From Haematococcus lacustris (Eukaryota > Chlorophyta > Chlorophyceae > Chlamydomonadales > Haematococcaceae): 64,000 nt of DNA. The stretch lies in the NCBI GenBank assembly GCA_030144725.1, contig JASKMD010000008.1, positions 20,162,029-20,226,028 of the forward strand, in the 5' to 3' direction. The position numbers and the translations under genes were made by a program. The notes under the pieces are model-generated. The model was not told where the DNA came from, searched no databases, and saw nothing but the letters and a program-made list of their open reading frames with translations. Below, one piece after another: positions 1 through 64,000 of this stretch. Position 1 is the stretch's first letter. Each line of letters begins with the position of its first letter.

Positions 1-3000
1 CAGCGCACCTGTCTGTATGCATGGGCTGCGGGGCCACCTCGGCGTCTTCATGCCGCCACATGCGCAGTGTGCGGCGCTGGAGGTCGTGTGAGAGCAGCGT
101 GTAGAACTCCAGCGTGGGGCCCAGGCCAGTGCCCACCTCGTTGAAGTACTCCAGTTCAAGGACGGCCCGCTGCCTTGCATACAGCTCCATGACCTGGTGG
201 TTATCGAGTGGCAATACGGGGTAGGGCTCCAGGCCAGGAGGTAGGGGTCGGGGAGGTGAGAGCAGGGAGGGCAAAGGTAAGAGTTGAGGGGAGGGGGTGG
301 GAGGTAAGGAGGTCTTTGTTGGCAAGGGGTTATGCAAATTGAGGGCAGGTCTCAGCACAAGCAGGTCTGGGTTATGACTACATGCCAGTGCTGAAAGCTC
401 CAGGGCGATGCATAGGGGAGGGCATTGGGTGGATAGCTTAGGGGCAGGCATCCTGGGGTTCGTGTCCATCCTCCTGCCCTGCCCTGCCCTGCCCTGCCCT
501 GCCCTGCCCTGCCCTGCCCTGCCCTGCCCTGCCCTGCCCTGCCCTGCCCTGCCCTGCCCTGCCCTGCCCTGCCCTGCCCTGCCCCACTGCCCTGCCACCC
601 ACCTTGATGGCTGACTCAAGGATGCGCTTCCGAGACACCCGGACCTTCTGGCGCTGCAGCCGCCCGATGCGCAGCTCACGAGACTCGCGATCCGCGGCAC
701 CGCCTGCCCCACCGCCCACCTCTGCAGCATTGAGCGCCTGCATGTGCTGCAACGCCCGGCCCAGGCCAAACGCAGTGCAGTAAAAGTACCGCCGCCGGAC
801 CTCAAAAGGGAACAAGTGGCGGCTGCTGGCTACGAGGAGGGGGCACCAGGCGGGAAGCCCGCCTCCACAGATGGAGAGCACGTCCTTCAGCTGCTGGCTG
901 AGTTTTGAGGCGAGTTTGCTGCTCACAAAGTCTTCACGAAGCACGCGGCCAAACACGGGTGCCTCTGCTGCTGAAGCGCTTGGAGCCAGGGTCAAGGCCA
1001 GGGCTTGGCCTGCAGCTGTGGCTGGTCCTTGCAGACCGCCCCTGTCTCTCCCCTCCTCACTGGCTGACTGCTGCTGCGGCTGGGGCAGGGTGTCAGGGGC
1101 GGTGCTGAGCATGTTAGTAGGCTGGCTAGTAGGCAAGGCGCCTGTGCTGCGAGGTGCTGTGGGTGGGGCCACAGGGGTAGCCCCTGCTGCTGCAATGGCT
1201 GCTGCTTTTTGGGCGGAAATGGCGTGCTCTGGTGAGGGCGTGCCCGAGGCAGTCGCTAGCCTGGGGCCAACCCTGTTGATGGCCTCCAGGATCTGTAGCA
1301 GCTGCAGCACTTCGCGGCATGCGTCGTTTGTGGCCAGCTGCGGCTGCACGCCCACGGACTCCACCTCACTGAGTGCGTTCAAAGCTGCGAAAGGCACCCC
1401 TGCTGCAGCCGCCACAGCTGACTTGGACACCTCTAAGCCCTGAGCCAGCCCTGCCTGGCCTCCGCCTTGCACTTCGCCCAGGGAGGAGTGACCCGAGGGT
1501 TTGCGGTCACACGAAGCGCCTGGACGGCCAGCCATGCTGGAGCCAGACGCCGCATGGCCACTCCCTTGCACAGGGCTTGCCCCTGCGCCGGCTCCCGAGG
1601 CAGCTGCGGTGTCTGCGGGGCTGGCTGAGCGGTAGTACAGGGTGTGCACTCCGGACCACATGTGGTGGCCTGGGCCTTGCACCCCCTCCCCACCATCCTC
1701 TGCATCCAGGTCGCCGCCAGCAGCTCCTGCCCCGCCGCCGCCGTTTTGCAGGTAGTGCTGCTGGATGGCTTGGAACACGGTGGCGCTGGAGGGCAGCACA
1801 CTGGAGCCTGACAGGAAGGTGAGGCGGGGCTGGGCGGTGAACACCGCCGCAGCCCCTGCGACTGCGGTCGCGTCGCTGCCATGACGGTCCACACTGTGCA
1901 GGGTGCTCCGCGCGCTGCCTGCCCCGCCGTGAGACCAGGCGCTAGGCCGTGCTGCATCAGCTCCCCCTGCACCAGCCTTGCTGGCCACAGCTGCCACGGG
2001 GCTGAGCCCGGAGTTGGCCAAGGTGGAGCTGGAAGGGGCACCTGCTGCAGTCCTGCTGTCCTCCCCGGCCTTGGCACTGGTGGCTGGCTGGAGAGACCCT
2101 CCTCCTCCCTGCTCCTGGCCTGCCCCAGCAGTGGCGGTGGCAACGGCGGCGATTGCTGCAGCGCCCTCCTCAATCTGCAGGTCGTGCACGTGCAGGGAGC
2201 CCAGCTCCATGTCATGGTCATCGTCGTCGTCCTCGTGGCGCATGTCCTCATCTAACTCGTCGTCATCCTCATCCTCATCATCTTCATCGTCATCATGGCC
2301 GTCAAAAATACCCTCTCCATCACCAGCTTCGCCGTCCCGGTCAAAAGGGTGCACTGCAAGGTGTCCAGCCAGCAAGACCAGTGTAAGCGTGACAGCATGC
2401 AAGGGAGTGTGAACACCAAGGAGGGGGGGTGTCAGGGACAAGGAGGAGGGCAGGAAGCACAGAGCAAAACACGTCAGCTGGTAATCTAATCTTGAAAGCA
2501 TGCTTCATGAACCCCACCCCACCCCACCCCACCCCACCCCACCCCACCCCACCCCACCCCACCCCACCCCACCCCACCCCACCCCACCCCACATACGGGA
2601 TCAAGGCGGCCAAGCACATCAAAGACATGCATAGACCAGGGCACTCTGCAGCAAAGACACAGCAAAGACATGCACGCAAGCAGGAGCCCCACAGGCACCT
2701 CACCATGAGAGCCAAGTAAGGGTGTGGGACCCCTCCCCATCATCATCCCATCGTCCTCATCCATGCGCCCCACCTCCTTCCCATCCCCCACTCCCATGCA
2801 CCCTGCATGGCTGGACAACCCAGGGGGTGGTGGCACTGCAGCCTTGCGCCCCGCCCCGCCCACTGGGGTCAGGGTGGAGCTCATGCTGGCAGAGCTGGCC
2901 ACTGGCGCAGTGACGGCTGCAGTGGGTTCGTTGCTGGCAGTGGTGGTGCTGCGGGCCCGTGCAGTGCTCGACCGGGTCACCCGCCTGGTGCTGGCATCCC

Positions 3001-3166
3001 CGGGGATGGGCTGGGCCTTGCTGCTGGTGGCTGCCGCAGCGCTTGCCATGGCAGCGGCTCGCTCAGTGGCAGACGCGAGCGCGGCACGCAAGCCGGACAT
3101 GATGCCAGCCCGCCCTGAACCTCGTGAACCAGACCCTGCACCTTGCTGCGGGCTCTGCAGGGTCTG

Positions 3167-3199
<33 letters not shown>

Positions 3200-6100
3200 T
3201 GAGGCAGTGGCACCCGCTGCTGTGCCTTTGGTGCTGGCGGAGGCTGGGGCTGGGACAGGGCTGCCTGCCAACCTGCCTCTGCTGCCCGACCCCGGAGTTG
3301 GGCTGATGGCTGAGGCGTGGCTGGCTGGGGCCCCTGCCCCAGCCCCAGCCCCTGGCCCTGCCCCTGTTGCTCCCCCTTCACCACTGCCTGGGGCGAGGCT
3401 GGCCCTGTTCACCGTGGCCTGGCCAGGCAAGCTGGCCGCTGAGCTGAGTCCCTTGCTGACCCTAGGCCACAGGAAGTCCTCTATCGCGGTCATCGAGGCC
3501 AAGGGCTCTATGAGCACGATGTTAGTGCCATAGTCGCGTAGTCCACGCTCACTGCTGTGCCGACACAGCCGGAGTTTGAAAGGCTGGGTCAGAGCAGCCA
3601 GGCCGCTAGAAAGAGAGTTGGTGCCCTGCAGGCCAGCGCCCCCGGACCCGTAGGAACCACTTCCCACTGACCGCCCCAGGCTGCCATACCCAAACCCCCC
3701 GTGGCGAGACAAGCTGCCTGAGCCTCCCAGCCCACTGCTACCCCCCGGCACCAGCAGCTGTGAGCAGATGACGGGGAAGGTCTCCATGGACGCCAGTGCC
3801 CCAAGCAGCTTGCGGACTAGGGCTAGGAGAGGGGGCGTGGGGCCGGAGTCAGGGGCGAGGCCTGCCTCCACAAACGCCCTCAAACGTTGCAGCAGGGCCG
3901 CGCGGCGGTCAGGCCCAGGTGGCAGGTCACGGCCCTGCAAGTGTTCACACAGCACCCTCACTGCCCCACTGCTCACTAGCTCAAACACTGACACGCTGCC
4001 TGCCGAGGCGGTTGCATCGTGGCTGCGGCGCGCGAGCGGGCTCCACTCTCGCGGACTGAGCACGGATGCCGCGTGGCTGGGAGTGGGCGAGGTCAACGCC
4101 CCCTTAGTGCTGCCCCCACTGCTGCCTGCCCCTGGCGGGCCGGGGGTGGTGGGAGCCCCCGCCCCCAGCATCTTGAGCAGTGCGGGCAGCACGTCAGGGT
4201 CTGTGGCGAGTCGCGAAGCCAAGGCTCGCAGCTGAGCCACTCCCGGCGTGTCCAGGGCCAGCTTGCCCCCTGCTGCCGGCAGAGTGCTGAAGTGTTGGTT
4301 GCGCAGCCGCTGCGCCCGCACAGCCAGCGCGTCACGCAGGGTGCTGGCAGTGGCAGGAGGGGAGGGGGCAGAGGCAGGGGCAGAGCCAGAGGCTTGGCGT
4401 GGAGTGATGGAAGTAGGGGCAGGGCTGGGGACCCCCTCCCCTTGTGCAGCACTGGTGCCTCGAGATGTGGAGGATGGTGCTGCCTTGCTGGCCACGGGTG
4501 GAGGGCTGGCAGGACCAGCTTTGGTACTGTCAGGGGGTGAGCGGGAGGAGCGGCGGCCACTGGAAGCCAGGGGGGCGGCTGAGCTAGGGAGGGAAGAGGA
4601 AGTGCCGGCATGGGGAGCAGCCTCAGCCTCTCGTAACAGCGCCTCTTTCAGGCGAGAAGAGGAGCGGGTGCCTGCACACGGCGCAGCAGGGCGGCGTGCT
4701 AGCTGGGGCTAGGGGCGTGTGGGCAGGCGTGTGGGAGGTGGTGGTGGCTGTGGTAGCGGCATTGGCTGTGGTGTCATAAGCAGTCTGCCCTTGGGCCTGG
4801 CCACAGCCCACACCACCTTGGTGATACCTCGCTGCCTGGGGCCACAACCTCCTATGCTGCCACAGGCAGTTCACAATCACTGGTACAGCTGCCACGCAGC
4901 TGCTGTCACTGGCGGTGGCCGCAGCTGCCCCTGCCCTTGCCCTTGCCGACCCTTCCCATTGCTTTCATCTGTGCTGTGATGATGCCATGAGTAGGTGTAG
5001 AGGTCGCATCATGAGCTGTCAAATCCCACACCTTGCCTCATTCATGTGGGTGGCACAACCCCATTGGCAGCAGCAGGAGCAGCTGAATAACAAGGCTGAC
5101 AAGGCTGTATGACCTGCCCAAGCAGCATGGTGTGCAGCATGGTGTGCAGCAAGCATGTAGCATGTTGGGTGCTGCTGCTGCTGGCCAGTTGCCTGACTAA
5201 GCAGCCCCTCCCCCTGCCTATGTCCCTGCCCAACCTCCACGTCTGTCCTACACCATCTAATCCGCCTCCCTCCCCCCAATCGCTCTCACTCTTGGGTGCT
5301 GATGTGGGTCCCGGCCCCCCAGCTCCTGCTGCTGCTCCAGCCCCCCCTGCCTCGCCCCCAGCCCCCTGTCCTGGCTGGGGGGCTGGCGACGCTGAGCCAG
5401 ACGCGGTGCCTGCCTTGCTGGCCAGCTGGTCCAGCGCATGCACCACCCCTTCCTTGACGAACAGCAGGGAAAAGTGCTGTGGCAGCTGGGTCATCAAGAT
5501 CTCCGCCATGTGCAGCCCTGCTGCTGCAGCAGAGGAGTCCCGGGCTGTCAGGAGGGTGGCCACAAAGCTGGCGATGGGTACGTCCTCCAGGGCGTTTGCC
5601 AGCACTGAGGGAGGGGGTGCAGCTAGGAGGCGCACTATGGCGCTCAGGCATTTGTTCCGCACCTGCGGCATCAGCCAGAGGGAGGGGCAGCAGGGAGGGG
5701 TTGCGGAAGAGGGTCCAGGATGGAGGGGGCTGCTGCTATACCAGACAGATGGCTTCAACGAGTGTGAGGAACTCTGTAGGAAGAGAGACAGAGAGGAGAG
5801 AAGGGAGGAGGAAGGGGGGAGGGCCCATACCCCTGCCCTGCTGTACCATGCCCTGACCCCTATACCGCTTCACACCAGCAAGGCCCAACAATGCAGCGCT
5901 GGGAAATCACCTGTGGCAGCACTGTGGCGGCATGCAGCTGCAGCAGCAGCGGCAGCAGCTGGCAGCAGAGGGTGCTCAGCAGCTCAGGGTGCTCCACCAG
6001 GTTCGCCGCTCGCTCTTGCGCCCCGCTGCTGCCACCAGGCCCCCCCGTCTCACCACCGCTGCCCCTAGCCCCATTTGGCCGCTGCTGCCTGAACCCCATA

Positions 6101-7726
6101 CCCCCGCCCCCAGCCGCCTGTGCTGCAACTCCATTGCTGGCCCCCTGCTTGGCCTTGTCTGCGCCTGAGAGGCCGCCCTCCGCTCCTTCCTGACCGCCCA
6201 GCCTTGCAGCAGCTGCTGCTGCAGCCCCAGCTGGCCCGGCCACCGCGGCAGCTGGCAGGGCTGGCAGGTTGTCCAGCATGAGCTGGGGTGAGTCTGGCAG
6301 TGCTGGCATCAGCTCACATATGAGCGCCAGCACCTCGTACAGCTGGTCAGCTGAGCGCAGCATGCTGGTGGTGGAGCCGCTGGCACTGGGCAGGAGTGAT
6401 GAAGTGGCCAGGAGTGTGACCAGCACCCGCAGGATGCCTCCCTCCAGCAGCTGGCGGGTCACGGCAGGGGAGCTGCTGGCGCAGGCTGCCAGCAGCTTGA
6501 TGAGCGAGTAGAAGGTGGTGAGGGACAGCTGGGAGGTCACGGTGCCGCTCTCACTCAGGGCGATCTGCACACGGCATATGGGGTCTGAGCAATGGCAGTA
6601 GCAGGAGGGAGGACTTGGGACAGGAGGAGGGGTGAGTGACATGAGAAACGAAAGCAGGATAGGCGAACGTGGCCTAGGCCGCCAAGCAGCCTAGGCCTAC
6701 AGGGGCCTAGGCCTACAGGGGCCTACAGGGGCCTAGGCCTAGGCCTACAGGTGGCTTGGCCGCCAAGCAGGCTTGGCCTACAGGGGCAAGCCTACAGGGG
6801 CAAGCAGCCTAAGCAACAGGGGCCTAGGCCACCAAGCAGCCCTTTCATGGTTTCTGAACATGGCTCTATTCCATGGACCGTGATGTGCCTGTTGCTTTGC
6901 CCTGTGTTAAGCCCTGAGCCCTTGCATGCGCTGTGCCTGTGGCTGTGACTATAGCTGAGCTGGCTGCGACTGGCTGTGCATTGTGCTCATGGGCGCCTGG
7001 CCACTGCTGGCCACTGCTGCGCACCGCCTGCACCCACCAGCTGCAGCGCCTGTGGGATGAGTCCGCTGCTGCTGAGTAGGGTCAACAAGCCAGGCTGGGA
7101 GCCCAAGGCTGAAGCTATGTGTGAGAGCGAGGAGCAGGCGCTGTTCACGACCTTGGGGTCCTGCGGACATGCAGGCAGCAGGCATCACAAGTCTGGCCCA
7201 CTATGAGGCTCTGGTGGTGTCTACAAGTTCAGTGACGCAGCGTGACTATCAGCTAGCCATCCTCGCCATTCCTCCGCGTGCTGCTGCTGCAGAGCTTACG
7301 ATCCTGACAGCTTGTCACCCCAACAAGAGCTGTAGCCTGCTTGCTGACTGCTCCCTGGTTGCTGCTGCCTGCCTGCTTGCTGCCTGCTTGCTGCCTGCTT
7401 GCTGCCTGCTTGCTGCCTGCTTGCTGCCTGCTTGCTCCCTGCTTGCTGCCTGCCTGTTTGCTGCCTGCCTGCTTGCTGCTTGCTTGCTGCCTGCTAGGTT
7501 CCGCTGGGTGCCTGCTAGGTTCCGCTGGGTGCCTGCATCCAGCATCATCCTGCCACACCGTGTTCTGCAGCAGGTTGATGAGCAGGGGCACTGCCTCCTG
7601 GACCATGCTCAAGCTGCTGGGCGAAAGGTTGCGGCACATGGTGCTGGCAGTGGCTACAGCCATGCGCTGCACGCTGGTGGGGAAGAAGTCCAAGTAGGAT
7701 AGCACCTGCATCCGCCAGCAGCACAG

Positions 7727-7758
<32 letters not shown>

Positions 7759-9525
7759 CATACACAGCTGTAAGGCAGGTAGGATGCCTAACTGACCTGC
7801 AACCTGCCATGCTGCATGCGCTGCAGCGCCCACTGTCTGCTCCCCCTCAGTGCCACTGCAGCTGTGACTGAGAGTGAGCTACCTTTGCGGTGTTCGGTGG
7901 CCCCCTTATCAACCCCTATCTACAGCCAGCGCTTGGTCAAGCAGACTACCAGCCGAGCTGGGTTGCGCCTCACACCCTGCCCTGGCACCATGCCGTGTAG
8001 CAGCTGGATGCTGAGTGTCCTCCCCACCACCCCAACTCACCGCCAACAAACCACCTTGCTGCAGCAGTGCCGGGGAGTGCTCATGGGACAGCTTCTCCAA
8101 GGCCTGTGGACACCACACTGCACGCGTTGACAGCGCTGCACAGCTGGCACAGCCGACACCTTCTACCCGGTGGGGACAAGCTAGCTCTACGTGCGTGCAA
8201 CGTGTTGCCCAGGTGAGGAGCCTGTAAGTGCACATATCTGTTCCTAGATGTGCTGCTGATCTGAGCTGTGACACTGCTTGCTCAATTGCTACTACTGGTC
8301 CCAGTTTTGGCAGACTGCGCCACATCCTGATGCTGTCCTGATCCCTGCATTGGCCCAGCCTGCTGCCACAGCCCTGCGATCTGCGGCATAGGGCACAGCT
8401 CTCTGCTCTAGGCCTGCTGGATGGCAGACCTGCAGTGACTGCTCTGCCAAATCGATGTACTCGATTGTGAGCAAGCGCTGGCAGAAGGAGGACACCGCTC
8501 CATGTCGAACGATGGGGGCACAGGACTGGGGAATGACATCTGCCATGAATGTCAGAGCCCGGGCTGCCAGCAGCATCATGTCTGGATTGTGCTCCGCATT
8601 CAAGCATTGTACCTGCAGGGAGGGGAGCAGTGCACGTCACAACCCGAGGCAACCATGCTGCTTGGGCCGATCTAAGACCTACCAGGAGCGGCACGGCGCT
8701 TTCTATAGGAAAGGACGCCAGCGCATCCTCGGACGATATCGAGATGACCTCGCACAGCTCCGTCAGAGCACCCAATTGCGAGCTTTCGTCGTCTACTTGC
8801 CTAAGGTTTGCAAGGATAGCCTGCAGAAGAGCATGCGCGGCGTCCTGGAGCAAGTGGCAAACTGTGCAGCAAGCCCCAGCGGTGCCGCGGACTTACTCTG
8901 AAACGCGAGCCTCCGCCCATCCCTCCCAGTATGTCGTCAAAGCCCGCTCCCAGTTTGCGCAACAGCCCCTGCAGCGCCCTGTAATGCCAGAAAGGACCGG
9001 CAAACTGTGAGCAACGATGGCAACTGCTACGCCACGCCACGCCACGCCACGCCACGCTTACATGCTGGCTGAACCAGGACCAGCGTCGTCCTACGCGTAT
9101 CGGCATCAACAAACGTACAGTCTTGGGACATGGACCGCGCAGGACAGTGGGCCAACAAGCTGTTTGCTAACCTGTTCCTCCTCATCACGCCCGGTGCTCC
9201 TGAGGGACATCTCGGTGAGGTGGAAAGATCGATGGTCCACGGGCTGCGGGGGGGCTGGCCTGGCCTGTTCCTCTGGCGCTGGCGCAGCTACAGATGCCGC
9301 GACAGGCGCGCTTGCTGATGCGTCCGCGTCAGTGGTTGCGGGAGGCTGGGAGAGCGAGGGGGGTTTGGTACGTGCTCGGGAGGGTTGTGCTGGGCTTAAC
9401 GAGCGCTGCCGCTTGTTGCCACGACCAGCAGCTCCCAGGCTCTCTGCCTTTTCAGTACTAGCTCGCCGCTTGTTTTTATTAACAGTTTGGGGCTCCTTGC
9501 TAGCAATGGGGCCTTTCCGTGTCAT
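1..9525 (-). CDS. UPL3: UPL3/KAKTUS-type HECT E3 ubiquitin ligase (3' end off window)
   Basis: Armadillo-repeat HECT ubiquitin ligase of the plant UPL3/UPL4 (animal TRIP12) group, which transfers ubiquitin from an E2 to substrates. Thirteen exons fit with consistent phases: 9525-9172, 9004-8897, 8844-8683, 8612-8430, 8103-8041, 7705-7559, 7151-7038, 6564-5911, 5771-5742, 5662-5290, 4671-2704, 2353-603, 193-1, about 2030 residues so far. Family landmarks are a basic N-terminus (NKNKRRAS), LQGLLRKLGAG, ARM blocks such as LLTIEYIDLAEQSLQ and YLDFFPTSVQRM, then QPFKLRLCRHSSER and IEPLASMTAIEDFLWPR. An acidic linker and KVRVSRKRILESAIK follow, and then the start of HECT, EYFNEVGTGLGPTLEFYTLL. The catalytic cysteine lies beyond the left edge. 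Exon 9 is only 30 nt. Exons 11 and 12 are swollen by Ala/Ser/Gly low complexity. UPL3 versus UPL4 is not resolved. Confidence 0.93.
472..584. repeat. (CCCTG)n microsatellite in a UPL3 intron
   Basis: About 22 perfect copies of a 5-bp unit. They lie in the intron between the exon ending at 603 (AAG then GTGGGT on the minus strand) and the exon starting at 193, so the open reading through it is not coding. Confidence 0.9.
2512..2592. repeat. (CCCCA)n microsatellite in a UPL3 intron
   Basis: About 16 perfect 5-bp units inside the intron between UPL3 exons 11 (ends 2704) and 12 (starts 2353). Confidence 0.9.
6664..6835. repeat. CCTAGGCCTA / GCCGCCAAGCAG intronic repeats
   Basis: Irregular direct repeats built from GGCCTAGGCC, CCTACAGGGG and GCCGCCAAGCAG blocks, many of them self-complementary. 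They sit in the intron between UPL3 exons 7 and 8. No gene seen. Confidence 0.7.
7366..7530. repeat. CTGCTTGCTGC tandem repeats in a UPL3 intron
   Basis: Imperfect tandem array of 11-bp CTGCTTGCTGC-like units followed by a doubled GCCTGCTAGGTTCCGCTGGGT block. It lies between UPL3 exons 6 and 7. A separate AGGC tetranucleotide run occurs at about 7725-7758. Confidence 0.8.
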
Positions 9526-9588
9526 ATCCTCGCTCCCCAGAGCTCATCAGAGATCCTTAGCAGCCTTCCAAACAGACTTTGTCGAGTG

Positions 9589-9602
9589 CCGACCTTTATA
9601 AA
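9589..9602 (-). promoter_or_regulatory. possible TATA box of UPL3
   Basis: Minus-strand GTTTATAAAGG lies about 65-75 bp upstream of the UPL3 start codon at 9525, a reasonable core-promoter spacing. Position and motif are the only evidence. Confidence 0.4.
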
Positions 9603-10129
9603 CTTTTTGTACAGCACACACCATTTTGAAAGGGCGGTGTGCGAGAAACGTAGCACACACATCCTGTTGTGTGCACCCTTCACACTATGTTAGACCAACT
9701 TGTTTAGCTGTACTGTGGGGGGCAATGTGACGCCAGGGGTGTGCACTGGGTCATCGCCATGGCTCCGCATAGTGTGAGACGGCCGGGGCGCACCGCCTCG
9801 GGCAGCTCGCACGATACGTCTATGCAGGTGGGTGGGATACACACGCGCGGCGACTATCCCGCTAGATCGCTTGGCTACATCGACGCCCGCCCAGAAGTGA
9901 CCGTTTAAGCCGACCCAACGAAAGGCTGGCACACAGGCTTTGGACTAGGTCATGTTGGCATAACCTGCCTTTGTTTGGGTGGGTTGTTATTGCATGCCTA
10001 TTTCAAAGGCCCTACAACAATCCAGAGTGAGGAGCAGCTGGACCATGAGAAGGCCCCCAAAGTGCAGACTGGAAGTCGCAAGCAGGGCAGGTGCACCACC
10101 GCCTGCTGCGCCCAGCCTGGAGCCAGCAG
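9603..10129. other. intergenic, no gene recognised
   Basis: Upstream of UPL3. Contains short GTGTGC/CACACA-rich stretches near 9640-9690 but no ORF with recognisable protein and no RNA gene that I can see. The right part, from about 10000, grades into a Fanzor relic. Confidence 0.5.
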
Positions 10130-10530
10130 CGTGACTAGCCAGTGCGTAGCCTGATGTGGTGCCCGGTAGTGACCCCACATCCTGATACAGCCCCCATGCA
10201 ACAGACTCAGAGCCTGGGCCCAACACTCCCCCGCCAGCCAAGCGCAGCAAGCACACCAAGGCTAAGCAGGCAGCTGAGCCCACCAAGGGCAAAGGCAAGG
10301 TCCACGGCAAGGCTGCTAAGGCAAAGCCAGCACCACAGCCAGGCAGGTGGCTGGACAGGGACTGCAATGCAGCGCTGAACATGCAGCGCATTGGGGAGAG
10401 CAGGTGGCGCCCGCGGGAGCTGTGCTGGTGGCCTGAGCAGGCAGCTCTACCAGCCAAGGGCAAGGAGTACCCTGAGCTGGGCGACAAGCCTCATCAGCTT
10501 GTGTGGAGCTGCTGCATGACACGCAAGTAA
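10130..10530 (+). pseudogene. Fanzor C-terminal relic, DRDCNAALN type
   Basis: The final part of a Fanzor nuclease. An early block reads VRSLMWCP. After a frame change, a Lys/Ala/Pro-rich linker leads to GRWLDRDCNAALNMQRIGES, the RuvC-III block with its catalytic Asp, then KGKEYPELG and a stop at 10528-10530. Nothing N-terminal (RuvC-I, RuvC-II) precedes it on this strand and the two blocks are in different frames, so the copy is dead. It is close in sequence to the relic at 19520-20640, not to the intact copy at 11796-14664. Confidence 0.8.
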
Positions 10531-10617
10531 GGTTATCCAAGCAAGCTGATTGAGCACTGAAGGATTGACTGGCACCTGACCGCAATCATTTCTATGAAAT
10601 TATAGGGAGATAAAGAA

Positions 10618-10830
10618 TTCCGCCGGGAAGTGCCTCACCGCCTCCTTCAGCATCTGGCTGACTGCAACACCCCTGCATTGAAGCCAGCTGCACCATAGGC
10701 CAGTGCCAGGGGACTGTCTGGCCACCGTTGCTTGGCCTGCTTGATGAGCTACAGCCACACATGGTACAACACACTTGGCACACATGTGTAAGGTCAGGTT
10801 TATCAGCAGCAGCAACATGTGGCCAGGTGT
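10618..10830 (-). pseudogene. Fanzor RuvC-II exon fragment
   Basis: Opposite-strand fragment matching exon 3 of the intact Fanzor (12265-12512) and its upstream intron. The blocks WPDSPLALAYGAAGFN and then degraded QKEAV-like sequence are readable, and the intronic ACATGTGTAAGGTCAGG is shared with 12546-12562. It lacks DEFRTS and everything else, so it is a decayed partial copy. Confidence 0.7.
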
Positions 10831-10899
10831 AGAGTTGGCCAGGTGTAAGAGCGCGTTTACAATGGACGGAGTAAAGAGAAAAGAGAAAAGAGATTTTAT

Positions 10900-11043
10900 T
10901 TCTTTTCATCTCTTTCTCTCCATCTCCGTTGGCCCTCCATCTCCATCTCCATCTCCGTTGGACCGTTGGCGGTAGCTAGAGGGTAGAGGAGATGGAGATG
11001 GAGATGGAGGCCAACGGAGATGAAGAGAAAGAGATGAAAAGGA
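10900..11043. repeat. 57-bp inverted repeat (long hairpin)
   Basis: Left arm 10900-10956 and right arm 10988-11043 are reverse complements over about 56 bp with one gap and one or two mismatches, separated by 31 bp. The arms are purine/pyrimidine skewed (CTCCATCTCC against GGAGATGGAG). Transcription would give a long double-stranded stem. No ORF inside. Confidence 0.85.
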
Positions 11044-11159
11044 AAAATCTATTCCATGCAACCATCCGCACTCAATACGCAAGTTAAGCGTACGGAGCAT
11101 TGGTATAAAAGTTACAGCGTCTCAACAGACGGTCGGGACCTATTTTTGACGGTCAACTC

Positions 11160-11382
11160 CTGAACCCCACAGCCCTCATGCAGCAAAATAAAACATGAGT
11201 TGGAATCAAACCAGGCTGCGAGCTCATCATTGTAAAGGCTACTGACCGTGAGCCTACTGCCCACTTCAGCTCAGTCTTCTGGTGTGTGTGCCTGTGCCAG
11301 TGCCTGTGCCTGCGCCACACACATCCCCTTTGTGAGGGGTTCATTGTTTTTTTATATTGGAACTGTCTTGCGCTGTAGCTGG
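11160..11382 (-). ncRNA. candidate Fanzor omega/f RNA region, copy 1
   Basis: Non-coding block directly 3' of a Fanzor tail. The tail stop is at 11383-11385; upstream of it, 11386-11440 reads ADKPLLLKWQRKLQQ. It contains the hairpin CCCCT-CACAA-AGGGG and the conserved strings GGCACACACACCAGAAG, GAGCTGAAGTGGGC and GTCAGTAGCC. The same strings, in the same order, follow the stop codons of three other Fanzor ends in the window (11570-11795, 46051-46275, 50495-50720). In known Fanzor/TnpB loci the guide RNA comes from the 3' end and downstream flank, so I infer an RNA gene or element end here; transcription is unproven. Confidence 0.5.
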
Positions 11383-11569
11383 CTATTGCTGCAGCTTGCG
11401 CTGCCACTTGAGCAATAGGGGCTTGTCGGCTATCTCTCACTCCTCCCTACGTGCCTCTTGTGGTGTTTTGCTGCAAGCTATGCAGGACGTGCGGTCTCAG
11501 CCGGTAAGGTGGTAAGGTGGTGAGGTTTGTTGAGCCATTATGGTGTTGCAGAAGAAACTGACATTGCAA

Positions 11570-11795
11570 CTCATGCTACACCAAAATAAAGCATGAGGAA
11601 TCGATCCGGGCTGCGAGTCCATCATTGTAAAGGCTACTGACAGTGTGCCTCATGCCCACTTCAGCTCAGCCTTCTGGTGTGTGTGCCTGTGCCAAAGCCC
11701 TAGTTGCTCAAAAAAAAACACATCCCCTTTGTGAGGGGTAAAGTATTTGTTTTTGTCGGATTGTCTTGAGCTGTAGCTGACACAACAGGGGCTTG
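11570..11795 (-). ncRNA. candidate Fanzor omega/f RNA region, copy 2 (of the intact gene)
   Basis: Immediately downstream of the intact Fanzor stop (11796-11798). It shares with copy 1 the CCCCT-CACAA-AGGGG hairpin, CACACACCAGAAGGCTGAGC, the GAAGTGGGC block and the CAGTAGCCTTTACAATGATG block, interrupted only by an A-rich run. If the gene is active, this is where its guide RNA scaffold should lie, with the variable guide at the low-coordinate end near 11560. The family rule is established; the assignment is inference. Confidence 0.55.
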
Positions 11796-14664
11796 TCACT
11801 TGCACAACAGGGGCTTGTCGAGTATGGTCACCCAATCCTGGCCTGGCTGGCCTGCCTTTGGCATGGCTGGGCGGTTAGTCCAGTAGCACAGCTCAGTGGG
11901 ACGTGGTCCTGGGCCGACTGCACAGCGGCGGATGTTCAGCGCGGCTGACACGTCCCGGTCATAGAACCTGCACATGGGTGTGGAAGATGCATGCAGTCAA
12001 ATCATGTGCCATGCCATGTGGGATATGCTCATGTCATGCACATGTGTAGGGTTGGGTCTTTGCTTACCTGGTGATGTTGTTAATGCTTGTTAAGCACATC
12101 AGGCCCCGGACTTGGGAACGCTTTGCCTTGCTGTACACTGGCCGCAGCCACCTGCATGGACACATGGGGCAATGCACATTTGTAAGATTCTTGACCCTAC
12201 CTAGTCACCTTGACTCCACCACCTCCCAACACTGCCAACAACTCCCTATCCTCAACCCCCTCACCTGAAGGACTCAGGCGGCGTGTCAAGGAGAGTCTCA
12301 CTGGGGGTGTTGTCGGCTGAGCTGACCCGGCTGGTGCGGAACTCATCCACCAGCACCACACGCTCTGGCCTGAACTGCTTCACTGCCTCCTTCTGCATCT
12401 GGCTGACAGGGACACCCCTGCAGCCAATGGTGCCGCTGCCATTGAAGCCAGCTGCCCCATAGGCCAGGGCCAGGATGCGGTCGGGCCACAGCTTCTGTGC
12501 CTGCTTCTTGACCTGCAGCCACATATAGCAAGACACATTGGCACACATGTGTAAGGTCAGGTATAGCAGCAGCAACAGAGGCGACAACAGCAGCAGCTGG
12601 CCAGGTGAGCTGACTGTGGTTAGCTGCTGCCGAGCTCGTGGGTTAGGGTTATTGGGCCTTACCTTGGCCCAGAACGAAGCCACCACGCGCATCTTGCCAC
12701 AATACAGCCGGAACTTGGCGTTGGCCCAGCGCTTCTTTGAGACCTCGGCCCACATGGCGTCATACGTCTCCAGGACGGTGTCGGCGAACCGCCGGTACGA
12801 GGCCAGCGAGCTGGGCTTGCTGCTGACCTGGGACAGGGCTGTGAGCTGCGGCTTCACCTTGGCCAGCCAGATCTTCGTCGCCTGGGCCTGCCGTGTGATG
12901 CCACTGTCCCGGTAGTACTGCCCGGCGGTTAGCGTCCAGTGGCGCACTGACACCACTGAGCCGTCGGCGCTGCGCTCCTCGTGCGCCACAGTGGCCATAT
13001 TCGTCTTGCCCGGGTCCACGCCCAGCCACTCCGCGTGAAGGTGGGCCAGCGGGTTGACTGCGCCCATGCCCTTGGCCATCCGCGGCAGCTTTGCGGGTGG
13101 CGCTGCAGGCTTGGGCCGCAGGAACATCACGCTGATGGCGACTCCATCGGTGTGCACGACCTGATCGAATCTGTGCTTTGGGCTGGCGAGCTTTTGGCGG
13201 CGAGGGTTAGGCAGCAATGCATCCCACCGGCTGGCCACCTGCAACCACCATAAACACCAGTAAGGCACCTCATCAGCTTGTGTAGGCAGCTGGCTGAAGG
13301 CTCACAAGGCAACTGACAGCACACAAGGCAGCAGCCTGAGCACCAAAGGCTGGCACCTGACTGCAAGGAGCACTCACCTTGCTGTTTGCAGGCCCTTCAA
13401 TGTAGTGGCCCGGCTTCGCTGGGTCAGGTATGGCACCGTTCCTGAACTTGTCCTCGGAGGTGACCCCCTGCTCCGTCAGCACCCCCAGCATGCCGGCGTC
13501 ACTCATCATGCCGTATAGGCCCCGTGTGTCGATGAAGATGTGCCGAGCACGGCACTTGCTGGTGGGGGTGAGTGCATAGGGAGTGGGGGGGCGGGGGGGC
13601 CTCGTCGACAGGTTGGTGGGCTGAGACTGCTCCCAAGGCACCATATCAAGCTGCCAGGCTGCCATGGCTGCCTCCATTTCTCTGGTGGTGTGCACCGCAT
13701 GGCGCAGCAGCCGGCCACGGTTTGCTGGATCCTCCACCCAGTCATCATCCACCTTCTCCCCCTCCCCCAGCCCCAGTAGGCTCCGCTGCAAAGCCACCTC
13801 AGCCTGCATGGCTGCAGTCACCCCCACCCCACCCTCCCCCACCAGCCAGGTGACCTCCAGCCCGCACACCATACGGCGCACGTAGGTGCACTGCCGCTTG
13901 GACCAGGCTGGCAGGTGCCCACCAACCAGCCCCCTCACCCCGAATCGGCGCTGGTGCTCGTTGGTGCCCAGCAGGACCTTGGCCCTGGCCAGGGACACTG
14001 ACTTCTTGAGCCTGCCAGCGAAGAGCAGGGTGAGGATGTTGCCAAAAGCTGTCTGCAGCTGCTGGCCGACGTGGTCCACCATGTTGGTGTCAGACAGGTG
14101 GCGGGGGATTGCTTCGAGGCGGGCACACAGGTCGGGGTGCGCGGCCAGCACGGCAGCGACTGCTGCACTCGGCTGAGTGCCCTCGCCGTCTCCGGGCAGG
14201 CCGCGGCACAGCTGCAGGAACAGATTCCTGCAGCTCAGGTCCGGGATGTCTGCTGCGGAGACTGGGATGTCTGTGTCTGTGTATGACAGTGGCTGGCCTT
14301 GCGCGTCAAGCTGGTCGGCTACGTGCAGGGTAAACAAGCCGCGCACGAGGAAGCCCAACAGCAGGCTGCCAATCACCCCCCGCTCGCTGATGTCCTTCAC
14401 ACGTGGGCGCACAGCCTTGTCAAGGAAGGCGTCCCAAAGCGCTTGCGGGAGGTGGTCGATGAGGTGGGCTAACTTGGCCTTTCTTGCGTGGAACGTATTG
14501 TCCCTGCTGCGGGCAGCGCGGGCCTCTCGTGAAGCCTTCCTTTTGCGCTGTGCCTCGGTCAAGTCGGGTTGGCCTGCCTCGTCGCGGTCAACTATGTTGA
14601 AGTCGGGGTCCTCCGGCACTGCTCTAGGCCCACCCACACCGGTTCGTCTCTTCTTCCTCGCCAT
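11796..14664 (-). CDS. Fanzor RNA-guided endonuclease, apparently intact
   Basis: Eukaryotic TnpB homologue. Five exons, 14664-13378, 13238-12663, 12512-12265, 12151-12068 and 11967-11796, all with GT-AG borders and matching phases, give 788 residues. I chose the ATG at 14664 because it opens a basic, probably nuclear-targeting start (MARKKRRTG); an upstream in-frame extension is hydrophobic. Residues 1-430 form a long N-terminal region. RuvC-I is GVDPGKTN (Asp504), the RuvC-II region LALAYGAAGFN leads to VDEFRTSRVSS (Glu678), and RuvC-III is FYDRDVSAALNI (Asp737). The TnpB-type CxxC zinc ribbon after the TS is missing (SRVSS). A candidate guide-RNA region follows the stop and a repeated motif precedes the start. 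Introns rule out bacterial contamination. Activity is not shown. Confidence 0.85.
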
Positions 14665-14734
14665 AAACAATAGCAACGCGAGGCAGCTACATATACTAAG
14701 GATTTTCGTGCTTGTCACACACATGTCCACATTT

Positions 14735-14866
14735 CGACGGTCAACGCCATTTGGGCACCCTCAAGCCTCCAGCGCCTCTCACGCGGTTGTGTCCGACTTG
14801 TGTGGTACCGCTTTTGACGGTCTACGCCATTTGGGCACCCTCAAGCCTCCAGCACCTCTCACGCGG
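14735..14866. repeat. two direct repeats upstream of the Fanzor, possible element end
   Basis: A block of about 52 bp beginning GACGGTC(A/T)ACGCCATTTG occurs at 14736 and again 80 bp later at 14816. The core TTTTGACGGTCAAC also occurs at 11145-11158, on the far side of the Fanzor 3' block. The motif therefore brackets 11.15-14.87 kb and may mark the transposon ends. The motif sharing is visible; its role as an end is inference. Confidence 0.5.
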
Positions 14867-15101
14867 TATTGGACCGCTCTATATGACCTGTTACCGTATA
14901 GCCTCGAACCATCCCTTGTAGCTCAGAATAGTCTGACAGCCAATGGATGCTATCACTCGAATGTCTGCATTCTTCCCCACCAACACGCTGACAAGGTAGG
15001 CTTTGCAGAGTAGATGGAGAAAGCGTTGCAAAACAATGGCCCTAGGGTTTGCATTGGGTCGCCAGGTATTCATTAGAGCACAGGGGTCATAACAACAATG
15101 A

Positions 15102-18100
15102 CCTGCAAAGAAAACTGAGCCATGCGAGCAGCGATTGTTGTGGTTGAGGGTGCAAGCCCCGCTGATGGGTGTGATGGCCTTGCCTGTGGTGTGCACAATT
15201 GGCTACAGTTTTTTCATCATCAGCGGCATTATCATCAATGATGTCGGCACCTGTGAGAGGCAGCAGCGCCAGCTCATGATTGCCCTGTTGGTCATCTTTG
15301 GCTGCCTTCACTTCATGGCATGTGAGTGTTCACTGAACAGGAGCTCAGTAGTGGGTCAGCACAGCCCGACATCATGGGCACCTGTGACCAAGTTTGCCAG
15401 CCAGCCTGCCTGCCTGCCTGCCCACAGGCTTCACTGACACATACACGGCATCGAATCAGCAGAAATTCTGGTGAGCCCTGGATGCAGCACTAGGGGACAT
15501 GCTCTGATCAGCTTTCAAGAGTGGATCCACGGGTCAGGAGCAGCAGCAGGCAGGCAGGCCGGGCAGCAGCAACACCGGCTGCTGAACACCTTGTCACAGG
15601 GTGTTCATCCTACCATTCTGGGGACCTCTCTGCTTCTCCTTGCCAACCGACCACGATAAGGACAGGTGCAGTGATGCTGATGCAAGATGCTCACCAGGGC
15701 CACCAATCAGGGCTAGGGCCAGCAAAGTGGTCGAGTTATTGGGCTATTTAGCTTCTGGGCTACAGCTGCACACACTTCAACAATCATCCCTCCATAAGGG
15801 TCTGCCAGGCAATGAATAGACTATGCGAAGTTGAGCATCATAAGGGACCGTGCCAATGCTCTATGACAATTGCCTATCAATGACACAGCCATAGCAAGGT
15901 AGTTGTATGCTCTCTCCCGTCTATAGCTCCTGTCTATAGCATACATCTTGCGGGCCTATACATATAGCCCTAGTAGTACACCTATAGCCTAGTAGTATAC
16001 CTATAGCCCTAGTAGTAGCCCTAGTAGTACACCTATAGCCCTAGTAGCTCTATAGCCCTGCCCACTCACCTGCTTACTTGGCTCAGCGCTCCTGACCCTC
16101 TGCACCTCTCCCACCACAGAGTGTATGAGTTCTACTACTTGCGGATCAGAGACTACGTGCACGCAGTGCTGTCCACCGCGACCTTCCTGCTAATCGTCAT
16201 CTTCACCAACCCCGTAGGTCAAACAGCTCAGCCCCTCCAGCAGCCCCGCGGGTCTCACGTCAGCTGCTAAACCAAGACCAGCTCAGCCAGTGCTGCATCA
16301 GCCAGTGCTGCATCAGTCGAAGCCGGTTTGCTCCCTGCTCCTAGGTGTGCATGTGCCTCTTCCCCAGTGGCCTGGCTGACGGCACCTCCCGCTTCGATGC
16401 GTCCATCGTGCGCACCGTGCCTGTGGTGGTGGCCATCATCATGGCGATGCTCATGGTCTGCCTGGGGGAACCCAGGCAGATGCTAGGCTTTCAGAATGTG
16501 CCGGAAACATGCCCTAGCATCGACCGCCAGCTGGGCGACAACCCCATCTACGCAAAGTACCCGGCGCCACAAGGTACAGCCTGCAGGGTCAGGCCCAGGG
16601 AGCATAGTGTGGGTGGGTATGGTTGAGCATGGTATGGCACGGTTGGGCATGGTATGGCATGACTGGGCATGACTGGGCATGGGTGGGTGTGGTATGGCCT
16701 CACTGGAGGGTGCAGTTAGTATAGCCCCAGGCTGCTCGAACCCAGCTCTTCAGCAGCCTCTCCTGGACCACACAGCAGACCGCAAGTTTTCCAGGCAACC
16801 TACACCTACTATGCTTGAGGTACCTACGTTAAGCCTAACTCAACCTGTACCTAACCAACGCCTAATGGCCTGGAACACCTAGTGGCTTGGAATGCCTAGT
16901 GGCCTGGTGTCCTGCCGATAGCGCTGCTCAGTGATCTGGGGAGTATGCTGGCGGCAGGTGCCTGCACCACTGCTGATGCCAGGGTGGTGGCTAGTGGGCG
17001 GCGGGCTGCTGCTGGCACGCTACCACAGCCTGCTTCAGGCAGCTGTGCGTCTTCTGTGCACATCCACTGGCCTGCATGAGCACTTTGGAACTAGTAGCCT
17101 CCCCCATATCTGCTACACTACGTTCACTTGTGCTGAGTAGGACACTCTGCGCTGACCTGACATGCGCTGACCTGAACACCCACTGGCCTGCCACCATGCG
17201 CTGACCCGTACATGGCTGGCCTGCTGCCCGCTGCACAGACAATATCCCTGAGGGTGAGGAGGGTGATGAGGAGATGGCCAGCCACCCGCTGCCGCCCCGG
17301 CTAGCCACTCATCCCAGCATGTACAGCCGTGGGCCCAGCAGCCGGGACGGCGGCGGCTACCGCACCCCCCCTCAGGGCGAGATGCTCCCCAAACATGAGC
17401 CACGGCTGCGCACCAGCCAGCCCCAGGCACCCAGGTAAGGCCCCCTCCACCTGGCCTTGAAGAGGCCTAGAGGGCATGGGCCAGGGTCAGGGCGTCAGAG
17501 CCAGGTTGTTCCAAGCATGCCAGCAGCCAGCACGGCAACTGCTGGGCAACTGCTGGGTTGCTTGACGATTCTGGCCAGCTCTAATTCTCACTGCCACTTG
17601 CTGGTCACTGCTGCACCCAATGTGTGAGATATGGCTGTAGCACGACCCAAGCATTGTGTGCCAAACCATAGCTGCATGTCTAGGCCTGTGTCTGTGACAG
17701 TGTGTGGGGCTGGGGCTGTGTGTCAGTGACATGCCTCGGGCTGTGTGGGACCTATCACAGCCATGTCATGTGCTCACATTGAGATGAGGCAAACGTGCCC
17801 ACCGTTGACCAGGGTTGGCTGCTTGATCATAGGTCCTCGGGCTGTGTGTCTATGGCCTGTGATTGGCTCAAGTCTTCAGCCTTGTCAGCAGCACAGGGAA
17901 CGAGCAAAGTGCAGGTCATGAGGGTGGCCACTGTACTGTGCTGCCCAGTGCCGCTGTCACATCACTAGTGTCCTACCTCCCTCAGCACTGTACCAGTCAC
18001 ATTACCCGCCATTGTACCCTGCTCAGCGCGGCTCCTATCCATGACACACTCCTGGTGTGCACCCGCTACATGCATCTGCGCCATGCCAAGGACTGGGTGC

Positions 18101-18323
18101 GGGTGAGATGAGGGAGTGTGAGGGCAGTCGGAGTGTTGGGCATGTCAGGGTCAACTGGCAATGGCTCTGTGCATTCACTGCATCACCCATACTGCTGTGC
18201 TCGTATGCAGTGCATTCACTGCTTCTTTCTGTGATGGATGATGGCGATGATGTGTTGCCCCTTACTTGCAGTCCACGCAGCCGGCGCAGCGCCAGCCCTG
18301 AGCCCCAGCACTTTGACGACTGA
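15102..18323 (+). CDS. DUF679 membrane protein (DMP family)
   Basis: Four-helix membrane protein of the plant DMP family; some Arabidopsis members (DMP8/9) act in gamete fusion, others in membrane remodelling. Exons seen: about 15102-15321 (first helix PLMGVMALPVVCTIGYSFF), 15428-15470 (FTDTYTASNQQKFW), 16121-16213 (YEFYYLRIRDYVHAVL), 16345-16573 (ends the last helix, MLMVCLGE), 17239-17434 (hydrophilic tail) and 18272-18323 (stop). Exon order and motifs match the family's TDSY-like and VHA-like blocks. The start is uncertain; the frame is open from 15102 and the first ATG is 15165. The 15470/16121 junction does not work simply: joining at the visible AG acceptor creates TGA, so a micro-exon, another border or a real break must be considered. 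The tail after the last helix is longer than in land plants. Confidence 0.7.
15940..16062. repeat. CCCTAGTAGTACACCTATAG intronic repeats
   Basis: Five or so imperfect copies of a roughly 20-25 bp unit inside the DMP gene intron between 15470 and 16121. Non-coding. Confidence 0.75.
17783..18017. repeat. dispersed repeat A, copy 1
   Basis: About 235 bp inside the last DMP intron, from GATGAGGCAAACGTGCCCAC to the CATTGTAC motif, is nearly identical to 35433-35672 in the same orientation. No ORF or terminal inverted repeat seen. Probably a short non-autonomous element or a fragment of one. Confidence 0.85.
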
Positions 18324-18794
18324 CCCTGCCCAGCTCTTTGAGTGGCGCAAGTTGCAAGCTGGGAAGTGCTGAGGCAGCAGCCTGACGGCAGGGGATGAGC
18401 TGCAGGCTGGGCCTGCTGAGGGAGTGGACAACAGCACACTGCACAGCCAGGGTGAGGCGGAGGAGCCCAGCTGAGGACCTGGCTTTTGAGGCAACACCAA
18501 AGCAGTGTCCCTGGGGCTGATGGGTTGCTCCTCGCATGGGGCATGGCGCCGGGCCAGACTCCTCGCATGGTTGACTTTATCACTGACCATAGTGTGACTG
18601 CATGCGCGGTGCACGCTGCCAGCGCAGCCTGCTCCTCTACATCAGCAATGACGGGTTATGTTTGGGTATATGCATCATGTCCGGGCTGGTGTGATGCAAG
18701 AAGAGATGCAGCTATGCCAAATGCACGCTGCACGGAGACCCTATTTGTAAGAATTATATATTGGCCGAATATGCATGCACTTTGAGAGAAGGGC

Positions 18795-19085
18795 CGACCC
18801 TGACCAGCTGAAGTCAGCTGACGGCTGTGCTAGTCATCTGTAAGTTCTGCCGCCTCGAAGTCTAGAGTAGAAATTTAGTGTGATGGCCCTCACTCTCGCC
18901 TCACTGTGCCTCGGACGGCGACTGGTTGCCGGCACTCCGGTTAAATGGCGTGCTGATGCACACCCCAGCACGGCCGCTCCGCTTTATTAATGTTGCTGAG
19001 TCCCAGTGATGTCCCCGGATCAGGCGCCCGCTTTCCCCGCACCGTGTACAGCCGATAAGCCGCAAAGCTTGAGGCTAGACCCTGA
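18795..19085. repeat. dispersed repeat B, copy 1
   Basis: Shares AGCTGAAGTCAGCTG and then about 200 bp, from CTCACTGTGCCTCGGACGGC to GCAAAGCTTGA, with 40060-40365 in the same orientation. No protein is evident. A Fanzor exon fragment starts 20 bp after it here but not at the second copy, so the two are probably independent. Confidence 0.85.
18839..18843 (+). terminator. possible TGTAA polyadenylation signal for the DMP gene
   Basis: TGTAA is the usual chlorophyte polyadenylation signal. This is the first good one about 515 bp after the DMP stop codon at 18323. It falls at the edge of repeat B, so the call is weak. Confidence 0.3.
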
Positions 19086-19107
19086 CGCGACCCTGACCCT
19101 GACCTGA

Positions 19108-19350
19108 CACTGGCATGTGCAGGTGGTGGAGGGGATGAACTGGGTGTCAAGCCATCACTACGGCCTGGTAAAGGGAATGGCGGTATTCCTGGGAGAGGGC
19201 TGCTTCAGCCAGGGTGGGTGGAAGGCCAAGGGGTTGTGGGAAGGGTTTTGCAAGGTGGTGGAGCAGCCTAGCAGGCCCAGCACGTTAGTCAGACCTGACA
19301 GGCTAGTGATTTTAATTGAGTTCCGCACCAGCACAGTGGGTCCCCTACTA
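19108..19350 (+). pseudogene. Fanzor RuvC-II exon relic
   Basis: One exon's worth of Fanzor after an AG acceptor: VVEGMNWVSSHHYGLVKGM, VFLGEGCFSQGGWKAKGLW and VILIEFRTSTV. In this last block the DEFRTS aspartate has become isoleucine but the glutamate remains. No RuvC-I or RuvC-III accompanies it. The order matches the truncated copy at 19520-20640 (VFFGNAGIGTRGGWGAKAV then VDEFRTSRVSS), which lies in the opposite orientation. Confidence 0.75.
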
Positions 19351-19519
19351 TTACTACAGGGCAGGGGCTGTGTTATCTGTAATCCGGCCTGTTTGCATGC
19401 AGCAAGCATCCGGTACCACTACGTGATTCACTACCCCAACCCGCTTGCGAAGGCCGGGCAATCTATGTTGGCATGAAACACATGCTCTGATGTAGGCACA
19501 CATATGCGGTGCACACGTG

Positions 19520-20640
19520 CTACTGTGCTACTGGCTGCTGGGCTTGGGCCTTGGGGGCTCGCTCTCGCAGCATCTTGAAGCCCAGTGCTGGGTATTCCTT
19601 GCCCTGGGCAGGAAGTCTTCCTCGGTGTTGCCACCTGCACAGCTCCAGTGGGCGCCACTTGCTCTCCCCTGCCCGCTGGAGGTTGAGGGCTGCGTTGCAA
19701 TCCCTGTCCACCCATTTGCCCAGCTTCCCAGGGGTGGCCTGGGCCAGCCAAGGGCACCACATGAGGCCCCGCACTGGCGCCTCAAACCGCTTGCTCCAGG
19801 CTGACCGCAACAAGCGGTCCTGCACCTGACCTGGCTTGGGCTTCCAGCCTTCAAGCCTGGTGGGCTTGCTGCGGTCCAGCTCCTCCTCACAGGGCTGGGG
19901 GCTGTTCAGGATTGAGCTGACCCTGCTGGTGCGGAACTCATCCACTGTCACCACCTTGCCTGGCACCCTGTCTGTTGGCTTGCCGCTGTTGGGCCTCTCC
20001 ACCACCTTGCGGCAGGCCTGCAGCACAGCCTTGGCCCCCCACCCCCCCCGGGTGCCAATGCCTGCGTTGCCAAAGAACACCACCAGCTGCTTGCGGGTCC
20101 CCCACTCCTGCTGGGACACGCTGGCTGCCTCCTCCTCCAGCTGCATGGCACACAAGGCACACACAAAGCGCATGACATCCTTGGCAGAACTGGGGACATG
20201 GGCACCTAGCAGGTCACATGTGGGGGGGCAGTCATCAGCCTGTGGTCCTGCCCCTTCCCCCCTACCCTTGGACACTCCCACCTTCACGAAGTAGCGCTCC
20301 AGGACCTTCTCCTGCGCGCCATGCAGCCTCATCCTTTGCTCAGCCCACTTGGGATGCAGGTACTCCCCCCACACTGCATCCCAGGTGGCCAGGGTGACGG
20401 CCACATGCCGCTGGATGGCCAACAGGGAGCAACCCACCTGATGAAGCCCTTCAGGTAGCACTTGACGAACTGAATCCTCGAGTTGGCCGCCTCCTTCAGC
20501 CTAGCCTTACGCGCCCTCCCTTGTGGCGATACGGGGCCTACCCAGCCCAGGTCGTCAGGCTTGCCCTTGGGCTTTGATTTAGGCTGCTTGGGATTGGGCT
20601 GTTTGGGCTCTTTCGCGCCCTTGCGCTTCTTGCCCTTCAT
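19520..20640 (-). pseudogene. Fanzor lacking RuvC-I
   Basis: A long readable copy of the second Fanzor type. It starts with a basic MKGKKRKGAKE at 20640, then jumps with a frame change to VAVTLATWDAVWGEYLHPKW. After an apparent intron it continues through VVFFGNAGIGTRGGWGAK, VTVDEFRTSRVSS, RGLMWCPWLAQATPGK and KWVDRDCNAALNLQRAGES to a stop at 19520. The segment with the first catalytic aspartate (GVDPGKTN in the intact copy) is absent between the N-terminus and the helical block, and the frame breaks at the same place. The internal deletion therefore removed an essential residue. RuvC-II Glu and RuvC-III Asp survive. Confidence 0.8.
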
Positions 20641-20696
20641 CGCGCTCTGTAGTGTCTCCACTTAAACTGGCTGTATCAACTCGCATGACTCTCACT

Positions 20697-20752
20697 CTCG
20701 CTACTTACATTGGCAACAGTTACATTGGCAACAGTTACATTGGCTGCTAATC
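20697..20752. repeat. 15-bp tandem repeat TTACATTGGCAACAG
   Basis: Three units just before a Fanzor fragment. The reverse complement (AATGTAACTGTTGCC units) occurs at 35848-35900, so the unit travels with a dispersed element. Confidence 0.75.
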
Positions 20753-21300
20753 GTAGGCCTGACAGGCTGCTAATCGTGGATGAGTTCCGCACCAGCCGTG
20801 TCAGCTTGACTGTGCATGCCCACCAGCCTTGTGAGCTACACCTTCCACGTGACCGGCTTAGGCCAGCAGACTGGGTACCCCCAGCAGGCCAGGTTATCCA
20901 GCGGCAGGTGCGCCCAGCCTGGAGCCAGTGGCATGCTGAATATGGGCGGGACCTGATGTGGTGCCATGAGGTGCCGCCCAACCCCCTCCCCCCCCCGCCC
21001 AGGCCCCCCCTTCCCCCGCCCAGGCCCCCCTCCACCTCCCCAGGCCCCCCCCGCCCAGGCCCCCCCTCCCCCAGCCCAGGCCCTCCTCCACCTCCCCAGG
21101 CCCTCCTTGCCCAGGACCCCCCACCTCCTCCTGCCCAGGCCCAGCCCCTTCCTGCTGCACCTGGCCCAGTGCCACGACCCCAGGCCCCCCAATGGGGCAG
21201 GTGTCTGGACCGGGACACGAACTCAACCCAGCATGCTACTCGTGTCCGAACACGAACTGGCCGTGCTTGGCTGCCTTCTCGCGCCTGGCACTTACTGAAA
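20752..21300 (+). pseudogene. Fanzor C-terminal relic with proline-rich insert
   Basis: Reads RPDRLLIVDEFRTSRVS, then VRPAWSQWHAEYGRDLMWC, a long Pro-rich low-complexity stretch, and GRCLDRDTNSTQHATRVRT, a decayed form of the DRDxNAA RuvC-III block. The N-terminal two thirds are absent. The Pro-rich stretch replaces the Lys/Ala linker seen at 10207-10340. Confidence 0.75.
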
Positions 21301-21393
21301 CTCAAGAGCATGCTGGGTGTGACCCTCGTGCGGCACTCTTCTGTCTCGTCTCAGCACGTGGTATCACCTCTGCTTGCCTCCAGCAGCTACCTC

Positions 21394-23250
21394 AATGGCG
21401 CAGCCCGACGGCACTGACGCCAATGCACGCGTCGCCTCTCCTTATGGTCCTGACGACGAGGTAGAGAGTTTGCAGCCCGACATGGTAGACCAGTTGCTGG
21501 AGAACTACAACTTCACGTGCCACCCGGAAGTGCGCATCAAGTTCAAGCAGCAGTGGGTTGCTCGGCGCGCAGTTGACGGCTTGCCAGCAGCAGTTGCAGC
21601 CAGCGGCACTGCTTATGATACGCGATCTGACAGCCCGTCATCGGCGGGCTGCTGCCGCAGACTCCGACAGTACATGCTTGGGATAGCAGTAGCCAAGCCC
21701 TGGCACAACCGCACACGAGTACGACTGACAGTGAGTGCGGCGGTTGTTGACCCGCACCCAGCCTAGCCAACAGCCCAGCTGTCCAAGGTGCTTCCTAAGT
21801 TAGTTGGGGTAGTGGCTGCTCAACACCGCCAGCCTAGTATGTGTACAAGATGTGCAAGCGTAGCTGTCCCAATTGCTGGTACACATGGAACCATACTGTG
21901 CACCAGCTGGCCTCAGCTGGCTCTGTGTGGCTTGAAGTGCAGGCCAAGCCAGTGTTAGAAGGCAGCAGGCTGTCGTCAGTGGTGCAGAAGCTACTGGTGG
22001 TGCCTACTCACTCCCAGGTGAAGGGAACTCTGGGCAGCCAATGCCTCCTGCCTGCCTTGACCTGCTCTGTGCTGCCATGCTGTGTTCTTGCCTTGCCATA
22101 CCCTGCTTTGCCCTGCCATCCCTCCTCTGCCTGCTTTGTTGTGCCTGGCCACACTTTCCTTCCCTAACATGCTTTACAACCAGAGCAGTCACACCTGGCC
22201 ATGAGGCAGCTCAGAAGTCGCACCTGGCCATGAGGCAGCTCAACAGTCACACCTGGCCATGTGGCAGCTCAGCAGTCACACCTGGCCATGAGGTCCAGCT
22301 TAGCAGGCAGCCCTTAGCAGGGTCAGTGGCAAGGGCGGTCATGAGCTGCAAAACCGTTTGGTACTGGGCAGTAACCATGACTCTGGGCTGATAGTCCTAG
22401 CTGGCATATCTGGCTCCTGCCCCGCTGCTGCTTTGCCTCCTGCTGCCCCCCCCTGCTCCTGCACAGCCTTCCCCTAGTGCCTGGCCTGCTCTTGCTGCTT
22501 GACCATACCCCTAGCTGGCAGTGGCCATGCTGTTGATCGGGGTCCTGCTCCGCTGCTACACCACCTGCTGCTCCCTTCCCCTCATGCCATATCTGCTTCC
22601 ATCCCCTGGTGCCATATCTGCTTCCATCCCCTACTGCCTTACCTGCTCCTGTTGCTCATCCTGGCCACCTGGCGCTGTGGCCATCAGGTGTGCTTATTCA
22701 GCCGTAAGCTGCAGTGGCGCTGGCTGCGCCTGCAATTCATGGCGGGCTACAACTGGGCCCGCATGAAGCCGACACTGGACTACAGGTAACCCTCATCTTC
22801 ATCTCACACTTCACACCTCACACTGGCTGCACGGTATATCACTCCCTCACATTGGTGATGTGGGCAGTCACACTTCTCTGCTTAGCTAGTAGGCAGCTGG
22901 GGGCAGCAGCAGGAGCGTGGGAGAGGACAGGGAAGGTGGGTGGGAGCAGCGGTGGCTGTGGCTGGCACAAGCTTGGCTGGCAGACAGCTGGAGGTGCTTT
23001 GTGGGTGTCGAGACTGAAGCAGCACCCTTCTGACTAATGTCTTTCAGAGATGAAGACATCATCTGTTGCCCTGTGTGCCAGGCTCCAGTGATCGCAGCCA
23101 CGGCAGCACATGCCCTGTGAGGGTGGCCCAGGTCTGGCTCCTCCACAACAGATGCCTCTCACTGCATGTGTGCTGGAGACTGCCAGCCTAGAGGGTTAGG
23201 TGAGACAGGAAAGCGGGCTTTGGCCAGGTTGAAGTATGTTGCATCAGCAT

Positions 23251-23281
<31 letters not shown>

Positions 23282-24274
23282 AGGGTATCTGGTGGCAGCT
23301 GTGCTTGCGAGGAGGTTGTTGTGGTTGGTTTGCGTTGTAGGCATCGGGTCAGCAAGGACCTTGTCAAGCCCTGTCATACATTGCCAGGGCTGCTTTCTTG
23401 CTTTTGCTGGGTAGGTCCCTTGAAGGGTGGTGGTGAGGTGTGGCCCCAGGCTGGGGTGGGGCTGCAGCAGCGCTGGTTCTTATGCAGCAGAGTGACCACT
23501 CTCGTAGCCATCGTGGCACTGCTGCAGCATGCAAGCTTGCGTGTGTCAGCCATGCTGCATGGGGTACCTGGGCAGCAGGTGAGGGGTGGTGGTGAGGCGT
23601 GGCTGCAGGCTGTCCACCAAGTGGAATGACGGAGGCAGCATCAAACACAAGGAGAGGGTAAGGAGGTGGGGTCCCAGGGGGTGGGTGGGGTGAGAGGGAG
23701 GGTGGAGGGGTGGGTGGGGTGAGAGGGAGGGTGGAGGGGTGGGTGGGGTGAGAGGGAGGGTGGAGGGGTGGGTGGGGTGAGAGGGAGGGTGGAGGGGTGG
23801 GTGGGGTGAGAGGGAGGGTGGAGGGGTGGGTGAGGCAAGAGGGTGCGGGGCTGGGGTGTGGAGGACAGTCTCCACAACACCAGCTGGGTGCTGCCAGGGC
23901 TGTAGGGCTGGTGGTGGCTCAACGCACAGTGATCAGGTTTGGTGTGTGCAGCCTGATGACAGTCATTGTTGATCATGGATGACCACCAGTGACCATCAAT
24001 GATCATCAATCACCACCAATGACCATCAATGACCATCAAGACGTTGGTGATCATCAACCATAAATGACTAGCTGGAAGCTGACCAGGACAGCAGGCTGTC
24101 ACACTTACGCGATGTGATTGCGTGCATGATGTTTGAAAATTGTTCAGCCAGCACCTGCAGGCTCCTGGGGCAGCCATTAGTGAGCCATAGGCACAGCCAT
24201 CTACATGGTGCCCCTTGCCACCTCTGCTGCTGCTACTGCTGCCTCCCCTGCCGTTGCTGCCACTGCTGCCGACA

Positions 24275-24306
<32 letters not shown>

Positions 24307-24876
24307 CCTGCCTACCTGTGGCTGCAGTACCAGGTGATGAACAACCTGCTGCTGCGCTGCAAATGGAACATGAACCTGCACTTGCCCGACATGGAGGGGT
24401 GAGTCAGGCCAGCCTTCGCACCTGCCTGCCGTGCCTCCGCTCATAGACTACATGCTGGCTGGCGGCTGCTGAGCCCTGACTGCTGGCTGCTGACCCGCGA
24501 CTGCTGGCTGCTGACCCCTGACTGACTGCTGGCTGCCTGCTGCCTGGGGCCGACAGCCACCTGGGGGCTGACGACCTGGACCTTGAGCCAGTAGACCTGG
24601 ACATTGGGCACCTGGACTTTGACATCTGCCAGGCAAGGGCCCCCTCCCTACCACACACACCCCACACGCCCTGCACGCACTGCCCTCCCGCTCCCCCTCA
24701 CCCGCCTTAACCTCACATCCTCTTCCGCCTCGCCTCCTCACCTCCTCCTCACCTCCTCACCCTCGTCGTCACCACCCTCTCATCATCGTCACCATCCTTG
24801 AAACCACCGCCCACAAGAAAGCAAGTACGAGTGAGTAGCGGGGCAATAGTGACGGCATTACACGCAGCAGCAGCAA

Positions 24877-24922
<46 letters not shown>

Positions 24923-26149
24923 GGAGGTAGCAGTAGCGGTAGCAGCAGTGTTTGCAACAGCCTCAGCAGTGGAGCAGGTGAATGTCCAGGCACTTCAGTC
25001 GCCAGGCCTGGCCCAGCCCTGAAACATACCCCTGTGATGGCTGCCAAGTCAGTGTGACGGCATCATGTTGCGACGGCATCATAGTGTGACAGGACAACAG
25101 ACTAAGACACACAGCCACGCAGTGAGGCCCCACAGCGCCCCACCACACTACAGGGCCTGGTGTGAGGAAAGTGTGGCCTTGATGAACATGGAGGTGTGCG
25201 ATGTGTGACATGGAGATGTTCAGCTCAGCTGGAGTCATCCACCTTGATGTGCCATGTCCTGTTTCATTCCACTGAAGCTGTATGTATAGCACAGACGTAT
25301 AGCACAGATGTATAGCACATGTATAGCACAGCACAGACAGCACAGACAGCACAGATGTACAGCACAGACGTCACTGTCCAGCTGCCAGGCAAGGCTGATG
25401 GCTGAGGGGGGCAGCATGCGACATGGACATGCACATGGGACGCCAATGCAATGGCGCATGCTTAAATGTCTCCATGTCATGCCATGCCATGTCATATCTG
25501 TTCCCATGCATGCACTCATGTGTCAGTGTCAGCAGTGACCTGGCCTAGCATCTGTCAGCCAGGGCCAGGGCCAGGGCTAAGGCCAAGGCCAGCATGTGGA
25601 CTGCCCTCCCCCTCTTCCATGCTAGCTGCTCTCCATTCAGCCCACCCCACCCCCCGCCCTTCCCATCGCTCTGCTGTCCACTGCTGCTGCCTGCTGCCAT
25701 TGCTGCCCTGCAGGTGGACCTGGTGGTGGACAGCCCTTGGGGCCGGCCCCCCGCGCCCACCCCTCGCCCCCTCCTCGGCCCACGCCGCCGCCCCCTGCTG
25801 CCCGGCAGGCAGGCCCCCCACCCTCGCCCAACACCCCGGCAAAGCGAACAGTCAGACATCCTGCAGCTGGAGCAGGCCAGCAGCAGTGGGGCAGCACCAG
25901 CAGGGAGCAGTGGGGCAGGCTATGCTGTGGAGACAGGGGCTGCTAGCGGCCTGCCTGCGGCTGAGAAGGAGCCGGGGTGGGTGGGTGCTGGCGAGGGCCC
26001 CACGCCCGGTGACCTCAATCAGGGGTCCAGCAGCGGGGCCAGCAGCGGCTCTGCGGGGCAGCTGAATGCGGGCATGCCGGATTGGCTGATGAGCTTTTTG
26101 AGCGGCTTGTCCATCAAGCCAGCCACAGCGCATCAAGCAGTGAGGTAGG
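21394..26149 (+). CDS. unidentified multi-exon gene
   Basis: I do not recognise the family. Plausible exons: a start at 21394 (MAQPDGTDANARVASPYGP, then ENYNFTCHPE before GTGCGC); about 22640-22788 (CLFSRKLQWRWLRLQFMAGY before GTAACC); 23048-23118 (EDIICCPVCQAPV, a CxxC pair); 24340-24400 (YQVMNNLLLRCKWNMNLHLP); 24561-24632 (an acidic ADDLDLEPVDLDIG stretch); and a last exon from 25714 (VDLVVDSPWGRPP) ending in LMSFLSGLSIKPATAHQAVR and a stop near 26148. Borders are approximate, and one donor after DICQ would be GC rather than GT. It could be one gene or two. The PAS2 gene starts 0.8 kb downstream on the same strand. Confidence 0.4.
22190..22300. repeat. CACACCTGGCCATGAGGCAGCTCA tandem repeats
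   Basis: Four imperfect copies of a unit of about 27 bp, probably intronic in the unidentified gene. Confidence 0.8.
23660..23838. repeat. 29-bp G-rich minisatellite
   Basis: Six near-perfect units of GGGTGGGGTGAGAGGGAGGG plus GTGGAGGGGT. Purine-rich on the plus strand and non-coding, in a presumed intron. Confidence 0.9.
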
Positions 26150-26974
26150 GGGGAGACACTGGGTGGCCATGCGCCCATGACCCTTGACAGACAGGGACAA
26201 GGGGTCTGGCCGTGACCCAGCCACCAGCTTACCACCTGGCAGGCAGATGGTCGGTGGTGGGCTGCGCAAGGCGGGGGTGTGCAATCAGGCCATTGGGCAT
26301 GTGGGTGCAAGACATGGGGTCACCATGTGTTAGCATGCCATGGTCGTCAGGTTTTTCATGACGTGGTGGGTGGGGTTACCAAATGCATGCATGTTGGGGG
26401 TTCTGGTTGTGGTATGTAGCTATGTACTGCTGTGGCAGTGAAGGATAAGCTATGGGGCCTCAAGAATGCAGCTTGAAAAGTTTGCCACAGGGCACTTGGT
26501 ACGGTGTTGGCGCGCACCAGCTTAGTTCTAATCAATTCTTTGGCTCTACTCCAAATGACTTCCCTTTCAAACCATGTTTTCACGAGGACAGCTTGGCGTG
26601 GCTCGTGTGGTCGTCGGTGGTGGCCGGGTGATGACCTGGCCCACTACTTGCGATGTTCACCCTATACCGCGTCCCAGCCTTGCTACTGGGCCTGGTGTCC
26701 ATCCATGAGCACAGCTTTCTCTTGGACGCGTCGCGCGGCAGCAAAGGCATAGCTGAATGATGATCCGATCTTATGCAAATTCAGCTATTGCATGTGCAGC
26801 TACCTTGAGTGCGCCCGGAACATGCAATGCAAGTCACTATGAAGAAGGGTACGGGTGAAATCTAACTGCATGCCATCATTGCATGCATCGTAACGTCTTG
26901 ACGATGTGAAAGATCTGCAGGCATTCGGCACCCTCCCAGGCCGCTCCTTAAATCCCTTGCAGGCCGACGCGACG
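26150..26974. other. intergenic between the unidentified gene and PAS2
   Basis: No convincing coding sequence. The last part before 26975 should hold the PAS2 promoter and 5' UTR; no clear TATA box. Confidence 0.5.
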
Positions 26975-27327
26975 ATGGTAGGAGGCGTCGTCGCAGGTTA
27001 CCGGACGACTGCCCGGCAGCTCGCCATGCCAACTTCTATAACTAGTGCTGCGCAGGGGAACTTGTACCTGGCCACCTACAACGCCGCGCTCAGCGTCGCG
27101 TGGTCAGTTGTCTGGACATTGGCCTGGGACCGATCCAAGCGCTTCAGCCCTGCCTTCTAGCCCTGCTGCAGCCTGCCTGCTAGTGCCAGCACCTGGTCCC
27201 TCACTAGGGGTTACAACGAGGGACTCCTAGGGACCACCACAGTGTCCTCCTAGGGGCAGTGTTTTGGCTGAATGGAGTTATGACATAGTGCCAGTGCTGC
27301 TAGTGCCAGTATGAGTGGTTACCAGTG

Positions 27328-27358
<31 letters not shown>

Positions 27359-28366
27359 AGGGGCTATGTGCTGTACCTCACCATCACCATGTCATTCCTG
27401 CAGCACCAGAGCACACAGGAGTTGTACAAGGTGGGTGCTACCAGCTACCAGCTATCTGCCCTTAACCACATCTGGCTGTGCATGCACATGTGCAGCTTGC
27501 CACGGCCAGCGTGACAAGCGGCCTGTCCACGCCGTCCTTCCAGCAGAGGCTCTAGCGCAGACATGGAGTCCTAGCTGATGCAAACAGTTCCCTTCCTCAT
27601 TCTGCCTCTAATTCTAAACCACGGCATCATTTCCCCAACCGGCTCGGCTGGCCATGCCAATGTCTTACTATAACCTGCTGCTTGCATGTAGCAAGAGCTC
27701 CATGTCTGCTACCCTGTTTCCAGCTGATTATGTCAGTGAGCATGGTGGTGGTGTGGGTGTTGGCTGGCAGGCTGTAGAGGTCCCCCTGAAGGTGGCCCAG
27801 ACGGCAGCTGTGATGGAGGTGGTGCACAGCGCAGTGGGCCTAGTGCGCTCGCCCGTTGCCATCACAGGCAAGCAGTGCCTATGACCCAGTGACCTTGCCA
27901 TGCAACAGCAGCTGGGCTGGGCTCGCTGCATACAGCACACAGCGGGCAAACAGCCACCAGCCAGCTCTGCTACACGCCACACGAGCCCTGCACCGTGTTT
28001 GCCTGTGCTTGCATTGGTATGGTGCTGTATCTGCCATGCTATGCTAGGTCAGGACGCAACAAAGCGTGTGCTGTCCGTGTTGGGCACCAGCAACAATGAG
28101 GCAGGCAGGCAGGCACACCTTCTCTGACTGTCTCTGGTGGATAATCCCTTACTACCTACGCACGCTAGAGCATGTCTGTAGATAGTCACTGGCACTGACA
28201 AAGGGCTACTGACACTCCAACGGATAGTCTCCAACCCCACTGTAGCTCCGTTTTGTCCCTCTTCCTTGACCCTCTGGTGGTGGCTGGGTGTGCTGCTGTG
28301 CCACCACCTATTGCTGCCGTCCACATCCTGCTGTGGCGGCGGCTGGGGCTACGGCGGCGCCTATTG

Positions 28367-28428
<62 letters not shown>

Positions 28429-29435
28429 GCTGCTGCTGCCGCTGCCGCCGCTGCCGCTGCTGCTGTTGTCACTTCCCCTGCTGCGCTCCCTGCCTGTTGC
28501 TTGGTGCGGTGCAGCCCTGCAGGTGGCATCGCGGTTGTGGGTGCTCTGGGGTCTGATTGTGCCAGTGCCTGGCCCCACCACGTCAGGGGCGCTGCGCCTG
28601 GCCCTGCCTGCTGGGCTGCAGCTGGGCAGCTTGAGCCTGGCCACCCTGCTGCTGGCATGGGGGGCCAGTGAGGTCATCCGCTATTCCTTTTTTGCATGCA
28701 AGGTGATGTGCTGACAGTGCAAGCATGCAAGCATGCAAGCATGGTGGCTGGCGGCTGGCAGCCAGGCGCCTCTACTCCCACCTGAGGCCCACGTGCAAAT
28801 CTTGAACACCTCCTTCCACATCTCTACCTAAGCAGCAGCGGGCATGCAAGGGAGCAAAGTGGCATTGTCTGTCTCCCTTAGACACCCTCCCCGCAGCAGC
28901 CTGCTTCACCATCAACGCCTTCATCAGCAGGCAGCCAAGGTTAAGGCCGTGATGTCACTGACTGCCTTGACTGAGCACGGCTCTGCTCTGACTCTTCTGC
29001 AGGAGCTAGGCAGTGTGCCTTACCCGCTGCTGTGGCTGCGCTATTCAGGCTTCATTGTCTTGTACCCTCTGGGTGAGTGCAGGCAGGCCTCACTGCTGCC
29101 TTCCCCCTCACCCTCCCCCATCCTAGCACGGGCTTCTGCCTCAGCCCACATCTGCCTCCCCTTGACTCCGCCCTCCCCTCCCCTGGCCTCCCCCTGCCCT
29201 GCCAGGTGTGGCATCCGAGTTGACCATGGCATACCTGGCAATGCCCACCATCAAGCGCACCTCCCTGTGGGCTTACACCATGCCCAACGCCCTAAACATT
29301 GGCTTTGACTACTACATCGTGTGCTGGCTCATCATCGCCGGCTACCTCCCAGGCCTACCTCAGCTCTACTCCTACCTTCTGGGCCAGAGGAGAAAGCAGC
29401 TGGGAGCCGCGGCGGGCAAGGTCAAGGCAACATGA
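26975..29435 (+). CDS. PAS2: very-long-chain 3-hydroxyacyl-CoA dehydratase (PTPLA/HACD)
   Basis: Third enzyme of the ER fatty-acid elongation cycle: dehydrates 3-hydroxyacyl-CoA to trans-2-enoyl-CoA. Six exons, 26975-27102, 27361-27430, 27771-27867, 28515-28702, 29003-29072 and 29206-29435, join in phase to 260 residues, the usual size. Landmarks are YLATYNAALSVAW, VPLKVAQTAAVMEVVHSAVG, LVRSPVAIT, ASRLWVLWG, EVIRYSFF, the catalytic region LYPLGVASE (Tyr and Glu seven apart, as in yeast Phs1) and a C-terminal GQRRKQL. Several transmembrane helices are evident. The start is the first in-frame ATG; a second at 27026 would give a shorter N-terminus closer to plant proteins. Intron 3 uses a GC donor (ACAG/GCAAGC). 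Intron 3 also contains a long CTG run. Confidence 0.95.
28369..28440. repeat. (CTG)n run in a PAS2 intron
   Basis: About 20 uninterrupted CTG units followed by CTG/CCG mixtures up to about 28470, within intron 3 of PAS2. The reading frames through it are homopolymeric and not coding. Confidence 0.9.
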
Positions 29436-30438
29436 CAGGGCCAGTCTTTCGTCAGGTGCAAGACGTTTGGCGAGGGGCAGCCCGTCCCTGTCCTTGTCAA
29501 GGGTGGTCCTGATAGAATAAGGCTGGTGCAGACCCAGGTGTTCAGCCTGGTGCACAGCAGCAGCAGCAGCGGCTACCAACACCTATCGCATGATTTCATG
29601 CCATGTAGTTGTTGCTCATGAAGCCTCCAATTCTGGCAGTTTTCACCACCAGCAATTAGAGCAATGTGAGCGGCTACGGCATGACTCCTTTTGCACTTTT
29701 GACCCACCCTCACATGTTGTTCCATTTTGAATGAATTATGTTGGACTGACGCTCTTGACCAATCATGTATAAGGCATGTGGGGTTCGTCGCTTGTAGCGT
29801 TGCTGAGGCTCTGTCCATTGGGCCCATGCAGCATCAGGCGCAAGCAGCAGGAGAGCAGGATGCTGAATGCCAACCAGGGTATGGGTTGATCTGCTTACTG
29901 GTGCCTGGGAGTGGGTATGGCATAGGGGTTTAGCCTAAGCCTCGGTCTCTCACTGAGGCTAGGTGTCGGTAGCCGGCACAAGTTCCGCAGACAGCATGAG
30001 CCCCCAAAAGGAAAAGGGGCTACAGTGGCTACACAGAAACGAATAGAAGAGCAAAGCATGGGAAAAAGGAAGAGGAGAAGAAAAGCACCGTGAAAACACT
30101 CCGTGAACGACCCTGGTATACTGTGCCGCGACGACTCGCATTGCTCAGCAGGGGTGCGTGCACATCATGGATGCGAGAGGCAACGCGGCAGTGAGCGACG
30201 GCAGTCGAATACACCCTCCTCGATAGCGGTCAAGCGCAAAACCGTGCCGCGCTGCTGCCCGCGCAGAGAGCCCTCCGCGACAGCCTACCGCGCGCACTTC
30301 ACCTCAGCGCCCTGCCACAAACCAAACTGCGGAGCGGGCAGAGATCCAAACGTATTCGCTGCGGCTGCGCTGCAAGTGAAGGATGCAAGGCTCCGGCGTC
30401 GCCCTACCTCGAGAACAACGTCGGTGCGCACTCTCCAC
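29436..30438. other. PAS2 3' region and REXO4-a upstream region
   Basis: No independent gene seen. An open frame running into REXO4-a from about 30103 has no ATG before 30439. The string CCGTGAAAAC at 30088-30097 recurs in the hairpin upstream of the second REXO4 copy. Confidence 0.5.
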
Positions 30439-32264
30439 ATGCTTGTGCCATGCTGCGATGGCACCCCCTCTCGCTGGCCACGGTGCACCCCAGGCGCGGT
30501 GGCGGAGCCCGTGGCGCTAGACTGCGAGATGGTCCGCGTAGGTCCGGAGAAGGTCCGACGGGCGTTGGCCCGTGTCGCGATGGTGGACCAGAACGGCGAG
30601 GTGCTGCTGGACCGTTGGGTGCGGCCCGAGGAGCCGGTGACCGACTACCGGTAAGAACACCCCGCCAAACGGGAGGAAGGAGCTCCTGCCCACATCTGCT
30701 GCCAAAACACTAGAACCTTTTTTTGTACACAAAATCAACTGTCAGGAGCTCCAACAACCCCCTTGCTGCCGCAGTCACACTCTCCCATCCTTGTTCCCGC
30801 TGCCGTCCCTGCTGATGCCACCAGCCCACTGCTGCTGCTGCTGCTGCAACCAGCCTGCCCACACCGCCGCTGCCAGCCTGCTGCTGTCCTGGGAAGTGCA
30901 GGACACCCTGGAGTGGGGTGCGTGCCGCTGACCTGGAGGGGCCGCTGGTGCTGGAGCTGGCTGATGCTCAGGCCTTGGTGGCCGGCCTGCTGCAAGGCCG
31001 TCTGCTGGTGGGGCACTCTGTGGAGCACGACCTGGAAGCGCTGAGGCTGGAGCACCCTGCGGGCAGCACCCGGGACACGGCCAAGTGCGTCAGCCTTGGT
31101 TGCACCTGCTGCCGCCTTGGCTTGGCTTGTTCCACCTGCCGCCTTGGCCACCTGCCGCCTTGGCTTGTTCCCGACACCCTGATCACAGTGATGAAGTGTC
31201 AGCTGCCACAGCCTTCTTTGTGGTGAATGATGGTGACTTATGGCATATGTAGGCCATAGTGAGGGATGAGGGGCTGCTATTCCGTGAGGTGCACCAAGTG
31301 GGTATGACTAGAGTGACTCGTATGCGCATGTGTGAGGCAGCACCTTACGGCGAGTCCAACAACACCTGTGGTGATGATGTACATCTCCCTCCTGTGGCTG
31401 TGGCAGTGGCCTTTCTTCCACTGCTTGTGCGACATCAGGCAGCAGGCATGGGCTCTACTGCACTGGATGGCGCCCCTCTTCCACTTATTGACATAGCCAG
31501 GTGTCATGTCAGCACCATGGCGGTGGGAAGGGCGTGGGCCCACTACTGAAACCTCGACAGGAGGATTGGTCCAAGGTGTTGCGATGGAGCACTTGGACCA
31601 GCCACACCAGGCATGGAGCTCAATTCCATGGAGGCAATGGTGCATGTCCGGTACATACAAACGCAGTCTAGGGTGCATGGTGCATGGTGCATGTGCGGTA
31701 CATACAAACGCAGTCTAGGGTGCATGGTGCATGGTGCATGTGCGGTACATACAAACGCAGTCTAGGGTGCATGGTGCATGGTGCATGTGCGGTACATACA
31801 AACGCAGTCTAGGGTGTACATGGCACACACGCAGTCCAGGGCATGCTGTGGCGGTCCCAGGAGCTACAGAGCCCACACCTCACCCCACCCCACGTACGCA
31901 TCCCACGTGCAGCTGGCAATGCTAGTGCTGCTGGTTGTTGGATGTTCAGCCTATGAGTTGAGGTGAAGTGAGATCCAGCTCCTGTTGCAGGTACCCCCCT
32001 TTCATGACGGGTCGAGGGAGGTCCCGCAAGTCCCAGCCCTTGCGCAAGCTTGCTGCCTCCGAGCTGGGCCTCCACATCCAGGAGGGTGAACACAGCCCAG
32101 TGGAGGACGCGCGTGCCGCCATGAAGCTGTACCTGCTCCACAGGGCGGTGCGTGAGGGCGTGGCTAGGGCTGCACAGGGGGAGCAGGGGACGGGCGAGGG
32201 TGAGGGAGGGAGGGACAGAGGGTGCAGCTCCATCATACTCCGCTGCCTCTGGTCAGAGCGGTAG
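30439..32264 (+). CDS. REXO4: REXO4/ISG20-like DEDDh 3'-5' exonuclease, copy a
   Basis: Member of the REX4/ISG20 RNase family, 3'-5' exonucleases usually nuclear and acting on structured RNA such as rRNA precursors. Exons 30439-30650, 30902-31084 and 31991-32264 join in phase (222 residues). ExoI is VALDCEMVRVG (D-x-E), ExoII is LLVGHSVEHDLEALRL and ExoIII is EGEHSPVEDARAAMKLY, so all DEDDh residues are present. EPVTDYR then TPWSGV and STRDTAKYPPF are family blocks. The start is the first in-frame ATG before the domain; a longer N-terminus from an upstream exon is possible. The protein is the bare nuclease domain plus a Gly/Glu-rich tail. Tandem with a close paralogue at 33408-34786. Confidence 0.88.
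31637..31815. repeat. 47-bp minisatellite in REXO4-a intron 2
   Basis: Four units with exact 47-bp spacing of GGTACATACAAACGCAG (31650, 31697, 31744, 31791). Each unit also holds a short GTGCATGGTGCATG doubling. Confidence 0.9.
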
Positions 32265-33407
32265 CTAGTCAGGCTGAGGACGGGGGTTGAGGGCGGGAAG
32301 CTTCTTTTGCCGTGCCTGTGTTTGGCTGAGGTAAGGCTGCCCCTTCGTGTCCCTGCATCCTCGTGTCGACCACTGGGTTCAGCTTCTAGGTACAGGGCAC
32401 ACCACTTGACCGTTCGCTAAGCTGGTCCCCTGGCACGCCCAGCTGCCTAGGTTATCTTGCTGCAGCAGACCAAACCCTCTCCTTCTTGATCATGAGCAGC
32501 CCACTCTCCCTGCGGCCTAGTCTGCTCGAGCACTACTGTACTGCACTGCACTGTGCAGCAGCCATCAGGTCGTCAGCCACAGGCTGCTCGATTGATCACC
32601 GCCTGCGATGTTGAAACACCCAGTTAACCTGGTGGGGAGCCCCAGTGGAGCCTGGTGAACTCAGCAGATGTGCTAGGCTTGGCAGCCATAGGGGCGGATA
32701 CCTGCTTGCATCCCTTGCTTGCATCCCTTGCTTGCATGGCTGCAGATATGGGAGCAGAAGGTTGCTAGTAAGTAAGAACTAACAAGGTCCATGTCAAGGG
32801 AGCGAGGGCAAAGGTGTTTACCAAGCCTGAAGCGCCCGCCTCCATTCATGCACTGCAAGCCGGGCCATTGCCGCAGCACCTTGTTCGTTCTTACTTACAG
32901 GAGGTAATTAATTCCCAGTCGCATGGTGGTCTTGCATCAGTGTTGGAAGAGGGTGAGTCTCGACACAGTACAAAGGGAAATGTGATGCTCGCTTCTCAGT
33001 TGCTACTGTTCTCCGTGTAATGGTTGCCCAGCAAGTCAGAGTGAGTGAGTGGGAATGAAACCATGTGTTACAGCGATATGGGCGTGGCCACAGCTTCCAT
33101 TCGTGTTTGTCAACAGGGCCGGTTTTCACGGGGAGCGCCGGGAGTTGCAACCGCCGTGAAAACCTGTCGGCGCCTGAATGTACAGCGGTCGCGCTTGGTC
33201 ATAACTTCGCTCCCCTGGGCTGCTTTGCGCCGCGACACCAACTAAGGAAGCGGAAGGTCCGTGTCATCTGCGCTAGGGCTTTGAGCAGCGATGCGCGAAT
33301 GATGGGGAGGGCGAGTAGAGGGGGCGCTGTTGCAACTGAGTTTCGCGGGTCCGCTGCGTGACGGGACGTACACTTCAGACGGTAATTGGTGAATATTTAG
33401 GGTAGGG
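32265..33407. other. spacer between the two REXO4 copies, with a hairpin
   Basis: No gene recognised. An 11-bp perfect inverted repeat, GGTTTTCACGG (33121-33131) and CCGTGAAAACC (33154-33164), with a 22-bp loop lies about 250 bp before the second copy's start codon. Short CTTGCATCC triplications occur near 32705-32740. Confidence 0.6.
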
Positions 33408-33798
33408 ATGGCTCTGTGTGCGTTTTATGGTGCAGGCATGCCCAGCGAGCCCGTGGCGCTGGATTGCGAGATGGTAGGTTTGGGTCCGCGAGGGTGTCGC
33501 AGCGCTGTGGCCCGTGTCGCGGTGGTGGACCAGCACGGCGAGGTGCTGCTGGACCGTTGGGTGCGGCCCGAGGAGCCGGTGACCGACTACCGGTAAGAAC
33601 ACCCCGCCAAACGGGAGAAAGGAGCTCCTGCCTACACCTGCTGCCAAAACACCAGAACCCTTCATAGTACACAGGAGTTATACCCAGGAGCTCGCAAACC
33701 CCCTTGCTGCCGCAGTCACACTCTGCCATCCTTGTTCCCGCTGCCGTCCCTGCTGATCCTCCCCGCTTGACGGCTTGACGGGCTGATGCCACCAGCCC

Positions 33799-33833
<35 letters not shown>

Positions 33834-34786
33834 AACCAGCCTGCCTACACCGTCGTTGCCATCCTGCTGCTGCCAACCCGGGGAATGCAGGACGACCTGG
33901 AGTGGGGTGCGTGCCGCTGACCTGCGTGGGGCCGGAGTACTGGGGACTGAGGCAGCCCGGAACCAGGTGGCCCAGCTACTGCAGGGCCGACTACTGGTGG
34001 GGCACGCCCTGCACTTCGATCTGGGAGCGCTGCGCCTGAGCCACCCACCACGATCCACCAGGGATACCTCAAAGTAAGTATCGGATCTCTGGATCTGCAT
34101 TGTATAGGAAAGTGCCACTGGTGTGGGGTTTGTGGGCATCGAGGGCGCGACCGAGCATGCTTTAATTAGATTGTAGCGGAGCGAGATAAACCCACAGTCA
34201 AACATGGTGTTCTATGTTAAATGACTCATGTTGGATTGCATTGTATAGATCAAGGCAAGCCTTGGGTAACCAGCGTAGGGACAGGCAAGACAGCCTCAAG
34301 TGGCCTGAACTCTGCTCCTCGTGCCCTGCTATCCCCTTTCTCCGTGCCTCATGCACCAGGAGGCACACAACACCTTGCACATCGCAAACATAAGGATGGA
34401 AGGGTAGCTGGCTATGGTTGCATGTGATTTGATGCGCACACACAATGTGCATGATGTGCATACAAGATGAAGCAGGTTGCAAAGCTGGCAAGCGTTTGCC
34501 TGGCTACAGGTACCAGCCTCTCATGCAATACTCGCACACCGGCTGTCTTAAGCCACGCTCCCTGCGCAAGCTTGCTGCCTCCGAGCTGGGCCTCCACATC
34601 CAGGAGGGTGAGCACAGCCCAGTGGAGGACGCGCGTGCCGCCATGAAGCTGTACCTGCGCCACAGGGCGGTGCGTGGGGGCGTGGCTAGGGCTGCGCAGG
34701 GGGAGCAGGGGACGGGCGAGGGTGAGGGAGGGAGGGACAGAGGGTGCAGCTCCATCATACTCCGCTGCCTCTGGTCAGAGCGGTAG
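33408..34786 (+). CDS. REXO4: REXO4/ISG20-like DEDDh 3'-5' exonuclease, copy b
   Basis: Paralogue of the upstream gene with the same three-exon layout (33408-33592, 33891-34073, 34510-34786), the same splice phases and an identical exon-2 length of 183 nt, giving 214 residues. Start MALCAFYGAGMPSEPVAL; ExoI ALDCEMVGLG, ExoII LLVGHALHFDLGAL, ExoIII EGEHSPVEDARAAMKLYLRH. All acidic residues and the ExoIII His are intact. Exon 3 and the 5' half of exon 1 are nearly identical to copy a; the middle of exon 2 has diverged. That pattern fits partial gene conversion or recent duplication followed by uneven change. I see no reason to call it a pseudogene. Confidence 0.88.
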
Positions 34787-35432
34787 CTAGTCAGGCTCAA
34801 GATAAAGGGAAGAGGATGGAGGTGCTTGTCATGGTCTGACATGGGGCTGCGCCTGGCTCCCTCCCTTCCACACGAGCATCTGCTGACCTCTCCTGGCCCT
34901 GCTCCTGCCTAGCACTGCCTGTTGGCTGCCAACGCTCATCAGCTTTCTTTTGCCATGCCTCAGCTGCGCTCCTTCCAGCCTCGCTCCCTCTGCAAGCACG
35001 ACTGCGACGGTGCCTGGCAACTGCCATCAGCCAAGCTCGGCGTGTTCAAAACTATAGACAGTGTTTGTGCATATGCAGATGGCTTATGCCTATAATGTTT
35101 ACGCTTGTGCAGGGAGCATCCCGCTCCATCTACTTTTTAGAATAGAGCGCATTGTATACATTACAGTTGAGGTGGTAGGTTGCATGGCCGCAGGCGTGGG
35201 AACGGTCCGTCTGACTGGGACAACAATGCCTGTCATCATGCCTCAAGCACGGAGCATCCACACAGGCAACAACGTGGACCTGTGCACCTGGTCAACTACA
35301 TGCGCTGGTGGACGTGTCCTGGTGCTGGCATATGTCTGGGAGTAGCTACTCCTCCTGCTCCTGCAGCTGGCCCGGCTTCTCCTGCTAGCTGTGTCGATGT
35401 GCCCTTCGCAGGCAATTCATGCCATCAGGGTA

Positions 35433-35672
35433 GGATGAGGCAGACGTGCCCACCGTTGACCAGGGTTGGCTGGTTGGTCATAGGTCCTCGGGCTGTGTGT
35501 CTATGGCCTGTGATTGGCTCAAGTCTTCAGCCTTGTCAGCAGCACAGGGAACGAGCAAAGTGCAGGTCATGAGGGTGGCCACTGTACTGTGCTGCAGAGT
35601 GCCACTGCCACATCACAAGAGTGTGCTACCTTGCTCAGCACTGTACAAGTCACATTAGCTGCCATTGTACTG
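35433..35672. repeat. dispersed repeat A, copy 2
   Basis: Same orientation and near-identical to 17783-18017; see there. Sits in the 1.5-kb spacer 34787-36326, which holds no gene I can recognise. Confidence 0.85.
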
Positions 35673-35847
35673 TGTCACACATCAATGCCAAGTCGTCTGC
35701 TCTTTCTTCTTGTATCGTTGATTAGGTGTGTTGCTAGCTACATCAGGACTTGCATGTTGCACTTGCATCTTTGCAGCCAACCTGAGAGACTTACTGTCCT
35801 TAAGATGCTGACTGGAGAGCTCAAGAATGGATCCATCCGATGGCCAA

Positions 35848-35900
35848 TGTGATAATGTAACTGTTGCCAATGTAACTGTTGCCAATGTAACTGTTGCCAC
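35848..35900. repeat. 15-bp tandem repeat AATGTAACTGTTGCC
   Basis: Three units, the reverse complement of the array at 20697-20752. No Fanzor sequence is recognisable beside this copy. Confidence 0.75.
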
Positions 35901-36326
35901 ACGATTGTGGGTCACGACTGAGACATGCTAGGATGGATTTTGGTCGCCCAATACCTGGAGCATCAGCAACAGCCACTATGCAGCCAATACCAGTGTTAGT
36001 ACAGGATTTGTCCTTCGCTGCCAGCCATGTTTAATGCCTTCCTAGTTGAACGGTAGCACGCGCCATGGCAGCATGCACTTGAAGAGGTCCCTGCTTGTGT
36101 ATGTGGCCTGTGCATGTGGCATATGCTTACTGGCCTGTGCATTCAGGCAGCCGTGCTGAACGTCTCAGACACAGCGGTCACTAGGAGCACTAATGCGAGG
36201 CAAGGTAAAGGATAGCAGAGAGTCACACAAACCTCATTTCCACCGTGCAAGCTATCAACGGTTGCTACGGTTTGACGGTCCACTAAAGCACTAAACTGGC
36301 AAGTGTCGCCCAGACCGCAGCAAGCC

Positions 36327-39325
36327 ATGGCGTCCAAGATTAGCTTTGTTGGGCGCTGTGTGCTTGCTGTGTGCCTTGCCGTCGCCCTTGGAGCCCTTCT
36401 GTGGCCCTCGGAATGGATGCCGCTACACTTGATGAAGCCGCTACAGCTCGCAGGCAATTCCTCGTCCTGCCCGATGGTGCGTGAACACCTGACAGCTTGC
36501 ACTCGTGGTGTTTGACCTGCAGCTCATTCCCCCTTCACGCGCAATGCCGCTCTCAGGGCTTTAAAGGTACTGGATGGCTACCTCCTGGCCACCCTCCCGT
36601 TCACAGCGACGTGCCCCTCTCCCCCCAAGGGCATCTCTTGCTCTTTTGGAATGGCAGTGTGTGGACTGCAGACCGTCAGGTCAGACTTCAGACAGCACAA
36701 CTGACGTAACAGGGACATGGCAGCTATGGACAACTTCTCTGATCATAGTGCCCATTTGGATGACCCGCACAGGGCCTCAATGCTGAAGCTCTGCTCATCC
36801 ACTCCATGCAAGGCCATGTTCTTGGCACAGGAACCATGCCAGAGATGCAGGCACTGGCGCAGCAAGAGATAGACCTTGCTCGCAGTCAGGGATTATCTCT
36901 TGAGGTCAAGACTTATGACCTGGAGGGAAAATTCGTGATGCCTGGCTTTGTTGATCCCCACACACACTTCCTGACAGCTGGTCTCTTCCTCAACAATGTC
37001 AACGTGCGGGAGGCTACTTCTGTGGAAGTGTTCCAGCATATCGTGGCAGCGCAGGTGAGGTGATGCAACGGGGCATCAGACCGTTATAATCAACAGTGTG
37101 TCGCAACACCCACTTTCTGTGCCTCGCAGGTTGCAAAACTAGAGGAGCAGGAGGCTGAGCACAATAGCCTGCTCCCTCCCTCCTCGGATCCTGTACCATT
37201 GCAATGGATCCAAGGTGGCCAGTGGGCGGAGCAAACATGGGGCGGGCAGCTGCCACACCGCCACTGGCTGGATGCCGTCACGGGGCCCAACCGCCCTGCC
37301 CTGCTTTCACGTATGGACTCGCATATGGCCATTGTGAACACAGCAGCTCTCAGGCTCGCCAACATCACAACTGAGACGCTGGATCCAGCTGGTGGCATCA
37401 TTGACAGAGATGAGGATGGGCATCCGACTGGAGTTTTGCGTGAGAATGCCATAGGCTTGGTTGCCCGGCTCATCCCTCCACCCACACCACTGCAACTGCT
37501 GGCGGCCCTGCAGGTCAGTCATGCAGTGCAGCAAGACACAGTCCCTTAAACTTGTAGCGAGACTCTGATGTTTTGCTTGCTTGATTGGCTGTATGGAATG
37601 GCAGTGGCAATAGGAATGTATCACATCAGAGTAAGGTGCTCGTCAAGTTGTTGAGTTGGTGTTGGGTGTGTTGTAGTTGAGAGTGACAAGTTGTTGGCGT
37701 TCTATTCAACGCCTATACTGGCCTCGTAAACGATCTAACTGTTCTCTGCAGGGTGCTTCATCTTATGCCTTGGCACGCGGTGTCACAACACTGTCATGCT
37801 TGGGAAGGGCTCCATTCTCTGGCAACCTCAACACTACCTGGGAAGACTTCATGTCAGTCATGCTGCCAGCAGCCGATGCTGGACATCTACGAGTCAGATT
37901 GTTTGCATTCATGCCTCTCCAGCAATGGTGAGCAGGGCTTGTCAAGCATCACTGCACTACCAGCTTCTTGCGCTATGCTTGCATGTGCTTTGCTGCTCAC
38001 GCCAAAGCCCCTCTTCCAATCTGCAGGCCGCGCCTTGCTGCCTTGGTGGAAACCAATGGCAGAGCACATCCAGGTGGCCATCTGTTTTGGGGTGGTGTCA
38101 AGGAGTTTGCTGATGGTAGCCTTGGAAGCCACACAGCGTTGATGTGGGAGCCGTACAATGACTATCAAGTGGAGGGCACCACCAGCCTCCATGACCAGCC
38201 AGAAGTTGTGGACCATGAGTGGGGCACCCGCATGATCTCCCTTCCTGCTCTCAAGGAAGCAGTACGAGGCGCGGATGCAGCTGGACTGCACGTCGCAGTG
38301 CATGCAATAGGCGATCGCTCAGGTATGCAGATCAGAGTGCATGTCTCAACCATGAGCCCTAGTACTCATTTGCCCCTGCTGCATGTTTCTGCTATGCAGT
38401 GGATGAGGTGGCCGACATCTATGGCGAGGTGCTGACTAGCAGGCAACACCGGCTGCAAGCACCTAGCAATGTGAACATCAACGTTTCAAGCTCTACAGTG
38501 CACGTGGTGCTTCCAGAGGAGATAGGAGCTGGCATGGCCCCCCGCCACCGCATCGAGCATGCTCAGCACCTGTCAGGGCCTGGTGCAGCATCCAAGCTGG
38601 CGAGCTTTGGCATCATCTCCACCCCCAACCCACTGCACCTTGTAGCTGATGGGCCTTTGCTAGTCTCACGTCTCGGCGAGAAACGTGCAGGTGAGGATAC
38701 GAAGGGTGCAAAAAGTTTGCAATGCGTCTCATCCAAGGCTGATGAACTCTGGTTTTGAGGCATACTCTAGCTGTGGCTTCGTATGACGGACGACCCTGAC
38801 ATTTTCGCCCCTGCCTGCCTGCAGGAGTCTCGCACTCCTACGCCTTCAACACCATGGCCAAGGCTGGGGCAGCTATGGGCCTTGCAAGTGACTGGCCTGT
38901 GACTGACCTCCACCCTATCGCCAGTGTGGTGAGATGTCCTGCCATCCTGCTCACCAGGGCTGAGCTACACTGTTGGCTGCAAGATCTCCAGATACTCCCC
39001 AATGTGTGTCTCACTAACTGCCGCATGCCTTGTTCCGCAGTATACGAGCATGCACCGCCGGGATGCCCTGGACCCTGGTGCACCTGTCTACACAGCTGAG
39101 GAGGCACTGAGCCCTGAGGAGGCTCTGCTGGGCCACACGGTCGATGCAGCACATGCCACCATGCTTGAGCAGTTTGTGGGGACGCTGCGCCCAGGCCTGC
39201 GAGCTGACTTCATCATTCTTGACCAGTCCCCATTGGCCATGCCTGCTGAGGTTGGTGGAGGGCGGGGTCTACCTAGTGTCCTGCACACCTTTGTGGATGG
39301 AGTGTGTGTGTATGGCTGCGCTTGA
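36327..39325 (+). CDS. amidohydrolase-3 family protein (YtcJ/LAF3-like)
   Basis: Metal-dependent hydrolase of the YtcJ type; the Arabidopsis relative LAF3 affects phytochrome A signalling, but the substrate is unknown. Exons 36327-36476, 36557-36566, 36630-36679, 36773-37054, 37130-37513, 37752-37927, 38027-38322, 38400-38690, 38825-38928 and 39041-39325 join in phase to 675 residues. The first exon encodes a signal-anchor-like helix ([15 protein letters not shown]), suggesting an ER or secretory location. [13 protein letters not shown], the metal motif [49 protein letters not shown] and [10 protein letters not shown] are all typical. The 10-nt micro-exon (encoding GFK plus one base) is needed to keep frame, which supports it. 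Confidence 0.92.
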
Positions 39326-39789
39326 TGTGCGCTCAGGGGATGGATGACACCTTGCAGAGAGAACCCGTGTATGTGTGTAGGCTTTGAACCGATGCAGCTT
39401 GCCAAGAAGAGTGATAGAAGCGTGCAGCCAGAATGAGCTGGGGTTTGAGGAACCAACCCATCACTTGATATGGTCAATCATCAGTGCATGGATGCAGCTA
39501 TCATTAGTGTGTGCGTGGTCCTCGATCTCAGTAGAGCCAAGTCAGGAGATTAAGTAGGAAGGGTTGCACACTATGAGGTGCTGGCGCTTTGGGCAGGTTA
39601 CACCTTGGCTACATCTGTTTGTCGGTTTTGCATGTGATTGGATCAACGCACCTTGATGCACATCAGTGCCCTTGGTGCCTGACACCTTGGTTGCTGATAC
39701 CTTGCATGTCCTGGGTAATAGGTTCCTACAAACACATGCTTTCATTGTTTGTAATGAATGGTGGAGATGCAGGATGGTGATGGATAGGA

Positions 39790-39811
39790 TGTAATGTTGA
39801 CGATGGTGTAA
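39790..39811 (+). terminator. possible TGTAA polyadenylation signals of the amidohydrolase gene
   Basis: Two TGTAA pentamers (39790-39794 and 39807-39811) about 470 bp after the stop codon. The rest of 39326-40538 has no gene; it holds repeat B. Confidence 0.35.
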
Positions 39812-40059
39812 ACATCTCGATGTACACTATTGGTTTCCCTAGCAGCCTCAACCTGGTGTTTTACCAATCCAGCCGTGACTCAGGGTTACAACGATCGATG
39901 GTCTTGGGCAATGGCAGAGGAGACACCCGCTTTTTATAGCAACTCCACTGTATGGCCGTTGGGATGGTACAAGAAGGGTCACATCTCTAACTATATCACC
40001 CCTGAGGGAGCAGTACGAAGACGAGAAGCTGAAGACAGAAGAGCGGCAGGGGATAGGGG

Positions 40060-40365
40060 CAAGTCTGACTAGCTGAAGTCAGCTGGGGCCAGTGTTGGGT
40101 TAGAGGGACATGGAGACCTCGCCGTCTCGCCTCGCCATTGGAGTCGCGCCCTCAGACTTCACTTTTGCCTCACTGTGTCTCGGACGGCGACTGGTTGCCG
40201 GCACTCCGGTTAGATGGCGTGCTGATGCACACCCCAGCACGGCCACTCCGCTTTGATATTGTTGCTGTGTCCCTGCGATGTCCCCGAGTAAGAAACGCAA
40301 GCGCCCCGCTTTCCCCGCACCGTATACAGCCGGTAAGGTGCAAAGCTTGACGAAAGGCTAAACAC
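40060..40365. repeat. dispersed repeat B, copy 2
   Basis: Same orientation as 18795-19085, with scattered substitutions and a few small indels (for example an extra AAGAAACGCAAG near 40288). Confidence 0.85.
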
Positions 40366-40538
40366 CCCGAAGCTAGCTGACGACGCGACGCAGTGTGCGC
40401 CACGCGACAATGTGACTCCCTACGTCAAGCTGCTATACCAATGGGAAAGTAGAGGACAGTAGAGGCGACGTTGTCATACAGCAACCGGGCGTCATGGACA
40501 TCCACGCACTGAATCGGCCTGACCTATGTGCTTGAGGA

Positions 40539-43010
<2,472 letters not shown>

Positions 43011-43706
43011 TGCCTCTTATCAAAGGGTGCAAGCGGGCGGGGACGCTTAGAAAAGTGCACAAGTGTGCTCCGGATTTCGTGTGGGACGTGCATCGAGCGC
43101 GAGGACCTGCAGGCTAACTAAGGATTAGCACGGTGATGCACGCGCATTGTAGCAAGTGGTAAATGCTAGCTATGTAGACTGGCTACTTGGGCCTTTGGCC
43201 AAAAGAGCGCAGCTGCTGATGTCAACGGTGTGGTTGATACTAGCCAATTGCAGCCAGGTACAGGTTACAGGAATACATCGGGTCCAAGGCATACACATGT
43301 CCACAGCAGTAAGTTGGTTCAGTGTTACCACTACGGTTCAGTACGGTCAGCATGGCGGTGCAGCACATCAAAGCGAAGCTAGCGGGCTGCTCGGGCTGAT
43401 GTGCACCTGTGCCGGGGCGGGCGGGGGTGTTGGGAGATCGGGTAGCGTTGTGCCGGGGATGGCCTGCTTAGTGGGGCTGTGATCAGCGAGCAGCTATCGC
43501 GCTCAGCGGCCCAGCATTTCAACTTTTTGATTTATTGTCGGGCGCAGTACGGGTACGGGTCCCCCCTGACATGTGTTCTAGTGCTAGTGCTAGTGCTGAT
43601 GACATGTTTGAGAGTGGTGGAGTGGCTTGTGGCCTGTCCCTGCACCTGAACAGCGTGCAACTCGTGCCACGTCACTCGGGCGACCCCAACAAACAAAACA
43701 TGACAG
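43011..43706. other. leuB upstream region
   Basis: Holds the leuB promoter side near 43011-43100. No TATA box is obvious. A GTGCTAGTGCTA triplication lies near 43580-43596. No gene recognised. Confidence 0.45.
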
Positions 43707-43834
43707 GAAACCGACCCCTGGTAGTAGGACGGCTGTAACTCTGCAAAAATTATGCTAGATGGTTTACGATGTAGGCAACCCGGCCAGCTACCTTCCCCCC
43801 CTCCAGAATAATCATGCAGTCAGTAGGCCGTGCA
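43707..43834. repeat. dispersed repeat C, copy 1
   Basis: 128 bp starting GAAACCGACCCCTGG and ending CAGTCAGTAGGCCGTGCA match 49726-49865 in the same orientation. The LINE begins exactly where the similarity ends, which helps place its 5' truncation point. Confidence 0.8.
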
Positions 43835-45571
43835 GCCTGCTGCTGGGGTTCCTTGTGGGATGGGGCTTCTTCACCTCAGGTTTGGGGCATGGGCAACACC
43901 TCCCTCCTGGTGCTCACCGTCAAGGCAGCACGGTTGCGCCTCACGCAGCTACAGCGGGCCCGCGTCGACCCCACCTATCCTGCTGGTGGGGGCCTATGGC
44001 CAGCCCTTTGGGGACCACGCCCGCTGCCGGGGGCTGAGCCAGCTCAAGTGCTAGCCGCCGCGGGAGCTGGCCTTCGGACCCTGGAGCAGCGCTGGCTAGA
44101 TAGCGCCACCCTCCTGGCAGCGCAGCGGGCAGCGGGGGAGCGGGAGCAGCAGGGCAGGGATGTAGAGGAGCTGCTCCCGGAGGAAGTGCAGGGCAGCCAG
44201 ACACCGCGGTGGCGTGCCACCAACGCTAGACCTCCTCCGCGGCCCACCCCGGAGCTCAGGGCGGTGCAGCGGGCACAGCGGCAGCTCGACGCTCAGCTCC
44301 AACGGGGAAGGGGGGGCAGGCACGGCGGCAACAGGCGGGCAGGCGCGCTGCCAGCTGTCGGGCATGGAGCTCTGGCTGGCATGGTAGACGAACTAGCCCG
44401 CTCAGCCCAAGCCGGCCAGCCTTGCCTAGAGGTGTGGCAGGAGCTGCTGGACCCCACCCTCCGCCGGGAGCATGTCATTGTGGCGTGGCGGGTGCTGCAC
44501 GGGAGCCTCATGGTGGGGGCCATGTGGGGCCACATCCTGAAAGAAGCTGCGGCCCCTGCTTCTTCAGCCTGTCGCCTTTGCCAGTTGGGACCCCTGGAGA
44601 CACTCACCCATGCCTTTCTTACCTGTCCCTCCGTGGCTCCCGCTTGGGAGTGGGTGCTGGACGTGTACGGCCGCCTCACAGGCACCCGCCCTCCCTCAAG
44701 CGACGCTCTCCTGCTCCTCAGCGGGCGCCCTACGCACAACGAGGCTGGCCCCTTTCAGCCCCCCGATGCCCACCTGTGGCTGCGCCTACGCGTGGCCTAC
44801 TTGGGGTCGGTGTGGCGCATCCGGAGCTTGGGCCCAGCCGCAGCGCTTCAGCCACAGTCGCTCGCCCATCGGGTGGCGCAGGGAGTCATCTTCACCCTAT
44901 CGTCGGCGGTGCAACGGGACTGGTACCGGGTGGGTAGGGACATCCGGGTGGGGCTGGGCGGCGCCGTCCCGTCCACGTGGTTCAAGGGGAGAGACCCGCG
45001 GCTGGATGAGAGGAAGTTTGCGAGCCTGTGGCCTGCAGCGTCGGGAGGGTGGTTCCAGCGGCAGCAGGGGGAGCTGGTTGTGCGCCTGTCGTTGCAGTGG
45101 CCTGTGCCCGCCCCCCCCATCCTAGGCGCCGCAGCGGAGCCCGGCTAGGGGCTGTCCGTACCGGGGGTTAGGGTATGGGAGTGGGAGCAGTGCCTTTTTC
45201 TTGTTTAGGCTGGGCAGTTTAGAGCGCTGGGGTGGTTGGGTTGGGGATGGGAGGGAAAGGGAAGAGGGGCGCTGTTTTTGCCCCTTGGGTAGCTAGGGGG
45301 AGCTCTCGCGGGTGGGGGTTGCCCTCGCGGGTGGGGTTTCTTCTGGGGCTGGGTCGGGTGAGTGGGTCGTTTTCTCGTCAGCGTGTAGTAGGAGGGCTGG
45401 TGTCTTTTGGGGGCCTTCTAGTCTTCGACTCCTGTCTTGTGTGGTCTTATCGCTTGGTTTTGCCTGCATTTCTCTCCTCTGACGGATTCCTCTCCTAAAC
45501 TCTCACCTAGTGCGGTATTGGTATCCTTCTCTTCCTCTGTAACTCTCCTCCAAAAAAAAAAAAAAAAAAAA
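43835..45571 (+). mobile_element. 5'-truncated LINE (non-LTR retrotransposon)
   Basis: An open frame to 45148 encodes the C-terminal part of a LINE ORF2: an Arg/Gln-rich linker, then the reverse-transcriptase-associated zinc knuckle CRLCQLGPLETLTHAFLTC (C-x2-C-x9-H-x4-C), then a Trp-rich C-terminus. The endonuclease and polymerase domains are missing. A GT-rich 3' UTR follows, ending in 20 A's at 45552-45571. Truncated 5' end plus poly(A) tail is the classic product of incomplete target-primed reverse transcription. No convincing target duplication is visible. Confidence 0.85.
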
Positions 45572-45594
45572 CCATTGACGTGGCCTGCCAGCTC

Positions 45595-46050
45595 GACGAG
45601 CCGACAGGTCAGCCGCGCTCAACATTCGTCGCTGTGCAGTCGGACCAATCAGCCACGCCCCACTGAATTGTGCAGATGGGAAGGTTCGATTTGGATTTGG
45701 AGCGCGTGATTTGGATTTGGAGCGCGTGATTTGGACCGCGTAGTTTTTGCTCTTGCGGACTAGCTTGGTGTCCTTCAAGTGGTGGTAAAGAGCCATCAGA
45801 GTCCAATGCTTGTTGTTAAACATCTGAGTTTCGTTATCGGCCATCGCAGCTAACGCGCAATTAAATTGCTCGGTTTTGGGTTAATTACTTTTCATCATAT
45901 TCCATCATGCTTGATCATATCTCAAAGATTAATCCGGGCGCGCCTTAAAGGCCACCCAACCAGCCTAAGCCAAGCAGGCCAGGTTAGGATTGGGTATACG
46001 TGCCGGACAAGGCCCTGTTGCGCAAGTGGCGGTGCAAGTGGCGAAGATAG
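45595..46050 (+). pseudogene. Fanzor C-terminal relic, split by an insertion
   Basis: The RuvC-III block survives as DRSAALNIRRCAVGP (45610-45654; the second Asp of DRD is lost). About 250 bp of unrelated AT-richer sequence follows, with a tandem GATTTGGATTTGGAGCGCGT. The end of the protein then reads DWVYVPDKALLRKWRCKWRR with stop at 46048-46050. On the minus strand the inserted part opens with MADNETQMFNNKHWTLMALY at 45844, an ORF start I do not recognise. The relic starts just after the LINE poly(A) tail. Confidence 0.75.
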
Positions 46051-46275
46051 CCAGCTCCAGCAAGTCAAATCCAACGTAAGATAAGTGAACGCCTCACACG
46101 GGGCATGTGAGCAAGAGCAGGGGATGTATGTGAGCAAGAGGTAACTCAAGCTTCTGTAAAAGCAGTCATGGAGGCACACAAACCAGATGGGCGGAGCTGA
46201 AGTAGGCATCAGGCAAGTTGACAGTAGCCCTTGCAGTAATGTGCCTGCAGCCTGTGGTCAATCAAGCCTATCGCT
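46051..46275 (+). ncRNA. candidate Fanzor omega/f RNA region, copy 3
   Basis: Begins right after the Fanzor stop with CCAGCTCCAGCAAG, against CCAGCTACAGCGCAAG in copy 1. It keeps the hairpin position with altered bases (GCC-TCACACGG-GGC in place of CCCCT-CACAA-AGGGG), then GGCACACAAACCAGATG, GAGCTGAAGTAGGC and GACAGTAGCC in the same order as copies 1 and 2. Conserved in four places although the protein ends differ. Confidence 0.5.
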
Positions 46276-46633
46276 TTATGTTGGAGTAGCTAAAGGGAAG
46301 TCCAGAAGTTGGCGGACTATACCATATATACACCACCGCCGAAACCCGCTCCGGGTTTTCATGGTTTCACGGCTTTGGCGATATAACAAGGTCATTGGCG
46401 CTCTAGTAGCCAGCAGAGCCACGCAAGAATTGTCGATAGCAGCTGCTATTTAGGGTCAGGCATAGGGGCTACTGGCCAAGGCAGCATCCCGCTGCTACTC
46501 GCGACTCACGATTCGACCCACCATTCGTCCACCACGCGTTTACAACCTTGCATCACTTTATGTTCAAACCTCATCTGGGCGTGCTGGCGACTTTGTATGC
46601 CCGCTCGAGTCAACCCAACCCAAAGAACAAGCA

Positions 46634-46773
46634 ATGGCGCAGTGGGTCGGCAAAGACGTCCTAATCCCTGCAAATGCGTGGAACCCCCCTGAGGACGGGC
46701 CTGTCTCCGGCTATATTCTTAAGGCAACAGCACCCACCAAGCGATACCCCGAGGGGCGACTAGAAATTGTGAC
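46634..46773 (+). pseudogene. truncated first exon of the MAQWVGKD element gene
   Basis: Starts MAQWVGKDVLIPANAW and reads to RYPEGRLEIVT, identical apart from Asn/Asp at one site to the exon at 51067. The similarity stops abruptly at 46773 and a short unrelated tail follows, so it is a 3'-truncated copy. Upstream sequence back to 46051 is shared with 50495-51066, including a GAAACCC-GGGTTTTC inverted repeat near 46337. Confidence 0.8.
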
Positions 46774-46850
46774 CTTGGGCTGCCAATGTAGGGGCTTGGG
46801 TATTAGGGAGAGGAGAGTGCGTGAGCTTCTCAGACCACTGAAATAAATTA

Positions 46851-46978
46851 CTGTAGTGGTACGCCTAGTTGGTGATACGCTGATTTGGTGAAAACCCAAA
46901 TGTCATGCTCAAACAACCGGTGATACAACCGGTGATGAATTGATTTGGTGAAATCACCAACAAGGTGTATCACTACGG
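46851..46978. mobile_element. 128-bp MITE with TA target duplication
   Basis: Terminal inverted repeats of about 27 bp (CTGTAGTGGTACGCCTAGTT at the left, reverse complement of CCGTAGTGATACACCTTGTT at the right) flanked by TA at 46849-46850 and 46979-46980. Size, TIRs and TA duplication fit a Tc1/mariner-type non-autonomous element. No coding capacity. Confidence 0.8.
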
Positions 46979-47107
46979 TACAAGCATTATATAAAAAAAG
47001 CATCACAACCTGTCTGTTGTCATCAAAGCATCTGTCCATCATCATCACCAGTCCATCACCAGTCCACCCCAACCGCCTCGTGGTATGGGAAGTCTGCCAC
47101 ACCATGT

Positions 47108-47202
47108 GTGACAGTGTGGAAGGCCACCTGCTGGCCTAGTGCAGTGTGGAAGGCCGGCTGGCCTAGTGCAGTGTGGAAGGCCACCTGCTGGCCTAGTGCA
47201 CA
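47108..47202. repeat. GTGTGGAAGGCCACCTGCTGGCCTAGTGCA tandem copies
   Basis: Three copies, the middle one shortened to GTGTGGAAGGCCGGCTGGCC. The surrounding 46981-47408 has no other gene I can support. Confidence 0.8.
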
Positions 47203-47408
47203 CATTCAGGACCTTTGCGCACCTCGCTCTTCTTACTGCTCCTGCCACAACAACAAGAGTGGTGGGCAGCTGTGTCATGCACCCAGCCTACCAGCCTACC
47301 ATGTCAGCCGCCCAGCCTACCAGCCTGCAGCCTGCAGCCAGCCACCCTACCCGCCTGCCAACCCAGCCCATGCAGCCCTACTAGCCCAATACAGTGAGCC
47401 TACCCAGC

Positions 47409-49045
47409 GGTCATGCGCACGTAGTAGCGCCGCACGCCCTTGTACATGGGTGATGGACTGCTGTGCTCCTCAGTAAAGCTCGGCACGTCCTTGAGCTGCT
47501 CCTGGCTGAGACAGCGGCGGCTGCGCCGGAGGGGCTGCCCAGTCTGCTGATGGGCCAGCTGCTAGTTTGGACATGTGGCTCCTCCTGGCACGCTTGATAG
47601 CCTTGGGCGTGATGCCCAGCTGCCTGGCCGTGGTCTTGATGTTATGCTGCTCAATGCCACTGCCCATTATCATGGCCAAGGCGGCATTGCATGGCTGCTG
47701 GTTTGTTGAGCGGTGCCCACCCGGGGCGGGCTTGATGCCGGCAAGCACAAGCCTGACCGACTCCACCATGATGCCCCCCAGCACCTGGTCAGGGGTGGGG
47801 GGACCAGGCCAGACCAGGCTGACCACGTACCTCATGCGGCGTGCTGCTGCAGCCTGTCCAGCAGCTTTGCACCCTCCTCCACTGGGTACTGCTGGAACTC
47901 AACCAATAGCGGCTGCAGCCTGCGCTGCCAGGCCTTGGGGGAAATGCTGAGGGGCTGCGGCTGCTGGGGGAGGGTGCTGAGGGGCTGTGGCTGCTGCTGC
48001 TGGAGCGAGCGCAAGTCCCACACCGGCAGTGGGGTGTTCCGTGCCCCTAAACCTGCTGCCCCTGCTCCTGCTGCCCTTGACCCCCCTATCCTTGCTCCTG
48101 CCCTTCTGCCTCTACTGCAGCTCTTAGCACAGGAGCCACTGCTGCCACAGCAACTGCTGCTGCCGCTGCTTGGTGCTCATCCAACCTGCACAACAGCAGC
48201 AACAGAGGACTATGAGGCTGGTGACAAGCATGACGGTAGTAGTAGTAGTACAATTGCTGGTGGATGGTGGGGCCAGCACTCACTTTGCAGGTTGGGAGGG
48301 CAGTTGCTTCTCCTGCTCATCGGCCACTCGCAGCGTGGCGAAGCTGTTGCTCGTCGTCAGCAACGCTGTGGGGGCTTCACTGTGCACTCGCTGAGCTGTG
48401 GCTCGTGTGGCAGAAGTCTGCGCGGCTGGCTGCCATGCGCTCTCTCTAGCGGGGGTATAATGCTCATACACTCCTCCCACAAAGGCCATCCAACAAGTGG
48501 CAGTAGGGGTGTTGTTAAAAACCTGGTGGCTCCACCACACCTCCGCACCCCCAGTGAGACGAGCAGCAGCGCAGGGGACTCACAGATCCACAGGCATGTG
48601 GCATGCGCTGAAGTACTCCGTCAATGACCGTCCCCAGGCCCTCACGACCAACCCAGTGGCTGTGCCCAGGGTGGTGGTGGCAGGCATGAAGGGCTGGATG
48701 GCGGTGGCCGGGTTGGGTTGGACTGAGCTTGCTGCGCTGGCCTTGGCTGAGGGGGAGGGGGCCCAATTGCCAGGGCAGCTCAGGGATGCGCACTGTCTGC
48801 TGTCCCGCTGCCTGCTGCTTCACCACCAACTCAGCAAGCTACTGCTTGTCAGCATTCTGCTGCTCCCTGTGCTTCAGGTCTGTTTGCAACTGGTGCAACT
48901 GCGCCTCAGCATCAACATCAACCTCAGCATCAGCCTCTGCCTGGGCCTTGGCCTCTGCCTCAGCAGCCCTGCGCTGTGCCATAACCTCACTCGCCTTCAG
49001 AGCATTGGCACACTTAGCCTTCACTCCCCTCTTCTTGTCAACCAT
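47409..49045 (-). pseudogene. decayed element-like gene, unidentified
   Basis: Minus-strand coding pieces in order. MVDKKRGVKAKCANALKASE starts at 49045 with an Ala/Glu/Gln coiled-coil-like stretch and one in-frame TAG after NADKQ, beyond which the frame continues (LAELVVKQQ...). A Gln/Pro-rich piece ends SISPKAWQRRLQPLLVEFQQ. A helix-turn-helix-like block reads KTTARQLGITPKAIKRARR. After a one-base frameshift near 47508 the end reads FTEEHSSPSPMYKGVRRYYV and stops near 47409. The HTH and the setting suggest a transposon-encoded DNA-binding protein, but I do not recognise the family. Confidence 0.5.
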
Positions 49046-49492
49046 GGCCTTCAGTGGCCTGCACACCGGCAAACACAGTTATCAGCTCTGTTTCTGCATA
49101 TTTTTGAATGATTCTTGCTGCTCGTGGTTGCTCGGGAGCCACAGGCATCAATGTATGAAGCATCTTGTGCGAGACTGCAATTCTGCAACTTGCACCTGGC
49201 CGGTCACGCCCCCAGCTTGGTTACGGGTCTCGATGCGTGCTGGAACGCATCACTAACGTTGCGTGCTTGCCTGATCCAGACCGACCTGATCCAGACCGTC
49301 CCTAAATGTGTCTGCGAGGCCCAAGAACACGTCGCATGCTGTGGGCCAGCCACCAGGCAAATCGTTGGGGCTGGCTGCACAGTCAGGCCACAAGCATCCC
49401 ATCGCACCAATCGGCGGCCTCATCCGTGCAGAAATGAGTAAGAAGTTATCTCTTGAGCCATGGCGGGGGTAACCTAAGTAGGGATCGTCCCA

Positions 49493-49514
49493 TCTACGTA
49501 GATCTACGTAGATC
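49493..49514. repeat. 22-bp perfect palindrome
   Basis: ATCTACGTAGATC repeated about its own centre gives a perfect 22-bp palindrome, followed by direct repeats of GGTCTAGCAGCATAGT (about 49522 and 49547). Lies just upstream of a Fanzor tail. The remainder of 49071-49577 shows no gene. Confidence 0.8.
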
Positions 49515-49577
49515 TAGATGCTGGTCTAGCAGCATAGTAGATGATGGTCTAGCAGCATAGTGGTGACCTAGCAAAGT

Positions 49578-49681
49578 TACCTAGCAAGCCCCAAGCAGGC
49601 CAGGCCAGGCCAGGTCAGGAATTGGTGTACGTGCCGGACAAGGCCCTGTTGCGCAAGTGGCGGTGCAAGTGGCGACGATAG
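49578..49681 (+). pseudogene. Fanzor C-terminal tail
   Basis: Only the last part remains: SKPQAGQARPGQELVYVPDK then ALLRKWRCKWRR and a TAG at 49679-49681. It matches the tail at 45945-46050. The downstream conserved block is displaced by the insertion at 49695-50489. Confidence 0.75.
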
Positions 49682-49694
49682 CCAGCTCCAGCAA

Positions 49695-50489
49695 TCAGGC
49701 GCTCCCAACATTCAAAAATTAGCAGTAAACCGACCCCTGGCAGTAGGACGGCTGTAACTCTGCACTCGCTGCGCCAAAATTAATGCTAGCTGGCTCAGAA
49801 TGTAGCCAACCCAGCCAGCTACCTTTCACCCATCCAGAATAATTATCCAGTCAGTAGGCCGTGCACAGCAAAGCATCAAAGTTAGTTATTCAAATCTGTG
49901 CCGGTTCGGGGCATGCAGTCATCGCTGCGACCACCCGCGTCGCTTAGGCTGCTCTACACGAGCATGCGCATCGGCAGAAGCAGTCGGATCGGAAAACGGT
50001 TGCGGGAATGTGGCACGAAGGCGGTTGGCAGCCTCTGTTGCGCATTTCACAACCTGAGTTGGCGCTGGGGGCCTGTCTAACTATGTCTCGTGGGTCACCG
50101 CTTGCGCTTGGCAGCTGTCTTGGGCAGCCCCAACCCAGCAGGTGTGGTACGCTTGCGTAGCGTGAAGCCAGGAGCCGGCGCTGCTGCACCTAGCTCGCTA
50201 CCTTGAGCCGGGGCAGCCTGCCCTTGGGTAGCGATTGCAGCTAGAGCCAGCTGATACATGTGCCGTAAATCAGGTGATGCAGTAGGCCCTTGAGGTGACT
50301 CAACAGGGGGTGCAAGCATCTGCCCCCCAAGGGCTGTGCCCCACGAGCTCCGGCCCTGCTGCTGGGGTGGCTGCTGTGGGGGGGCTGTTGGGGCGGGGGG
50401 GGTTGTGGAGGCGGCACACCTGCTGGCACAACTCGGCTGCACCCTGCTGCTGCTGTAGGCTGCTGCTGCTGCCACCCGCTTCTTTTTGG
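49695..50489. mobile_element. nested 795-bp insertion with 6-bp target duplication
   Basis: Compared with the sister copy at 46051-46064, this copy is interrupted after CAGCAA (49689-49694) and resumes at a second CAGCAA (50490-50495). The insert contains repeat C (49726-49865, shared with 43707-43834). On the minus strand it has an open frame, about 50475-50095, that is Pro/Gln-rich and ends in a basic PKTAAKRKR. No clear terminal inverted repeats or poly(A). Class unknown. Confidence 0.75.
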
Positions 50490-50494
50490 CAGCA

Positions 50495-50720
50495 AGTCAA
50501 ATCCAACGTAAGATAAGTCAACGCCTCACAAGGGGCATGTGAGCAAGAGCAGGGGATGTATGTGAGCAACAGCTAACTCAAGCTCCTGTAATAGCAGTCA
50601 TGGAGGCACACAAACCAGATGGGCGGAGCTGAAGTAGGCATCAGGCAAATTGACAGTAGCCCTTGCAGTAATGTGCCTGCAGCCTGTGGTCAATCAAGCC
50701 TATCGCTTTATGTTGGAGTA
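50495..50720 (+). ncRNA. candidate Fanzor omega/f RNA region, copy 4
   Basis: Near-identical to 46064-46275 and the fourth instance of the conserved 3' block. The hairpin reads GCCTCACAAGGGGC, pairing GCC with GGC again. It has been cut off from its Fanzor tail by the nested insertion. Confidence 0.45.
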
Positions 50721-51066
50721 GCTAAAGGGAAGTCCAGAAGTTGGCGGAGTAGACCATATATACACCACCGCCGAAACCCTCTCCGGGTTTTCATGCTTTC
50801 ACGGCTTTGGCTATATTACAAGGTCATTGGCGCTCTAGTAGCCAGCAGAGCCACGCAAGAATTGTCGATAGCAGCTGCTATTTAGGGTCAGGCATAGGGG
50901 CTACTGGCCAAGGCAGCATCCCGCTGCTACTCGCGACTCACGATTCGACCCACCATTCGTCCACCACGCGTTTACAACCTTGCATCACTTTAAGTTCAAA
51001 CCTCATCTGGGCGTGCTGGCGACCTTTGTATGCCCGCTCGAGTCAACCCAACCCAAAGAACAAGCA

Positions 51067-51760
51067 ATGGCGCAGTGGGTCGGCAAAGACGTCCTAATCC
51101 CTGCAAATGCGTGGGACCCTCCTGAGGACGGGCCTGTCTCCGGCTATATTCTTAAGGCAACAGCACCCACCAAGCGATACCCCGAGGGGCGACTAGAAAT
51201 TGTGACGACGACCCGGGCAAAGTGAGACACCAGGCACATGAACAACCAGAACAGTTGTAACAGGCTATTGACAACATGTTTTTGCTCCTGTAGGTTTTTG
51301 TTCCCCGCGCACACCTTCCCCTGCGATTGGGTGCTCGATAGCACCCACAACGCCCCTCAGCGTACTCCACGCAAATCAGGGTCGCGCACTACGACCACCA
51401 CCACTACTCCACAGCCCGGCCTGTCTGGAGCGAGCATCGGTGCAGCCACCCACGACGTGAATCCTCCCATCCAACAGCCGCCCTTTCATTCATCCCAGCA
51501 CGCCATGCCACAGGGTAGCAGCAGCCCTACCCAGCCTCCAGAAGTGAAGCCGGAGCCACACGAGCTAGTGAGCCCGGGCAGGGTCCTGCGCTCTCGCGCA
51601 GGGCCGCTGCTGGCCCCTCCACCCAGCCCTGGCCTCGGCACCCCAGATGCTAGCAGGGGTCTACACACTCGCACCACGCCAGTGGCCATTCGGCACGTGA
51701 CCTTTGAGGGTCAGGAGCGTGAGCCAGAGCAGCTGGGAGGTCTGGATGCGACCTGCAAGG
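51067..51760 (+). CDS. MAQWVGKD element gene, 5' part, unidentified
   Basis: Exon 1 51067-51221 (MAQWVGKDVLIPANAW, SGYILKATAPTKRYPEGRL) splices in phase to exon 2 from 51294 (FLFPAHTFPCDWVLDSTHN, then a Pro/Ser-rich region with KPEPHELVSPGRVLRSR). A donor-like AAG/GTGACG lies at about 51760. Beyond that no continuation is clear, so it may be 3'-truncated. The preceding roughly 570 bp is shared with the partial copy at 46051-46773. I do not recognise the family; repetition beside Fanzor ends argues for a transposon gene. Confidence 0.5.
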
Positions 51761-52299
51761 TGACGGAAGTTCCAAGGTGCGTGTCGGGCCATTGCACTCT
51801 CTCTGCCCAATACACAACAGTAGCCCCTGCATTGGCAGCCTCAGGTCACTAGGCTCAGCTACCAAGGTCATAACCAGGCTCCCTCGTGTGCATGGTACTC
51901 ACCAGTGATTTCATGCAAGCTGGTGCTGCTGCAAGTTTGACATCTGCGACACCCCTGGCTGACACCCCTGGTTGACTCTGTTTGACGGAGAGCCACAGAT
52001 AAGGCCCCTCAAGGCTCAGGCTTCAAGGCACTCGGCATCCATTAACACATACCCCGTCCGCCATGCACCACTGTGTGTACTCTGAGCATGCACCGTGAAG
52101 ATGGTTGCCGTGGCCTACCTGCTTAAAACACCGCTCTGCACACTGCTTGGTGTGTGTGCCACGGTCATCATCATCATCATTATCATCATCAACTGTCTCA
52201 TCGTCATAGTCATTCCGGCCGTGACGTGGCTAACACTTGTTGGAACACACATGTGTGTGTGATGTTAAGACGTGGTGCGTCTTCCTGATTGCCCTGCAG
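51761..52299. other. spacer before the DUF1295 gene
   Basis: Should contain the first exon(s) of the DUF1295 gene. One candidate is an ATG at about 52099 opening a hydrophobic stretch (MVAVAYLLKTPLCTLLG), but its splice phase does not fit the next exon, so I do not assign it. Confidence 0.4.
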
Positions 52300-52737
52300 G
52301 CTGTCCTCCACCGCTAACTTCCTCAATGCGCTGCTCCTCGTGGCAGTGGCGCTGCCCGGCATCTATGTTGGCTGGGCCGTGTGCCATGGCACCAGCAGCA
52401 CCGCCCCCCCTGCCCTGCCTGCCCCCCTGTGGCCAGGCGGCCAGCTGTGGCCTAATCTGGCACACCTGGCCAGCCTGCAGTGGTGGCAGGCGCTGGGCTT
52501 TCACCAACCCCTGCTGTTTGTCAACCTGCTGTTCTTCTTCAATGTGGATGTGCTGTTCTGGGTGGTGGCCCAGCTGCAAGGCACAACCTGGGTGAGTGCA
52601 GGGGAGCCGCATGGCCATGGGGTGCTGCACCTGCTGCCAGGCCCATGCAGCCATTAGGGCTGAGGCTCCCCTGTCAGTGCCCAGGAGGGAGGGGCAGGAA
52701 GATCATGCACATAGTCACTTGCAGTGCGAGGGTGGGA

Positions 52738-52809
<72 letters not shown>

Positions 52810-55800
52810 ACTGACTCCAGTACTGCATTGTTGCCATCACACCCAGCACACTGCCCGCTGGTTGAGCCTGACCTGACCTGTGCCACCTGTGTTGCAGCTG
52901 ATTGACCCGTACTGGACGCTGCTGCCGCCAGCCCTGCAGCTCCTCTACCAGTTCCACCCTCGAGCCCAGTGCAATGTGTGGAGGGGCATCATGGCTAGCA
53001 CCATACTGCGCACATGGGCATGCCGCCTCACCTACTCCTACTTCCGCAGGTGGGCAGCTTGCAAGTGGTCTCAAGGACACGCAACGCGGATGGCAGGAGT
53101 GACATAGAGTGACAGGGTGTGACCCAGTGTGACTAGGTAGTGTTTGAAACCAGGAAGCCCTCACACCCTGGACCAGTGCTGTCTGCAGCTGGCCTGGCCT
53201 GGGGTGTGTGGGGGTGTGTGACTCATCATCATTACATGGCATCAGCCTGCATGTGCCCCTGTCAAACACCACCGGCACTGCTGCAGCACCTCAGGTTCAC
53301 TCCACACCAGTGCAATACTGGCTTAATGCGGGCGCCGGGGCTTATCGGTGTGTGTGTGTGTGTGTAGGGAGGAGTGGCAGTTTGGTGCACGTGAAGACTG
53401 GCGCTACTCTGACCTGGCTCGTCAATTCACCCGTCACTGGTGGTGGCTCAGCTTCCTGGCCACCTACCTGGTCCAGCACGCCATGCTGGTGGGCATCACG
53501 CTGCCCCTGGCGGCTGTGTACAGCAGCAGCGCGGCCTGGGGCCCTTGGGACACCGCAGCCAGCATCGTGGCGCTGTGCGGTGGGTGCTGCGCGACCTGGC
53601 GGCAGCAGGCAGGCAGGCAGGCCGCTGTGGACTGCGCAGGCAGGCAAGGGTCGAGAGGGAACCCAAGGAAGCCATACTGTTGCGGGGTACTTCTTGCTGA
53701 GGCACTGGTGGCATTGGCTGTAATGCTGGCCAGGCCGTAGCGGGGCTGGGAGCCCCTAGCCTGGGTCTGGGTCTTGGTCCTGAGGCCAGCAGGAAGTGGC
53801 TGGGACTGTGGGCTGGGCAGTGGCTGGGCCCAAGCAGGCAGGGCCACTGTGGGTTGTGCAGGCAGGCAGGGAGGGCACTGTAGACTGGGCAGTGGCTGTG
53901 CAAGTAGGGAAGATCAAGGCGGCTGTGAGGCTGATGTGGGGTGCTCCGTGATGCTGCTGGCCAGGGAGGGTCCAGGAGGGCTTGGCCAGGACTGCAGGAA
54001 GGGTTTGAAGGGAGGGACCCAGAGGCCTGATGCTACTTGGTCCAAGGCCGTGGCTTCCTGACTTCTTCCTCCTTCTCGCCATAGCTGTTTGGTTGTGTGA
54101 GCATGCTCTAGCACCCTGCTTGTGGTGTCCCTTCCCTTCCCTTGGCCGCTGCAATCTGCTGCGTGTTGCTGCTGTGTGTCAGCGCACCCCCTCATGCCTC
54201 CCTGGTGCCTGCCTGCCTCACCCCTGGCTGCCCCACGCTTGGCTGCCTCACCCCTGGCACCTCTTGCTCCCTCACCCCTGGCACCTCTCGCTGCCTTACC
54301 CCTGGCACCTCTCGCTGCCTCACCCCTGGCACCTCTCGCTGCCTCACCCCTGGCACCTCTTGCTCCCTCACCCCTGGCACCTCTCGCTGCCTTACCCCTG
54401 GCACCTCTTGCTGCCTCACCCCTGGCACCTCTCGCTGCCTCACCCCTGGCACCTCTCGCTGCCTTACCCCTGGCACCTCTTGCTGCCTCACCCCTGGCAC
54501 CTCTTGCTGCCTCACCCCTGGCACCTCTTGCTCCCTCACCCCTGGCACCTCTCGCTGCCTTACCCCTGGCACCTCTCGCTGCCTCACCCCTGGCACCTCT
54601 CGCTGCCTCACCCCTGGCACCTCTTGCTCCCTCACCCCTGGCACCTCTCGCTGCCTTACCCCTGGCACCTCTTGCTGCCTCACCCCTGGCACCTCTTGCT
54701 GCCTCACCCCTGGCACCTCTTGCTGCCTTACCCCTGGCACCTCTCGCTGCCTCACCCCTGGCACCTCTCGCTGCCTTACCCCTGGCACCTCTTGCTGCCT
54801 CACCCCTGGCACCTCTTGCTGCCTCACCCCTGGCACCTCTCGCTGCCTTACCCCTGGCACCTCTTGCTCCCTCACCCCTGGCACCTCTCGCTGCCTCACT
54901 CTTGTCAGGCATGGTTACCAGCTGGGTGGCAGACAACCAGCTGCGTGACTTCATGCTGGGCAACAAGCTGCGCCTGCATGTGGGCCTGGAGCCGCTGCTG
55001 CTGCTGGACTCAGGGCTGTGGCGCTACAGCCGCCATCCAAACTACTTTGGCGAGCAGCTGTACTGGTGAGCCCTGGAGGCTGGAGGGCGCCAGGGGGGCC
55101 AGGGAGGCCTGTAGGGGAGGGGGCATGTTGGGGGGTGCAGGGGGTGAGCGGGCAGGGTGAGGGTTAGGGTTACGTTGGTTGGTTGGTAACCCTTGCCCTA
55201 GGCAGGGAGGACAATTATAACAATGACAATTGTTGGGTTACCTTAGCCCTATGCAGGGAGGGATAGGCTCATCAGTACCGTGCCTGTGTGTCATGTATGT
55301 GGCAGCCACTCCTGCTGCTGCTGCTGATGATGATCATGATGCCGCTGGTGGTGATGGTGCAGGTGGGGCATGTCCCTGTTTGCTGTGGGTTTGGGCCAGC
55401 CCTGGATGATGATGGGGACCTTGTTCAACAGCCTGTGCATGGTGAGCGGCAGACCCTGTCCAGCTCAGCCCTGGCGTGTACCCCTACACCTAGCCCTAGC
55501 CCCACCAGTGGCATGCACCAGGGTGCATGTGGCAGCACCCCACAGGCCCCACAAGGTCAGCAGGGCCCTCCCTCGCTGCAAGCGTTTGTCGTGCACATGC
55601 ATCTTTCCCGCCCACCACTTCCATTCCCTTTGCACATGCACAAATGCACTTATGCATGCCCTCCTCTTGGAGCAGTGTGCTCATGCTGGTCTTGCCAGCT
55701 GCATGGACAACCTGCAAAGTGCAGCACTATGCTGCATGCCACATAATGCTGGATGGTGTACCAACAAGTAGTTTGCATGTGTTTGGGTGTGTGACAGATT

Positions 55801-55938
55801 CCCGTGACGCAAATGACGGAGGCAAGGATGCTCCAACGACCTGAGCGTGCGCAACTGTTCAAGGAGTACCAGGCGAGCACTAGCTGCTGGCTGCCGTGGC
55901 TGCCAAGAAGGCGAGGAGCAGGCATGAAGATGGAATGA
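52300..55938 (+). CDS. DUF1295 / steroid 5-alpha-reductase-like membrane protein (5' end unresolved)
   Basis: Polytopic membrane protein of the plant DUF1295 group, related at the C-terminus to steroid reductases and isoprenylcysteine methyltransferases; substrate unknown. Exons 52300-52591, 52898-53049, 53368-53579, 54909-55065, 55363-55441 and 55798-55938 join in phase (about 344 residues). The first listed exon begins with the last base of a split codon, so an upstream exon is missing from my model. Blocks: [73 protein letters not shown] and YQASTSCWLPWLP, the last three forming the conserved cofactor-binding C-terminus. Intron 3 carries a large 24-bp minisatellite and intron 1 a CTG run. 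Confidence 0.85.
52741..52808. repeat. (CTG)23 run in a DUF1295 intron
   Basis: About 23 perfect CTG units between the exons ending 52591 and starting 52898. Confidence 0.95.
54228..54903. repeat. 24-bp minisatellite in a DUF1295 intron
   Basis: About 28 units of CTGCCTCACCCCTGGCACCT plus CTCG, with recurring single-base variants (CTTACC, CTTGC, CTCCC). The unit is a multiple of three without stops, so several frames stay open across it on both strands; none is coding. It ends five bases before the 54909 acceptor, so it supplies the acceptor's polypyrimidine tract. Confidence 0.95.
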
Positions 55939-56972
55939 GGCTATTGCTGCATGGAAGCAAGGGCAGACATGGCACTCCTGCATGGCCCATGCTGCCTTTA
56001 ACTGAGCTCTTGCATGGTCTATGCCAATCCTGACTTCTTGACTATCTAGACGGCGCCACTAGCCTTGGACTGGCCGGGTGGGAGGTGAGGGGCCTGACGG
56101 TGTGCCAGCTTACCATGCAGAATGAGTCATGCAAGCGCATCATGGGCACGACCACACACAAACCCCTCATATTGCTTGACATCGCTGAATGCGTCGAGGT
56201 GATGCACGCAGTGACAGTGGACCAGGACGAATGTTGTTGCTTGTTGTCACGAACTGACTGGTGAGGGTGAAGAGCGTTGTGTTGTTTGGACTTGCACCAC
56301 ATGACATGCACTGCCATGCATGCGCGCATAACCATGGCCACAATCCCATCATGTAACAATATAAATGGTTGGCATAGCCTGGCTTGTCCAGGCTGCTGGC
56401 CCCCTAGAATACTCCAGTCTATGATAGTGATGATGCAATCGACGAAACTATATGATGCCATCGACTCAACAATGTGTGTCGTCGTCTTGGCTCATAGGGT
56501 TGCTTGACCTAGCCCTAGTCAGGGGCCCTATATCCCAAACTCTACACCATCCTTCACTACTGAAGCCAGGCTGCCGAACTGTTTCTTTCACTGCTACCTA
56601 CCCCATGATCATCGTCAGGTCCAGCACTTCATGCGCTGCTATGATGATGATGACATGCTATGGCTGGCATGGCTCCGACCGCTCGGTTACTTGATGGCTT
56701 TCACCGCTTGTTTCGTTAAGCTGACCGTCAGCCGTGCAAGCCTACATGACGCAGCATCCCGGCACCCGACGTCATTGTCACTGGCTGCTTCGACGCTTGT
56801 TATATGCTGATGCCTGCGAGAGCGGCAGCTGAGTGGCGGTGGTACCGCTAAGAAGGCCGCAGATGTTCGCCGAAAAGAATGTGGCGGGTGCGCCATTCGA
56901 GGCAAAAACAGATGTCTGCATTTTAACCGCGGACTGTTCGCCAGAAGGTGGCGCGTGCGAGGCGGCCCAACA
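55939..56972. other. intergenic, convergent gene ends
   Basis: Between the stops of the DUF1295 gene (+) and the unidentified minus-strand gene. No coding sequence or RNA gene recognised. Confidence 0.5.
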
Positions 56973-59900
56973 CTAGTCTAGGTCGTCGATGATGCTTGGA
57001 CCTTCACCCGCTTCGGCGTTCGCCGCCGGGACTCCGTGCTGCTGCACCGCCAGGCTGAGCGCCGCCAGCTGTAACTGAGCTAGGTGCGCCATGGAGTAGC
57101 CCGCGAGGTGCGGACCCGGACCCATCGCCACGCCGTCGTCCTCCTCCTGCTCGCCCTCCGGCGTGCGGTAGAAGGTCATGAACACGAGACCCTCCTGGCC
57201 GACAGAAAAGACAAGTAGAAGGACACGCTTCGTCCGGCAGGTGTCTGGCAGTACGGGCGGTACAGGCAGCAGTACCACCTGGCGCCCTCTATCTTCCCTC
57301 CCCTTCCTCCCCGCCTCCTCCCCGCCTCCTCCCCGCCTCCTACTCCCCTCACCTCGTCCTCTACCGACCCGGCATCAGTACGGATGATCTCCACAGACCA
57401 ACCCACTGCCGCCCCTTGCTTGACCCACATCGCCAGGTGCAAGCCATGTACTCGCATGGAACGCAGGACGAAATTGAATTGCGGCAGCCCAGCTTGGGCA
57501 CCTGGTTGGGGTGGCGGCAGGGGAGGGCCCTCCTCGTCCTCACCCCGCCCTTCTCCCAAAGACAAGCACACGGTGAACTGCTCAAGACTTGTGGCGGTCA
57601 GCTGCCTGCATGCAGCACAGCAGCAGGGGGAGCAAGGAGAACACTTGGGTAAGGGCAGAGGGAGAGGTGATCAGAAGGTCAGGGGCAGCTGCGCGCTAGG
57701 CCCTGCACAGGGGCCTGTCAAAGTGGGCAGGAGCAGGGACAACAGGAGGGTGGCCGTGAAGCAGCAGTGCAGCAGCGGCGGTGGCGGCAGCAAGCAGCAG
57801 CAAAGCAGCAGGGGGGCAGCAGCAGCAGGGCAGCAGGGCAGCAGGGCAGCAGCACTGGGGGGCCCGACAGGGGTCTGCTGGCAGTGAGGCACCTAGCCTT
57901 GGGGCTGAGTGCCCGGCCCCCTCACATACTCACCTGAACAAGGCAGGGATGGAGGGCACGTCCGCATGCACCTCCACTCCTCCTGGGCTCCTGAGGGGCA
58001 GCAGCAGGGGCAGGGGGCCAGCTGGGCAGCAGCGAGTGAACAGGACGACGGGCATCAGAGGGCTGAGCACGACCCATAGCCAGAGTCGAGGCATGTTGTC
58101 GGATGAGAACAGGGGCACTGCAGGGGCTGTGAGTCAGGTGCATCCTCGCCAGAGGCACGGCCTAGGCCCTGGAGCCCCAGCGGGCTGCCTGAGGCCCTGC
58201 ACCTTCACTGTAAGTTACAGTGCTCGAAACATGGAGTGCCACCTGGCCTCACCCCTCTCACTTTCCCTACCTTTCCTTCCTTTCCTCTCCCACCCCTCCC
58301 CTCCTCTTCGCTTCCTCCCCTCCTCCCCTCCTCCCCTCCTCCCTCCCACCCAAACCATGAGCAGGCCACAAGGTCCATGCCAGGGGGCCGCACCTGATGT
58401 GCAGGTCACGGGCCACCCGGGCCCAGGCCAGCAGGTCCACCTTGCTGAGGGGCAGATGCGGCTCGCTCACGCTCTTGTCCGTGCCGATATGCACCGTCAT
58501 GCCCACAATGTGGCCTGCACACCCCGGCAAGGCCACGCCCAGCACCCGCCACTGCGGGTCACACCCAGCCCCAGGTGTGACCAGCCTGCCCACCCCGGCA
58601 GCCCTGCCAGACCCTCCTGTACCTGCCACTGGGTGCAGTGAGGCACAAGAGGATGAACAGGACATACAGGATGTGGAGGAGGCCAAGGCCGTTGCAGCTT
58701 GAAGAGGCCCCCCCCTCCCCCTCCCCCTCCCCCTCCCCCTCCCCCTCCCCCTCCCCCTCCCCCTCCCCCTCCCCCTCCCCCTCCCCCTCCCCCTGCCCCT
58801 GCCCCTGCCCCTGCCCCTGCCCCTGCCCCTGCCCCTGCCCCTGCCCCTGCCCCTGCCCCTGCCCCTGCCCCTGCCCCTGCCCCTGCCCCTGCCCCTGCCC
58901 CTGCCCCTGCCCCTGCCCCTGCCCCTGCCCCTGCCCCTGCCCCTGCCCCTGCCCCTGCCCCTGCCCCTGCCCCTGCCCCTGCCCCTGCCCCTGCCCCTCC
59001 CCCGCCTCACTCACACCTGTCACCCTATAACACCCCAAGTCACCCTGAGTCACACCTGTCACTCTGAGCCCCCTTCTCTCACACCTGGCGCCATCAGCTC
59101 ATCCACCCCCCGCCTGCCCAGCGGGCTGCTCCTGCTCTCCGGCACATCCACCACCTTGAGCACGAAGCCTGGCCGGACGCCCGGCAGCTGCGTCAGGTCC
59201 AGGGCGTGGTACCCGCTGAGGCGCAGGCTCCACAGCTCAGTGAGGTTGGACACGCAGCTGGCGCTGAACACTTGGGCAGGGTGGCCGGCAAGGAAGGTGG
59301 CCTTGACCACGCTGACGGGGAGGAAGGGGGACTGCCAGCCGGGCCGGGGGGCGGGGAGGGAGCCGGTGCCGGGCGCTGAGCTGTGGCCAGGGGCGGCAGG
59401 GGGTGGGGGGTCCTGGGCTGAGCCAAGTGGCTCATTCTGGTGAGAGGGGGTGGGAAGGGATGAAGGGGGAAGGGAGGGGGAGGGGAAGAGGGGGGTGGAG
59501 GGGCAGGGCCCGGGGGGGGTCTGTGGGGGTCCGCCAGCCCCTGCCGGCCTTCCCCCCCTGGCCCCTACCCCTACCCCTACCCCTGCAGCCGTCCTCCCTC
59601 TCCTCCCCCCTCTCCCCGGCCCTTTTCTCTCCCCATGCTCCTGTGTGACCTCCCCCTGGCAGGGTGTGACCCTCACGTCCTCAAGTGTAACCATGGAGAT
59701 CTTGGTGAGGGCGAGGTAGGGTGCCAGCATGGCTTTCAGCTGTGCTGCACTGCACTGGGGGGGCAGCAGCAGGAAGTTGACCTTGTGCAGGTGCGGGCCA
59801 GAAGCTGCCTGGAAGCTGGGGGCGGACAGCAGCAGGTGCTGTTCCGCGGCCGCAGCCAGCAGTGGGCAGCCTCCTCCCTTCGCAGTGCTCTGACCACCAA

Positions 59901-62474
59901 GGGCACTGCTGCTGCTGCTGCTGCTGCTGCTGGTATGGCCATGGCTTGGCTGGCTGCTGACCTTGCTGCTACCACCCCCCTCCCCACTGCCTCCAGCACC
60001 CCCACTGCCGCCCTCACCCTCCCCTGGGTCATGAAGCCTGGGGCCGCTGGGCTGTGCACTGGCTTCCCCCTCAGCACAGCCAGGGCTGGGGCCTGGGGGG
60101 TCCTCCCCCCCTCCCTGCCCTGGATCCCCCTCCTCTTCCCCGCACTGGGGCGTGGTCTGGCCAGCAAGGGGGTCACCTGCGCCTTGCAGCCCTGATGCCG
60201 GCCAGGACCCTGCCGCCGGACCCTGGCCCCCCTGCCCCGCCTGCCACGCGTCCTGCGCCTGCTCCATGATGTCGGGGGGGTAGGGCCAGGGCCGGAAGAC
60301 GAGGCTATGCACCGCCCGGCTGCTCTGCAATAGGTGGGGCAGCTCAGCTGACAAGCTAAGGCCAGACCCTCCCCCTTCCCCTTGGCCACCCCCCCGCCCC
60401 CGCCCCCCGCCCCCGCCCCCACCCCCTGCCCCATGTGCCTGGCCCTCCCCTTCTGTTCCGCCACCCGGCAGCGGGTCCTGCGCCCCAGAGCCTGCCCAGC
60501 GGCCTGCTCCCTGAGCCCCAGGCCCCCTGGCTGCTGCTGCTGCTGCTGCTGTCCAGGCTGGCGGGTGGTGGGGTGAGTGACGCTCCGGGTCTGGCTGGTC
60601 CAGCTTCAGCTGCAGGGGCTCTCGCGGGTCAAGGTGCCGCCTGCTCAGCCGCACCTCACGGTCGTGACCTGGACGAGCTTTGCCTGCAACAGTGTGGTGG
60701 GTGGCACTCATAGGGGCAGGGGCAGGGGCAGGGGCAGGGGCAGGGGCAGGGGCAGGGGCAGGGGCAGGGGCAGGGGCAGGGGCAGGGGCAGGGGCAGGGG
60801 CAGGGGCAGGGGCAGGGGCAGGGGCAGGGGCAGGGGCAGGGGCAGGGGCAGGGGCAGGGGCAGGGGCAGGGGCAGGGGCAGGGGCAGGGGCAGGGGCAGG
60901 GGCAGGGGCAGGGGCAGGGAGTAGAGTGCAGTGGCCTCCAAGCTGGCTTGCCCACAGGCATGGTGCGCCCCTTACCTGTGGTGAGCAAGGGTGGGGCAGC
61001 CCACACGGCCAGCCCCAACCTGTTGCATGGGCCCTGCCAGGCGTCAGACTCCCCTCCCCCCTGGCTGATTGTGTAAGGGGAGGTCTTGGCCATCATGCAG
61101 CTGCGTGTAGGCCCAGCCGCTGCTGCTGCTGCTGCTGCTGCTCCTGCTGCTGCTGCTGCCACGCCCTCCACGGAGTCGCTGGGCGAGGCGTTGTCAGGGG
61201 CTGCTGCCTGGTCAGGGGCTGGGGCGGTGGAGGGAGGCAGGGGGGTGTAGGGGGGGCTCCGGGTGGTGGGGGGGTGCAGGGGGGTGTGTGGGTGCAGGGG
61301 GGGGTGTGGGTGGGTTTGCTGCCAGCTCTGGATGGAGCGGGCGAATGCGGTGATGACCTGCGTGGGGCGGAGGAGGGGGCAGCTAGGAGGGCGGTGTGGG
61401 GGGATGCTGGATATGCTGGATATGTCTCAAGGGCTGTGGACCCCCCTCCCTCAAATCGCTCGCAACAAAATGAGTGATGTCCTCTGATAAAAATCTGAAA
61501 TCGCATCACTATGTGTGATGTCCTCTAATTTTACAATTTGAAAACTATAAACTTAACATAAACTCAAAAACAGCACATACAAACCCGGTCCCTTCCTAAG
61601 CTAAGCCATGCAAGGATGAAGGTGTTGGTCGGGAGGATGAAGGTCTGGTCGGGAAAAAAAGTCCAGTGGACAGGGAATGGGGCGTGCTGCAGGGATGGGA
61701 TTTGTGGCTTTTGAGGATTGCCTGGTGCGCCTGTGTGATAGTGGAGGGAGCTTCCCCTCAAGCCTGAACCCTGAACCCTGAACCCTGAACCCTGAACCCT
61801 GAACCCTGAACCCTGAACCCTGAACCCTGAACCCTGAACCCTGAATCCTGAACCCTGAACCCTGAATCCTCATCCCTGAACCCTGAACCCTGAACCCCCT
61901 GAAGCCGTAACCCTGTGCCACAGTGAATGGGGTTAGGGGCATGCCAGTCAAACCTCATGCCGATAACACTGACATTTGATACTTGCGTTATACCTGCATG
62001 ACACTGACCCATGTTTGACGAACATTATGGTGCTTTCAAGCGCTTGAAAAAGCCACACTGAAGACATGACATATTGGGCACACTTTCTCACTCTCACATC
62101 ACACCCTGGTCACACTAACACGTTTAGGACCCCACCTGGTTCGGAGCCACTTCATCGTAGACCATCTCATCATCGCTGTCCTCCTCCTCCTCCTCCTCCT
62201 CCTCCCCCACACCCCCCTCCCCGTCGCTGCTGCCCCCGCCCCCTCCCCCCTCCCCACCCCCCTCCCCATCCTGCTTCCCTGATGGCCTGGCATCTGAGCG
62301 ACCAGGCTTGCGGCCCCTACCCGCCTTGGCTGGGGCATGAGGTCTGCCACAGCTCAGGCACATGTTGCTGGAGATGCCACAGACGGCAGAGGAGGAGGAG
62401 GAGGAGGTGGAGGTGGAGGTGGAGGGGGGCTCAGGCATCTGCTCACCACTCTCCTCCTCATGCCCCTCCATCAC
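56973..62474 (-). CDS. unidentified multi-exon gene, low-complexity rich
   Basis: Family not recognised. Minus-strand pieces, 5' to 3': 62474-62137 (Ser- and acid-rich, CGISSNMCLSCGRPHAP, ends DEMVYDEVAPNQ at a GT donor); about 61360-60950 (VITAFARSIQSWQQ ... AKTSPYTISQGGGESDAWQG); within 60700-59060, FLLLPPQCSAAQLKAMLAPY and LWSLRLSGYHALDLTQLPGV; about 58510-58390 (VGMTVHIGTDKSVSEPHLPL); about 58118-57936 (PRLWLWVVLSPLMPVVLFTR, a membrane segment); 57608-57353 (FVLRSMRVHGLHLAMWVKQG, donor after VEDE); 57196-56973 (EGLVFMTFYRTPEGEQEEDD to the stop). Several blocks look conserved (Trp/Arg-rich, no simple repeats), so a real protein is likely. Exon borders are approximate and two genes are possible. 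Long hexanucleotide arrays lie between exons. Confidence 0.45.
58709..58998. repeat. (CCCCTC)n then (CCCCTG)n hexanucleotide array
   Basis: About 14 CCCCTC units followed by about 33 CCCCTG units. The clean switch from one unit to the other suggests one arose from the other by expansion of a point variant. All six frames stay open; I treat it as non-coding. Confidence 0.95.
60713..60918. repeat. (GGGGCA)n hexanucleotide array
   Basis: About 34 perfect units, the reverse complement class of the CCCCTG array 2 kb away, so the two form an inverted pair. Confidence 0.95.
61762..61905. repeat. (CCCTGAA)n heptanucleotide array
   Basis: About 19 units, with a few CCCTGAAT and TCATCCC variants near the right end. 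It differs by one base from the plant telomere repeat CCCTAAA. Lies in 61480-62130, otherwise AT-richer and without a gene. Confidence 0.9.
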
Positions 62475-62585
62475 CGCGGGCTCTGGGCCTGATGTGCGTC
62501 AACAACGAGCACCACAGACAATACCACCGTCAATACCGCGATCGTCATCGCAACCCCCAGCCCCACGCCCTGCCCCTGCCCTTGG

Positions 62586-64000
62586 AATTGGCCTTGCCCT
62601 TGTCCCTCCCCTTGCCCTGCCTCTACCCCTGCCTTTGGCCTTGCCCTTGTCCCTCCCCTTGCCCTGCCTCTACCCCTGCCTTTGGCCTTGCCCTTGTCCC
62701 TGCCCTTGCCCTGCCTCTACCCCTGCCTTTGGCCTTGCCCTTGTCCCTGCCCTTGCCCTGCCTCTACCCCTGCCTTTGGCCTTGCCCTTGTCCCTCCCCT
62801 TGCCCTGCCTCTACCCCTGCCTTTGGCCTTGCCCTTGTCCCTGCCCTTGCCCTGCCTCTACCCCTGCCTTTGGCCTTGCCCTTGTCCCTGCCCTTGCCCT
62901 GCCTCTACCCCTGCCTTTGGCCTTGCCCTTGTCCCTGCCCTTGCCCTGCCTCTACCCCTGCCTTTGGCCTTGCCCTTGTCCCTGCCCTTGCCCTGCCTCT
63001 ACCCCTGCCTTTGGCCTTGCCCTTGTCCCTGCCCTTGCCCTGCCTCTACCCCTGCCTTTGGCCTTGCCCTTGTCCCTGCCCTTGCCCTGCCTCTACCCCT
63101 GCCTTTGGCCTTGCCCTTGTCCCTGCCCTTGCCCTGCCTCTACCCCTGCCTTTGGCCTTGCCCTTGTCCCTGCCCTTGCCCTGCCTCTACCCCTGCCTTT
63201 GGCCTTGCCCTTGTCCCTGCCCTTGCCCTGCCTCTACCCCTGCCTTTGGCCTTGCCCTTGTCCCTGCCCTTGCCCTGCCTCTACCCCTGCCTTTGGCCTT
63301 GCCCTTGTCCCTGCCCTTGCCCTGCCTCTACCCCTGCCTTTGGCCTTGCCCTTGTCCCTGCCCTTGCCCTGCCTCTCCCCCTGCCTTTGGCCTTGCCCTT
63401 GTCCCTCCCCTTGCCCTGCCTCTCCCCCTGCCTTTGGCCTTGCCCTTGTCCCTGCCCTTGCCCTGCCTCTACCCCTGCCTTTGGCCTTGCCCTTGTCCCT
63501 GCCCTTGCCCTGCCTCTACCCCTGCCTTTGGCCTTGCCCTTGTCCCTGCCCTTGCCCTGCCTCTACCCTTGCCTTTGGCCTTGCCCTTGTCCCTCCCCTT
63601 GCCCTGCCTCTCCCCCTGCCTTTGGCCTTGCCCTTGTCCCTCCCCTTGCCCTGCCTCTACCCCTGCCTTTGGCCTTGCCCTTGTCCCTGCCCTTGCCCTG
63701 CCTCTACCCCTGCCTTTGGCCTTGCCCTTGTCCCTGCCCTTGCCCTGCCTCTACCCCTGCCTTTGGCCTTGCCCTTGTCCCTGCCCTTGCCCTGCCTCTA
63801 CCCCTGCCTTTGGCCTTGCCCTTGTCCCTCCCCTTGCCCTGCCTCTCCCCCTGCCTTTGGCCTTGCCCTTGTCCCTCCCCTTGCCCTGCCTCTCCCCCTG
63901 CCTTTGGCCTTGCCCTTGTCCCTGCCCTTGCCCTGCCTCTACCCCTGCCTTTGGCCTTGCCCTTGTCCCTGCCCTTGCCCTGCCTCTACCCCTGCCTTTG
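62586..64000. repeat. 47-bp satellite running off the right edge
   Basis: About 30 units of 47 bp, GCCTTGCCCTTGTCCCTGCC then CTTGCCCTGCCTCTACCCCTGCCTTTG. Variants are few and recur (TCCCTCCCC for TCCCTGCCC, TCTCCCC for TCTACCC), which indicates ongoing homogenisation. The unit is not a multiple of three, so no long frame survives. Full array length unknown. Confidence 0.95.

What the first reader, a model, noticed from the sequence alone, without database searches (positions are those of the whole stretch)
11796..14664. Apparently intact intron-containing Fanzor nuclease gene
Five exons join in phase to 788 residues with Asp504, Glu678 and Asp737 in RuvC-I, -II and -III contexts. Most neighbouring copies are dead, so one copy with every junction and catalytic residue in place stands out as a possible live RNA-guided endonuclease.
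Basis: partly seen in the sequence, partly recalled or inferred. Interest (0 to 1): 0.9.

Follow-up and report, generated by a model that had tools for sequence, protein, structure and literature searches.

The report
Alga Fanzor gene lacking zinc finger
This stretch of the green alga Haematococcus lacustris carries a gene, predicted to have five exons, whose protein is predicted to fold like Fanzor, the RNA-guided DNA cutter of eukaryotes; it keeps the three acidic cutting-site residues but lacks the zinc finger of well-studied Fanzors, as do the relatives examined from the same alga, and whether it would cut DNA is untested.

The parts
13378..14664 (-). exon 1 (residues 1-429): N-terminal part, aligned with the WED/REC half of SpuFz1 in the models
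   Evidence: structure alignments start at model residue 57-74
12663..13238 (-). exon 2: RuvC-I, D504 codon 13016-13014 in GVDPGKTN
12265..12512 (-). exon 3: RuvC-II, E678 codon 12344-12342 in VDEFRTSRVSSAD; S685 and D688 sit where the first CxxC would be
12068..12151 (-). exon 4: former zinc-finger region; C723 and S726 stand in the place of the second CxxC
11796..11967 (-). exon 5: RuvC-III, D737 codon 11954-11952 in DRDVSAALN, and a shortened C terminus
11781..11819 (-). 17-bp string repeated at a 22-bp offset, where this copy's reading frame ends early compared with the family's basic tail
11570..11795 (-). 3' non-coding part of the element, candidate guide-RNA (omega-RNA) region; homology with the second copy ends at 11570
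   Evidence: 163 of 199 aligned bases identical between 11570-11775 and 11175-11386
11570..11597 (-). terminal hairpin CTCATGCT...AGCATGAG, taken as the element's 3' end; bases from 11569 down would be the guide if this is an omega-RNA (inference)
11175..11428 (-). 5'-truncated second copy: C-terminal codons (DKPLLLKWQRKLQQ, stop; read by eye from the alignment) plus the same 3' end with its hairpin
10609..10772 (-). broken A-type Fanzor piece (between RuvC-I and RuvC-II)
10064..10488 (+). D-type Fanzor C-terminal piece, RuvC-III only
19559..20556 (-). C-type Fanzor piece with RuvC-II and -III, no RuvC-I; its RuvC-II lacks the CxxC too
20749..20964 (+). C/D-type RuvC-II piece
19117..19350 (+). 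C-type piece ending at RuvC-II

Best explanation
The minus strand at 14664-11796 carries a gene, predicted to have five exons, for a 788-residue protein that is predicted to fold like Fanzor1, with D504, E678 and D737 of a RuvC nuclease site in place and without the C4 zinc finger, and that would likely cut double-stranded DNA under the guidance of an RNA copied from the 3' end of its own mobile element. Shown: the reading frame, the triad, the DPG and displaced-E signature, the missing cysteines, the many relatives in the same alga, and a 3' sequence with a terminal hairpin shared by two copies. Predicted: the splicing and the fold. Inferred from characterised Fanzors: that the 3' region is transcribed as the omega-RNA, that the guide is the flanking DNA beyond the hairpin, that cleavage needs a short motif beside the target, and that cutting helps the element to persist or spread. 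In this branch the loop between RuvC-II and RuvC-III would have to hold its shape without a C4 zinc site. Whether this copy still works is open, because it has lost the family's basic C-terminal tail.
Against: No PDB sequence match beyond a hexokinase at E 0.28-0.6, for the protein or for a profile of 27 relatives; no Pfam match at E<1 for the window protein; no TnpB-type NCBIfam match. Models are weak (pLDDT 44 and 52) and the RuvC-III part is unresolved; with 9cez and 9ceu the last pair (677/539) is one residue out of the E678/E541 register. The C4 motif, called strictly conserved by PMC3627910, is absent. The fold of the 3' region is weak evidence: z -2.07 for the own copy (6 of 200 shuffles as good), -0.78 for the second copy (42 of 200), and the consensus fold of both does not keep the terminal hairpin. 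No 5' end was found, and no repeat of 7-9 bases between the 3' flank and the upstream 736 bases. The C-terminal tail is lost.
Confidence: 0.8

Rival explanations
1. A Fanzor gene recently inactivated: the family is real, but this copy is a relic that kept its triad by chance and was carried along passively.
For: C-terminal tail lost beside a short tandem repeat; the other pieces of the family found in the window are broken; five private changes at 439 positions invariant among 17 other A-type proteins.
Against: 788 codons, four introns and the triad stand without a frameshift or internal stop; its departure from conserved columns (4 of 288) is no larger than that of many siblings; third-position GC 0.79 against 0.49 at second positions, as in coding DNA.
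Confidence: 0.4
2. An RNA-guided binder rather than a cutter: with the zinc finger gone, the lineage was turned into a DNA-binding or transposition helper.
For: No C4 pattern in the 296 proteins in hand, a large change at a place that in SpuFz1 contacts the omega-RNA (NUC domain, PMC10432273 section 10).
Against: D, E and D are kept in 68 of 119 listed relatives and in 23 of 27 near-full-length ones, with fixed spacings; a binder would be expected to lose them.
Confidence: 0.12
3. The zinc finger is present in the real protein but is missed by the predicted splicing, or another metal site replaces it.
For: No RNA evidence; the exons are predictions; C and D subfamilies keep two conserved cysteines in the interval (28 of 28 rows with a letter at one column, 27 of 27 at the other), and 9 of 57 rows have four or more Cys+His there.
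Against: The replacing residues are coded inside exons on both sides (S685/D688 in exon 3, C723/S726 in exon 4), the B subfamily at about 50% identity has none of the missing cysteines either, and the first CxxC is absent as a pair from all 261 motif occurrences, with both cysteines missing in 260.
Confidence: 0.06
4. Not a Fanzor: another RuvC/RNase H-fold protein with chance resemblance.
For: No significant PDB sequence match and no curated Pfam match; low-confidence models.
Against: The first seven structure matches are Fanzors over most of the protein, far above the Cas12-type rows; both Fanzor fingerprints are met.
Confidence: 0.04

Closest known systems
Fanzor1 of Spizellomyces punctatus (SpuFz1; PDB 8gkh, 9cez, 9cey, 9ceu)
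   Same: Best structural match along model residues 57-682; D, E, D of RuvC; E678 falls on or next to E541 (residues from PMC10432273 section 10)
   Different: No CCCC zinc finger; 788 residues against 638; [quoted passage not shown]
Guillardia theta and Parasitella parasitica Fanzors (PDB 9cer; 9cf0, 9cf1)
   Different: 8-14% sequence identity; whether they have the C4 finger was not checked here
Chlamydomonas reinhardtii CRe-1, CRe-2, CRe-3 Fanzor1 elements
   Same: Green alga, multi-exon Fanzor1 gene (five exons in CRe-1, ten in CRe-2 and -3, EST-supported), frequent 5'-truncated copies with intact 3' ends (PMC3627910 section 8); a 5'-truncated copy with the 3' end lies at 11175-11428 here
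Giant-virus proteins of Tetraselmis virus 1 and others
   Same: Best viral structure matches (A0A6G6XPP9, no name given, E 3.0e-13; A0A2P0VP66 of Tetraselmis virus 1, E 3.9e-11; 17% identity each)
   Different: Uncharacterised; zinc finger not checked

Membership tests
Fanzor (Fanzor1 type) | DPG in RuvC-I (fingerprint 1 of PMC10711439) | tested here: met
   D504-P505-G506; D504 and G506 invariant, P505 at 90% or more, in 57 aligned proteins
Fanzor (Fanzor1 type) | Displaced RuvC-II glutamate, six residues before the zinc-finger position (fingerprint 2) | tested here: met
   E678, six residues, S685; the finger itself is absent, so the position is read from the register
Fanzor (Fanzor1 type) | D-X(125,275)-[TS][TS] and RD of RuvC-III (PMC3627910) | tested here: met
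   176 residues between D504 and T681; T681-S682; R736-D737
Fanzor (Fanzor1 type) | C4 zinc finger between RuvC-II and RuvC-III ('strictly conserved' in PMC3627910; in 'many' TnpBs and Fanzors in PMC10711439) | tested here: not met
   S685, D688, C723, S726 in the four places; pattern in 0 of 296 proteins, of which 226 hold a RuvC-II motif. Under the strict 2013 motif this is therefore not a member; under the 2023 fingerprints and by fold it is Fanzor-type
Fanzor (Fanzor1 type) | Fold of solved Fanzors | tested here: met
   on sibling P0002 (93.5% identical), low-confidence models; RuvC-III part not covered
Fanzor (Fanzor1 type) | PF07282 (Cas12f1-like TNB) at the curated cut-off | tested here: inconclusive
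   window protein: none at E<1; 11 of 27 relatives below cut-off; in the four siblings the match runs over the right interval; nine of 120 rows of the C/D-type search carry it precomputed
Fanzor (Fanzor1 type) | omega-RNA encoded at the 3' end of the element | tested here: inconclusive
   3' sequence shared by two copies and ending at a hairpin, weak fold statistics, no Rfam match there
Fanzor (Fanzor1 type) | RNA-guided cleavage of double-stranded DNA | not testable with these tools
   needs bench work
Fanzor (Fanzor1 type) | Place in the Fanzor1 clade of a tree, as against Fanzor2 | not tested
   no sequences of other Fanzors were obtained; the '1' rests on the best structure matches (SpuFz1, GtFz1) and on all green-algal entries of PMC3627910 Table 1 being Fanzor1
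Helitron2-borne Fanzor1 element (CRe type) | Helitron 5' and 3' ends, insertion after TTTT | tested here: inconclusive
   a 3' hairpin is present; no 5' end found and no repeat of 7-9 bases between the 3' flank and the upstream region

The most novel reading that the evidence does not exclude
Haematococcus lacustris harbours hundreds of whole and broken copies of a Fanzor lineage that has done without the C4 zinc finger: a naturally zinc-free, RNA-guided eukaryotic nuclease, in at least four subfamilies, that still cuts and still spreads.
Probability: 0.4. Interest if true: 0.72.

Novelty: new variant of a known kind. Interest (0 to 1): 0.47.

Why it matters
At least one published survey searched with a pattern that requires both CxxC pairs (PMC10711439, passage), so a branch without them would be passed over by such a search. 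If active, it would show that the C4 zinc finger of the NUC domain is dispensable in a eukaryotic RNA-guided nuclease, and it offers a set of natural variants, with graded loss of the cysteines, for testing what that domain does. The alga is grown for astaxanthin, and its gene annotation contains many models fused with pieces of these elements.

Tried and rejected
Sequence-level proof of family failed: phmmer and profile searches of PDB gave only a hexokinase at E 0.28-0.6; NCBIfam gave nothing relevant. Profile-to-profile comparison with a canonical green-algal Fanzor was not possible because no such sequence was obtained; the three protein searches returned, in the 120 rows listed each, only Haematococcus lacustris (263, 373 and 461 hits in all; the rest not listed), so other hosts are not excluded.

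Searches for relatives or for a 3' motif in viral contigs, bacterial and archaeal genomes and phages gave none. The idea that TTGACCGTCAAAA marks the element's 5' end was left: five matches with up to two mismatches against 0.32 expected, three of them beside Fanzor sequence, but no boundary follows from it. Rfam matches at 10864-11044, all below the gathering scores, lie on or beside an inverted repeat of CTCCAT units and are not an omega-RNA.

P0001 (99% identical) was at first taken for an independent copy; its pieces map to this window at 20640-10603, so it is this locus. It was left out of the counts; it is still in the counts.

A description of the stop region as a 22-bp tandem duplication was corrected: the exact repeat is 17 bp at a 22-bp offset.

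Full report
Observation. The minus strand of the window, 14664 to 11796, was read out from the sequence. The gene-strand stretch contains four matches to the donor string [AC]AG|GT[AG]AG, exactly the four donors used; both strands of the whole window contain 18. Intron 2 has 150 nt and no stop in frame; aligned relatives do not have those 50 residues, but their models come mostly from one annotation, so this is support and not proof. The GC contents of first, second and third codon positions are 0.64, 0.49 and 0.79, a coding-like pattern.

Host and copy number. A protein search returned 263 relatives; the 120 listed are all named Haematococcus lacustris. The top one, QJQ45_025517 (P0001), maps in eight pieces to this very window between 20640 and 10603 and is a chimeric gene model of this locus that fuses an upstream C-type Fanzor fragment, this gene and downstream debris. 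The closest independent relatives are P0003 (93.9% over 775 residues) and P0002 (93.5% over all 788). Of the 119 listed relatives other than P0001, 68 align with D, E and D in the three places; of the 27 that cover at least 90% of the protein, 23 do. So this copy is one of many with the triad in place. Two more searches with C-type sequence gave 373 and 461 hits, again only this species among the 120 rows listed each. Ordered motif searches separate four subfamilies by the distances D-E and E-D: A mostly 174/57-59, B mostly 177/53-55, C mostly 185/79, D mostly 185/127-137.

The missing zinc finger. PMC3627910 (section 4 part 1) gives the Fanzor/TnpB motif as D-X(125,275)-[TS][TS]-XX-[C4 zinc finger]-X(5,50)-RD and calls it strictly conserved. 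PMC10711439 (passages; section 23) says that many TnpBs and Fanzors have the finger, and names DPG plus a glutamate six residues before it as the fingerprints of Fanzors. The protein has DPG, the displaced E, TS and RD, but S685, D688, C723 and S726 stand in the four cysteine places. Of the 296 proteins in hand 226 contain a RuvC-II motif. Among 261 occurrences long enough to read, 260 have neither cysteine of the first pair and one has only the first; the C4 pattern occurs in none of the 296. These are related copies from one species, so this is one or a few events, not hundreds. Subfamilies C and D keep two conserved single cysteines in the interval (28 of 28 and 27 of 27 rows with a letter there); of the 29 A and B rows 22 have exactly one cysteine, 5 none and 2 two. 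This looks like a graded loss; a different metal site in C and D is not excluded (9 of 57 rows have four or more Cys+His in the interval). By the strict 2013 motif the protein fails; by the 2023 fingerprints and by fold it passes. I file it as a zinc-finger-less variant of Fanzor; the assignment to Fanzor1 rather than Fanzor2 was not tested with a tree.

Is this copy intact? Mostly. In an alignment with 32 chosen relatives it departs from 4 of 288 conserved columns, within the range of the others (0 to 19). But its last residues are DKPLLCK and stop, while 43 of 44 relatives with a recognisable end run on into a basic tail such as KWQRKLQQ. Where the tail should be, a 17-bp string is repeated at a 22-bp offset. 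The truncated second copy at 11175-11428 still reads the tail. The start codon is also uncertain (in-frame ATG at 14724; the stretch is shared by three other models).

Element and guide RNA. The second copy shares 163 of 199 aligned bases with the 3' region of the gene, and the likeness stops behind a hairpin, CTCATG...CATGAG, at 11570 and 11175. That is what the 3' end of a Fanzor element, and of its omega-RNA, should look like, and 5'-truncated copies with intact 3' ends are typical of the Chlamydomonas CRe-1 to CRe-3 elements (PMC3627910 section 8). The support from folding is weak (z -2.07 and -0.78), and the consensus fold of the two copies does not retain the terminal hairpin. No 5' end or target-site duplication was found. 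The guide would be the flanking bases from 11569 down; this is inference.

Mechanism. By analogy with SpuFz1, the protein would bind the transcribed 3' end of its element, use the adjoining bases as guide, open DNA next to a short motif and cut it with the RuvC site. For a mobile element this would favour its retention or copying. The RNA and guide steps are unproved here; the cutting step is supported only by the triad and the predicted fold.

Literature. Searches for Haematococcus with Fanzor and with TnpB listed only the Auxenochlorella paper (PMC12633428), whose passages mention Fanzors in green algae but not these. A search for Fanzor, zinc finger and lack found 22 papers and listed 10; I opened only two of those ten, PMC3627910 and PMC10432273. 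Of the Haematococcus genome paper PMC10400597 I saw passages only; it reports annotation from homology and transcriptomes and does not mention Fanzor in those passages. Multi-exon Fanzor1 genes in green algae are in print since 2013, so the introns are not new.

Verdict. A Fanzor-type gene with one unusual feature shared by the whole branch examined. Activity of this copy is about as likely as not, and untested.

Noticed in passing
window 20640-10603: The public gene model QJQ45_025517 (1220 aa) fuses a C-type Fanzor fragment, this gene and downstream debris across 10 kb; many other listed Haematococcus 'hypothetical proteins' carry unrelated Pfam domains beside Fanzor sequence.
   Followed up: partly
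window 16028-16267 (+): ORF with a weak match to the membrane-protein family DUF679 (PF05078, 21.6 bits, below the cut-off of 25); a hydrophobic ORF at 15102-15437 (+), not tested, may belong to the same gene, head to head with the Fanzor element; CCTAGTAGTA repeats lie between them.
   Followed up: partly
window 7912-8892 (-): ORF with TRIP12-like E3 ubiquitin ligase repeats (PF25579, 43.7 bits, above cut-off).
   Followed up: no
window 43775-45148 (+): 457-aa ORF with a weak reverse-transcriptase zinc-binding match (PF13966, 25.0 bits, cut-off 27.5), perhaps a LINE; very weak A-type Fanzor C-terminal pieces (E 0.007-0.04) lie behind it at about 45603-46026.
   Followed up: no
window 10896-11047: Long inverted repeat (39-nt arms, 92% complementary, plus 23-nt perfect arms) of CTCCAT units; many sub-threshold microRNA-precursor matches in Rfam, likely an artefact of the hairpin.
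   Followed up: partly
window 62561-64000: Satellite-like tandem array with about 94-bp offsets, about 90-98% alike, running to the window end; strong GC and AT skew there.
   Followed up: no
window 46058-46773 and 50490-51206: 717-bp direct duplication, 97.6% identical; further repeat pairs at 32038-32275/34560-34797 (97.9%) and 30505-31057/33447-34046 (77%).
   Followed up: no
window 54213-54907: Tandem array with about 72-bp offsets, about 88-92% alike.
   Followed up: no
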